A stretch of 64,000 nucleotides of DNA from NCBI GenBank assembly GCA_025024175.1, contig QCXZ01000064.1:16926001-16990000 (forward strand). Reading direction: 5' to 3'. The position numbers were made by a program, and so were the translations under genes. The DNA is from Rhyzopertha dominica. Its lineage: Eukaryota; Arthropoda; Insecta; Coleoptera; Bostrichidae. Position 1 is the stretch's first letter; each line of letters starts with the position of its first letter. Below the pieces are notes generated by a model. The model was given only the letters and a program-made list of their open reading frames with translations. It did no database searches and was not told the DNA's origin. Positions 1 to 64,000 of the stretch are shown here, one piece after another.

Positions 1-1
1 T

Positions 2-2035
2 GGACATCTTATAACGTCATCAGGAATACAAACGGATCCTGAAAAAGTCAGCGCTATCTTAGAAATGAAAGCCCCGCGGAACGTGAAAGAGGTATTAACA
101 TTCTATCAAACGTGTTCGTGGTATCGCCGATTCATACCACAATTTTCTGAAGTCGCCAGGCCTCTATCCTTACTTACGCGCAAAGATGCCAAATGGGAAT
201 GGGGCGAATCGCAGCAGAACGCTTTTGATGAATTGAAACGACTATTGTCAAATCCGCCTATTTTGCGACAGGCTGATCCAGCTAAACCGTTTACGCTGAG
301 AACGGATGCCAGTGATTACGCTATCGGTGCCGTGCTGCTACAAGGCGACGGTGACGATGAGCGCCCAGTGGAATACGCTAGCAGATTGCTAACTACGGCA
401 GAAACGAGATATTCCACTACCGAGCGAGAAGCACTTGCTGTCGTTTGGGCCGTTGAAAGATTTCGCGGCTATATTGAAGGTTCGGAAGTGACCATAGCCA
501 CAGATCATCAGCCGCTGAAGTGGTTGTTATCGCTGAAATCTCCGTCAGGACGCTTAGCCAGATGGGCGCTAAAACTTCAGCCATACAACTTGAAGATTGG
601 ATACGTTCCCGGGAAGCGAAATGTCGTCGCAGACACTCTTTCCAGGCCTCCATCGCAGGAATCCACACATGTTGATGAGGTGACGCTGACAATTCCGTCT
701 CGTAGCGCGGCTGATATTCGAGCCGCCCAAAGACGTGACGCAGAAGTGAGAAAAATCATGGACGCTTTCGAAGAGGACGACGAGGATGCCATTCGTTGGG
801 CGGAGCGCGGCTACATGTTACTGCAGGGCGTACTTTACCGCCAGAACCCCGACGAAGATATCGAGAAACCGCAGCAGGTCGTGCCGGAGGAAGAAAGGGA
901 ACGCGTTTTACGCGAGTATCATGACAGTCCAACTGCTGGGCATTATGGAGTTGAAAGAACTTTAAAAAAGATCGTAAGCAGATATTATTTTACCGGAATG
1001 AGAAAATTTATTAGCGATTATGTGAAAAATTGTGCAGAATGCCAAAAATATAAGGCGCTTAATCTCAAACCAAGCGGCCTACTACAAACCCCGGTAACAG
1101 CTAATAGATTTGAAGTTATAAGCGTAGATCTATTTGGGCCGTTACCTGTGACGGTGCATCAAAACCGGTGGATACTCGTGGTAGAAGATACCGCGTCAAA
1201 GTGGACTGAGCTTTATCCGCTAACGGAAGCAACCGCGAGCGAATGTGCGAAAGTACTGATCGAAGAAGTTTTTATGCGATATGGTGTACCGAGGAAGGTG
1301 ATCAGTGACAACGGCGTCCAATTTATAAGCGCTGTTATGCAAAAGGCGATGCATTGTCTGAGAGTGACTCAGACCCTGACCCCGCTTTACCACCCTGCAA
1401 GTAACCCGGTCGAACGAAAAAACCGCGACATAAAGACCCAGCTAGGGATTCTTGTTGGAGACAGACACAGCGAATGGGATGAACATTTAGCCGCTATACG
1501 GTTTGCTATAAACACGACCGTATGTGAAACCACCGGCCAAACCCCAGCGTACCTCACTTTCGCCAGAGAGCTGAGAAGCCCGGACGATGTTTCCCATGAT
1601 CTTCGAGCCGTAATTGAAAGCGAAAATTTTGTACCGCAAATTACGCCATACCTAAAAAAGTTCGCAACTATTCTTTCCGAGAGTCGCGACAGATCCCACA
1701 TTCAACAGGATCGCTACAAGGCCAAAGCGGACCAAGGACGGCGCGCTGCCCAAAAGTTCAGCGTCGGAGACCTCGTCCTTATAACAACTCGCTTACTGAG
1801 CGACAAGAAGAAGGGGGTTGCTGCAAAATTTTCCCCTAAACGCGACGGGCCTTATCGGATTAAGGCTATTATCAGTCCTACTGCGTATGAAATCGAGGAC
1901 AACGAAGGCAATCTTTTAGGAAAATACAATGTGGAAGATGTGGTACACTTCCGTTCTAAGGAGGAGGACAGCCATGTTCAACCCGTGATGCCTAGAAGAA
2001 GACGTGGACGCCCGAGGAAAGAAGTTTCGTCCTAG
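2..2035 (+). CDS. pol: Ty3/gypsy Pol, 3' part (RT end, RNase H, integrase), 5' truncated by window edge
   Basis: The frame is open from the window edge to the stop at 2033-2035. It starts inside the reverse-transcriptase thumb (GHLIT...GIQTDPEKV, then YRRFIPQFSEVARPL). RNase H follows: TDASDYAIGAVLLQ (Asp codon 305), TEREALAVVWAVE, TDHQPLKW (Asp 503) and the closing VVADTLSR (Asp 632). The integrase has an HHCC zinc finger (H codons 920 and 941, C codons 1031 and 1040) and a DDE core: DLFGP (1127), SDNGVQF (1307) and the Glu of NPVERKNRD (1412), about 35 residues after the second Asp. A basic C-terminal domain ends in an AT-hook-like RGRPRK. The gene would reverse-transcribe and integrate the element. 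The visible half has no frameshift or stop, so the copy is young or recently active. Gag, protease and most of RT lie outside the window. Confidence 0.95.
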   Translation, partial: GHLITSSGIQTDPEKVSAILEMKAPRNVKEVLTFYQTCSWYRRFIPQFSEVARPLSLLTRKDAKWEWGESQQNAFDELKRLLSNPPILRQADPAKPFTLRTDASDYAIGAVLLQGDGDDERPVEYASRLLTTAETRYSTTEREALAVVWAVERFRGYIEGSEVTIATDHQPLKWLLSLKSPSGRLARWALKLQPYNLKIGYVPGKRNVVADTLSRPPSQESTHVDEVTLTIPSRSAADIRAAQRRDAEVRKIMDAFEEDDEDAIRWAERGYMLLQGVLYRQNPDEDIEKPQQVVPEEERERVLREYHDSPTAGHYGVERTLKKIVSRYYFTGMRKFISDYVKNCAECQKYKALNLKPSGLLQTPVTANRFEVISVDLFGPLPVTVHQNRWILVVEDTASKWTELYPLTEATASECAKVLIEEVFMRYGVPRKVISDNGVQFISAVMQKAMHCLRVTQTLTPLYHPASNPVERKNRDIKTQLGILVGDRHSEWDEHLAAIRFAINTTVCETTGQTPAYLTFARELRSPDDVSHDLRAVIESENFVPQITPYLKKFATILSESRDRSHIQQDRYKAKADQGRRAAQKFSVGDLVLITTRLLSDKKKGVAAKFSPKRDGPYRIKAIISPTAYEIEDNEGNLLGKYNVEDVVHFRSKEEDSHVQPVMPRRRRGRPRKEVSS

Positions 2036-2040
2036 CATCC

Positions 2041-2075
2041 GGCTTCGAGCCGAAGCCTTCGCCAGAGGGGGAGCG
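2041..2075 (+). promoter_or_regulatory. Hairpin plus polypurine tract before the gypsy 3' LTR
   Basis: Six bases after the pol stop there is a perfect 7-bp hairpin (arms 2041-2047 and 2051-2057, loop AGC), then the purine run AGAGGGGGAG at 2064-2073. A purine run just before an LTR beginning TG is the usual plus-strand primer site of gypsy elements. The hairpin has no assigned role; it could be a chance palindrome. Confidence 0.6.
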
Positions 2076-2403
2076 TGTACGGCCACAACCTCGGGGTTTT
2101 TCCAACAAAACCGGTGATGACTACCCCGAAGGACTGCGTGCCAGATGTGCCGCCCCGAAAGCGGTTCGGGGGTGTTGTTTACCCGGTTTATGACAGGATG
2201 GGATAACAATAGGGTAGTGAGGTAGACGTACCTAGCGGTACGAACAGTTCCCTTCTTCACGTTGCCGAGTGCACATTTCGCGTTTCTTAGATAGTTTTTG
2301 ATTTTCTGTTTAGTTATTGTTTTTTTCATTTACGATTTAATATACGGTTCATCGAACTCTTTTTTGTTTTATTTGTAACTCCCGAAATAACATACGCGTT
2401 ACA
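2076..2403 (+). repeat. Probable 3' LTR of the gypsy element
   Basis: The start is set by the polypurine tract followed by TGTACGGCC. The end is less certain: GCGTTACA at 2403, or ACA at 2406, would give the expected TG...CA ends and about 330 bp. The 5' LTR is outside the window, so the ends cannot be confirmed by alignment. The region has no open frame of note. Confidence 0.55.
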
Positions 2404-2406
2404 ACA

Positions 2407-2768
2407 TCCAGTAATATTTGTTCTCTAATGTACGTGTTTTTTTTTTAAGTAAGTAAATCATTAAATAACAAAGGCGAATCAGAGATAAGGTTATCGGCTC
2501 CACATGAACTATTTTCACTTAATATGTCTTATTACAAGATAATTCTACAGCGTCCTGAAATACCGCTAGAGTCGTTAGAAGATTAGGTAACTATTTTTTG
2601 CAGTCTTTAGTCTATAATGTTCGAGGAATCTTGGTGATCCGCGTAGTGAACTGACGTTTTCTTGTTTACTGTACACCAAAGTAACTCTCGCTACATTTGG
2701 TCTTGAATATGGTTTCACTACTTGCTGGACATAGCGCAGGTTTGAAGAAGATCAAAAGTGATCTGCTG
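2407..2768. other. No recognisable feature
   Basis: AT-rich sequence between the gypsy LTR and the MITE. I see no coding pattern, repeat or RNA gene. Confidence 0.5.
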
Positions 2769-2776
2769 GTTTAAAG

Positions 2777-3100
2777 TAGGGATGTTACGGAGGTTTGTGG
2801 GAGTCGGAACCGGAATCGGAATCCGAATCGGAGACGGACCCGGAACAGAGATGTGTGAAATACACTAATAACACTCGGATAAGTTTAACTGGAGTGCGAA
2901 CATAAAACAAAACGAGTGACCTGATCCCTAATGCGAAATATGTAAAAGAGTATTCGATAGAAAGCAGATGGGGAGGGGGTTCTCCGTGCGTCAAGCATAA
3001 AGTCCTTCGACTTGTCGGAACCCAAGTCGATATCGGAGGTGTAATATCAATCGGAAGATCCGACTTTTCGAATTGAAGCCGAACTTCCGTAACATCCCTG
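2777..3100 (+). mobile_element. hAT-like MITE (324 bp) with 8-bp target duplication
   Basis: The ends are inverted repeats of about 15 bp: TAGGGATGTTACGGAG at 2777 and CTTCCGTAACATCCCTG ending at 3100. The eight flanking bases on each side are GTTTAAAG (2769-2776) and GTATAAAC (3101-3108), six of eight identical, as expected for an old 8-bp hAT target duplication. Inside, near the left end, is a degenerate CGGAAT hexamer run (about 2795-2850) and a smaller related patch near the right end. No transposase frame is present, so it is non-autonomous. The minus-strand open frame here, ending in a Ser-Asp repeat, is a by-product of the hexamer run. Confidence 0.6.
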
Positions 3101-3108
3101 GTATAAAC

Positions 3109-6100
3109 TGAGGAAAAAGTTCTTCCTAGTTCCACCGCGGCCGTTCTCTGCACCATTCCAATCAGTTATGCTGACGCTCAATTGTGAGAGGCAGGACCAC
3201 ATGAAGACATTTGAAAAATGTAAAAATCTTCCAATACACCTTATTCAAACTGACTTGACCCGACCGACCTAACCTGATCTGTCACTATAATATCGCAATA
3301 TCAGCTTCTCTTCGGAACTCTAGCTGAACCGGTTTCTTCGGTGTATGTTTACTAGACCTTTTTAGAGACTTGCCTTACAACAAGCAGTGTCTTTACACCA
3401 GGTTCTTACCTGTTCATTTCTTGTGAAATTAAATGAATTTTAAAATAGTTTATGTTACACCTTTACGTTTATATTTCATTCCCATTGTGTACTAAGCTAG
3501 ACACAAATTGTTATGTTCCTTTTAATTGGAATTGGCATGGTCAGAATGCTGCGACATAAAATAATAGCATCAAACAGATCGTATTACGTTTCCAAACTGA
3601 TGGGAACTAAACTGAAAACTAATCGCGGTACGGACCGAATAAATTTTCACGTTAAGGGATTTACTAATCAATTTTGTTTCGCAAAGGGTCCCCGGAGGGT
3701 TGTCCGGGAAAATATGGAAGTTTTTAGAATCGCCGAATTTCCATATAAATCAATCACGGGCAGATACAGCGAACGTTCCTCCATACGACCACGCGGCTAT
3801 TTATCTTCGCTGTATTTAAATAAAGCAAGTCGGCCGTGAGATTCCAACAAGTTCCTGGATGTTCGCTGCCCAACTGAGCGCGAAAATTACACCACCATTT
3901 TCCAAGATACACACGTGAACTGGATGAAGCTGTTACTACTTAAACGGTTGGAGGGCTGCTGGATGCTGCCCTTTTTTACGTTTAATATTCCTTGGACATC
4001 CCCCTCGTGGAAATAACGTCTTTCCGGGGCTCCCTGCTCGCGCTTACACGAGAGGAAAATGTTCGCTTTTTACCCTGTTCCCGATAGTCGTAAGCATAAG
4101 AAAGTACGCCTAACGATAAGAGTATCATAAGTTTTTTCAGGTGCCCTCTGTAAAAGACCTCTATAGCAATGCCGATGCCCGATATCGAATGTCGATCAAT
4201 GCGTGAACGGAATAGCCACAGCGAAATTATTGTGCTTTATTCTTGCACCGACCAAACCTTGCTCACGCTTCTTTGTTGATGAAAACTACTGAATTGGTAC
4301 GCCAGATTAAGTGAAATCATTTATGGGCACTATAAAGAGATGGTGGGGCATAGTTAACATAATCTTTGATATNGTNCTCCAGGATTCNAAAATGCTATTA
4401 TAGTTTATTAAGATAATTCTAAAAGACAAGATTTATATACACAAGTGCTCCATGCGTGCCTGTAAGCTTGTTTCACTAGGTATTTGCTAATTTTCAAACA
4501 TTGGCACAGAACCCGTTTTATGCTTGTTTATCTGTATTGAAACTATAATCGTACTGATGAGGAATTGTACTGTATCGTAATATTGTAACCTGCATTTGTT
4601 ACAGAAACGGGTCCATCCACGTATCTTACAGGCAACAGTCAGTTTAATCTAAAAATACCCAGTAAATTATTGTGTCTGCCATCTACTAAATACCATGTTC
4701 TTCTTTAACATGTGAAGAACTTTTCAAAAAGGAAACACTTTCATTATTAAGGTGTCAAAAGGCTTCTCGGGACCCTTACTGCCTCTAGAATATCCGAAAA
4801 ATGTATGGATTTCGCAGGTCCTTATTTTGATTAATACATTTATTAAATATTTAATTGGGGGATTATTATTATTATAAACAGCAACCGACGCACATTTCCT
4901 ACGTTTTTTTTTATATTTTCCTGAACGATTTCAAGACACTGTAATACTTTTTTAAATCAGTTAATCCAAATCTTTTCAGTTTCTGCAATTTGCAGGTGCC
5001 TCTACACTGAACCCGTTTTTTTCTAATTATGAATATTATCTCGTAAGAAAAAGTTTGTACTACCGATTCTTTTTGGATATTTTATTTAAGGAATGTTATA
5101 TGTTAAAATAAGGTAACATGTTGCTTCAGAAGTATACATCGAAAATTTTCCTACTATATAGTAATCAAAGAATGTAGAGCAGGTGCCAAATAACTGCATG
5201 GAGCAGAAAGAAAGAAACCATTGCTTTTAGATAATTTTTAATAATACTTTTTACAAAGCTTTACGTATATCTACATGATTTAGAGACGAGGTAGGTACAT
5301 TAGACCAAGTGCAGCTTTCCAGGCTTCATGAGCATATAATAAAAAAGAATAGGAAACAGTGGGAAGCGCACGTGGCAATGAAATATTATGGCACGCGGAC
5401 GAGTGAAGCAGAGCTTCAAACTGAGACGTCACTAGCAAATGAAGGCGCATTCAAAAGACAAAGAGCGAGACGCTAATTAAGCTCAAACTTTAGACAGCAC
5501 CAAATGCCGGTTTATTCCTGGACAGACGGCATTTGTCACCCAATTAATATCGTCCCGTGAAAGAGTATTAAAAAGGTGACTTGAATTAATTCCTGCACTT
5601 TATATCCTCGCAATGGAACTCAACGATCCGTTATATTACAATTGTAATTTCCTCTGCAGGCTGGAACTTAATCATCTTGCACTCCTCCCAAGGAAAAACG
5701 AAAACTCCCCAACTTGGAGTGTGTGCCCTGCCCAAGTTAAAAGACGAACCCCATCGCTTTAGGTACCGCAGGCTGCGGTCAGATGCAGGAATTTACGCGC
5801 AGTTAATGCGGCGGAAATGTGATGTTTTATTCTGCGTGCAGTTGTTTGTGAATTGGAAAACTGTTAAGCAGCAATTGAATTGGACGATTTGTGCAGCTTG
5901 TGTTTGTATAGTTAATTCGACAGGCGAAGCTGTGCTGGACGATCGACGATGCATAGGTAAGCGTGCCAGAAAGCTGTACGACCGTACTGTTCATTTATTT
6001 AAGGACTGGACAATTCGCCTGAATTTCTTAGCAGCTATACTATGCAGGAAGTGTTTTCAGAGAAATCCATACCCTCGAGGCATTTTAAAACCAAAGATTC

Positions 6101-6500
6101 GTAATCGTTCATTTTAGACGTATAAACAGAAGCCATGAAACGCGGTAACTTCATTGGTGGAAAATAAAGGTTTTGCGCAGTACAATGTGTAAACGTCATC
6201 TCCTTGAAACGAAAAATTATGAGTTGACTAAGAAGCGCAGCAGAAGATTTAGCACCTTAATCCGGCGTCACAAAAGACATACGAATAACTCCAGTAAGGA
6301 TAGTGAACAAACGAATAGCATCTTTATTTCTAGAGATGGGAAAACAGTTCCTTTTGGAAAATCAGTTCGCGCAAGCTAATTCCCGCAAAAGAGCCGTTCG
6401 TTTCAACAGTTCGTTCGGGAACGATTTAAAAATAATACAATACACCACAGCCGCAACAGCTGTATACATTATACGTCGTACGTGTACGTTAGAGTCAGCA
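3109..6500. other. Long tract without a recognisable gene
   Basis: A 108-codon ATG frame (3513-3839) and a 146-codon frame that lacks an ATG start (5677-6117) are open, but neither resembles a known domain or shows gene structure. Three ambiguous bases lie at 4373, 4376 and 4388. A perfect 8-bp inverted repeat (AAATGCCG at 5501 with CGGCATTT at about 5529) is an isolated hairpin. I see nothing else to name. Confidence 0.5.
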
Positions 6501-6504
6501 GTCA

Positions 6505-6786
6505 GCGCTTTCTCCTCACGCGCGAATGCTGAAACTACAGTTCGTTCGCGAACTACCAACTTTCAATGTCACGAACCAGTACGCGCAGTCACCCGACAGT
6601 CATTTTTTTAACACTTCGTTCGCGACCGATCCAACTCCGACTACATCGTTTAGCGGTAAGCGCTCACGCCTTACGCGCGAAGAGCTGAAACTACAGTTCG
6701 TTGGCGAACGACCAACTTTCAATTTCCCGAACTAGTTCGCACAGTTCTCACCCGATAACGGTTCGTTCGCGACCGATCCAACTTTA
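6505..6786 (+). repeat. Two-copy direct repeat rich in TTCGTTCGCGAAC
   Basis: Copy 1 (about 6505-6640) and copy 2 (about 6660-6786) share the order GCGCT, CACGC, GCTGAAACTACAGTTCGTT, ACCAACTTTCAAT, CACCCGA and TTCGTTCGCGACCGATCCAACT. The start offset is 155 bp and the end offset 147 bp. Related TTCGTTCG words begin earlier, near 6365-6425. The palindromic TTCGCGAA core recurs. Small frames here follow the repeat and are unlikely to be genes. Confidence 0.7.
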
Positions 6787-9200
6787 TTTATTTCTGAAAG
6801 TTAATTCAAGTTTTTACGTATTGCCGATAGGTGACGCACAAAGACAGGTGGACCAGTTTTTAACAAGCTAAAACACAATATGACTCAATTTCTGGCTTTA
6901 CTAAGACAAGTGGATTATTTAATTACGTTAGATCTATTTGTGGAAGGTTGTGTGAATATCTTTACACGTAAACTGCATCCAATGAGTTCAATTTGGTACA
7001 TGTTGAGGCTGTTATATTTTTGGCGTTGTTTATGTTAAATTTGTGACTCGCTTCAATATTACGCAACGTTATTGTCGTTTTTCTCCGTTTTTATTGTTTA
7101 CTTTGTATAAAAAGCTGACAATTTGGCTTCTCCAAAATTAAATTTGCTAGTAGTATTTAATAACTTCTAAAACTACTATACTTCACTATTGGGCTTTGTT
7201 GTACTTGTGGAAATTAAAAAAAAAGATTATATATTAAAAGAATTACAAAATGGTTTAAATGCATACTTTATATAGAATTCTGAATGAAATTACGAACCGC
7301 GTAAGTAGCAAAATAGTTATTTGGTCCAAATTACCAAAACACCAGCGGAGTCTACTCCCGCTGCGGACATTTGTTCTCACCTTTATATATTATGCACACA
7401 GTAATTATTACAGTCGGGTAGTCGTTCTATCAGAAGATACCAAAGAAAGACGAAACTCAGGGTTTTAGGATCTGAGTGGATTGTCCAGAGCAGGTGTTTT
7501 TAATTAATGTTTTTAATTATAAACGATAATGTATACGGAGTTTTCCGACTTGGTTCAAAACGCAAAAATTTGAAAGACGTACAATTTTTAAAACTTACAG
7601 GTATAAAAGACACAGAAAGGACTAAGCCGCCTTCTGCGAGAGAATTATGCGTACGCCAGTGCAGTCCCAGGGCGGAATAAATAGCAGTGGGGCCAGCAAA
7701 GTATTTGTCATAGCTTTGACACAAGCACTGTCACCCTCTGATGCCGTAAAATAATATAAAGCCCATACAGGAATAACGTATATAATACAGCGCGACAGAT
7801 TTTTGAGGTTACAACAATGGGGGTATGCACCCTAGAGAAAACACGTGTGTGTAATGGAGCAGAGGGTCGGCACTTTGACTCCTGATTTACGCACTCATAA
7901 AGGCCTGAATATTTATCGCACACAGAACATTCCTCGACCCGCAGGTCCAATTTTTATTCGATCGGGACTGTAAAATGCAAAAATATTTTTTCCTTTAAGT
8001 GGAAAAACTCGATTACAGACGCAGGCCCGTTCGGATTTTAATCACCGTTTCGTTCGTTGTCCCTGCGGACATTCGCTTCGATATTTGAATCGACGAATTT
8101 AAACAGAAGTTTATTGGCCATTTGTTCGCCTGGGATTGAACGGGCGATGCGCAACAATAAAGGAATCCGGACATTTATGTACAGCGTTGGGAGACCCGCT
8201 TTCAGTGGATGGCTGTATTCACGGCGCTTTCGTTTTCAGGGTTAATTATATTAAACCAGGAATGAACATCGCGGTAATTCCGGAATATTTTATCAGCAGA
8301 ACTCGACCTATCTGCTGCTTAAGAAATTACTTTTTGGCGCTTTCAGTTCAGCTTCAAGGATGTCAGGCATACCAGCTTTGCCACAAAGCCGCGTCGAGCA
8401 AACAACCTATTATATCAATTTGTGCAAAGAAATTCGTCAAATGCAAGAGTACAGTGGTTTTAGACTTACTGCGATATTAATCTTAAGGGAATTAACGTCA
8501 TAATTTGTCCAATAGGACAACACTCGATGATATTAAAACTGCCTTGCACAGTATTTAAACGAAACAATGTCCTGCAAATTACTTGCGCAAAGGAATAAGA
8601 GACGGTAATATCCATTCCGTGGTTGATTCCGTTATTGCTTTTTTTTCAGTGCTACTTATTCACAAATACATTCGATTTTTCCTGCTTTTTATTGAATTTA
8701 TTAATCCGTATTAAAATTTCTACTATTATGTGTAACCCATGTTGTCTGGGGACTTCAGTTCGTGTTGCTTTTGGTGTACAGCTTGTAGCGTTGCACGGTT
8801 TTGCTTACTTTTCCCCTATTGAGATATATTTTTTGTGTTTTGGCGTTACAGTATATGAATGGATAAAGTGTCATTAGACGCATCCCTAAATATGTAAAAC
8901 ATTGTGCAGATTAAAAATGGGGTGCAGGTAGATATCTAATAGGTGAAAGAAACATCATGCACAATAATGGAAAGCTTTTCTTGTGAATACATTTGCAAAG
9001 GATGTAAGTTTGTATAACAATTTATGTTGTAATTACCTACTGGTCCTAGAATCTGACCAACGTAGCAGAAAGTCCTCTCTGAAACTTGCAAATAACGAGC
9101 GACGAGCGATTTAGCTACAAAAGTGCCAAATGGCGTTCACTAGCGCTACATTTCGTAAGTTTTGATGTATATATGCCACTCTGACCTGACATTTAAATAG
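6787..9200. other. No recognisable gene
   Basis: Several short frames occur on both strands, such as 8136-8480 (114 codons). None has a recognisable domain, and the frames overlap one another on opposite strands, as expected by chance. I see no mobile-element ends. Confidence 0.45.
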
Positions 9201-9201
9201 G

Positions 9202-9274
9202 GCTTTGATGATTCAGTGGTTAGCACATTTGACTACTAATCAAAAGATCCCGGGTTCAAATCCTGGTCAAATCT
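9202..9274 (+). tRNA. tRNA-like sequence, anticodon ACT (probable pseudogene or SINE head)
   Basis: The sequence folds as a full class I cloverleaf. The acceptor stem GCTTTGA (9202-9208) pairs with TCAAATC (9267-9273) at six of seven positions. The anticodon stem TTTGA (9228-9232) pairs perfectly with TCAAA (9240-9244). The loop CTACTAA places ACT at 9235-9237. The variable loop is five bases. The T arm is CCGGG-TTCAAAT-CCTGG. The B box GGTTCAAATCC is perfect; the A box TGATTCAGTGG is degraded and the D stem is only half paired. A T5 run follows at once (Pol III terminator). ACT would read a serine codon, but serine tRNAs have a long variable arm, which this lacks. A pseudogene or a tRNA-derived SINE head therefore seems more likely than a working tRNA. 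Confidence 0.55.
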
Positions 9275-9929
9275 GACTTTTTAATAAATATGTATGTCTG
9301 TATAAAACCCAATTAATTCTTTTTATAATCATTAAGTAGCCAGATTTGGACGTATTGTAAAACAGATGGAGTTTTAAATAATATTCAAAAGATTAGTTAA
9401 AATAAACACACACCAACTAGAGCTTCTAGATATAAGCCTGGAGGATTATTTAGTGGTTTTAATTTGTCAATGTATTATCACATTTAATAAGCAGTAGTTG
9501 TTACTCGAATATGCTTTTAACATTATATTGGGATAAGCTCTTATCAAAAATAAAACACAATTCTTCATCACACACTGACATTAACAAGCCGACATATCAA
9601 TCTAAAAAGTTGAAAGCTGAACTATAAAGTAACTGAGCGACAGTGCTGCCCAAAACTGCCTTGGATGCAAAAAGACATGCATTCATGCTCATATTGCAGA
9701 AATTACTCCGTGGGTCATGCTATCAAGTTCAACACTAGGAATACCAACAAGTGGCAACAAAAGGTTACGGTTTTTAAAAAAACCCATTTTAAGCAGCTAA
9801 TTTTACTGAATTTTTTGCACCTTATTGTTAACATAACCTCAACAAATGTTTTGCCAGTCAGAGCAACTTGAGGTTTGACGAAGTCAGAATACCCAGATAT
9901 TTCAAAAAGACAATTAATTAGAAGATGAA
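9275..9929. other. No recognisable feature
   Basis: Unique AT-rich sequence between the tRNA-like element and the piggyBac-like relic. If the tRNA-like piece is a SINE head, its body would lie here, but no second copy in the window allows it to be delimited. Confidence 0.4.
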
Positions 9930-10530
9930 ATAGCAAGTACCAGTTCCTGATTTAGAAATTCATGGTGATTTTAGCAGTAAAAGTGAGAAAGAAAATGACG
10001 ACCGCGAAGTTGAATACGAAGCAGAGTTAGAAATCGATTCAGATGACATGTCAGAAAATTCTAGGAGGGACATTGCTCGGTCTGGAAAAATCCTAGTGAT
10101 ATCCATGAGTATACTGTCAAGACTTGAAAGAAGTATCTTGTCGAATGACCCCGACAATCAAGTCTAACAATACAAAATATGTTGAAACAACGGGAGGAAT
10201 CATTATCGGATGGAAAAGTTAATAAGTAGGTACTCTAAAAGCATCATTTATTAAATGACGAAAATTATTACACAATGAGGAAGCTAACGAAACATATATT
10301 TTATCACTCATTAGTATTTTGATATTTACCGGAGCAAATGATGACAACAACACGATTATCATGACTTGTGGTCAGTACAATTTGGTGGCCCAATTTATAC
10401 TCCTACCGTGAGTCTAAACAGATACTGACAACTAATGACAGTACTTCGATAGATGACAAACCAACTAGGGAATTAAGGGGATCTACCTCACAAACGAATA
10501 AAAATGGAAAACGTCAGCAGTTTATTTGTT
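9930..10530 (+). pseudogene. Decayed piggyBac-like transposase (N-terminal part)
   Basis: The first piece, ending at a stop near 10166, is very acidic (many Glu, Asp and Ser), like the N-terminus of piggyBac transposases. A second piece near 10290-10395 reads ETYILSLISILIFTGANDDNN. In another frame it is followed by DLWSVQFGGPIY and VSLNRY, and then, in yet another frame, by DDKPTRELRG. In the family, an L.GLL..G...N stretch, an LWS..G.PIY...MS..RY stretch and a (F)DD..TR..R stretch occur in this order. At least two frameshifts and internal stops separate them. The catalytic Asp regions downstream are not recognisable. The assignment rests on motif order read by eye. Confidence 0.45.
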
Positions 10531-12485
10531 GTTTATTTGAGTCCATCTAATCAGTAAGTGCTACTGGCATCGCACAGGCAAATGCGTCCGTCCGGCCTGA
10601 CTAACGACGAGAGTCGACCGTTTGAACCATGCTGCAAAACTGCTGTTTTTGGTTTCAAGCTGGCAACACCGTTAGAGATTTTACAACATAAGTTTAATAT
10701 ATTTACATATTAGATACTACTACTACTTCTAGAGCGCAGAACATTNCCCGATTATCAATAAATTTACGCAATTCACGTAAAAATAATCGAATACGGTTGT
10801 TTCTGCAAGAGCTACGATTGCAGCTTATCAAAAAAAAAAACGTTTGGTCATGAAATGTGTATTCGGGAAAAAGGTAACAACTGCACCTGAGTCTGTATTA
10901 TCGGCTGATATAGATCCTCAGCACATTTCGACATAAAGATGTTATAATGGCGTCAAAAAAAACTTCGACCGCTTGTACCGAAGTATATCAGTAGATAATA
11001 TTAGCACTCCCTTTTATCCACAAAGTGGTGCTCAGTTTCTTGGCTCTTCTAGGGTGAACCCATGCAACAGTTTCATAATAGCTGTGACAGATACTGGTAG
11101 CTTCCTGTTGGGGAAACTATTTCCATACATATGGAAAAATGACTCTGTCGTTATAAGTTTATCAATGGTTTAGAAAAATCAAATCTAAGGACGTACCACC
11201 AAACATGCAAATCGTTGTGACTGCAGCCTTACAGTATAATTCATATTTATGTAACTCCAACCAAATTACCCATTCAGACAAGTTTCTAAGTTCAAGATAA
11301 GCAAAAGTCAGCAACTGCAGGGGCTGAACTAACACAGATTCAATATCTTGGTATCCTTATTCGCGCTCCATTCGGTGTAAATGTACTTGATTTGCGTCAA
11401 CCAAGTCGATCCTTCTAATTATGACCGTCAGTTTATGCACAAACGCTGTTCTCCATTGTCGCGGATTTGGATAGCTAACAATTGATCCCCAGTCATTAAC
11501 GTGCGAACAATAACATTCGATTGACTTGGGCTTTGTGGGGCAAACAAGGCCTTTCCGTTAGTTTTGATCGTGTTCCATTCGCAGAATTCAATGAAGGGTG
11601 GGCGAATGCTAACGAACCATCTGTCACCATAATCCATGTGAATGGATGAATGCAGAAAGGTGCTAGACGAACAACATCGCGTTTGGATAGGGCGTTAGTT
11701 TGCACCGAGAGTTAGCTCTTTGTGATATTGGGCGATGCTCACACCTAACGACAGCTTGTTGTAGTAACCTCGATAAAGAATATTAGCACTAGGAAGCTGG
11801 CACCTGTTGACCTCTTGTGTTTTGTTATCCGCTTAAACTTGAAATTAAGCAATATGGGTTTTTTGTTATGTAAGCGGCTTACTATCTGCACAAGGCGCGC
11901 AAACCAACAGATTTAATGCAAAGCTGTTCAGCACACATAAGTACCGTAAGCATTTACCTGGACGTGCAACAATATTTGACTTCAAAAACAGCATTTAATC
12001 CCACTATTTTTAAACCGTCCCTCACATGCTTATGTTACATAATTCCGTAATGTAGTACGTATTTTTAATATATGTCGGAGCGTATACACAACTAAAAATG
12101 CAAAAGCTCACCAACACATTTTCGTACCATGGCATTAATGCTCCAAGGTTTATATGCTCTTACTAATCGCTCTTTGTAATGAATCGATCCCTACATCTAA
12201 CAACTTTTTTTTAGTCACGTGATCTTGCGATGTTATTACAGGCACGGACTGACAAAAAATTTATTAAGTATAGAAGACAACCTAAATTCCATAAGAAATA
12301 CAGCAAGGTAAATTTAATATTGCATAAACTCGTCTAACATAATATAGAGAAAGTTAATTATTGCCTGAAATTGTTTTTAATTTACGTCGATGATATATTT
12401 TAATGGGTACCATAATTTTATACGCTTATTGGTATTACTAATTACTATTATTAAGTTTTTATTTTTTGGTGCGATATTTTTGCAA
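10531..12485. other. No recognisable gene
   Basis: One ambiguous base lies at 10746. Around 11490-11700 both strands stay open for about 70 codons in several frames. The composition is slightly less AT-rich there, but I recognise no domain. The tract may be old transposon sequence, including the lost downstream part of the piggyBac-like relic. Confidence 0.4.
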
Positions 12486-12488
12486 GAG

Positions 12489-12640
12489 TTATTCTACATC
12501 ACAACTAGATCTCACGAGTAAAAATAATTCGAGGTTATGGGTGTATGCTACTAGCACTTCACAAGTTAACGAAATTAAAACGTCATTGATGCAGAAAATT
12601 AATAGCAGAGACCCGTATTGAAAGCCCGGGCCCAGGTAGA
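12489..12640 (-). pseudogene. Fragment of a Jockey-like non-LTR reverse transcriptase
   Basis: The minus strand reads QYGSLLLIFCIND and, about 15 residues later, LVAYTHNLELF. In LINE reverse transcriptases, an (PQGS.L.PLLF.L)FIND block is followed at this distance by YADDLKLF. The catalytic YADD has decayed to YTHN, so this fragment is inactive. Only about 50 residues of the palm domain survive, with no 3' tail, target duplication or endonuclease domain visible. Confidence 0.5.
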
Positions 12641-15600
12641 TTACTAAATTATTATCATGTAATACGTTACAAGACACAAGACATATGACACACGATTGTG
12701 TAAATGTGAATTCATTAAGCTAACAGCGGTATGAGAAAACCAAAACGTAAGAGTATATCAATTACAATATTATGCTGGATGGTATCAAATACCTTTATTG
12801 AGTTTATTTTAATCCTGCGCCAAGTATTACGGAGTATTGCGGAGTATACGGTATTTATTTATTTATCGTACGGTTACACATCCCTAAAAATACATGATAA
12901 TATGAATACATAAACATAAAAAGTGTATAAAAGAAACATCATAAACATTGGTCACAAACATACATCTAAATCATTTATATATCCCATTTCAATTTCAGTC
13001 GCAGCCAGGAAATTAGTCGGATCGCCACCATACGATATTAATGGAAACTTCCACAAGGTGTCTGACGGTCTGTCTGTTAGCGCTGCAGTCACAATGTGGG
13101 GATTGAGTTTTCCTCAATTTCAATACGGAATCTTTGGATATCGCATGGCTCGTCTAGATTCTGTTTAATGTGCACCAAGTTTTCCGTGGTAGTTCTAAAC
13201 CCGGTGGCGACCAGACAATCTCGAAGATCTCCTGGTCAATATACACGTTGAATTGGCAAATCAAAATGAATGCCAATGTCCTTCTAAGGACCAAATGACA
13301 ATAGGTCTTGACCCTAAGGTCCAAATTTGCCAGTTTATCAGCAAGGGCATAAGCCGAGCAAACTGTACTAGACTAGCATAGTTCTGATACTACTATATTA
13401 AACCAGTATAGTCCCTATGCTCTTTTCAAATGACCGTTATATGGTCAAAACAAGCATCAGAGCTATCTGATAACACTTGTGTAACAAAGCACATTCAAGT
13501 AATCAGCTTGCTTCCAAGCTACCTAATTAACTCAGAACACAAAAAAAATGTCAAACGAATATAGACAGCAATAAAATTTTGTATAATTCATTGTTTTAAG
13601 TTATAACGTTTGTTATCGCTCGGGTTAGTTTTAGTAATTCAGTACTCAGTGAAGAATGATAGGCATCTCCAGCATTTACTGCTGTACATCGATTGAGAGT
13701 GATAACAAGTAGGTTTGTAGCAGATACTAAAAATTTGTCATTAGTATTGACTATAGTATAGAATTAGTGCGACTCAATTGCGTATGCAGAGCAGTACGGT
13801 AATAAATATATGTTGTCTATCTTGGCACGGTATTGGCAACAGAGACTTCGGGAGCATAAAGTCAACTAAAATTACAAAAATAGCCAAGTCGCTAATGATC
13901 TGTTGAGGAAGGAAGTCGCTCAACTGTATCGAGTGCTCAAGTGTACTTTGGATAGCTAAATATATGACTATATTAGACAAAATCTAACAACTTTTAAGGA
14001 ATATAACATAAGAACAGGTTAGATCGGAGCCTTCGTGTTCTTAGTGCTTGGTGGTATACCTTTCACTAACAGGTTCTGCTATTTTGTTTTGGGAATATCC
14101 ACGGACGCGCCTGTTCGTCTGTATTATTTGCAAACTAAAGCTGCGGCAGCACCAAGACCGATGTAGCAAGCTCTTTATTAACGTTTAATAATTGGAAGGG
14201 TATCTGTTCTTCATTTTAAGTTAAAATCAACTCTATGTTTAAAATCTAAACCAGTCACAAACCTTATTGTAAGGTGTTGTCATAGTTACAGGGTTGATTT
14301 TAGCTAGTGTGGAATTTAATAAATGGAAAGGAAATCCGATCCAATGTTTTCGAAAAAAACAGAATTTTTACGGGCGTCTGCGTGTACTTACTAATATTTT
14401 TGTGAAGCGCAATATTTTAAGATTTCATGACGAAGTCATAGGCGATTTGATGTTGATGATTTTTTAATGAATACACGTTTATTACACATCAGAGCCAATT
14501 GAACCTTTGCCCTTTGCTACATCTTTTAATACAGAGCTGCTGGAAAATTAGGATATTGTAAAATTAAAACCGACCACAACGCAATTAGGATTCAAACTGT
14601 GATATGCGTTTAGCATTTTCTATGTGTGCTAGGTTTTATATATATAAGAACGTAATTGCTACCTTGTTTTATAATTTCTTGTAAAGTTTTTATCTGGCTT
14701 GCTCTTCGATGTCGTTTGATACAATCTACTAAAATAGTACCGCCGATCCAATTTTTACCTGTGAATGCACTAATTGTGTAAACATACAAAACTGCAGGTT
14801 ACCAGCTATTTTTCTGCAGCAATTGGTGAAATTAATCCACTTCATATTTTTTCTGCTGACGCTAAGGAACACAAAAGAAAGAAGCAGTGACCTGTCATGC
14901 GAAATTCGCGCCAAACTCCGTTTGTAACTGACACCTTCTGTACTCGGAGACGATATAGCCCCTTCAGCTTAAGTTATGCCCTCGTACAGACATAGCCAGG
15001 ATACAAACTACAAAGGGATCCTGACTTACCGTACGCCTGATAAAGCACAACGATAGCTAGCGCGTTTATATACATACAGGCAACCCCGCCTATGATTGCT
15101 ACACATGTATGCATTATCGACCGTGTTTGTGTTTCTGCAAGCGCTAAATAAAAGCACTACATCGGAACTTCATAATTAAAATCGTTCCGGACTTTCCGGT
15201 TACCATTCATCAAATCCCATGTATATTCAATAGCGTTTCCATAAAATAATGTTTGCATAATTGAAAAAGCAAAATTTACGATTTTATCCGGACTTGCAGT
15301 CACATAAATTGCAATTATTTGTTTTCAGTTCAATTGCAGATTCACATGATGGCCATTTTAGCAGTAATAGGAATAGAAATAAACCCACGGGTATGCAAGC
15401 TAGTTACAACGCCAATTATGAGTAGGTACTTGGGGTTTGTTATCGACCTCAGGAAGCTACGTCTTTCACCGCTATTGGTCTTGTGCACGTAAAACTCTAA
15501 ATTAATTCCTTTTATGGCATGCCGCGAACTATTAAAATGATTTGATTTTATCTAACTTCATTACATGTCGGTTACGATTGTATTGTTACCATACCGTAAA

Positions 15601-16629
15601 ATGCAACCGAGATACATTTTAAGTTTTATGTGACATTGTAAAACCGGGTTAGCTACTCCGTTCTTTAATGAAAAATCGACTTAAACTACATTGGGCAGCG
15701 CACCTTCTCCCCAGCCAAGTACATTAATTACCTACGAATGGTTGCCAGAGTGTATCTGGCACTTCTAAAGTTCATTTATATCCCAACGACCCAATTCCTT
15801 GACTTTACCACCAGGTATCGGTCGTAAATGGGTCATACACAATTTAACGTGCGCACATGTAAGCAGGAATAAATTTCTTATATCGTCAGCGACACCTATT
15901 TCTATTCAAATTTTCGATTTAGATTCAGTACACGACGATTTTCTCCACCACTTACATCATATCTGGGTACGACATCCGAGCCAATTTCCGCGAAAGAAAG
16001 ACTCAAGAATGCACAGGAAATCCGTGGAGGACTTTTCGCTTCAGATGCGGAGGTTCGAATTAATGAAAGCTGACTTGTGGTTAGAGTTTGATAGCTCCCA
16101 AGATGCCATAAATTTTTATATCTACGAACGTAGCGCGGCGCGACGCAAATGCAGGATCCTGTGTTTGAATTGGACCTATGCTATATACTGCGCAGGTATT
16201 AGTTTTCATAGAAAGGAAATAATTATAAAGTACAAAAAAAAGCTTGCAGGACAGCCTATTAGGCAACAATCACAAGTTTATTTTAGTTTGCGTAAAAGAA
16301 AAAACGCAAAGACGATCCAGAAACAAATACAATTACTTATTTATGTCCTAATGTTTCGATGGATAATTTTCCTACGCCTTTAAACTCAGAAACATAAAAC
16401 GATATAATTTTCTGTACAATATATGTGTATGAAATAGAAGCCTTTTTTCTATGCGTTTTCGAAACTGATTATTTCAACTTCGCTTCCACTTCATTGTCAG
16501 CTCTTCTATCCAGCTTTGAGCAGATCACAAAATATCAGATAAAAGTTCAAAATGCAGAGATTTGGTAGGAATGAGGTTTACGCCATCATTCAATAAGTCT
16601 CCGGTATTAAAAAAAACATTTTCTTTCTG
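12641..16629. other. Long tract without a recognisable gene
   Basis: The longest frame (15799-16383, 194 codons) does not start with ATG and has no domain I can name. Other frames are under 90 codons. I see no clear terminal repeats, tRNA or splice-bounded conserved exon. Confidence 0.45.
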
Positions 16630-17480
16630 TTAGGAATTCGACCATATTTTTTCAACATACTCTCCTTCAAGAGTGAAACATTTATTCCAACGGTCCTGTA
16701 CCCTTTTTATGCCTTTTTGTAGAACTGTTTGCCTTTGCTCTCAAAATAGGCCTCAGTTTCTGTAACCAATTCTTCATTTGAGTCAAATTTCCTTCCCTGG
16801 GGCCCAACCTTAAGAGTACGGGGATGAGGAAGCAATTCGAGGGGTAATTCATTTAACCATCGATTTTTCCATCGACCTGTGAAACGTCGCTTTCCATAAT
16901 TTCTACACCACAGTCCATCTAATAATGCCATTTAATAATCGCTATTGATGGTTTTGCATGTCTCGATGAACAAAATACCATGCGTGTCCCAAAAGACGCA
17001 TGCCATAACCTTGCCAACAGACTTTTGAGCTTTTGGTCGGTTTTTACGACCCTTATCGGCTGCTGTCCACTAAACTGACGATATTTTTGATTTAGGTGTA
17101 GTAGTGGACCCACGCATCACCCATTGTTAAAGGCCGACGCAAGAAACTGTGTTTATGTCACTTGAACAGCGGTTTGATTGTAGACGCGTTACAGGTTTTG
17201 GGCCAAGCGCAGCATCCACTGCAAAAGCAACTTACGCATGCCCAAAATTTGAAATTTTGAAACACACTACCTTCTGATATTTTTAAAGTTGTCTTCGAAA
17301 CCCCTTTTTTGAACTCATTTATGTTTTCCGGAAGAACAGCATCATGGTTGTTTGTACGGCAGCGTTTAAATTCAGCATACCAGTCAATAATAGTTTTTCT
17401 GACGAAAAGTCTCCATAACGCTTATTGAGTCACCGTTTGTCTTCAACAGTATTTTTACGCATCAAAAGACAATGTTTATT
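16630..17480 (-). pseudogene. Dead mariner transposase with internal deletions
   Basis: On the minus strand the N-terminal part near 17340-17440 reads TIIDWYAEFKRCRTNNHDA, a typical mariner helix-turn-helix end. The middle (about 16930-17110) holds a stretch resembling the mariner block around FWDT.GILF (second catalytic Asp region), in broken frames. The C-terminus is clear: ELLPHP, then GRKFDSNEELVTETEAYFE, KQFYKK, RWNKC and LEGEYVEK, with a stop at 16630-16632. The block that normally carries the third catalytic Asp (HQDNAP) and the SPDLAPSDY segment are missing or unrecognisable. It therefore cannot encode an active enzyme. I could not identify terminal inverted repeats with confidence. 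Confidence 0.85.
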
Positions 17481-18570
17481 AACCACACAAATTTTTTTTC
17501 GCGCATCGTTTTGAACATCACAAAACTGACAAAACCGAAATCATTGTAGCTTGTAGACTAATCGTCAGAACGTCAGGAAATTTTTCAACTTATCGTTCGA
17601 AGATCAGTACTATCCAGAAATTATATGGGTCTGCCAACAGTAAAGCCATATATGTATCAGATCCAAGACTTCTTGAGTGACATATGCACATAGTCAATTT
17701 TAAGGACCACTTTCGCAGTCGGATAGGCAAATCGCTAGGATAATAATCCGTATAGGTTAGGTAGTGCCAGAAATAATTTAGAAATAGGAACATATAGAAA
17801 AATTCACTTGGGTTACAGCAAGATAAGCTAACGTAACTAGCTATGAATTAGTAGTAGAAGGCATATACAAGGTGGCGAAGGTTTACTAAAATGCGAAAGG
17901 TCAGACAGGAACTTTCAAGAAGCAGGCAGCTGNTATGGTTATAGCAAATTATCAGATACAATAAGCATCTACCTCATCTATGCAGAGGTTAAGCAAGCTC
18001 AGTAGGGGTCATGCATTGAGCATTAGTACTGAGAAATTGACAAGACTGTTATATAGAAGACGAAAGAATTAAACCAGTTTTAGGTTATGTATTTACACGA
18101 TTTCGCAAATTATGCATGAGGTTTATAATAGGGTGTTTCTACGATTACTAGGTTGGGTGACTGGAAAAAAAAGACGCTTATATCTAGCAATATTAAACCT
18201 GTTTTAGTTACTAATACGGCAAAATGGGAAAGTGCGGGTAATGAACGTTGTCTATTGGGTTAAAGGGAAATTATGTATGTAAATGTACCTGTTTACGTCA
18301 TACGTTAGTAGTGTGTACAGAGTTTTAGGTAAAATTGTATACATCCACAAATTTATGTTATGTTATTTATTGTATGTTAAAATAAAAGTTGCTACATAAA
18401 TAAACCTTATTATTAGTAGTAGCACTAAATGCAATAAAATAGAAGATGCTACATATCATTTTCCCATATACAGAAATGTGCAAGCGAGCAAGCACACAAA
18501 ATGCTAGAGTTCAGTGTTAAAGACCCTTCACTTGGTGGTCTTTTTCAGTTAGGATCCTTAAGAAAGATGC
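17481..18570. other. No recognisable gene
   Basis: An ambiguous base lies at 17933. A perfect 7-bp hairpin (AAAGACC and GGTCTTT, about 18518-18542) followed by T residues sits just left of the foldback element. Nothing else stands out. Confidence 0.4.
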
Positions 18571-19143
18571 GTTGTACACTCAAAGACTTAATTGAAGAAA
18601 CGCCTAGTTTTGGCACACGAATTGGGCAACGGTAGATGGCGGCAACCAATTCGTTACAGAGCCGATAACCGGCATTACGCCTTTCTCCGTTAGGAGCGGT
18701 AGAGTAGTTTCCCTAAACACAGAAGAACGAGCAATCACGGCAACGGTCTACCAAATGATTTATTAGGGTAATATTTGCATATTTAAATGGTATTATGGAC
18801 CCGTCCGCAACCACAGGTAGTTTTAACAAACCAGTTTCTTTGAACCACCGGTACCGTGTTATGTAAACGCAAAACTCATTGCAAACTGAGGAAAGTGATG
18901 GCTAATATTTGTCTTGAAAATCAAAACCCACACATTTCACTATTTAAACAATGTAGGAACAAAATATTATTTTTTGTAATCTTTTTGCTACAGTTATTTC
19001 TGTTATTATGTTGGTGGAACAAATTTTCAATAATGAAATTATTTATCTTCTTTAGTGTTACATTTTATATTTTTGGTTGGCATCATTTTACCGTAGGCTC
19101 ATTTTGCGGTTACTTTAGCATGAATGTTTGTTAGTTACTAGTT
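18571..19143 (+). repeat. Left arm of a 2.4-kb foldback (long terminal inverted repeat) element
   Basis: This arm is an inverted copy of 20205-20957. Matching starts at TGTACACTCAAAGACTTAA and continues, at roughly 85% identity by eye, to AGTTACTAGTTA. Shared blocks include GTAGAGTAGTTTCCCTAAA, TGATTTATTAGGGTAATATT, TGGACCCGTCCGCAACCACA and TTGTCTTGAAAATCAAAACC. The arm itself contains an ACGAATTGG...CCAATTCGT hairpin near 18618-18656. No clear target duplication flanks the element. It could be a foldback transposon or a DNA transposon with long terminal repeats; no known family is recognised. Confidence 0.8.
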
Positions 19144-20204
19144 ACTGAAAACCATTAATTTCTTAAATATAAAGATCCATTTTTCCTGAATTTCGACATA
19201 TTTACCACCATGTTCTGACACTCGATTATCTAGCCTACGCAAACCTAAACCAAAAATAGTTTTCTCAATAAGTTGTTGGGTGTTATAATAATTATTGATA
19301 CAGTCTTCAAACTTTAAGTTTGGTGTGTCACAAATGAGCGTTTCATATTTGCATCCTACAGGGTATTTCAATATACAAGTAGGTTAAGCAATTTCATTAT
19401 TAACATTTTAAATGTTTATCGTTTAACGTTTAGTGATAGTAATTCATAACATAAAACATAAAACGTCGCCGCAGTGCACAGCGTTTTTTTAGCGATCATT
19501 CTTATACGTCAATTACTTGGAGCCTTGTTTCGGACAATGAACAAAAAAATATTTTTAAATGAAGATGCATCAAACTAATATATTACAAATTGATTAGTTT
19601 ATTTACAATTACATTACATCATTGTTTCGTAGTTTAACATTTTGTTACCTATGTTGGTACTATAGTTGTACGGTAATATTGTTTTTCATGCATATTTATC
19701 TGTTTCTCTCTCGCTCTTTCATTGTGTGTCATGAGTAGTATATCTGTTTTCTGATATGTATACTTATGCGGAGACTCTCTAGTCGATTGCTTGAAGAAGT
19801 ATACTCCTTGCTATTTTCCATCAAAAGTTTTTACTTTTATATGTGTATTACTATTACTTTTGTTTTTATTATTATCAACTGTAAATTTTAGGAGCACAAG
19901 TGAAACGATCATTTGTCAAGCTGCATATTGATAAATGTGCCTTTCTTTCTCCATTTAATATATCTTTATCTAAACTATTAACAAAAACCGCCGATGCAAA
20001 AAAAACACATGAAATTGATTGGAATTAGTACAGATTTAGAAAATTAAAAAGCGTTAACTTCTTCATGTCGACGCAACGTTTTGGCTTTACAGACGTTTTA
20101 CATAATTTTTTTAATATTGTGAGAATCTTGTTGTAAAGTTGTTTTGCTGGCAATTTAGTGAAAAACATTGCCTTCTCTAAGAAAAAGTATATAAACTATA
20201 TATC
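19144..20204. other. Central loop of the foldback element
   Basis: About 1.06 kb of single-copy, AT-rich sequence lies between the arms. A minus-strand frame (19138-19371, 77 codons) contains LGLRRLDNRVSEHGGKYVE, which faintly recalls the C-terminal R...C...GG.(F/Y)(V/F)E of some mariner-related transposases. The match is too weak to name a gene. Nothing else coding is visible. Confidence 0.35.
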
Positions 20205-20311
20205 TAACTAGTAAGTAACAAAACATTCATGCTAAAGTGACTGCAAAACAAGCTTACGCCAAAATTATGCCAATCAAAAATTAAATCTAACACTAAAGAA
20301 GATGAAGAATG

Positions 20312-20492
20312 AAATTTAGGATGGCAATGCCATCTGTCAGCATTACACTGACATGATATATATAAGCAAAACCAGTTCTATGTCGTGTTGTCTACACTAG
20401 ACCTAAACTGCACTGATGAGCTGTAATGACAGCGAAATAGTACTATCTGCAGTTGGTTGAGGTGTAGACAGCACAACATAGACATGCATTTT
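20312..20492 (+). mobile_element. Retrozyme-like element (181 bp) with 13-bp target duplication
   Basis: It is flanked by perfect copies of AAGATGAAGAATG (20299-20311 and 20493-20505). The opposite foldback arm shows the same locus without insert and with one site copy (19037-19049, rc with three changes), which fixes the ends. It begins AAATTTAGGATGGCAATGCC, continues with short hairpins (GATGGC-AAT-GCCATC at 20320-20334), and ends with a hammerhead ribozyme and GACATGCATTTT. There is no coding capacity. A 13-bp duplication suggests target-primed or similar integration by enzymes supplied elsewhere. Two related units occur at 24938-25414. Small size, ribozyme and target duplication match what is described for retrozymes. 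A SINE-like element with an embedded ribozyme is the alternative. Confidence 0.8.
20377..20482 (+). ncRNA. Type I hammerhead ribozyme, intact core
   Basis: The core CTGATGA is at 20413-20419. Stem II is G-CTGT (20420-20424) with ACAG-C (20429-20433) and loop AATG. GAAA is at 20434-20437. Stem III is TAG (20438-20440) with CTA (20443-20445) and a two-base loop TA. The triplet AUC ends at 20447, the expected cleavage point. Stem I is AACTGCA (20406-20412) with TGCAGTT (20448-20454), seven perfect pairs. An outer helix extends stem I: 20377-20397 pairs with 20462-20482 over 21 positions with one mismatch and one G-U. All invariant hammerhead positions are present. The very short stem III implies weak activity as a monomer and better activity as a dimer, as known for other short-stem-III hammerheads. 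Confidence 0.9.
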
Positions 20493-20957
20493 AAGATGAA
20501 GAATGTCATTATTGAAAACCTGTCGTTAAAGGTCCACAAACATAATAACAGAAATAGCTGTAGCAAAAATATTACAAAAAATATATTTTGTTCCTGCATT
20601 GTTTAAATATTCAAATGTGTGGGTTTTGATTTTCAAGACAAATATTAACCATCACTTTCACATAACACAGTACCGGCGGTTCAAAGGAACTGCTTTTTTA
20701 AAACTTTACCTGTGGTTGCGGACGGGTCCATAATGCCCATTTAAATATGCAAATATTACCCTAATAAATCATCTGGTAGATCGTTGCCCTGATTGGTCGT
20801 TCTTCTATATTTAGGGAAACTACTCTACCGCTTCCTAGCCGAGGAAGGTGCAATGCCGTTTATCGGCTGAGTAACGAATTGGTTACCGCCATCTACCGTT
20901 ACCCAATTCGTGTGCCAAAGCTAGGCGTTTCTTCAGTTAAGTCTTTGAGTGTACACA

Positions 20958-21905
20958 CCTGCAGTGCGTAAGCGCGTTACCCTATAATATCTTTACTACT
21001 CTGTATATCTATGTGTTGCTAAATCATTAATCGAGTATATTGGCACATATATTGGAGAAGTCGAGCAAGTAATATAATATTTTATTTAAGATACCACCTT
21101 GTGGTTCATTTTAATTTATTGGATTACTTGCTGGATTATACAATGCACCTTAAGTGTACTTGTTAGATATGGTGTACTCGAATATTTAGGAAAAAAATGG
21201 GTTACACAGAATTAGAAAAATTGAAATCTGCCAAGGTTCAGTAAATAATATATTGAACTTTTATGAAAACACGGTTTGTTTTATGTATAATTACTGTAAA
21301 TGAGCCATCTAATAAGCTTACCATATTTCTTACTTTTTAGATTATGAATCTAGTGTAAACGCCTGGTGTTCTGGATTAACTTTATCTAGATGCGAGTTGA
21401 CACGAAATTTCATTACTATCTGAATTGCTTCGTTCTAACTTATTTGGGAATGGTTTTCACGCAGGACACATAAAGAACACAATTGCCATAACGGGCGTTT
21501 GATACATGTCTAGTTTTACCGGCAATCTTGTAATAAACATTTCACTAAGGAAAGTTATAAAAGTAAATGATGGCAGGGGCACCGGTGTATTTAGCCTTAG
21601 CATCCCGGATATTTATGGCAGCTATTTGGGAGATGTGAGACGGCCAGTGTGCAGCTCTATTTACTATTTATCTGTCCCGGTGGTGCCGTTCGACTTTATC
21701 AAGATGGCGGATCTCGACATCCAGCATACTACGCCAGTGTTCGATATACGGTCATCCCATCCCAACGTTGTTTACTAACTTAAAGGTGCAACGTGCTGAA
21801 GAGGTCGACGTCCATCACCAAAAGATTAATTTCAGCGCAATAGTGCGATATATTTTGCCGGTGTTATTAAATTTCTTAAACCACATGTTTTTGCGCTCTC
21901 TACTC
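20958..21905. other. No recognisable gene
   Basis: A 90-codon ATG frame (21506-21778) is open but resembles no domain I know. The tract ends at the ATAT (21906-21909) where the second copy of the 9.1-kb repeat and the errantivirus LTR also meet. Confidence 0.4.
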
Positions 21906-24900
21906 ATATAAATGAGTATAGTTTGTTCCTTTGAGTCTTGTAGCGTACGTTTATTCATTGTTGCTTAGGATCCAGATAACATGATTTTTCAATAATAGTG
22001 TACTTGTAATTTATTACCCATCGTGGTTTATATTTATGAACAACTGTTTCAATTTCAGGTTTCCACTGTCTTCTATAAGCTTTGTTATAGCATTCGTTAT
22101 TTCTAACTGGTTATAATTACACCAATCAGCTATCTTTCTACATAATTATACAAAAACAGAGCAACTTATAACACAGCACTGTTTTCTACTAGGTGTTTTG
22201 GATATAGCGGAAGACAAAAAAAAAACTGGATATTGTTGGTAGCACCAACAAGCACCAGCAGTAGAACTCTGTCACATAGCATGCGTAAATATTAAGACCT
22301 ACAATACTGACTCGATTCACAAATGCAGAAAATATTAGTTTAGGTAAGAATTGTAACCTACATCTACAAGGACAAGAATTAAAGACGTCTAAAAATAGCC
22401 AACAAATTCGATAATAGACATTAAGGTTAAATCAACAACTCCAACAAGTAGGGATGCTAACGATACTTCGATTGCCAGCCCTTATATTGATAATTTTTAT
22501 AGATATTTGATATTATATGTAGTATCGCATCAAAAGGTTTAGTAACTATAGCACCATCTACGCGTTAAGTGTAAAAAATACAAAACATCAATATTAATAT
22601 ATATAGAATATAAATGTAAACAGTGCTACAGCATGTACACACGGTGTCTGGAGATTGTTGTCGTCAACGTTCGTAAATTTAACCCTACAATTTGAGGTTA
22701 TTTATAATTTATACAAAGAAACAGGAACATTTCTGCAGTTTCATACTCAGAGTTGCCAGATAAATAGTCCCTTCAAAAGTAGGATAGGATGGAGAAAACA
22801 GTAGATGTGTCTATCCAAAGAGTAGAATTTTGATTACTATGTTTTTATAAACAAAATATAATAACAACAAAACAATAAATTATAATATTGTGCAATAAGG
22901 AAAGAAATAAATTGAAGTAATTTATCTTGTTGCAGGATCTGTTTGTTCGGATTTTGTTGTATACACTTGTATATTTAAGTAGATAAAAACGGGTAAATAG
23001 TACCTGTTTATGTTTTTTGATACACCATCTAGGGACACCAATCGAAATTCCGGTATTCCGTGTATCCATATTTTTTTGACACGGTATTGTTCGGTATCGA
23101 TACTGGCAAGCAAAAATATCGACAATAAAAAAATGTCAATACTTCAGTCAAATTCTACGAGCCCTGCCAACAAGTTACCACATAACTATAGCAAAACGTT
23201 TTACAAAAATTAAACGTGCGGTCTTTACAATGACGCTTCTGCCACTTGATTAACATTCCTAAAGCATAGCATTCTTATTACATTTCTTTTTAAAAACCGT
23301 CTTTGAAGTGCACGTCAACAATTCTGTTAGAAAAACTCGTAACATTTATCCTCATAGAAGGTACCGCAATATCAGAACCACTTGCAAACTGGGACAACCG
23401 CCAATTTAAAGTGTGCTAACGCAATTACTCGTTGTGGCCCCGATTTCTCAAAATGGGATTAGTCTCACAAATGTAACGCATTTTTCATACTGCTCCGCAA
23501 GAAATACAAACCAACGTCTATCAATCTTTTTACAAGACGTCGCCGGCGAACTGTTGTAGTGTTCCGCGGCTTGGGGGACAAAAACAATAGACAACGACAA
23601 CGCCAATTGTGCACTGAACGACGCTTGCAAGTTGCGGCGCTTCGCTTAATGCAGGCCATTTGAGAGGCATTTGCGATAAAGGAATCAGGGTAGTCACAGT
23701 GGACTACGCGAGCGTTAGTGCGTTTCATTTTGCCTGCCTGCTCTCACAGTAGTTGCTATATTCTATCCTAAATATATTATCTACCGTTAGACACCCAACT
23801 ATGACATGTAAATTATGCTGAACATATAAGCCAATGGATGTTTCATTCTAAGATATTTTATAAAGTAGGAACTCAAAAATCACCGTCTTGTCTCCATAAG
23901 GATAAAGAAATCTCAATTCATTAATAGCCTTGGTGAAAAAGGTTGGAGGTTAACTTTTTACGACGCAAATAAACTTCTGACAGAGAAAGGAGAGCATAGT
24001 TTATATACTAGCTATCGAACACGCTGAAAATATGACTGGTAGAATGAACGAACGCGCTGGGTCAAGCGATACCTCCAATGATTATTTTAAGACATGGAAA
24101 AAATACCTATTTGAACAACCTTCCTCTTAATTTTTTTTTAGAAATTTCTGTTAAAGGTTGGCGACTATATTAACTGAGAATTTTTCAAACTTTAAAGCAG
24201 CGGTAAGGGTTCATATCATCTTGACATCATTTGGAATGTTGAAGAAACCGAAACGTGGAATATGTCCTTGTGCTGTTCACCATCAAATGCAACGCTTTAC
24301 TAGGAAAAAGAACCGCTAAATTATTGAAAAACTGCTGTAGTTTATTGCTGGATTGTCATAACAACGTATACAGACAGAATGCTTTCGAGTAACCACTAAC
24401 TAACTAACAGCCCTCCCCGAAAATGCATTTAAGCCAGGGATACTTACACTCAAATAACAATTAATAGAATCGTAGCCATAAAATTCTTAAGCTGAAAGCA
24501 TTACTCTCATGACCTTTAAAGCCTAAACTGATCGATTTCGTCAACGAAATTAGCAGAACCTATTCCTGGGATGTTCCACATGGACGGATAACTAACCTTC
24601 TGAAGTTCAAAAAATGTGTAGACTGAACTATCCGCCGGACTCTCACAAATGAGAAAGTATTCCAGGTCACACAATCTTGTAACTAATATTTAAAGATGAC
24701 CTTCAATTGTGTGTACATCTTTAAGTGATTATTTCCTTCATCTGTTAAATCGAAATTTTGGAAATTCGGTATATGTTTCCTTAATTTTCTGTTCTAAAGT
24801 TTTATTCAAATTCAAATACAACTCGACCATGATAAATTAGCGACTATCATTCTCTCAATTTTTCTCGACTGCACTTCTCCAACATTTGACTCGACCAAAC

Positions 24901-25051
24901 TGGCATTAATAATTTTAGAGAACTTTAGACACTTAAGTAAGAATGCCATCTATCAGCATCACACTGACATGATGACAAAGCCACCTAGCTGCCATTATGG
25001 GATCTACTTCCTAAAGGAAGTGACCTGTAGCCTGACAAATTGGCATGCACC

Positions 25052-25135
25052 TGCATACTTCAATTTGGCGAGCTATAATGATAGCGAAATAGATCTATCT
25101 ACAGTTGGTTGCGGTGCAGATAGCACAGCATAGAC
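25052..25135 (+). ncRNA. Degenerate hammerhead ribozyme
   Basis: Stem II (GCTAT-AATG-ATAGC), GAAA (25086-25089), stem III TAG-AT-CTA and the AUC triplet (ending 25099) are intact. The core, however, reads TTGGCGA (25065-25071) instead of CTGANGA, changing the invariant C3 and A6. The 5' strand of stem I (CTTCAAT side) no longer pairs with TACAGTT. Loss of invariant bases should abolish cleavage. Confidence 0.75.
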
Positions 25136-25305
25136 ATGCATTTTAATGCAGGGTACAGGTTACTTCCTTTAGGAAGTAGATCCTATAATGGCAGCTAGGT
25201 GACTTTGTCACTATGTCAGTACTATGCTGACAGGTGGCATTGCCATCTAAATTCTTACTTACATCATACCAAACCTTTGGTATATAGGCATCTAGGTTGT
25301 ATGCC

Positions 25306-25395
25306 GTGCTGTCTGCACTAGACCTAAACTGCACTGACGAGCTATAACGATAGCGAAATAGATCTATCTGCAGTTGGATGCGGTGCAGACAGCAC
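25306..25395 (+). ncRNA. Type I hammerhead ribozyme, intact core
   Basis: The core CTGACGA is at 25334-25340. Stem II is GCTAT (25341-25345) with ATAGC (25350-25354) and loop AACG. GAAA is at 25355-25358. Stem III is TAG with CTA and loop AT. The AUC triplet ends at 25368. Stem I is AACTGCA (25327-25333) with TGCAGTT (25369-25375). The outer helix GTGCTGTCTGCAC (25306-25318) pairs perfectly over 13 bp with 25383-25395. Compared with the 20.4-kb copy, stem II differs at paired positions (CTGT/ACAG versus CTAT/ATAG), a compensatory change that supports the fold. Confidence 0.9.
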
Positions 25396-28005
25396 AGTAT
25401 AGACATGCATTTTAACTTAAGACACTTATCAAATTATCAATGACAGTTTGGTCTCGACAGTCGCGCACTCCCGAAAAATTGATTACAATAAATATTTGAC
25501 TATTTATCAAGATTTTCTAATATTACCGTTAAAAAACCACATTAGACTAAATCACTGTATATTATTTTGCGTAATATAATGCTTAATAAGTCTTATTTTA
25601 GGCGGTAATGTTAGTTAATGATGATAGCAGCCATTAAAGAAAAGTGTTATTAATGGCACGTTTCCATGAGGTTGAAATAAAGGTTAATAACGATATAAGT
25701 GTGGTTCATTTTTTTTTTAGCAAGTTACTGCAGCCAATAAATTTTAAATACAATTTTCACTATTTCTATTTTTGTTATTTATTTGCAATATTCTCAAACA
25801 ATAAGAAAATGTACCTAAATAGCTATAAGCTAGTGCTGTTGTCTAAATATTTAGAATACGCTAGTAGCATCGTACCAAACCTGAAAGGCAACGCTGTTTG
25901 TTACAAATGTACTGACTGCGGACGCAGAGCAGAGAATCAAAATGTCCCACGTGCAAGCAAGTACTAGTTTGAATTTATGGTTAGATTGGAATGGTGCGGT
26001 AACCATGGCAGCCACATATAGCAACCGTGTAGGGCATAAAGCTTGCACCCATGTAATCTTGGTTGTCTAAGCTTGCAAAAAATAACAGAAGCTAGTTAGA
26101 GTAAGGAAAGTGTGCATGCTATATGTGACGTAGTTATAATATACATGATACATATTAATGGGGTACTTGCACTAAATTTCATTTTTTGAAAAATCTGGCA
26201 TAATTCAATGGTCATTATTAAGTTTATTTTACAGACGAAAAGCTAGCAATTGAAAATGCATAAAATTATTAATTAAAGATTGCATTTGGCCTTTATATTT
26301 CACGTGACATCAAAACGATGTCTACGTCACTATAGTTAAGTCAGTTATGCGCATACTCGACGCCCGCAAAACGTAAACAAACGTATAAACGCTGAAACAA
26401 CGTGTGACGAGTGGCAATGACCTCCAAAAGTAGAAGGGCATGCGACGTTCCCTTTAACTTGTTTATTTGGGCTATTCTGACGTCATAGCAATTCAGTGAT
26501 CGTTTTGGCGCGCAGATGATGGTTTCAAATTTTAACATAATTAAAAAATACTTTGCACACGTAATTATATGACCAGGACGATTAAATTAAGTACATAAAA
26601 TTTTTTTTGTGCAAGTAGCTCATTGAATTTAACTTGGGTGAGCGTCATCCTAGAGCCCGCCTTCAGGAGTCGTCACTGACTTAGGAGATTAAAAAGTCAA
26701 TAAAAAATTTAGTATACTATACGTCTGGAAACAACCTTAACATGCAATTAATTTAATTGCTTTACAATGACATTGGTCCGCAGGTTTCATCTAAACGGTT
26801 ACTATAGAACTGGAGTAATCTATTTATGGAATTGAACTATTATATAGTATTTTATTAAATTTTTAAGGTGACATTGATCTATCCGCTCTAAAAGTAGCAT
26901 TAAATTTCTATCGTCGGCTGCGAGTAACACAAACGTGTCCTTTGCTGGGCAAGAAACTTTCACATCAATTATAGAGCAAGGGACATAACCCAATAACAAA
27001 GGAGAAGTGGCCAATAAATTCTCTATAGAGTTAGTACATTCGATCTGGTGTTCTCACAGGACAGAACAGGTCGTGAGCGCTGAATGAAAATAATGGAGTG
27101 CTTTCAGGGTTTCAATGGTGTTAGACGACATGTTAGTAATCCTATCTGTCCAATAAGGTTCAAGTTATTGCAGCGTATGCTATCCCCGTAGATAGATATT
27201 ACGCAGCTATAATTCAATAGACCCGGCTATGTAAGGCACCTGGATAATAAACTAATTAGGTAATTAACGTATTCAGGGAATTTCATTAATGTGCTTGGTG
27301 TAATAGACGTGTTTTAGATAAGCAACATGGGCTTTATAGTTAACCGAATGGTGCGGTGCGCGAAGCACTTCGTAGACAGATTCCGCCCGTTACATATTCA
27401 TGATGTTCTTTGTGTGTCGCTGAATCAAACTGGGAAACTTCCAGCAAGTTTCCACTTTGGGGAGGCGACTGGGACATTACGGCTTGTCGATCCAAAGTGA
27501 TATGCTTTGCTTATTGGAAGTCACTGTTATTGCTCGACTGCAACCTGCAGTAGAGCTTTTGGGTTTGCTGAGCGTAGTTTTGGGTGTAATGAAGTTAAAA
27601 ACATTTAATGACAAAAATATGATACATAATTGGAAAATTATGAGGAATAAGAAATATCTAAAGTGTGACTGAACGACAATCGAACACGTGGGAATGAACG
27701 AAACATGCAGCAATAGCCTCTTCGCGCTAGAGTAACAGAAACCCCTTTGCGCACGCTCACACGTCAAGGTCAAGTATATTTTAATGCTTGGTCATCCATG
27801 TTAATAAGCAAATAAGGAATACAGTGTACAAATCAGATATACTCTTTCTCTTTTTCATTGGCAGTAATCGGTTAGAGTATAAAAATCCATGGTGTCTACA
27901 TTTTTGATAAAAATCTATATGAAAAAGGTTAGTCATTCAAAGTAATCTTATTTCGCCTTGCTTTTTTTCGTTGCACCTTTCCAATGGGCTTAATCGTTCA
28001 CTGTA

Positions 28006-28130
28006 TGTAGGTCCCTGTACATACCGCCCGTAGCAATCTGTGTCGTAGTTCGTAAAGCCATCTCTAGATGGCTGATAGGCGATTTACACAAAATGACTCC
28101 CAAAGTGCGGCATAATAAAACATGTCCACA
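28006..28130 (+). repeat. Interspersed repeat, also at 55541-55665
   Basis: Similarity to 55541-55665 covers ATGTAGGT, GTGTCGTAGTTCGTAA versus ATGTCGTAGTTCGTAA, CTAGATGGCTGATAGGCGATT versus a close match, ACAAAATGA and AAGTGCGGC. It includes a perfect GCCATCT-CT-AGATGGC type hairpin near 28057-28072. The family is not recognised. A third copy at 40160-40284 is simply this one in copy B. Confidence 0.6.
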
Positions 28131-31007
28131 CCTCCCGTGTCTGTTTTAACCCGGTAAGTACCTTTTTAGATAATCTGTATTTACTGAGAATTAACAGATG
28201 ACATTGCGCTGTATAAAAATTTATGTTTAAGGACCATTTCATGTATATATAAAACAATGCGACGATTTGATTTCTGGTTTTTGCATGTCTGTGTACATTC
28301 ATATTGCCTAAAGACAAAGCCGTTGCTTCCCTGTGACTAAACTCTTGTTCTCATAAATAAAATGCAACTGGTTTAATGCATAAGAGAAATTAGAAGGTAG
28401 TGGAGGATGCAGATTATGGCACAGTAATGAAATCTCTAATTTGAAAAAAAAACATTGCAAGCACCAGAAAATGTTGGGCGGCTAGTATTCCTCATTAGTA
28501 GGCTATAAAAGTTGTGATGTTCAGTATGAGTATGTGAATCACCCAAAACTGGTCTTCTGGAGTAGGAGCAGTTTGCAGATACATTTTATACGTAACATTA
28601 AATTTCTTACGGAAAATGAGGTGTCCTGATTAACATGAGAAATAAAGTAACTGCAAACACTTCGTCTTAGCAACATTGATTGTTGCCTTCTTCCCCACAA
28701 AAAATAACAATTCTTTAAAATAAACACAGAGTATATTTATTTAAGTATCTTGGAAGCGCATGTTAAAAGCGAATTCCTGGTTGTGCAATGGTGGTGATAT
28801 TTAAACAAACGCTACAATGAATTCAAAATTTATTTCTAAATCATTACTTTTGATAATCTGCCAAGAAAATAGTTTAAATTTGTTGAATACAGTAGTTAGC
28901 CGTCGGGCCTCTAGTGTTCTCTTTTAGAAATTAGGTTTAAAATGAATGATGGTATGAATGAACGAAAGACATATAAATTTTGTTTTAAGGTGGATGCATT
29001 TGTATGGCTGACATAGTGCATTATCATTATCTTCTGCTGATGCCTTTGTGCTTAGCTTACTGTATAGTTGTATATTAATAATGTAATGAGAAGATATTTA
29101 TGTTTCTCGCTTAGTATAAAGTGAATGTTTAATTTTCAAAGAACTTCGATTATACCAGCTTAAATCTGCGCTCACAAAAGAGCATGGAATAATAGCATAA
29201 TAAAGCCGCTAAAATGATTTAAATCAGTTACTGTATTAAATGACTGAGCCACTTGACATTTCCATCTTTTTACTATAGAGGGCGGGCCCCTCGTACGGAA
29301 GGGGTGCTTTTGTGTAGGGCAAACCGCGGAGGTCAAGAGGCGGAAACAGCCATTTGTCTCAAGGCAGACCGGGTGCAATACATAAATGAGCTCGGCTTAG
29401 AGGTGGGAACGAGTCCTTAAGAAAGACGACTGTCAAATAAAATATTACGGGATAACAAATATTCAGACCTTTCGCTATGACAGCGGTTGCCGTACAGAAA
29501 TGTACAGTGATGAGCGCTGGCATATTTATGTGGATAAATCCCGAACCTTTTGACATAGTAATAATTTTGTAGTTGCCAATTTATTTAATTTTATAGTAAT
29601 GCAAATAGAAACTTATATAAATATCGGCTGTATATGTGCTAGATTTCGTAAAGAATTTTTAAGTTCTGATGTGCGGTAATCATATTGGATGAACGGCCAA
29701 ACTGAGTTTACATCACAGAAAAGTATATTCTGTGGCTTCACTGGATCCCCGTGTATAAGCCTTAATTTGCTTCAGTAGTCTTCCATCGTAATCTGTCAAC
29801 TAAAACTTTTCTCGCAGAAGTTGACCAAAGCGCTCTAGTCCTTTGCCTTTCTCCTATATGCATCGTACCATTTAAGTGCTCTGTCTGTGAATATATCCAA
29901 AGCTGGCGTATAAAGCTTTTTCTTAGATACATCTCGAGCAATTGTTAACCCTTCGAGTTGCTCTAAACCTGCATTCAACGATATGTTTTCCGCTCCACTA
30001 AAATAAGAGATCCATTTTGCTACGGTAATACTCTATGGTTTACACCTTCTTCCTGAGAATGATTTATTATTGATTAATTGTAACTGCTCTATTTCGGCGA
30101 AGTGGAATTATTATCAGAATTATCATCTACCTAACGACGAGGGAATAATTATGACATCATTGCCGCCCAGATTATCGTTACAATTAAATAATCTTTTTTT
30201 TGTTCCCAAAACTATCAGCGTTGTCGCTGATGTAATAGATGTAATTTTAAGAACTTTGCTGTACTGGACTAGTCATTTATTTGGTAATATACACACTTTA
30301 CACCATTTGCTTGACTTTACTGTGTGGAGTCACTTGAAGTTAATCAGTCGGAATGTTAGAATTGTAGCATAATACTTATAATTATCGTACTTTATAATTT
30401 TGTTGATTATATTTAAAGAGATATTTCATTTTGTAACTAGCAGGAATAACCAAATTTTGCAAATACACAGACTTGCATTACATCATAAAACATAGGTCCA
30501 AGCAGACCTCAAAAGTGATAATTATATGTCTCACGGTACCTATTGAAATCTCCAATATATAGGTACAGCCTGCGCTGTATCCTGAATTAGTACTTCTGTT
30601 GGTTTGTACATATGCTGGTGAATAATGTTTCTTCATTTGGTATCATCATCATGTGGATGCCTTCCAGGGCTAATGTTGAGACGAGCTATTGTCACTTTTG
30701 TTGCAGACATACCGATCAAGTCACACCTTTGAATTCAGTTTTTTTAGTCCTGTTTTGTTAGTAGTTAATACTATGGGTAATTCGATAACATACTGGAAAA
30801 AGTTGGGAGTCGTAGCAGGGTTAGAACTATAGTCGTGAGCTTGTTGTCCTGATTCGGGTCTAATGGCCGTCGTCGGTTGGAATTGCTTCCTAACGTTCGC
30901 TAGCACGAGTGGCAAGCTTCTTCAGAGGTCCTTCCATCTCCGGTGCTGTACTGTAGACTGTTAACATAACAGCTTTTCTTTTAAGGGACATTCTAACCCT
31001 TTCCAGA

Positions 31008-31107
31008 NNNNNNNNNNNNNNNNNNNNNNNNNNNNNNNNNNNNNNNNNNNNNNNNNNNNNNNNNNNNNNNNNNNNNNNNNNNNNNNNNNNNNNNNNNNNN
31101 NNNNNNN
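31008..31107. other. Assembly gap (100 N)
   Basis: Exactly 100 Ns, the usual placeholder for a gap of unknown size. It separates copy A of the 9.1-kb repeat from the truncated errantivirus. Confidence 0.99.
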
Positions 31108-31279
31108 TACAACAATGTTCAAAGAAATATTTAGACCAAACATGAACATATGCAATATTCTCAAAAGAACAAGAATTAATTAAAGCTGTCCAAATTTCAG
31201 CAAAACATTTCTCAATAATAATGTAAAAATCTTTATTAGCACTAAATATCATAAAGATATTCTAAAAGAGGAGGACAGA

Positions 31280-32323
31280 AGGACATAATAACTAGCTATC
31301 ATAGTGAAACACATTACTGGAATCAATGAAAACTTATTCAAAACTACGTTCAGAATACTTTGCCTAATATGAAAGATATGATAGTTCACGAAATTAACAC
31401 TTGCGACCTTTGCTTACAAGCCAAATATGAGAGAAATCCCTATAAAGTTAAGCTGGGAGTCCATGTTAGCAAGAAACCATTTGACACTATTCACTTAGAT
31501 ACGTTTACTTTCCAAAACTGTAAATTCCTAACAATAATTGACTCTTTCTCAAAATACGCCCAAGCTTATTATGTAAAAGATGGCACAGGCAATAACTATC
31601 TTAAATAAGTTAAGGCATTACTTTAGTCACCATAATACCCAAAACGAATCGTCTGCGATGAAGGCCGTGAATCTTCAATAGAACACTCAAAGAATATTGC
31701 AATATGCACAAAATAGAATTACACTTTACCACCGTAAATAACCCGAATTCAAATAGTCCCATAGAAAGACTTCATTCTACATTAGTCGAAAAATTACGTA
31801 TTTTACGACTTAAAAACCCTAAGGAAACTCCCCAAAATCAAATGATTACGGCAATCTTAATCTACAATCAATCAATTCATCAGCCACTGGTTTTACTCCG
31901 TTTTCACTGCTGTATGGCCCATATGAACATGAAAATGATTTCGATGTAAATTTAACTATTTATGAAGAATATAACAATAGACGTAAACAGGAACTAATAC
32001 CATTTCTCAAAGAAGTTTATGATAAAACCTTCCAGAAAGAACAAAAGGTCTTAGCACAAAGAAATGCAAATAGAGAACCGGAACCCGAAATTAACACAGA
32101 TACTTCAGTTTTTGTTAAAAAGAATAAACCAGGAAAAACTGATCCCCTTTACGAGAAAATTAACGTAACTAATAGAAAGAAAACAAAAATTATAGGTAAA
32201 TCGACCAAAAACAAAATCACTAACTCGCATGTACGTAAAATAAAAAGATTAAGAAAAGTCCCTTCGTTACAGGCTAATCGTGTGGACGACGCCATCCCGT
32301 CAACTTCACGTCAAACCAATTAA
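31280..32323 (+). pseudogene. Errantivirus integrase, broken
   Basis: Remnants of the HHCC zinc finger lie at about 31295-31415 (TCATAGTGAAACACATTACTGG codes the His pair; C..C in NTCDLCLQAKYERNP). The first catalytic Asp is in IHLDTF (about 31492-31509), and TIIDSFSKYAQAYY follows. The second Asp lies near 31655-31665 in a CDEG context. The Glu lies in [15 protein letters not shown] (ORF 31704-31949). The C-terminal part is open from about 31889 to the stop at 32321 in a different frame. Breaks: a stop near 31324, a stop after 31605, and a frameshift near 31890. The enzyme is inactive. Confidence 0.85.
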
Positions 32324-32565
32324 CACAAATGGATATTTTAAAGAAGTTATAGGCGAAACAAAAATTTTCGATCACTTTCACAAATTTATTTCTCCATAAA
32401 TTTAACCCAACTCGAATGCGCTGTTCGGAAATTAGCACAAAACATGGTAATAATAGAACACAAGACAAGAAATGACACTCTTTTACGAAATCAATATCAA
32501 ACATTAAAAAGAGAAATCGAAAGCTCAGAAAATATCCTGGAAAAGTTAACACATTTTAGAGTTAA

Positions 32566-33897
32566 AGAGGCTTAGTAAACGTCTTAGGAAAAACTATAAA
32601 ATTCATAACTGGAAATTTAGATAATGATGACCTGGCAAATATTAATCAGAACCTAGAAATACTGTCCAAGACACAAAAGCAGGAAATAAGTAGACTAAAT
32701 GAATTGACATCATTTGCAGCTCACGTTACTCAGCGATACAATGAAGACATTTCAAAATTAAATCACAATATGGATGAGACTGCCAAAGCAATCAATTTAA
32801 TTCAGTCAAAATTCGAAACCCTTCAAGTAATCAATCATGAAATTTTTAATGCAATAAGAGTCCGCGATTTCATTAATTGTATGGAACGCACAATTAATTT
32901 AGCAAAACTAGAGACACCTAATTTAGAACTATTTACCAGATCAGACCTTGCAGATATTAATCAACACTTAATGAGGGAATACGATGAAAATCAGATCTTA
33001 TACACAAATAATACACACCTGTTTGAAGTATTGGACCACTCAAAAATATTATTGATGATAACAAATAAATCAGTAATAATGGTACTGAAGATACCGATCC
33101 TAAAACCCACATCGTTCATTTACTCCAGAATATATCCGATCCCAAATACTAAAAACAAAATTATACTATTACCTGCCAAATATTTCCTACAATCCAATCA
33201 GTCCGAATTATGGTCCAACGACTGCAGAAACCTCCACAATCAGTCTCTATGTCATAACACGCTGAAGAATGAAAAATGCTCATTGGAAAATTTAAATACA
33301 TGCCAGGCAGCTGAAACTACTAACGACTATCGAATAATTCAACAAATGGAAAACACAGCCCTAATGGTTAGCACAAAACAACCATTAGAACTCATAGAAA
33401 ACTGCGAATACCAAGTGCAAAAACTGACAGTGCAATACAATGTGCTCATATCCTCATCATGCAGCATAATTATAGAAAATACAATATTCAGAAAGCCAGG
33501 ATTCAACAGAACCATAATCTTGCCAGAAGTAGAAGACATCACACTGACTCATCGGTACGAAGTTCTCCTAAAAGAAGAACATCTCCAGGACCTCCAGAAG
33601 CTCCAAGAAGAAGCCAGATTTATAAAATCCAAGTCGATAATTTTCAATCCACTTGTACATTATACTCACTATTCTGCTACAGCTATAATCTTTGTTGTAA
33701 TTGTAATTTGCATCATAGTGCTTTGTTATTTCAGGAACAATGTTTATAAAAATTTATGTAAGAAGCGAAATGTTGTTAATATTTCAGCAAAAGAATTTGT
33801 TCAACTTTATCCAAAATTGAGCGCGGACGCTCAAGACCAAGGGGAGAGGAGTTACGTGTCTGAAAGCCCAGACGCCACCCCTAAGTGCATGGACTAG
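32566..33897 (+). pseudogene. env: Errantivirus envelope gene, 5' part broken
   Basis: An open frame of about 443 codons runs from 32566 to the stop at 33895-33897. It has several N-glycosylation sites, paired cysteines around 33220-33310, and a transmembrane helix at about 33680-33735 (AIIFVVIVICIIVLCYF) followed by a basic cytoplasmic tail. This is the layout of the membrane-anchored part of F-like envelope proteins of insect errantiviruses. A stop at 32563-32565 lies immediately before it, and the upstream region (32324-32562), which should hold the surface part and start codon, is broken by stops. No ATG near the start is convincing. The last 48 bp lie inside the 3' LTR. Confidence 0.8.
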
Positions 33898-34062
33898 ATA
33901 ATAGGAACATTTAGATAACACCTACGTATTTAAGCCATAGGGAGTAAACATCCCTAACTCAGTATAATTCATGTGTTAGACTTGTTATGCTGCTGTTCAT
34001 TTCTCTGTAACTTGTAATAAAAACTTTTTAAAAACACAAGTTCACGGAGAGATTATTTAACT
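33850..34062 (+). repeat. Errantivirus 3' LTR
   Basis: It begins AGTTACGTG right after a purine tract (AAGGGGAGAGG, about 33839-33849) and ends TTTAACT, giving the AGTTA...TAACT inverted ends of gypsy-group LTRs. It is 213 bp long. It contains the env stop, a TAGGGA...TCCCTA hairpin near 33938-33956, and a possible polyadenylation signal AATAAA near 34017. The precise end is supported by homology to copy A resuming at the next base. Confidence 0.8.
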
Positions 34063-37000
34063 ATATAAATGAGTATAGTTTGTTCCTTTGAGTCTTGTAG
34101 CGTACGTTTATTCATTGTTGCTTAGGATCCAGATAACATGATTTTTCAATAATAGTGTACTTGTAATTTATTACCCATCGTGGTTTATATTTATGAACAA
34201 CTGTTTCAATTTCAGGTTTCCACTGTCTTCTATAAGCTTTGTTATAGCATTCGTTATTTCTAACTGGTTATAATTACACCAATCAGCTATCTTTCTACAT
34301 AATTATACAAAAACAGAGCAACTTATAACACAGCACTGTTTTCTACTAGGTGTTTTGGATATAGCGGAAGACAAAAAAAAAACTGGATATTGTTGGTAGC
34401 ACCAACAAGCACCAGCAGTAGAACTCTGTCACATAGCATGCGTAAATATTAAGACCTACAATACTGACTCGATTCACAAATGCAGAAAATATTAGTTTAG
34501 GTAAGAATTGTAACCTACATCTACAAGGACAAGAATTAAAGACGTCTAAAAATAGCCAACAAATTCGATAATAGACATTAAGGTTAAATCAACAACTCCA
34601 ACAAGTAGGGATGCTAACGATACTTCGATTGCCAGCCCTTATATTGATAATTTTTATAGATATTTGATATTATATGTAGTATCGCATCAAAAGGTTTAGT
34701 AACTATAGCACCATCTACGCGTTAAGTGTAAAAAATACAAAACATCAATATTAATATATATAGAATATAAATGTAAACAGTGCTACAGCATGTACACACG
34801 GTGTCTGGAGATTGTTGTCGTCAACGTTCGTAAATTTAACCCTACAATTTGAGGTTATTTATAATTTATACAAAGAAACAGGAACATTTCTGCAGTTTCA
34901 TACTCAGAGTTGCCAGATAAATAGTCCCTTCAAAAGTAGGATAGGATGGAGAAAACAGTAGATGTGTCTATCCAAAGAGTAGAATTTTGATTACTATGTT
35001 TTTATAAACAAAATATAATAACAACAAAACAATAAATTATAATATTGTGCAATAAGGAAAGAAATAAATTGAAGTAATTTATCTTGTTGCAGGATCTGTT
35101 TGTTCGGATTTTGTTGTATACACTTGTATATTTAAGTAGATAAAAACGGGTAAATAGTACCTGTTTATGTTTTTTGATACACCATCTAGGGACACCAATC
35201 GAAATTCCGGTATTCCGTGTATCCATATTTTTTTGACACGGTATTGTTCGGTATCGATACTGGCAAGCAAAAATATCGACAATAAAAAAATGTCAATACT
35301 TCAGTCAAATTCTACGAGCCCTGCCAACAAGTTACCACATAACTATAGCAAAACGTTTTACAAAAATTAAACGTGCGGTCTTTACAATGACGCTTCTGCC
35401 ACTTGATTAACATTCCTAAAGCATAGCATTCTTATTACATTTCTTTTTAAAAACCGTCTTTGAAGTGCACGTCAACAATTCTGTTAGAAAAACTCGTAAC
35501 ATTTATCCTCATAGAAGGTACCGCAATATCAGAACCACTTGCAAACTGGGACAACCGCCAATTTAAAGTGTGCTAACGCAATTACTCGTTGTGGCCCCGA
35601 TTTCTCAAAATGGGATTAGTCTCACAAATGTAACGCATTTTTCATACTGCTCCGCAAGAAATACAAACCAACGTCTATCAATCTTTTTACAAGACGTCGC
35701 CGGCGAACTGTTGTAGTGTTCCGCGGCTTGGGGGACAAAAACAATAGACAACGACAACGCCAATTGTGCACTGAACGACGCTTGCAAGTTGCGGCGCTTC
35801 GCTTAATGCAGGCCATTTGAGAGGCATTTGCGATAAAGGAATCAGGGTAGTCACAGTGGACTACGCGAGCGTTAGTGCGTTTCATTTTGCCTGCCTGCTC
35901 TCACAGTAGTTGCTATATTCTATCCTAAATATATTATCTACCGTTAGACACCCAACTATGACATGTAAATTATGCTGAACATATAAGCCAATGGATGTTT
36001 CATTCTAAGATATTTTATAAAGTAGGAACTCAAAAATCACCGTCTTGTCTCCATAAGGATAAAGAAATCTCAATTCATTAATAGCCTTGGTGAAAAAGGT
36101 TGGAGGTTAACTTTTTACGACGCAAATAAACTTCTGACAGAGAAAGGAGAGCATAGTTTATATACTAGCTATCGAACACGCTGAAAATATGACTGGTAGA
36201 ATGAACGAACGCGCTGGGTCAAGCGATACCTCCAATGATTATTTTAAGACATGGAAAAAATACCTATTTGAACAACCTTCCTCTTAATTTTTTTTAGAAA
36301 TTTCTGTTAAAGGTTGGCGACTATATTAACTGAGAATTTTTCAAACTTTAAAGCAGCGGTAAGGGTTCATATCATCTTGACATCATTTGGAATGTTGAAG
36401 AAACCGAAACGTGGAATATGTCCTTGTGCTGTTCACCATCAAATGCAACGCTTTACTAGGAAAAAGAACCGCTAAATTATTGAAAAACTGCTGTAGTTTA
36501 TTGCTGGATTGTCATAACAACGTATACAGACAGAATGCTTTCGAGTAACCACTAACTAACTAACAGCCCTCCCCGAAAATGCATTTAAGCCAGGGATACT
36601 TACACTCAAATAACAATTAATAGAATCGTAGCCATAAAATTCTTAAGCTGAAAGCATTACTCTCATGACCTTTAAAGCCTAAACTGATCGATTTCGTCAA
36701 CGAAATTAGCAGAACCTATTCCTGGGATGTTCCACATGGACGGATAACTAACCTTCTGAAGTTCAAAAAATGTGTAGACTGAACTATCCGCCGGACTCTC
36801 ACAAATGAGAAAGTATTCCAGGTCACACAATCTTGTAACTAATATTTAAAGATGACCTTCAATTGTGTGTACATCTTTAAGTGATTATTTCCTTCATCTG
36901 TTAAATCGAAATTTTGGAAATTCGGTATATGTTTCCTTAATTTTCTGTTCTAAAGTTTTATTCAAATTCAAATACAACTCGACCATGATAAATTAGCGAC

Positions 37001-37207
37001 TATCATTCTCTCAATTTTTCTCGACTGCACTTCTCCAACATTTGACTCGACCAAACTGGCATTAATAATTTTAGAGAACTTTAGACACTTAAGTAAGAAT
37101 GCCATCTATCAGCATCACACTGACATGATGACAAAGCCACCTAGCTGCCATTATGGGATCTACTTCCTAAAGGAAGTGACCTGTAGCCTGACAAATTGGC
37201 ATGCACC

Positions 37208-37291
37208 TGCATACTTCAATTTGGCGAGCTATAATGATAGCGAAATAGATCTATCTACAGTTGGTTGCGGTGCAGATAGCACAGCATAGAC
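37208..37291 (+). ncRNA. Degenerate hammerhead ribozyme, copy in repeat B
   Basis: Identical to the copy at 25052-25135, with the same damaged TTGGCGA core and disrupted stem I. Confidence 0.7.
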
Positions 37292-37461
37292 ATGCATTTT
37301 AATGCAGGGTACAGGTTACTTCCTTTAGGAAGTAGATCCTATAATGGCAGCTAGGTGACTTTGTCACTATGTCAGTACTATGCTGACAGGTGGCATTGCC
37401 ATCTAAATTCTTACTTACATCATACCAAACCTTTGGTATATAGGCATCTAGGTTGTATGCC

Positions 37462-37551
37462 GTGCTGTCTGCACTAGACCTAAACTGCACTGACGAGCTA
37501 TAACGATAGCGAAATAGATCTATCTGCAGTTGGATGCGGTGCAGACAGCAC
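37462..37551 (+). ncRNA. Type I hammerhead ribozyme, copy in repeat B
   Basis: Identical to 25306-25395. The core CTGACGA is at 37490-37496, GAAA at 37511-37514, and the expected cleavage is after 37524. Confidence 0.9.
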
Positions 37552-40159
37552 AGTATAGACATGCATTTTAACTTAAGACACTTATCAAATTATCAATGAC
37601 AGTTTGGTCTCGACAGTCGCGCACTCCCGAAAAATTGATTACAATAAATATTTGACTATTTATCAAGATTTTCTAATATTACCGTTAAAAAACCACATTA
37701 GACTAAATCACTGTATATTATTTTGCGTAATATAATGCTTAATAAGTCTTATTTTAGGCGGTAATGTTAGTTAATGATGATAGCAGCCATTAAAGAAAAG
37801 TGTTATTAATGGCACGTTTCCATGAGGTTGAAATAAAGGTTAATAACGATATAAGTGTGGTTCATTTTTTTTTTAGCAAGTTACTGCAGCCAATAAATTT
37901 TAAATACAATTTTCACTATTTCTATTTTTGTTATTTATTTGCAATATTCTCAAACAATAAGAAAATGTACCTAAATAGCTATAAGCTAGTGCTGTTGTCT
38001 AAATATTTAGAATACGCTAGTAGCATCGTACCAAACCTGAAAGGCAACGCTGTTTGTTACAAATGTACTGACTGCGGACGCAGAGCAGAGAATCAAAATG
38101 TCCCACGTGCAAGCAAGTACTAGTTTGAATTTATGGTTAGATTGGAATGGTGCGGTAACCATGGCAGCCACATATAGCAACCGTGTAGGGCATAAAGCTT
38201 GCACCCATGTAATCTTGGTTGTCTAAGCTTGCAAAAAATAACAGAAGCTAGTTAGAGTAAGGAAAGTGTGCATGCTATATGTGACGTAGTTATAATATAC
38301 ATGATACATATTAATGGGGTACTTGCACTAAATTTCATTTTTTGAAAAATCTGGCATAATTCAATGGTCATTATTAAGTTTATTTTACAGACGAAAAGCT
38401 AGCAATTGAAAATGCATAAAATTATTAATTAAAGATTGCATTTGGCCTTTATATTTCACGTGACATCAAAACGATGTCTACGTCACTATAGTTAAGTCAG
38501 TTATGCGCATACTCGACGCCCGCAAAACGTAAACAAACGTATAAACGCTGAAACAACGTGTGACGAGTGGCAATGACCTCCAAAAGTAGAAGGGCATGCG
38601 ACGTTCCCTTTAACTTGTTTATTTGGGCTATTCTGACGTCATAGCAATTCAGTGATCGTTTTGGCGCGCAGATGATGGTTTCAAATTTTAACATAATTAA
38701 AAAATACTTTGCACACGTAATTATATGACCAGGACGATTAAATTAAGTACATAAAATTTTTTTGTGCAAGTAGCTCATTGAATTTAACTTGGGTGAGCGT
38801 CATCCTAGAGCCCGCCTTCAGGAGTCGTCACTGACTTAGGAGATTAAAAAGTCAATAAAAAATTTAGTATACTATACGTCTGGAAACAACCTTAACATGC
38901 AATTAATTTAATTGCTTTACAATGACATTGGTCCGCAGGTTTCATCTAAACGGTTACTATAGAACTGGAGTAATCTATTTATGGAATTGAACTATTATAT
39001 AGTATTTTATTAAATTTTTAAGGTGACATTGATCTATCCGCTCTAAAAGTAGCATTAAATTTCTATCGTCGGCTGCGAGTAACACAAACGTGTCCTTTGC
39101 TGGGCAAGAAACTTTCACATCAATTATAGAGCAAGGGACATAACCCAATAACAAAGGAGAAGTGGCCAATAAATTCTCTATAGAGTTAGTACATTCGATC
39201 TGGTGTTCTCACAGGACAGAACAGGTCGTGAGCGCTGAATGAAAATAATGGAGTGCTTTCAGGGTTTCAATGGTGTTAGACGACATGTTAGTAATCCTAT
39301 CTGTCCAATAAGGTTCAAGTTATTGCAGCGTATGCTATCCCCGTAGATAGATATTACGCAGCTATAATTCAATAGACCCGGCTATGTAAGGCACCTGGAT
39401 AATAAACTAATTAGGTAATTAACGTATTCAGGGAATTTCATTAATGTGCTTGGTGTAATAGACGTGTTTTAGATAAGCAACATGGGCTTTATAGTTAACC
39501 GAATGGTGCGGTGCGCGAAGCACTTCGTAGACAGATTCCGCCCGTTACATATTCATGATGTTCTTTGTGTGTCGCTGAATCAAACTGGGAAACTTCCAGC
39601 AAGTTTCCACTTTGGGAGGCGACTGGGACATTACGGCTTGTCGATCCAAAGTGATATGCTTTGCTTATTGGAAGTCACTGTTATTGCTCGACTGCAACCT
39701 GCAGTAGAGCTTTTGGGTTTGCTGAGCGTAGTTTTGGGTGTAATGAAGTTAAAAACATTTAATGACAAAAATATGATACATAATTGGAAAATTATGAGGA
39801 ATAAGAAATATCTAAAGTGTGACTGAACGACAATCGAACACGTGGGAATGAACGAAACATGCAGCAATAGCCTCTTCGCGCTAGAGTAACAGAAACCCCT
39901 TTGCGCACGCTCACACGTCAAGGTCAAGTATATTTTAATGCTTGGTCATCCATGTTAATAAGCAAATAAGGAATACAGTGTACAAATCAGATATACTCTT
40001 TCTCTTTTTCATTGGCAGTAATCGGTTAGAGTATAAAAATCCATGGTGTCTACATTTTTGATAAAAATCTATATGAAAAAGGTTAGTCATTCAAAGTAAT
40101 CTTATTTCGCCTTGCTTTTTTTTCGTTGCACCTTTCCAATGGCTTAATCGTTCACTGTA

Positions 40160-40284
40160 TGTAGGTCCCTGTACATACCGCCCGTAGCAATCTGTGTCGT
40201 AGTTCGTAAAGCCATCTCTAGATGGCTGATAGGCGATTTACACAAAATGACTCCCAAAGTGCGGCATAATAAAACATGTCCACA
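40160..40284 (+). repeat. Interspersed repeat, copy in repeat B
   Basis: Same sequence as 28006-28130, related to 55541-55665. Confidence 0.55.
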
Positions 40285-43168
40285 CCTCCCGTGTCTGTTT
40301 TAACCCGGTAAGTACCTTTTTAGATAATCTGTATTTACTGAGAATTAACAGATGACATTGCGCTGTATAAAAAATTTATGTTTAAGGACCATTTCATGTA
40401 TATATAAAACAATGCGACGATTTGATTTCTGGTTTTTGCATGTCTGTGTACATTCATATTGCCTAAAGACAAAGCCGTTGCTTCCCTGTGACTAAACTCT
40501 TGTTCTCATAAATAAAATGCAACTGGTTTAATGCATAAGAGAAATTAGAAGGTAGTGGAGGATGCAGATTATGGCACAGTAATGAAATCTCTAATTTGAA
40601 AAAAAAACATTGCAAGCACCAGAAAATGTTGGGCGGCTAGTATTCCTCATTAGTAGGCTATAAAAGTTGTGATGTTCAGTATGAGTATGTGAATCACCCA
40701 AAACTGGTCTTCTGGAGTAGGAGCAGTTTGCAGATACATTTTATACGTAACATTAAATTTCTTACGGAAAATGAGGTGTCCTGATTAACATGAGAAATAA
40801 AGTAACTGCAAACACTTCGTCTTAGCAACATTGATTGTTGCCTTCTTCCCCACAAAAAATAACAATTCTTTAAAATAAACACAGAGTATATTTATTTAAG
40901 TATCTTGGAAGCGCATGTTAAAAGCGAATTCCTGGTTGTGCAATGGTGGTGATATTTAAACAAACGCTACAATGAATTCAAAATTTATTTCTAAATCATT
41001 ACTTTTGATAATCTGCCAAGAAAATAGTTTAAATTTGTTGAATACAGTAGTTAGCCGTCGGGCCTCTAGTGTTCTCTTTTAGAAATTAGGTTTAAAATGA
41101 ATGATGGTATGAATGAACGAAAGACATATAAATTTTGTTTTAAGGTGGATGCATTTGTATGGCTGACATAGTGCATTATCATTATTCTTCTGCTGATGCC
41201 TTTGTGCTTAGCTTACTGTATAGTTGTATATTAATAATGTAATGAGAAGATATTTATGTTTCTCGCTTAGTATAAAGTGAATGTTTAATTTTCAAAGAAC
41301 TTCGATTATACCAGCTTAAATCTGCGCTCACAAAAGAGCATGGAATAATAGCATAATAAAGCCGCTAAAATGATTTAAATCAGTTACTGTATTAAATGAC
41401 TGAGCCACTTGACATTTCCATCTTTTTACTATAGAGGGCGGGCCCCTCGTACGGAAGGGGTGCTTTTGTGTAGGGCAAACCGCGGAGGTCAAGAGGCGGA
41501 AACAGCCATTTGTCTCAAGGCAGACCGGGTGCAATACATAAATGAGCTCGGCTTAGAGGTGGGAACGAGTCCTTAAGAAAGACGACTGTCAAATAAAATA
41601 TTACGGGATAACAAATATTCAGACCTTTCGCTATGACAGCGGTTGCCGTACAGAAATGTACAGTGATGAGCGCTGGCATATTTATGTGGATAAATCCCGA
41701 ACCTTTTGACATAGTAATAATTTTTGTAGTTGCCAATTTATTTAATTTTATAGTAATGCAAATAGAAACTTATATAAATATCGGCTGTATATGTGCTAGA
41801 TTTCGTAAAGAATTTTTAAGTTCTGATGTGCGGTAATCATATTGGATGAACGGCCAAACTGAGTTTACATCACAGAAAAGTATATTCTGTGGCTTCACTG
41901 GATCCCCGTGTATAAGCCTTAATTTGCTTCAGTAGTCTTCCATCGTAATCTGTCAACTAAAACTTTTCTCGCAGAAGTTTGACCAAAGCGCTCTAGTCCT
42001 TTGCCTTTCTCCTATATGCATCGTACCATTTAAGTGCTCTGTCTGTGAATATATCCAAAGCTGGCGTATAAAGCTTTTTCTTAGATACATCTCGAGCAAT
42101 TGTTAACCCTTCGAGTTGCTCTAAACCTGCATTCAACGATATGTTTTCCGCTCCACTAAAATAAGAGATCCATTTTGCTACGGTAATACTCTATGGTTTA
42201 CACCTTCTTCCTGAGAATGATTTATTATTGATTAATTGTAACTGCTCTATTTCGGCGAAGTGGAATTATTATCAGAATTATCATCTACCTAACGACGAGG
42301 GAATAATTATGACATCATTGCCGCCCAGATTATCGTTACAATTAAATAATCTTTTTTTTGTTCCCAAAACTATCAGCGTTGTCGCTGATGTAATAGATGT
42401 AATTTTAAGAACTTTGCTGTACTGGACTAGTCATTTATTTGGTAATATACACACTTTACACCATTTGCTTGACTTTACTGTGTGGAGTCACTTGAAGTTA
42501 ATCAGTCGGAATGTTAGAATTGTAGCATAATACTTATAATTATCGTACTTTATAATTTTGTTGATTATATTTAAAGAGATATTTCATTTTGTAACTAGCA
42601 GGAATAACCAAATTTTGCAAATACACAGACTTGCATTACATCATAAAACATAGGTCCAAGCAGACCTCAAAAGTGATAATTATATGTCTCACGGTACCTA
42701 TTGAAATCTCCAATATATAGGTACAGCCTGCGCTGTATCCTTGAATTAGTACTTCTGTTGGTTTTGTACATATGCTGGTGAATAATGTTTCTTCATTTGG
42801 TATCATCATCATGTGGATGCCTTCCAGGGCTAATGTTGAGACGAGCTATTGTCACTTTTGTTGCAGACATACCGATCAAGTCACACCTTTGAATTCAGTT
42901 TTTTAGTCCTGTTTTGTTAGTAGTTAATACTATGGGTAATTCGATAACATACTGGAAAAAGTTGGGAGTCGTAGCAGGGTTAGAACTATAGTCGTGAGCT
43001 TGTTGTCCTGATTCGGGTCTAATGGCCGTCGTCGGTTGGAATTGCTTCCTAACGTTTCGCTAGCACGAGTGGCAAGCTTCTTCAGAGGTCCTTCCATCTC
43101 CGGTGCTGTACTGTAGACTGTTAACATAACAGCTTTTCTTTTAAGGGGACATTCTAACCCTTTCCAGA

Positions 43169-46100
43169 ATTTTTTGGACTCCCGATGAAGTAAGATGCGT
43201 GTTGCATGTTCTACTGTTGTGCAGAGTGCACGCATGGTGTACACATGTTGCGTGTTGCCCCCATCTTACGACCGGTTGCTCCCCTACTTAGCTGATGGAT
43301 AGGCAACATGCAGAGAGGCGAGCGCCGCTACCCGCCAGTCATGGACATTTTGATAGGATCGCAAGACGCTATTATCTACTTAAGGGCCACCACAATACCA
43401 ACTGATATTTTTATGTTTAATTTGAAAATCCAGTATGAAGGTATGATTTATCTCATTTACCTTCTATGGCTTTGAGAACTTGCGTTTCGCGTTTACGAGA
43501 TGTACATTCTGTACAGCTCAGCAAGCGAGCTTTAACTCCCTTAAAAAAAAAACTGAAATTATATTCCTGTACAGGGGCTCTTTCATTCCTGCTGTTATCT
43601 GAATTATTTCTTTAATTATCAACTTGTACGTCCGTGTAGCGACCCTCGCCAAAATGTAGGAACAAAAGAGCAGGAAATAAAGCATTGTTCTAACTGGTGC
43701 CCTGTTTAAAAACATCCATTTTAGGCCCGGCCAACAGAAACGCCGACGTAGGCGATCTCTCGTACCTGATACTGGCCCTCGCTTTATTTACTAGCGGTGC
43801 GTTGAACGAGTATAAAAAATATAAACGAGACAAATTTTATGAGCCACGATGAAAACGTATTCAGATTAGCTTACTTAATTTCCGTTTTGTTTCGAACGAG
43901 GCGAGGTACATTTCGGCCAGCTTAATTAACTAAAGAATTCTGATTCGGGTGGCAAAGTTTCGGCGGGTACGGTGGAATAATCGAGCGCGCAAAACAATAA
44001 CCGGTTAAATGTTTCACTGCACACGTTTCAGCTGCGGACGCGATCCGTGTACTAGTTTTAATGAGTATGTTACGTCAAAATCAGAAAGTTCCCCAATTAA
44101 GCGACTGTCTCTGCCACTGAACTACAATGGAATAAGGGACTGACGAAAACTAAAACGTGAAAAATGAAACTGACACTCTCGATATGATATCGGATTGCAT
44201 CACGTCGAAGTTAGATATTTGGCAACATGGCACCATTGATATCTCCGAACACAGCCTAATATATAGTAACAACAGAAGAACTTTCATGTGTAAATGGAAA
44301 CATGTAATTCCTAAATTTTGCCAGGGGTAACAGTTCCTGTCAAACATATTACTTGGGCAAATGAAACATCCAAATGAAAAGGTTGCGCTTTGTTCATTAT
44401 TATGTCAACTGTGACAGATTATATGGTTGGACAAGCCTGAAACGCACAAAATATCAGTTCTCCATATTAAGCCAACAGGCATTCTCTTAATTAATAAAGT
44501 TCAGGTGTGGCTTTTGTAGCTTTGTCACCTTTCATCAGAGACTGCCTCTCTAATTACCATTATAATCACTCTCATTGTATTCGAAAATTGCCTTTTCTTT
44601 ACCTGGCAGCCACATAACTCCAAATATTTAGCATGTGAACGTTAGCGAGTCTATACCAGACCAGGGATGAATAAATATTTAATAAAACGCCATTGTGTCC
44701 AGTTTCCTTGGCATACCGTTCCGGCGTGTTATACTTTGAGCCACTGTTTGGTGCTTGCATAGATATAGAAATCGATAACAGGGTAAAGAAAAGCTTATCC
44801 AGGCCGATGTCATAAGGCACGGTTTTAGGTACTGTATACACGATTAAACACAGCCCGTTACACTTGCGGCAGAAGACATTACGAACACGCAGCAGTTATG
44901 CAAGGATTATGTTTCATAATCCATCGGTAAACAGTGCACACAGGGCCAGAGCGAGGTGGCTAAGAGGAAGCCATCGCAAATTACGACAAATGTGCTAAAC
45001 GTCATGAACACTAAGTAGTGTAGAAAAGGTAAAATACTTAGGTATGCTGGAAAGATGTAGGTGATTCGAGGAAAATTGCGATCAACGACAAAGACGTTCT
45101 GGTTAGGTTAGGTTTATTCACTTTAGTCAGTAATAGTAGCCAGACTGTTTGCCATTATGTAACCGCCGTGATAAAATGCGGCAAGATCGGGATACTGTTC
45201 CAGAAAGCGATCAGTCTAAGATTTCTTGCCATGCACCCTTACGCATCCGTTTTGGGAGCTACCACTCACTCCGGTGCAGGAAGTATGACGATATACTTTT
45301 CTCATTAGAATTACGTTATATTAAGGGACCTTTTGTGTAGAACTCAATCAAAATGGGTTTACAACGTACCCGTGCCGTGACCATAAATTTACACTACTTT
45401 TCTTCTCCCGCGAGCCGTTCCAGTGCCGTATTGGCAATTATCATCCTATATAGAAATCGAAAATGTGCTACCATTTAGAGCCGCTTTAGATAAGAATTTG
45501 CTTTCTTACCTATGCAGGTTTATTACGATTTACCCAGAATTGATAAGAAAACGGTTGAACCTCAATAAAATGAATGGGCGAACAATTTAATGTGCGAGTC
45601 CGGTTCTGAAGCGATGCCTGTTCACCGTCTTTGGGAATGATTTATGAGCTCAATTTCGGTATCTGCTAAAGGTACTTCAAGTGGTAAGTAATCCCTCATT
45701 ATTGGGGTTAAAATCTTTTACTGTGGCCATATAACCTTAGGAAACTGGGAATACAGTACATCGCTGAAGTCCTATATTATACTGTACACTGAGGCATTCC
45801 AAAAGCACTTTTACAAAGCAGTCTATCAAACTATATAGGTACTACGCTAGCGTAGAGATTTTGAACTAACAATAGAACATGCAGATCGGCAGATCATGTG
45901 CTCAAGAAAGCACGGGACCGCTTACCACAAAAAGGCATCGACCACTTAATTCTATCGATATGCTTCGCCAAGTTATAGTGTGCGCAGCAGCACATTAATA
46001 AATTTTATATACAATATTAATAAAGATTTATAGCTAGACAAAAACTAAACACGAAATCAATTAAAAAAAAAAAAGAATCAAGACATTTTCTCATTTGGGT

Positions 46101-47911
46101 GTTGCACTACTTTTGAGCTTCAGTGTAATACATCTAGTGTATAATTATATAATCTCCATTACGACAGTACTTTATGTGCAGAATAACGCCACAGTATAAT
46201 AGTCAAGTTATTATACCTGTAGAATTCCACTGGCATAGTTTTCAACACTGAAGACAAGATTAGTCGTTATACAGTTTCCGCAGTTATAAACCTGACCTAT
46301 GTATTGAACTTTATTTTTATTATACTTGTAAACAAATGCTTTAACGATGCAAGTGCGACAAAATGCTGCCTAAAAACAAACGATTATATAGTTTCTTGGA
46401 TGAGGGTAGAATTGGCAGAATATCTTGTTTTTCTTTGTGGCAGCTTAGCTCCAAATCATCTCTATTTTAATTAGGACCAAAAAAAAAATTCATACAAATT
46501 GGTTCGGTCTCTGCCCCTTAACCATATAGGTAATCTATGCGTGGCAAATGTGTGTGCATAAATCAGGAAACTGGCATATAAAAAGTTATATATTTTCGTA
46601 TGAATACACCTATCGCGCTAAAATTAGTTATGGTTTATTGTATTGTTACTACCTAATGGTATAGTAAATATTCAATCAGATACGACAATTGTTTAGTATT
46701 TTAACAAGATGTTCCACTAATAAGAATGTCCCGTTTACCTGTCTGGCAGCACACTTCCATAAGAGGAAAAAACGTGTCTCAGTACACAGGTTGCTTATAG
46801 TCTGTTGAAGTAATTAGGATATTCAGGTCATCAATTTTTGTTTTACTAAGTGATGACGCACACAATCTCAGTATCAGGTTGGTTTCATCAAACGACGCTG
46901 GAAATGACATTTGTCAGCATTAACTACGAGTGATTTATAAACCGGCGGATATTTATTATTTTAGTAAAATTCCCAGGGATTTTTTTTTCGCATGTTTCAT
47001 GTTCAAATAGAACAAAGCGTCACGAACTATTACTTTGACTACATGACTATAACAAAGGCTTCGGCCATAGCCGTCATTAAAGGCGGCACGTTGCGAAATT
47101 TCAAAGAACAAAATACAGCTTTAATTTTTGGATTCTTTTAGATCAGAAAAGTTGGATTTTTCAAATATAAACATCTAACAATTTCAGCGAAGATAATTAG
47201 TTTTCGGCATAAAACCATCACGTATTATCATGATAGAATATTTCAAACTGTCAGTTTACGTAACTCAAGTGATTTATTATTTTATGGTAATTAATAAGAA
47301 GTAAGCTGTACAAGCATTTTCATTAACAATTGAATTCTACATTACTTATGCAGAATCGACTGTTTTCGTTTGTGCATGTTGGATATGAACATAAGATTAA
47401 CTTCTCGACCACCAAGTTTTTACCGCATATGGAATTAGGAAACATACTGCGCTAGCTCATTCGGGCCAACCTACAATTAATGCCAAAAGTGAAGAGAAAG
47501 TGATGAAAATTATATACAAGGTGTCTCTAAAAAGTGCCAAATTTGCCAATTTGCTGAGGCTAAAAATATAACGATCTAATCCAACTTACGTCAGTCAGTT
47601 TTTCATAAATATTATTTAATCACTGGTGTTGAAAATTGAAATCCGCTCTCATTTCCTTTGTAAAAAGTAGGAAGTGCAAATTTCGGCACTTTGCACACAT
47701 CTAATACGCAATAACTCTTTTGAGCCGCACAATATTTGACTAATATTTCTTATTCACCAACGTCTTTCACCTAAAAAAGGTGCACCTGGTATGAGTTTGA
47801 TTTGAGCAGCCCCGTTTTTTCGACATCAACGTTTGAAAAATTCATTTCGTGTTTGGTCATGAACCACCTTGTGAAGAACCCAACTCTATCAGTCACACTT
47901 CAGTACATTTT
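43169..47911. other. Long tract without a recognisable gene
   Basis: Frames are all 104 codons or shorter and lack recognisable domains. TTAGG occurs twice in a row near 45103-45113, too short to be telomeric. I see no terminal repeats or RNA genes. Confidence 0.45.
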
Positions 47912-47968
47912 GGCGCATAGGAAAACGTGGAGAGTTTTCCTATGCGCCTACTGGATGCTCCCGGGAGC
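47912..47968 (+). repeat. Perfect 15-bp hairpin followed by a 12-bp palindrome
   Basis: GGCGCATAGGAAAAC (47912-47926) pairs perfectly with 47934-47948 across the loop GTGGAGA. Eight bases later GCTCCCGGGAGC (47957-47968) is a perfect palindrome. Neither extends outward into a longer inverted repeat. Both lie inside an 83-codon frame (47802-48053) of unknown meaning that has no convincing gene features. Possible roles are a structured RNA, a protein-binding site, or a replication-slippage scar. Confidence 0.7.
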
Positions 47969-50900
47969 CATATCAGATGACGTAATCCTGAAAAGCCCAA
48001 TTTTACCTATCTTGTTTTATCTTTTATGGAGTAGGTATGCATTAACATACTAAAAGCTTGCAAAATGATTTCGTCCTTGTATAACAAGCTAACAATTGTA
48101 ATGTACGATATCCTGGAATGAAGTATCAAGTTCTTTTAATTTGGGATCCTCTACAAGTTTCTCATCGCTGCGTCTAACTTACACATGCAGAAGTTTGCTC
48201 GTTATCCAGAGAACGTTTTTAACCAAACGAAATACGCATTTATATAATTGAAGTTCTGCATTCGAAGGCAGGCATAACGCTCCCCCATCGTTAAATATCA
48301 AGTTCCGCTCTCTATAGCGCACGAAATACAATTCGTGTAATTATGACGATACCACCTTAGAAAGCACTCAGTTTTCCGCATTGTTCACGGCCGACGGGAG
48401 GAATGTGGAAACATTTTCGCGAGAGACGAGCTGTCCCGGCGTTTTACTAATTTATATGTTTTGTATTCGCATCGCTCGTAATGGGTGTTCTATTGTCACA
48501 ATGAGAACTTGACACTTTCGCTCCGGCAGTTTTTGTTTTATAAATTGGAATGGGAAGAGGATAGGATTGCTTGCAGCTGGAACGAGATTTTCTCCCAAAA
48601 AGGGTCTGTTTCAATCAATTGCTACGCGCTACGGAATGGGATTGAATTGTTTTGTGGCTATTTGCACAATTCAGGTGTTCTGGAAGCACTTACCATTTAG
48701 CATTTACCTTTAAAGTGAGAGATATAAATACCGAAGCTGCGCTTTGAAAAAGAAATCTTAGAGCAATATACAGTTTCCCATTTTTGTGGAATGCAAGATG
48801 TCCTTATTCCAGGGACGTCAGGATCTTGTACTGTGGACAGGATTAATAATAAAAACTACTCCAATACATATGGCTGAAAGACAGACAGCTCTTTCAGAAA
48901 CTTCGAAATTTTCCTCAAACCATAGCCACTTGAAATTATCACACCGAGACATGCAGGAAATGCTGTCAATACAAAGAAACTGTATACAACATAATAAGCA
49001 GATGCAGGTACAAAAGTCTTCCACACATACAACATGGCAATGCATACATACACAAACTGATCACAGAAAAATCACCTTTACTATAAATACACAACAGCAA
49101 AAATTCTAGAAAACAGCAATTACAAATTATTATACTAAGGCACGAAAATCCGCACAGATAAAATATATTCGATACGATCGACCTGACCGTATCCCAATAT
49201 AAAACTAACTACACCCATGTTGCTGTGAAAATCAGGAAAATATGGAAAGATAAAGGGGTAGAAATATTGTAATCCAAACCATCCCACATAGTCAACGCAC
49301 ATCTCAAACAAGTGATATCGTTCATAAATTTCTATTACAGACTTTAGGCGACTCGGCTCTAGTCGTCACCAGGAAGTAGGTACTTCATTTGAAGGTTATA
49401 ACAAACACATACAATATATTTTATTTAAAAAAAAACACATTAATAATTAGCAAGACACCAACTATGCCTTTTAAGCTTTTATGCGGGAAGTGTCTCTATA
49501 TATGTCAGACGTACGTTAACGACTGCCTTATAGGTAAGTATTGATTACAGAATTTCCGGTATTATAGTATTTGTTTTGTCATCATGTTCAACTTTGATAG
49601 CACATGACCATTACCTACAAGCACATTTCTAATAATAGTTTAGTTTTTAGTTTTTTTTTTGCCGCGGGTGGATATGACTAGCTTACAGAAATGTTCAACA
49701 TGAGCCCGTTGTTTGTGCGTATTTGGTTCAACACCGACTAGATTTTACCGAAAATAAATCAGTTCTTAGCAGATCTAACAATACAGTAAAGCTTGATATC
49801 GTCCACAAAGATGCAAAGAGTCTTATATACACCAACGACCCTACACTGGCCCCTGAGAAACACCAGACATGGCGGCACGCACTTAAAAACTGCATTCGCT
49901 ATAACTAAAAATAAGCAATCTATCAATACAACAGGACTAGACGGGCTAATGTAATTGTCCAGGAAAACTAGTATAAACCTTATTCAGCAAATTATTATTA
50001 ACTATTTGATTAAAATAACGAAAATCCGTGACAATTGTATCGATTTAATACAAGCCATCAAAAATATCATAGACGTATCGAGCAAAGGCAGAAAGATTTA
50101 CGCAGTAGGTCCTTTATACAGGGGTCTAAAATCGGCATAAATAAACCCGTACAATACAGATTCGAAAACGTTTGAACAATTGGTCGAGATAGCAATTGGT
50201 CAATAATTACAAACATCAGTCGTATCACCATCACTGCCTTTGTGTACAGGACACAGGCGTAATTTAGATATTCGCAAAAATCTATACCAATGATGGAGCT
50301 TGATTTTTCATTGTCATAAAGACATCAAGAACGAAATAACTGCAAAATGAACGATAGTAGGGTTTACGTAATAAAGCAGAGCAAAGATCAGTACACATTC
50401 GATATAGTGCTAAAAATTTTTAGAAAAATCTGGCGGTAGAAGTGACAATATTGTTTAATTATTACAAGCTCGAGAACATACCCCAAAAAACACGCCTTAT
50501 GGAACAACCTACGCCAGAAAAATGGCAGGTATTGTTAAAGGTGAAGAAGGCACATATATGCCACAAACCACCCTATCATAGTACGATACCCTTATGTGTC
50601 TAGGCCGATGTGAAAAAGATGATTTCATCTCATAAGTTTATTTGTAATAAAATGGTGAAACGCCATTAAAAGCGAAAATAGGTAGTAATAATGGGTTTCC
50701 GTAAAATGCTTTACAATCTTAATTAAGTACATATTCTGCAAAAACATTCGCCTGGTCAAATGGCAAATCAAACCAGCTATTGGAATAATGGTACATTGGA
50801 AATGAAGTAAAACCTACGTGTACCTGTAACGCTAAAATTTGCGAGCGGGAATAGAAGGAAACTGTTTATGAAACTATACAATATAGCGGATTAAAGCAAG

Positions 50901-51649
50901 ATAAATTTGTAAAATACGAAAAAGCACAAAAGTGAAGCTTACATAGCAATCTACAGTTGAAACTCTTGTTACGTACGACTTGTGGAGTCAAAGACAGCAT
51001 GAGAGTCGCGTAACAGAAAAGCTTAGGCAGTATCAAAGCTAGGGAATTCTGGTACACCTCTCCTGCAGAAATGGAGCAGTTACATCGCGCGGATGCATCT
51101 TAAAACCAACTGAATAGATTTACGATCGGGGCTTCCCCGGTCTGCATCCGACACTCGCTGCAACAGAATTTCTCGCCTTTATGCGTACACAGAAAGGGGA
51201 TCGAGCTGTGTGTCGAAATAATATTTATAATGCATTTGAAACGTAAACCGGCGGCACCTTCCGCCTTGCCACTGGCATTCGAGACGCCTCCAGCAACCCC
51301 TCTCGGTATATCATTTTGATAGTGACATTTCCTAAACTATTGCTCGCAATAGGGCTGCCATACTAAAAAGAGTGACGCACGTGAGAACTGGAGCAGCGTC
51401 GCATATCGGGGTAATTTGTTTCGGTGTCCTCACACCTTGTCAGTACGATTACCTAACAAACATGGCTTGACACTGCTTAGACGTGTTCATAAAGTGGCCA
51501 AGTTCATTGCTAACTTTGATGTCAACTTAATTATTTATATTAAATTATGTCTACTGTCCGCTGATAAAACGTGTCCTGCAAAATGTTCCTGATGACCGTC
51601 ACTTATGTAGTAGACATTTGGTAGCCAGTAGCGTAGATTTGTGAGTTAT
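47969..51649. other. Long tract without a recognisable gene
   Basis: Frames at 48485-48700, 48786-49109, 49723-49908 and 49955-50140 are short and resemble nothing known. The 49.7-50.6 kb part has a coding-like composition in patches, perhaps an old transposon, but I cannot assign it. Confidence 0.4.
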
Positions 51650-51651
51650 TA

Positions 51652-52371
51652 GGGAGTTTGCGAATATCGGTGTTGAGAATACCGTAAACGGTAACGTCAA
51701 CTGGAGCAGCATGCGCATGCGCAAAATTTTACCGTAATGTTTAGCGTTACGGGAATACGCTATTTGATGTGATATACCGTATCACGATACCGGGTGGTGT
51801 TATATTGATGCATAGTGGTGTGCAATATGATGACAAGAAAAGAACGGCTACGCTTTGGGATACGGGTCGATTTAGATCTTTTGCGTGAAGTGCTAGCACA
51901 AAATACTTTCGAAGATGTGAGTTGATGGCCGACGATCCACGCTAAGTGTGTTGAAGCAACATGCAAAAAATTTACTTTGGGTGCTTTGAAAGACCATGTG
52001 GAACATCTTGATTTGTTTTTTTTTTAGTTTTTGCGATGTAACTCTGTATATGATGCTGCAACCATTTGATGTTTGGATGTGCATACATTCTTTTGTGTTT
52101 GATACATCCAAATTTAATCGCTCTTATATTTATTTTCTCAGCGTGTCTGCTTTTTTGCAAAAGCCCATGTGTAAAAGCATCTTTCACACCATTTTCATTG
52201 AATTCGCCAAATACAACTACATCAATAACTGCTTCCATATTATAGTTTATGTTGGTTGCGTTGTACGTCAAGTGACTGTAAACTACCCATTCTGTCAGTT
52301 TGAAATACCGTCTCTCAGTCATGTGATTTTAGCGTTTACGGTATTAAAATCCACGGTAACCGCAAACTCCC
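51652..52371 (+). mobile_element. DNA transposon relic with TIRs and TA flanks (720 bp)
   Basis: The termini are inverted repeats: GGGAGTTTGCG at 51652 and CGCAAACTCCC ending at 52371. A second matching block, AATACCGTAAACG, lies about 30 bp inside each end. TA flanks both sides (51650-51651 and 52372-52373). ATT flanking is also possible (51648-51650 and 52373-52375 in part), so the target size is uncertain. It contains a small broken Myb/SANT-like frame but no recognisable transposase catalytic domain, so it is probably an internally deleted copy. Confidence 0.65.
51827..52027 (+). pseudogene. Myb/SANT-like DNA-binding domain fragment with one in-frame stop
   Basis: It starts ATGATGACAAGAAAAG and reads RVDLDLLREVLAQNTFEDVS, then a TGA at 51923-51925. 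In the same frame it continues with W (51926) and KKFTLGALKDHVEHLDLF before a stop at 52025-52027. The pattern LLREV.A.NPF...W..I......FT.RA.KDHV..L matches Myb/SANT-like domains found in small DNA-binding proteins of DNA transposons (Harbinger and related groups) and in genes domesticated from them. The position inside a TIR element fits. Only one stop breaks the domain. Confidence 0.55.
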
Positions 52372-52373
52372 TA

Positions 52374-55300
52374 TTGTAACATAAACTCATTATAACTTCT
52401 GGATATCATTTATATGTACAGGTGTAAGTACTTAGCGTACGCGGTGGCCTAATTTTTTGCTACTATGTCAAATAACTATGGTATCAATAGGTTGAATAAC
52501 AGTGTATATATAATATTGCGTTTGATAGTATTCTTTGAGTATTGTCCAAAGCTTATTATAACTGATTTTTGTGGACGATGCTGCTCATACTATTACCTCC
52601 ATGAAGTTCTATTCAGATAACCTAAATTAAATCGTACACCGAAATATTGTCTAACTTGACAATTACATTCGAATATGCTGGTTGTGACATAATGACTTTC
52701 CCCAAAAATAATTAGTATTGACTGCAATTAAGTACACTATTGGTAAGATTACAATAGAAACGATGTTACACAAAAAAGACCTGCGTGTAATGTTTTATTT
52801 ATCTGGCTTTCGCATTTGTTATACTCGTCGCACCATACGAGCCAATTTTGGAAACTTCTTGGTTTATTTTAAGGGAATAATTTGTTTTATCCATCTTAAT
52901 TGTATCAAAACTTTAATGAGAATAAAATTCATTGATTTTTTATACCCCGATCGACACAACACTTACTGTTTCACTTTGCTTTATGTAACTCATTTTGAGT
53001 TAATTAGTCTCAACTCCATTGTACGAAACTATTCGTGGCATTATTGACGACAATAAAACATAAGTTGCATTAAGATTCCATAATACATGTCTCATTTGTA
53101 CGCTGGCTCTACTCTGGTTGTATGGCACCAAAATTCGGCTAACATAAGCCTAACAGTCAGCGTCAGATCTTAGACAAAGTTTCTTCTTCCAGGCCCTTAT
53201 GCCGTGGTCTAATTGCGTTATCATTCTCCGGAAGTTTCACTGCTCCTCACTAGCAGCATCTTCAATGATGTGTTCAATCCGATGGTTTGACCTAAATAAA
53301 GAATTTACATACCTTTCTAATGTGGCTAAAATTTTTAAGACATAGTCACCAGAACAAAATTTTATTTTAAAATTAACGGCATAAAAATTGGTAGCGGGGA
53401 GCTCTATATAGACTTTGAAAGCCCTGTAAAATCAAAATACACTGACCGGTGTTGCCAGATTACGCTACTTAACCCAAATCGGCGCCGTGGTGCTTGTTGA
53501 AGCGTCGATCGACGATTTACTGTTTGCTGTAAAAAGTTGTAGCGATAACCAGAATATTCAAAAGCAGCTGTAATTTAATGCTGCGGCAGTAAAATATCTG
53601 CGAAATATTTCGTGCACTAATAAAGCAGTAGCTAGTACGTCTCGACAGTTAACTTACACCTTACACCTTACACTTACAGTAGAGGACGCCACAAAGCTGT
53701 AGCGTTTGCCATTTCCTTAGTTGTGCATCATTGTTTAACAACGGCAGTAAGGGTTACCTGCAAATGCCGCACAGCCCCACTGTGTACAAATACGTACGTG
53801 TCAACGCCCGAAAACTATTCTTTGGGGTTCCAAAGGACTCAAAAAAATAAACACCAAAAACACTTTTCGATCAGTGATTATTCAGCTCACGACAAAACGT
53901 GGTTAACCGTCAGAATAGCATAAAATCACATGCGCGTTTTTGAAAATCGTATGACGTGATTATTCGTAAACAAAATAAACCCTTAATTAATTGAAACTCA
54001 ACAAGTGCACCTTCGATAATACCAACCTGTTAAGTAAATTTATGTCTTTTGAGCATAAATAACAACACCCCGTACATTTAAACTAAACAGACAATACTTC
54101 AGAAGTTTATATCAAAAGGACACGCAAGTATAAGTTTAGAACCAACACATACAATATTCTGCCTGTGATTTTTGTCTCTATTTGCACGTGTCTGACAGCG
54201 ATGATTTTCGTTTGGCATCAGTATGCGGGATGATTTTATGATTCTGGTTGTTATATTATATATAGCATTCCTGATATCGAGTGTTCGTACAATTCAGTAA
54301 TTCATTGCAAGATCTATAATGCGTTTATTTATGATATCGTTAGTATTCATTTCTATTTTATACTGCTTGTGGTTATTTAAAAAAAAGAACAGACATAAAC
54401 CACAATTTCGCTAAATTATATAGCTCTCTTCGTATTATATTAACCATTAGAATTACATCTAATCACTGAAAAAGCACCTCAAAAAACATAGCAATAATAC
54501 CACCCCCTCAATTTCAGACTCTGCATCTGGGAATAGTGTTTCGGAATTCAGAAATATTCAGCCAAGGTTCAAGACGATGCCCTTGCATATCATTTATTAT
54601 GGCTTTAGGAGCTCCATCAATATCAGTTGCATTTCCCCAACTCTACAGTGAACACACAGCCCTTCCGAGAATAATACATGACACAAAAAATACGTTATTG
54701 TTTCTGTGACGTTAATTTCCTGAGCAGCTATGAAATATTTGTGCGCACTCGTTTCAAGAATGCCAATACTGTAAGACTGCCTGTCGCTCGAATAAGCTAA
54801 TAAAAGCCATGCAATGTCGCGGTTATACGTGGAAACAATTCTCCAAGAATGCACAAGGCAGTAAATGTGTTACTCTTTTTTATGAAATGGGAACTAAGGA
54901 CGGGTGAGTAAAATGAAATTCCAGCGGGGATACCAAGGAGAAGCATTCAATCACCGTTAGTAGTTAACGGATGTCTTGGAGAGAGAACCACTCCCAAATT
55001 GAGATGGACCGGTATATTTCTAACACAAACATTAGAAGTGATTATCGCATCTAAGGTTCAATTATATTGTTATAGTACCTATAAAGGAACAAACTGTATT
55101 CAAAGTATTAATACATATAGGTCAAATGACGTCAGTAATTTGAAGAAAAGGCAGAAAATAATTTCCATTGTGACTTTCTTACAATATGCTTGAGAAATTG
55201 TTTAGATATAGATATATTTTCGCTGCCGTGCCAGTTTACCTATAGTAATATCATCATATTATATAATGTATCGTGGCTACCTAAAAAAGGAACCATTGTG

Positions 55301-55540
55301 AAAATGTGTGGCAAGGTTATGATGGAGAAGAGTGATCTAAGTGATGAATGGTTCAAATGATTTACTCTAGATGCAGATGAAGAAAAAATTCATGTTGGCC
55401 ATATCCTTGACACTCCCACATGTTTTATGCGAACATGTCCATATTCAATACGTGGTACAACTTTGAGCTAAAACGAATATGACGAAGATTAATCATTCCG
55501 CTGGGATTTTGCACTTCAAACGCTCATTGCACAATCAGCA
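52374..55540. other. No recognisable gene
   Basis: A short CTTACAC tandem run lies near 53652-53678. Frames such as 52718-53047 (109 codons) have no recognisable domain. Confidence 0.4.
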
Positions 55541-55665
55541 ATGTAGGTGTCTGCACTTTCCGACCATGGTAACCTATGTCGTAGTTCGTAATGCTACCGC
55601 TAGATGACCGATAAGCGATTTTCACAAAATGAGCTCTGAAGTGCGGCGTAAAACACGTACANGTC
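55541..55665 (+). repeat. Interspersed repeat related to 28006-28130
   Basis: Shares GTCGTAGTTCGTAA, CGCTAGATG..CGATAAGCGATT, CACAAAATGA and GAAGTGCGGCGTAA with the copy at 28 kb. An ambiguous base lies at 55662. Confidence 0.6.
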
Positions 55666-56286
55666 AAAAATGGAATGAAGGAAGAACAAGCTGTCGTTAG
55701 TTGAAGAGGAAAATAATAACTGTGACATATGTACATAGATGTTTACCGCTGAAATGCAATCTTCTCATAGTCATAGTGACAATTGTGTTTCCNCTTATAA
55801 TCTACTCTAATGATTCCGAATAGTAATAGCTGCCGACCTAGAGTTACTTAAGATNATTTCGGATACAGGCAGTTAACACGATCACATCACGTCAAAATCA
55901 GTATCACCCATTGCGCAATGGTCAGTTTAGAATATGTGTATCTGTTGCATATCGATTAGATATAATTTAATAGGCCGTTTTGTGATTCTTGTTGGGTTCC
56001 ATCAAAATTACCTAGTTTGCAGCTATAATTATTATTCCTCGACTGCTGTTAGTTCGTTCGTATTTTCTCTCTTGCTGACATTACTCGTCAAATCTGCAAT
56101 CGGTGGCAATGTTCGTTAATGTATCCATCAACTAAGCAAAGTTTTTTTTTGTTTTGAGAATTTGTATGAGCCATGTTGGACGATATCCTTTACTTTATAA
56201 AAACTGTATCAAAATGCAACATCATATATAAGATACGGCAAATAAGGCATATTTTAGTTATTAAAGAATAAATTAATTATTATATA
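55666..56286. other. No recognisable gene
   Basis: Contains ambiguous bases at 55793 and 55855 and a 61-codon frame (55934-56119) without a known domain. Confidence 0.4.
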
Positions 56287-57310
56287 CAGGGTCCGCCACC
56301 TAAAACTACCCAGACTCGTATTTTCTTATTTTTTTTAGGTACAACTTTAAGTTATATGTCAAATTGTAGGTCTTTTTGAACTCTTTAAAAAGAGCATAGT
56401 GAGAGTCCAATTTTTTTCCACATTATGATATTTCGAAAATTAAGTTACTTTTTGTAAATATTTTTTAAACCTTACCCTGTATAATAAATATTGCTTCCTA
56501 GTTGGATGCCGACTTTTGTCTTCTTCAATTTGTGTCATTACCATGTATGCCTAATTTTTACTCCTACTGAATGAAAAACAAGAAAAAACTAGTCGCCGCC
56601 ATGTTCTGTTATAGGGCTGTTTACAATTTTTTAAGTGTTAGTTTAGTAGCTTATTAAGGTACAAATTATACCTACATACCTATCGCTGCACACAAAACCC
56701 CAAAATTTTGAGTAATTTTTAAATAAATCAAGTACAAAGTTCGTTCTAAATAGAGAGAGGCTAGAAAACGAAACCTTGCGATGAGCCTAGTTTGGCTTTC
56801 TACATCGCGCACTAGCCTCGTCGCAGGGTTTCGTTTTCTAGCCTCTCCCTCTTTAAAACGACCTTTGTACTTGATTATTTAAAAGCTACTTAAAATTTTG
56901 GGTTTTTTTGGGCAGCGATGGGTATGTAGGCACAATTTGTACCGTAATAAGCTTCTAAACTAACACTTAAAAATTCTGGACAACCCTATTTAGAAAACAA
57001 GGCGGCGACTAGTTTTTCTTGCCTTTCACTAGCAAAAGAGTAAAAATTACGCATACGTGGTAACGACACAAATTGAAGAAGAGAAAGGCCGGCATTCAAC
57101 TATGAAGCAATATTTATTATACGGGGTAAGGTTAAAAAATACTTACAAAAATTAAATTTAAATACAAAACTTGATCATCTGTAATTTGGACACCCACTAC
57201 GCTATCTTTAAAGAGTTTAAAAAGACCTACAGTTTCACATATAACTTAAGGATGTACCTAAAAAAAATAAAGAAAATACGAGCCTAGGGAGTTTTAGGTG
57301 GCGAACCCTG
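56287..57310 (+). mobile_element. 1.02-kb foldback element (near-complete palindrome)
   Basis: The left arm (56287-56791) and right arm (56811-57310) are inverted copies, nearly 90% identical at the outer ends by eye. Only about 19 bp of loop separates them (between GCCTAGT and ACTAGCC). The ends read CAGGGTCCGCCACCTAAAAC and, inverted, CAGGGTTCGCCACCTAAAAC. The flanks are TATA and TGTA, three of four identical, possibly an old TA-type target site. No coding frame is present. RNA from either strand would fold into a hairpin of about 500 bp. Confidence 0.85.
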
Positions 57311-60167
57311 TGTACAAATATCTGACTTCATAGCAACTAATTTCCAAGAATAAATAGAAGTTTCTACAAGCATAAATGCAAAAGTCAGTTCTTTAAAAAT
57401 ACGCTTGTAAAGTGTCAAGTAAAATGACGGAATCCAGGACGCATTCCAAACCCCGTCTGAATCCCCAATATCATTAGATGGAAATTTCAGAGATACAACC
57501 GCTAATGGAAATTACTCCCGAGACCTAACCTGGTGATGCTTCTCTTCCTTATCTGCAGTTCGGGAAACGGTGTTATCCTGTAAGACCGCGTTTTTATTCT
57601 AACCCATATAAGCTGGGGAAATTTATTTCTGTGGGCGTGCGACAGGTGTTGCTACTCATAGCGGCAATAAAATATGGTAAAATAAATCTGCTTCTACAGG
57701 GATAACTTATTGCTCATTTCCAAGGCAATTTTGCGCCCGCCTGCAATAAAAATTACATTGATTTGTAAGCGGCTTGTGCTCAGAAATTCCGGAACAATGT
57801 GCACTTGCCGGGCGAATGTCCCGTTCGATATAAATTTCCCCGTACTGGCATATGCTATTCTATTACCATTTCGCAGTTTCCAGTTGAAATTTGCGTCAAA
57901 GACCGAGCGTTACCGTTCTGGATGCGATGGAAAAGCATTGCGAATTGGGCCAACACATTTTCTCCAGCAGCGCAAAAGTATAGAACCCGAACGTTGAGCA
58001 GCTAGTGAAACACTCTACTCTTACGGAGAGACCGCCGTAAAGATCGCTTATTGAAACTTCGAAATCGAATTTTCAATTGTATTGTTATAGATTCCTTGTG
58101 TGTATATTCCCCCCATACTTGTTTATATTATCGGAAAAGTACGATTTCGGAATAGACTGTGCATCGGTATAATGCCCGGATCGTTTACGTCCTAGTCCAG
58201 GCGATATGACATAGAATTTCATTTAATTGTTACGGCAACGCTGAGTTACATATATGGGTATGATTCGTGGATTTCGAATTTTATTTAAATACTTACGCGT
58301 TGGTTACCAATAAATTTGTGCTCTATGGAATACCGTTAGAAGCAAGGTAGCACCCCAAGCTTCTCAGTTACTTTAAAAGCAGTTCTGTCTACTATTTTTT
58401 TAACATATCGACTTCATGCAATAGATGTAAATGGGTATGTATTCAGAATTTAAATTTCTATTCCACCCCCTTGATACTCTTGTTAATTTTACATTTAACG
58501 GCTAAGGTCTGTTTGGAGCATTCTTACCAGTTTTTTTTTATGTTGTCACTTAAGAATTTGCCACAAAATATTATTTAAGGTTGTTTATTTGTATAGAGCC
58601 TCGAAAAACTAACATGGCAGAGAACACTAAATAAGCTTTCAATTGTCACTTGTCTCAATGCAATACAACAACTAGAAGATTAGATAATAGTATAATAGGT
58701 TTGGATTGTCAAACCCATATTTTTTAGAGAGGATGTAGAAGACCAAAACTGCCACCATTAATTATTGGTTGGCATTGCTGGTTTCCACTCCGCTGTTGCG
58801 GCATACTTCATATACTTATACCGCTAGACCCTTTGCCTTTTAGGTCTAAAGATATCAATATATTCAGATTTTGACACTGTTCTATTTACAGCAAACATTT
58901 CACCGCAAAAATTATTGTCAAACCATATTGTTGCTCATGGCTTAATATAGAATTATCTCATGCAAGATTATTAGTTTTTATTTCTGTTACGCCATTACCG
59001 CAAGCCTGTAAAATTATGGGCGAAGTGGAAAAATTTTAATTAAGTACCAAGCGATAGGATACGTTTTTCAACATTAAGCGGGGCCTTGGCGTCCTTTACC
59101 ACAAGCACGCGAGCCGGTCATGGCCGTCCCGACGCCGCCTAAACGAGCAACGTTTTCATTTTGAATTTTACCAGAAATTACGTACGATAATATCGCCTCC
59201 ATTCGGGTTATAGTCCGGTGTAATATGGAAACCTCATAAGTATTTTTTGCTCCATTTAATGCGGAAAAATAGTTACTTCCCACACCACTGAAGTTATTTA
59301 AACCCCAATGAAAATAAAAATCATATCATCCATTGATTGTTAGATATAGCAAACAAACAATTAATTTCAACATACACCCGCATCCAATAAAATGTTGAAG
59401 AGGTATTGAACTGTTACACTATATTTTTGTCGTACTTACGATTTATGTGGAAGTTGAATACAGTAAATCATTTGTCGTTACAGCTTACACAGAACAGCAA
59501 TACTAAATTATTAATTATGCATACCATTTCAACAAAGTCCCTGAAAGATGGCATGTGTCAGTTCTATTTCCTATAGATAATTTATTAACTTTGTATCCTT
59601 TTAAAGTCAGTTCAACAGATTCGCTTCTATGGATACGGTGTACATATTAAACAAACTCTTAATAATAACATCTTCAAAACTAATTGATTATATTATTATA
59701 ACTAATATACAACTATATATTGGCATAATGAAAACAGAAATCTTTCTTAGGAAATTCCATTGTTAATCATACATAAAGTTGGGGCTACTCTGCGTGTCAT
59801 AAAACACTGCCTTATTATCAGATTAGTAATATGGTAAGTAATGGCAGGTCGATTAGATGGAGGTAATTCTATAGTCGTTCAATTACATTACTCTGAATAA
59901 ACGTGATGGGTAAACATTTCCAACAGTCCGTTATACCTTGTTCCAACAATATAAACACTCTGAATTAATAATGAATGTACAGTGGAAGTACAGCATTTAT
60001 TGTATCGAACACGTGAAACATTAATTCGGAGATACGGTTGCAATGTGAACAACCCTTTACTTAACAGTCGTACATATATTCCTCCAAGACGTTAAAAATG
60101 CTTAAAACTAAGTAATTAATTAGTGAAAACAAGGTGACATGGACATTGCTCTTCATCTTTGTCCAAA
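57311..60167. other. No recognisable gene
   Basis: Two overlapping frames at 57710-58005 and one at 59074-59283 (minus strand) are open but have no known domain. No repeats or RNA genes were found. Confidence 0.4.
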
Positions 60168-60743
60168 GTTTGTTATTTTCAATAGACCGGGCTGTTTTAT
60201 AGCGCATTCGTTTTAGCGCGCCGAATTAAACAAAAAAGTACGAAGGTGCGACTACCCAACAGTCATGTGTTTTTGAGGTATCTAAGGTTGAAGAATTGCT
60301 GTTCCCGAAGCTTGTTAGTTGATATCTCGGTCACTTGATGTTCAATTGTTTATATCTGAACATTCTTCACAAAAATTCATGAATGTTTTTCATCTAAACT
60401 ACTAGCTTATGGCGTCAAAAAAAGCTTAGCTATTGTAGACTGTTTTATGAACAGCAATTATTTAACATGAGATATCTCAAAGACAAAGGACCGTAGGGTA
60501 ATGGTACTCTAGTACTTTATTGTTTACTTCGATCTTCTTAATCGAATGCGCTATAAAAACTGGGGTCGCTCTATTTAAAATAACAAAGTTGTAGTCGATG
60601 TCTAGGTAAGTTGATGTTAAATTGTTTTTTTTGTAAACACCGCAAAATTCTACTCAAAAATGCACAAGACTTTCCCACTTAAACCACTAGTACACAACGT
60701 CAAGTAAAAAAGTGAGCTATTGCAGACTGCTACCGAGAACAGC
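60168..60743 (+). repeat. Degenerate direct and inverted repeats
   Basis: 60321-60455 and 60597-60743 are direct repeats (offset about 280 bp, perhaps 65-70% alike), both ending in AGCTATTG.AGACTG and GAACAGC. In addition 60168-60214 is an inverted match of 60539-60587 (TTGTTATTTT..ATAGAGC and AGCGCATTCG parts). This looks like an old, partly rearranged mobile element of unknown family. Confidence 0.45.
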
Positions 60744-63700
60744 CTGTATATCCTGCCAAGAGACTTCTCGATTTTTTTTTAATATACTGTTCAGGGCTGG
60801 TCCGTCGCTATAGTGTACGGCGAAGTTGTCGGACGCCTAGACTTCCCCTAAGTTGAAGAGCTATTTTGTGTATTTGTAATAGTATGTTAGCGCCTATGGG
60901 TGTTGTATGATATTATTATATTCATATTTCAGGTGCTTGAATTGTTTGTGTGCTTGTACTATCGCACTGGAATGTGTTGTATTTTATGTTACGTATCTTG
61001 TTCCAATGTTATCATAATATATATTACATACTTCGAACTTACAGTAAAAAGCCGTAATTGATCATTTTATTATAAATATATTACACTGCACTTCTAAGTT
61101 GTTGTATCTACTGCATCCCAAAAGTTTGTTGGAATTTCTGTTTCAGATAGTGGTTCTTTTAGATATGAGCTGCTTAACAGTGTACGATAAAATACATTGC
61201 GTTCAGATTTCCTTCAAAAAACGGGGAGAAAAATTATGTATGCTTTTCTACAATCCACCGACTAAATACTAGCCTGCATTGGAAGTAAACATCGGTCAAT
61301 CATTGATGGTAGGTACTTAGATGTTTTCAACATTCTATGAAGGTGCTCATGTGTTGTGCAACACAGCAATTTGGCTTATACTTGTGGGTATTATTACTAA
61401 AGAACCCGATACCAAATTGTTAAAATGACAATTTACGTTTTTATTTCTTATACAATACGATCAGTAATCAGGTTTTGAGCATTTTATCTCTCTACACATT
61501 TTTTTCTAAAACAAACAGTACTCGTGAAATACATAAATCTTTAAAATCGTTTTTTTTTTCAAACAACCCACAAATTATTAACTTGACAAAAAAAATTACA
61601 AGAGTGCTTTCTGATCAGAAATTTGATTTTCTATATATTACCAAAATTTAACAAAAATCGTACGAGCAGGGTCCAAAATAGGTTTTTTGGAAATATTTCG
61701 AAAGTGTCAAAATTTTGGATAAATTTTCTAAGACACTTTTTGTAAGAAATTTTATTTCCTATCTGATGGTATTTTCATTTTTTGAATATATTAAATATAT
61801 TCGGAGATATTTAGGAAAAACGTTTTAAGTGACGCTTTTTTGCTAATACCTACCTTCTAAACGGTTTGCTGCACATAAAATTTATAAGAACGAATAATAC
61901 TCACAGTTATACTACTAATCACATACTAAAACGGAAAAAAATAAAAATTTGCACCAAGGGTAGTTACCCCCCAATTTCGCCCGCTTCTCGATACCCTACT
62001 TACCCCACAAACAATAGGTCGCTTTGGGTAGTTGAGATTTATACGTTTGCCAAATTTCAAGTTCATATATTAAGTCTTTCGAAACTTATCGTGTCCACAA
62101 ACAAAACCACAGACACAGACACACAAGACAAATTGTTTTTGCTCAAATTTTGTTTTTTTGGGTTTTCGACGATTTTAAAGCTAATTTTTTTCGCGATACA
62201 ATACTTCCCATACGTTGGATGTGGAAGTAATAAAGGTATTTGCAGTGAAAATTTAAAACATCAAGAGACAAAAAATATTTTTTTGACAATTTTTTATGTT
62301 CCTATTCGGAGTGCTCTTTATAACAGCAAAAAGCCGATAGCTCTCTACTTTCTAATTTATTGGCGATTATTGATGTCGTCATCTTTTTCACAAAATTTCT
62401 AATTGTTGTGTGTAGTGTTGAGTAAATAGAGTGGCACTAAATATTCGCCAAAAATGTTAATGTATAATGGAAAATACGGTATTCTTATAAAAAAGTGTGC
62501 CTTTCCAGTGCAAACGTATGTGACACATCTTTAAAAATAATTTTATCGATGGTACTCAAAAATAAAAAAAAATACCTTTTTATCTAACAGTTTTCCCAAT
62601 TTTCAACGAAAATGGAGTTCCTGGAAAATTACGTTCGTCAGATCGATTATTTTTGTGTTTAGAGCATAGCGATAGCGTATTTCCGAAAACACAATAGGAA
62701 ATGTTTGCGGTATTTTGATAAAATACGGTATGGCTTAAAATCACGTATCCAGTCAAACGATATTCCAAAAACTCCAATAAAAAGTTACAACACTGCATAT
62801 TATTGGCACAAGTAATGTACATATGATTTTTAAGTTCTGCCACGATATTCCACTTTTGTGTTATACAATTTCTGCATCCCGCCGAAAGGCATTGCTTGTG
62901 GATAGATCGATTACGCCCTACGCCCTTTCCACCCGATTGGAAATTTCATACAAATACACCACTGTCACTCACACGCGTACTTGGAAATAGGATTTCAGGA
63001 CCGATACGGGTCATAACAAAAGCGCCATTTCATCTCAACGTAGCTCCAGGAGCCCGTTTAAAACAAAGAAAGGTGCGAGTGGCGTCACATGCCCACCTAA
63101 TTTAATATTTTACTCCTTATTTGCAGTAAATCCACGTCCGCATCCCCCCTTCAGAATAAATACTTAATAACTTAATCAAATATTTGCCGTTAAACAACAC
63201 CGCGTGAATAAATTGGCTTTCAGCGTAATTACATAAATTTTCCATGAATTAAACCAGTACCTAACGTAAAACAATAACTGAAAACGCCATGACTCCGTAA
63301 ACTGTTTTCAATAATGCAGTTACGTGTGTGTGCACTGGAATCGTAATCGAGTTGGTAATGGAGTTACACGGCAGCGGACGAAGCTTAAATGTATACAATG
63401 GTGCAAATAGGTGCAAGCGACGTACAAACGCGTTGAATACAACAATCCACAGTACCCATAATAAATTATTTACAACGCTGTGCGCTATATACAACACTGC
63501 AGAAGTATAGCATTACAAAGTAAGAACACCACTCAACCTTGACGTTAGTTATTTACAAGTTTAGGTAGTAGATAATTAATAGGTCGATTGATTCTCCTAT
63601 TATATTATATTCAAGAGAATTAATGTTCTAATTATTTTGTTGATTATGGATTAACTACACATGTTTACAAAACTTTGGCTAATGAAATCTATTTCGTGTC

Positions 63701-63917
63701 CACACCTACTATAGATGCATATATTTGAACCACGGAAGTAGATAGAGAGGTATACGCACGATCGTATATGGTAACTGTATGCAACTGCGGCCCAGATGCC
63801 TAGTCAGTGTGGAAGAGAGAGTAAGAGATGCAGTATAGTGGTAAAAGCGCTCGCCAGTGGCATGCATAACCATTCATTCGGCGTTGTATTTGTATGAAGT
63901 TTTCTGAAATAACACAA
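60744..63917. other. No recognisable gene
   Basis: A 178-codon frame (61866-62402) has no ATG start and is dominated by low-complexity Lys, Phe and Thr-Asp stretches. The AT-rich 61.5-62.6 kb part has the feel of transposon-derived non-coding DNA, but no ends were found. Confidence 0.4.
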
Positions 63918-64000
63918 ATGGGAAAGTATTGCGTGGTGCCGAACTGTAACAGTAANTCTTCCGATAAAGCTTTATATGCAAAAACATTTTTAGGGATCAT
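63918..64000 (+). CDS. Possible start of a THAP-type zinc-finger protein (cut by window edge)
   Basis: ATG at 63918 opens a frame reading MGKYCVVPNCNS and onward to the window end (27 codons, one ambiguous base at 63956). THAP domains begin with a short M..(Y)C...(G/N)C motif at the very N-terminus, the first two ligands of a C2CH zinc site that binds DNA. The downstream Phe-Pro element expected near residue 25-30 is not clearly seen. The Trp, Cys and His ligands would lie beyond the window. It could belong to a host gene or to a P-element-like transposase. The evidence is one short motif. Confidence 0.4.
   Translation, partial: MGKYCVVPNCNSXSSDKALYAKTFLGI

Follow-up and report, generated by a model that had tools for sequence, protein, structure and literature searches.

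A short hammerhead-bearing insertion in a beetle genome is probably a head-to-head retrozyme insertion with a Penelope-like signature

What is a 181-bp stretch of DNA that carries a hammerhead ribozyme motif, overlaps no listed open reading frame (ORF) of at least 120 aa and sits in an inverted repeat, and how did it come to be there? The stretch occupies positions 20312-20492 of a 64,000-nucleotide piece of the Rhyzopertha dominica genome (hereafter the window). A preliminary description, made from the letters of the window alone, took it for a monomer-sized copy of a mobile element that ends in its hammerhead. Herein, we compared the insert with its surroundings, with its relatives elsewhere in the genome, and with the Penelope-like elements (PLEs) of the same genome.

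The insert and its target site

As the preliminary description stated, the insert is bounded by a perfect 13-bp target duplication and lies within one arm of an inverted repeat, or foldback, whose two arms align (Table 1). A flanking 11-bp repeat was found in only 1 of 20,000 random 181-bp intervals of the window. Excluding the insert and one copy of the duplication, the foldback arms share 496 matches, with 47 mismatches and 43 gap positions, and the other arm runs collinearly through the insertion site without interruption. The empty site reported there is therefore real, uninterrupted and collinear, but it has diverged and matches the duplication at only 10 of 13 positions. Since the arms are collinear and the empty site differs to this degree, the insertion most likely occurred after the arms existed and had begun to diverge. 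The discrete insertion had been called dated. It is younger than the onset of arm divergence, but this gives a relative order only and no absolute date. The foldback itself (18573-20955) has long inverted arms beginning near TGTACAC and a loop of approximately 1 kb; no direct repeat other than the one near TGTACAC was found at its ends, and it is only a candidate transposon.

Table 1. Coordinates of the insert, its target site and the related copies in the window
Feature	Position	Strand	Basis or remark
Foldback that received the insertion, left arm	18573-19144	.	
Empty homologous site in the other foldback arm	19037-19049	-	10/13 identical to the duplication
Foldback right arm, broken by the insert	20205-20955	.	
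Left target-site duplication	20299-20311	.	AAGATGAAGAATG, 13/13 identical to 20493-20505
Fragment 1, antisense U145 to ~U191; outer end is a 3' end (site 2)	20312-20357	-	Alignment to unit
Fragment 2, sense U217 to U350-352, with the hammerhead rod; outer end is a 3' end (site 1)	20359-20492	+	Alignment to unit
Long rod (extended stem I) with the hammerhead at its tip	20376-20482	+	Fold, covariation
Type I hammerhead core, predicted self-cleavage after C20447	20407-20453	+	Descriptor, Rfam, covariation
Right target-site duplication	20493-20505	.	Pairs with 20299-20311
Second, diverged family copy: antisense arm, truncated-hammerhead unit, complete-hammerhead unit	24936-25414	+	BLAST, unit alignment
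Duplicate of the 24936-25414 copy	37092-37570	+	BLAST; 551/551 surrounding letters identical

The window holds a second, diverged copy of the same family, with a hammerhead core at 25334 and a predicted cut after 25368. A candidate 9-bp duplication, AGACACTTA, would bound it at 24936-25419, and an alternative 7-bp duplication, ACTTAAG, at 24938-25414. Given the 352-nt unit described below, this copy is not taken for one with a simple inversion of its 5' part. The sequence AGACATGCATTTTA ends all three hammerhead units of the insert and the second copy, one of which is truncated; it occurs in the window five times exactly, the duplicate included, and once more with two mismatches. At 46899 there is a further match of 24 bp, apparently by chance. 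The copy at 37092-37570 is a probable assembly or haplotype duplicate of the second copy. We counted the two as one locus, not as independent ones, because the former sits in a 9.1-kb stretch that is present twice (21906-31007 and 34063-43168, 99.85% identity), beside a gap of 100 Ns (31008-31107) at which the first copy of the stretch ends. An envelope-like ORF precedes the second copy of the stretch. The pair is probably a single locus whose two haplotypes were assembled in tandem, one of them carrying a gypsy-type insertion.

A Pfam search of the window covered seven of its 14 listed ORFs (ten proteins in all). An uninterrupted gypsy-type pol frame with RNase H and integrase domains spans 2-2032; its best relatives are 55-59% identical, and the named ones are mostly from insects and arachnids. 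A 443-aa frame at 32566-33894 matches Baculo_F (PF12259) and is envelope-like; we take this gene to be part of an errantivirus-type element. A long inverted repeat at 56280-57317, with arms 83% identical, gave a below-cut-off match to a microRNA model.

A hammerhead unit in two opposed pieces

We searched the genome (479 Mb) with the insert. There were 529 first-look candidates, and scoring of 40 returned 66 matches, so the dispersed relatives that a mobile element should have are present. One locus (L044) contains three units in a single direction, of which two are complete (352 nt) and the last is truncated at U43, and three others (L036, L043, L046) contain two or three hammerhead units in succession. 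We numbered the unit U1-352, with U352 as the end of GCATTTTAA. Against this unit, the insert resolves into two pieces: 20301-20357 matches U145-201 on the minus strand (94.8%) and 20359-20494 matches U217-352 (97.8%), with GCATTTT[AA] at the site 1 outer end. Both pieces are truncated at the 5' side, they stand head to head, and the outer ends of the insert are both 3' ends. The insert is therefore not a monomer-sized copy, given the 352-nt family unit and the opposite orientation of its two truncated pieces. Nor does it end in the hammerhead: it has a single one, whose predicted cut site is intact in the interior, 45 nt inside the right end.

The target duplication at 20299-20311 resembles the retrozyme letters just past site 2, and the match continues to U201. 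The left boundary of the insert is fuzzy because of this resemblance, which hints that the target end could have annealed near site 2 through microhomology.

The hammerhead at the tip of the rod has every core letter (CTGATGA, GAAA and ATC) and three stems. A strict descriptor found three sites in the window (the insert, 25334 and its duplicate at 37490), and none in 100 simulated 128-kb sequences; in the genome, it was passed by 41 motifs across 30 loci, 34 of which are identical over 48 nt. The Rfam model Hammerhead_HH9 scored 28 bits on the insert, with an E-value of 5.1e-5 for 401 bases and 0.0081 for the whole window, against a curated cut-off of 52 bits; at its own cut-off, the Rfam scan reported nothing at the insert hammerhead. 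Covariation was assessed in an alignment of eight rows that takes in two divergent copies, L033 (77%) and L034 (87%). Both sides had changed in 6 of 41 pairs, which was matched by 2 of 500 shuffles. In addition, 97.2% of cells pair, and none of the 500 shuffles matched the pairing or the covariation score. Further pair types were not unusual (307 of 500 shuffles), and controls with slid structures gave no two-sided change. The signal in an alignment of three rows was weak, with 3 of 40 pairs changed on both sides and 40 of 500 shuffles matching. An alternative pairing of the core was favoured by 3.7 kcal/mol in the insert and 3.5 kcal/mol in the second copy by a nearest-neighbour model without tertiary contacts. 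Weighing the conserved core and the covariation against these energies, we regard self-cleavage as likely rather than proven. Stem III is palindromic in both window copies, and the palindrome is absent from the divergent L033 copy; a dimeric form of the ribozyme may be weakly suggested by folding. The L033 copy (L033:199-318), in which stems I and III show compensatory changes, is probably an older subfamily.

The 30 loci are the best of the 529 candidates ranked by similarity to the insert, and the choice is biased towards copies holding both pieces. With this bias, 22 of the 30 are head-to-head pairs (among L019-L048). One outer end lies at U349-352 in all 22, and the other at U191-203 in 19; the exceptions end at U160 (L027), U54 (L028) and U132 (L030). 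The remaining eight loci run in one direction (L029, L033, L034, L037, L039, L041, L043, L048), with the 3' end at U350-352 in seven and at U200 in one (L037). The preliminary description had expected shared 5' and 3' ends. Its left end turns out to be a second 3' end, and what the copies have in common is two alternative 3' ends. Target duplications of 10-15 bp, also expected there, are present at 20 of the 30 loci. The duplications measure at least 11 bp at 18 loci and at least 9 bp at 22; the same routine on shuffled flank pairs gave at least 11 bp in 0 of 1733 and at least 9 bp in 13 of 1733. The eight loci without a 9-bp repeat (L022, L026, L028, L030, L037, L041, L043, L048) were kept in all counts, and one of them (L030) has no duplication, its best repeat being 4 bp. 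The dispersed relatives and the duplications bear out the view of the insert as a discrete mobile hammerhead retroelement.

Further copies gave a similar picture. Five extra short regions, drawn from the ten remaining scored rod matches, all have the head-to-head join. Two of them are bounded in full, with ends at U352/U200 and U350/U202 and duplications of 12 and 14 bp, and the other three reach or almost reach the edge of the fetched sequence. Two more copies were found near matches to the GIY-YIG domain. The first (L073) is head to head, with ends at U351 and U191 (approximately U199 by its 10-bp duplication), and the second (L068) is one-directional, U209-352, with an 8-bp repeat. Retrozyme copies thus occur in 2 of 30 fetched 3.2-kb GIY-YIG loci (L073:2092-2514 and L068:2613-2756), which, roughly reckoned, is above the density expectation; PLE-rich regions may be shared targets.

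Neither a tRNA (ARAGORN) nor an Rfam family at gathering score was found in the element, and a SINE was rejected accordingly. A PLE proper was also rejected, since the 181-bp insert and the 352-nt unit are too short for an ORF with reverse transcriptase (RT) and GIY-YIG. Two exact hammerhead patterns of the family had no match in viral contigs, prokaryote genome contigs and a phage collection. A looser pattern matched 18 viral contigs; an Rfam scan at gathering score of 12 of these 18 reported no hammerhead, three Pistol ribozymes and one tRNA. In three viral contigs (L001, L006, L007), a hammerhead-like motif lies less than approximately 1 kb from a Pistol ribozyme, and in another (L002) two hammerhead-like motifs lie 600 bp apart; the motif was read in 2 of the 18 contigs.

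The two-ended signature and the enzyme behind it

A search of the genome for GIY-YIG gave 2080 first-look candidates; 150 were scored and yielded 144 matches, many of equal score and several in close opposed pairs. We fetched 16 PLE regions. Opposed pairs are present in 15 of them and one element (L093) is unpaired; 13 regions were chosen for close opposed GIY-YIG pairs, so that the sample tests the tail rule and not the pair frequency. The 3' region common to the PLE copies stops at nearly the same position in each, give or take a few bases, and is followed by either flank or an AC-rich tail. Exactly one outer end is tailed in 15 of 15 pairs. Duplications of 12-16 bp flank 14 of the 15 pairs, and the remaining one (L081) has only 6 bp; the shuffled-flank control applies to the retrozyme loci only. 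The median duplication length is 13 bp for the retrozyme (18 sites of at least 11 bp) and 13 bp for the PLEs (14 sites; Mann-Whitney p = 0.90), and the AT content of the duplications is 0.80 and 0.86, respectively, with 0.63 for the window. ORFs of two PLE copies (L091 and L092) had no Pfam match of their own. A 761-aa PLE ORF has 191 relatives; among the 120 listed, RVT_1 is present in many and GIY-YIG in five, and an 857-aa Drosophila virilis protein is included. The RT assignment of the PLE ORFs is made because of the relatives with RVT_1. By these sequence matches, we identify the paired elements as a young GIY-YIG/RT (Penelope-like) family. The family is abundant: dozens of its copies closely resemble one another, and several form opposed pairs (contigs C64, C136, C3, C1, C53, C43 and C137). 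One stretch of the young PLE resembles a hammerhead, but since its 5' core letters are missing we do not count it as one.

The following course of events would account for the insert. Tandem units would be transcribed, cut by their hammerheads and probably ligated into 352-nt circles. An endonuclease would cut AT-rich DNA with a stagger of approximately 13 bp, as the duplications suggest, and both 3' ends of the target would prime reverse transcription on retrozyme RNA, as the anatomy of the insert suggests. One strand would start at site 1 (U352, 45-47 nt past the cut) and the other at site 2 (approximately U191-203). The two cDNAs would then join head to head with two outward 3' ends inside the duplication, an outcome that is itself observed. 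In the insert, site 1 would have yielded approximately 134-136 nt and site 2 approximately 46-57 nt. A cut linear monomer read from U352 would give only approximately 46 nt, so the sense piece of approximately 135 nt would need a circle, a multimer or uncut RNA as template. The uncut ribozyme site inside the insert points to the same three templates. The enzyme would most likely be of the PLE type, because PLE insertions in this genome bear the two-ended signature too.

We therefore put at roughly three in four the probability that an arthropod non-LTR retrozyme gave rise to the insert at 20312-20492 through two-strand priming, most likely by a PLE-type enzyme, and that the insert consists of two of its 5'-truncated pieces set head to head. 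We also think it reasonably probable, judging from the copies in this genome, that animal retrozymes are mobilised in trans by PLE machinery that primes on both strands at two fixed RNA sites, one per strand. This would leave the ribozyme site inside, and the head-to-head pairs could reseed circle-forming arrays.

The mover could instead be a LINE-type element, the antisense piece then being an ordinary 5' inversion from twin priming. LINEs also leave duplications of approximately 13 bp and 5' inversions. The retrozyme repeats of Nematostella, which have 15-bp duplications, have likewise been compared to LINEs in the available part of the source (PMC4918200). However, the rule of one end of each kind is common to the PLEs of this genome, which form the comparison set, and no poly-A or simple-repeat tail was present at the retrozyme ends inspected. 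Moreover, LINE inversion points scatter, whereas the second end keeps to the same 13-nt stretch in 19 of the 22 pairs. We consider a LINE unlikely and return to the PLE-type enzyme as the preferred mover.

It appears improbable that the 181-bp form makes up a monomeric retrozyme subfamily in its own right and copies itself. Seven other matches do cover element positions 1/2-181 at 87-92% (L020-L024, L026 and C136:6607561, the same as L099). Two of them (L021 and L023) have the internal junction U224/U126 in common at different sites, so a rearranged short form could itself have been copied. Apart from this pair, however, the internal junctions differ from copy to copy (145/217, 131/217, 126/224, 128/210), as do the duplications; two of the matches (L026, L099) lie within larger insertions, and the two pieces are opposite in direction relative to the 352-nt array unit.

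More doubtful still is a solo pseudo-LTR (pLTR) of a PLE in place of a retrozyme. Stem III of the insert is paired, unlike that of the minimal PLE hammerhead (PMC7761336, in part), which speaks against this reading, whereas solo and inverted pLTRs, together with inserts flanked by 8-10 bp duplications, are described for PLEs (PMC3846280), as are PLE hammerheads with insertions ending downstream of them (PMC11167929), in the available parts of these sources. The retrozyme unit, however, builds 352-nt tandem arrays of its own, and no sequence common to it and the examined PLE copies was found except a separate, adjoining retrozyme copy.

Finally, a DNA transposon or MITE, which would also be short, non-coding, flanked by a duplication and found within a foldback, can be set aside almost entirely: the two ends derive from different unit sites and do not form an inverted repeat, the position of 5' truncation varies widely among the copies, and such elements seldom have 13-bp duplications.

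Comparison with known systems

The kind of element is already known. In the passages available, the non-LTR retrozymes of metazoans occur as repeats in tandem, bear type I hammerheads and have a circular RNA form (Cervera and de la Pena 2020, PMC7229834); 15-bp duplications are given for Nematostella, and a tick retrozyme is also given (Cervera and de la Pena 2016, PMC4918200). The present family agrees with these accounts in its type I hammerhead, whose core is intact by the criterion of sequence, its non-coding unit of 352 nt (published, approximately 170-400), its tandem copies, its duplications longer than 4 bp and its RNA, which is predicted to be highly self-paired. In contrast, the published retrozymes are described as direct tandem repeats, and the same passages mention neither head-to-head pairs nor two fixed 3' ends, both of which are present here. 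In a literature search with subscription papers and supplements outside it, none of the papers listed contained both 'retrozyme' and 'head-to-head'. To our knowledge, head-to-head retrozyme copies have not been reported.

Other small hammerhead repeats resemble the family in part. The SMalpha SINE-like and W elements of Schistosoma are likewise small hammerhead repeats regarded as mobile (PMC8490949); the schistosome repeats carry tRNA sequence (PMC4918200), and none was detected in the retrozyme here. The pDo500 satellite of Dolichopoda cave crickets, likewise from an insect, is a hammerhead repeat whose stems show compensatory changes (PMC2837043). It is described as satellite DNA, and the words 'dispersed' and 'retro' are absent from the available text (PMC2837043). 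These statements hold for the parts of the sources at hand.

The likeness to PLEs concerns the insertion. In the passages available, the pLTRs of PLEs are inverted and one of them may carry a tail (PMC3846280); the protein of the anole PLE cuts both strands and extends them, has two adjacent internal start sites and in vitro mainly uses unprocessed RNA (PMC11167929). As in these accounts (PMC3846280, PMC11167929), the retrozyme leaves head-to-head inverted copies inside a duplication with one end extended and the other not, and its insertion end downstream of the hammerhead, its AT-rich target and its proposed starts on both strands are similar. The distances differ. The anole PLE starts 111-118 bp into the ORF, with the ribozyme cut 26 bp into it, so that insertions end approximately 85-92 nt past the cut (PMC11167929, in part), versus 45-47 nt for the retrozyme here, and the two ends of the retrozyme are approximately 150 nt apart on the unit, versus a PLE tail of 30-40 bp. 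Unlike PLEs, the retrozyme is non-coding, far shorter and paired in stem III, and has no sequence found in common with them.

In the available passages, the candidate movers of retrozymes are LINEs or PLEs, with PLEs as the strong one (PMC7229834, PMC7761336, PMC11722881), and the enzyme is left open (PMC7761336). As far as the search extended, both the architecture of the insertions and its agreement with PLEs are new. The paired two-site insertion signature offers a clue to the mover of animal retrozymes that can be read from any assembly. It also bears on the insertion of PLEs themselves, given that the small and abundant retrozyme insertions can provide many more junctions than full PLE copies.
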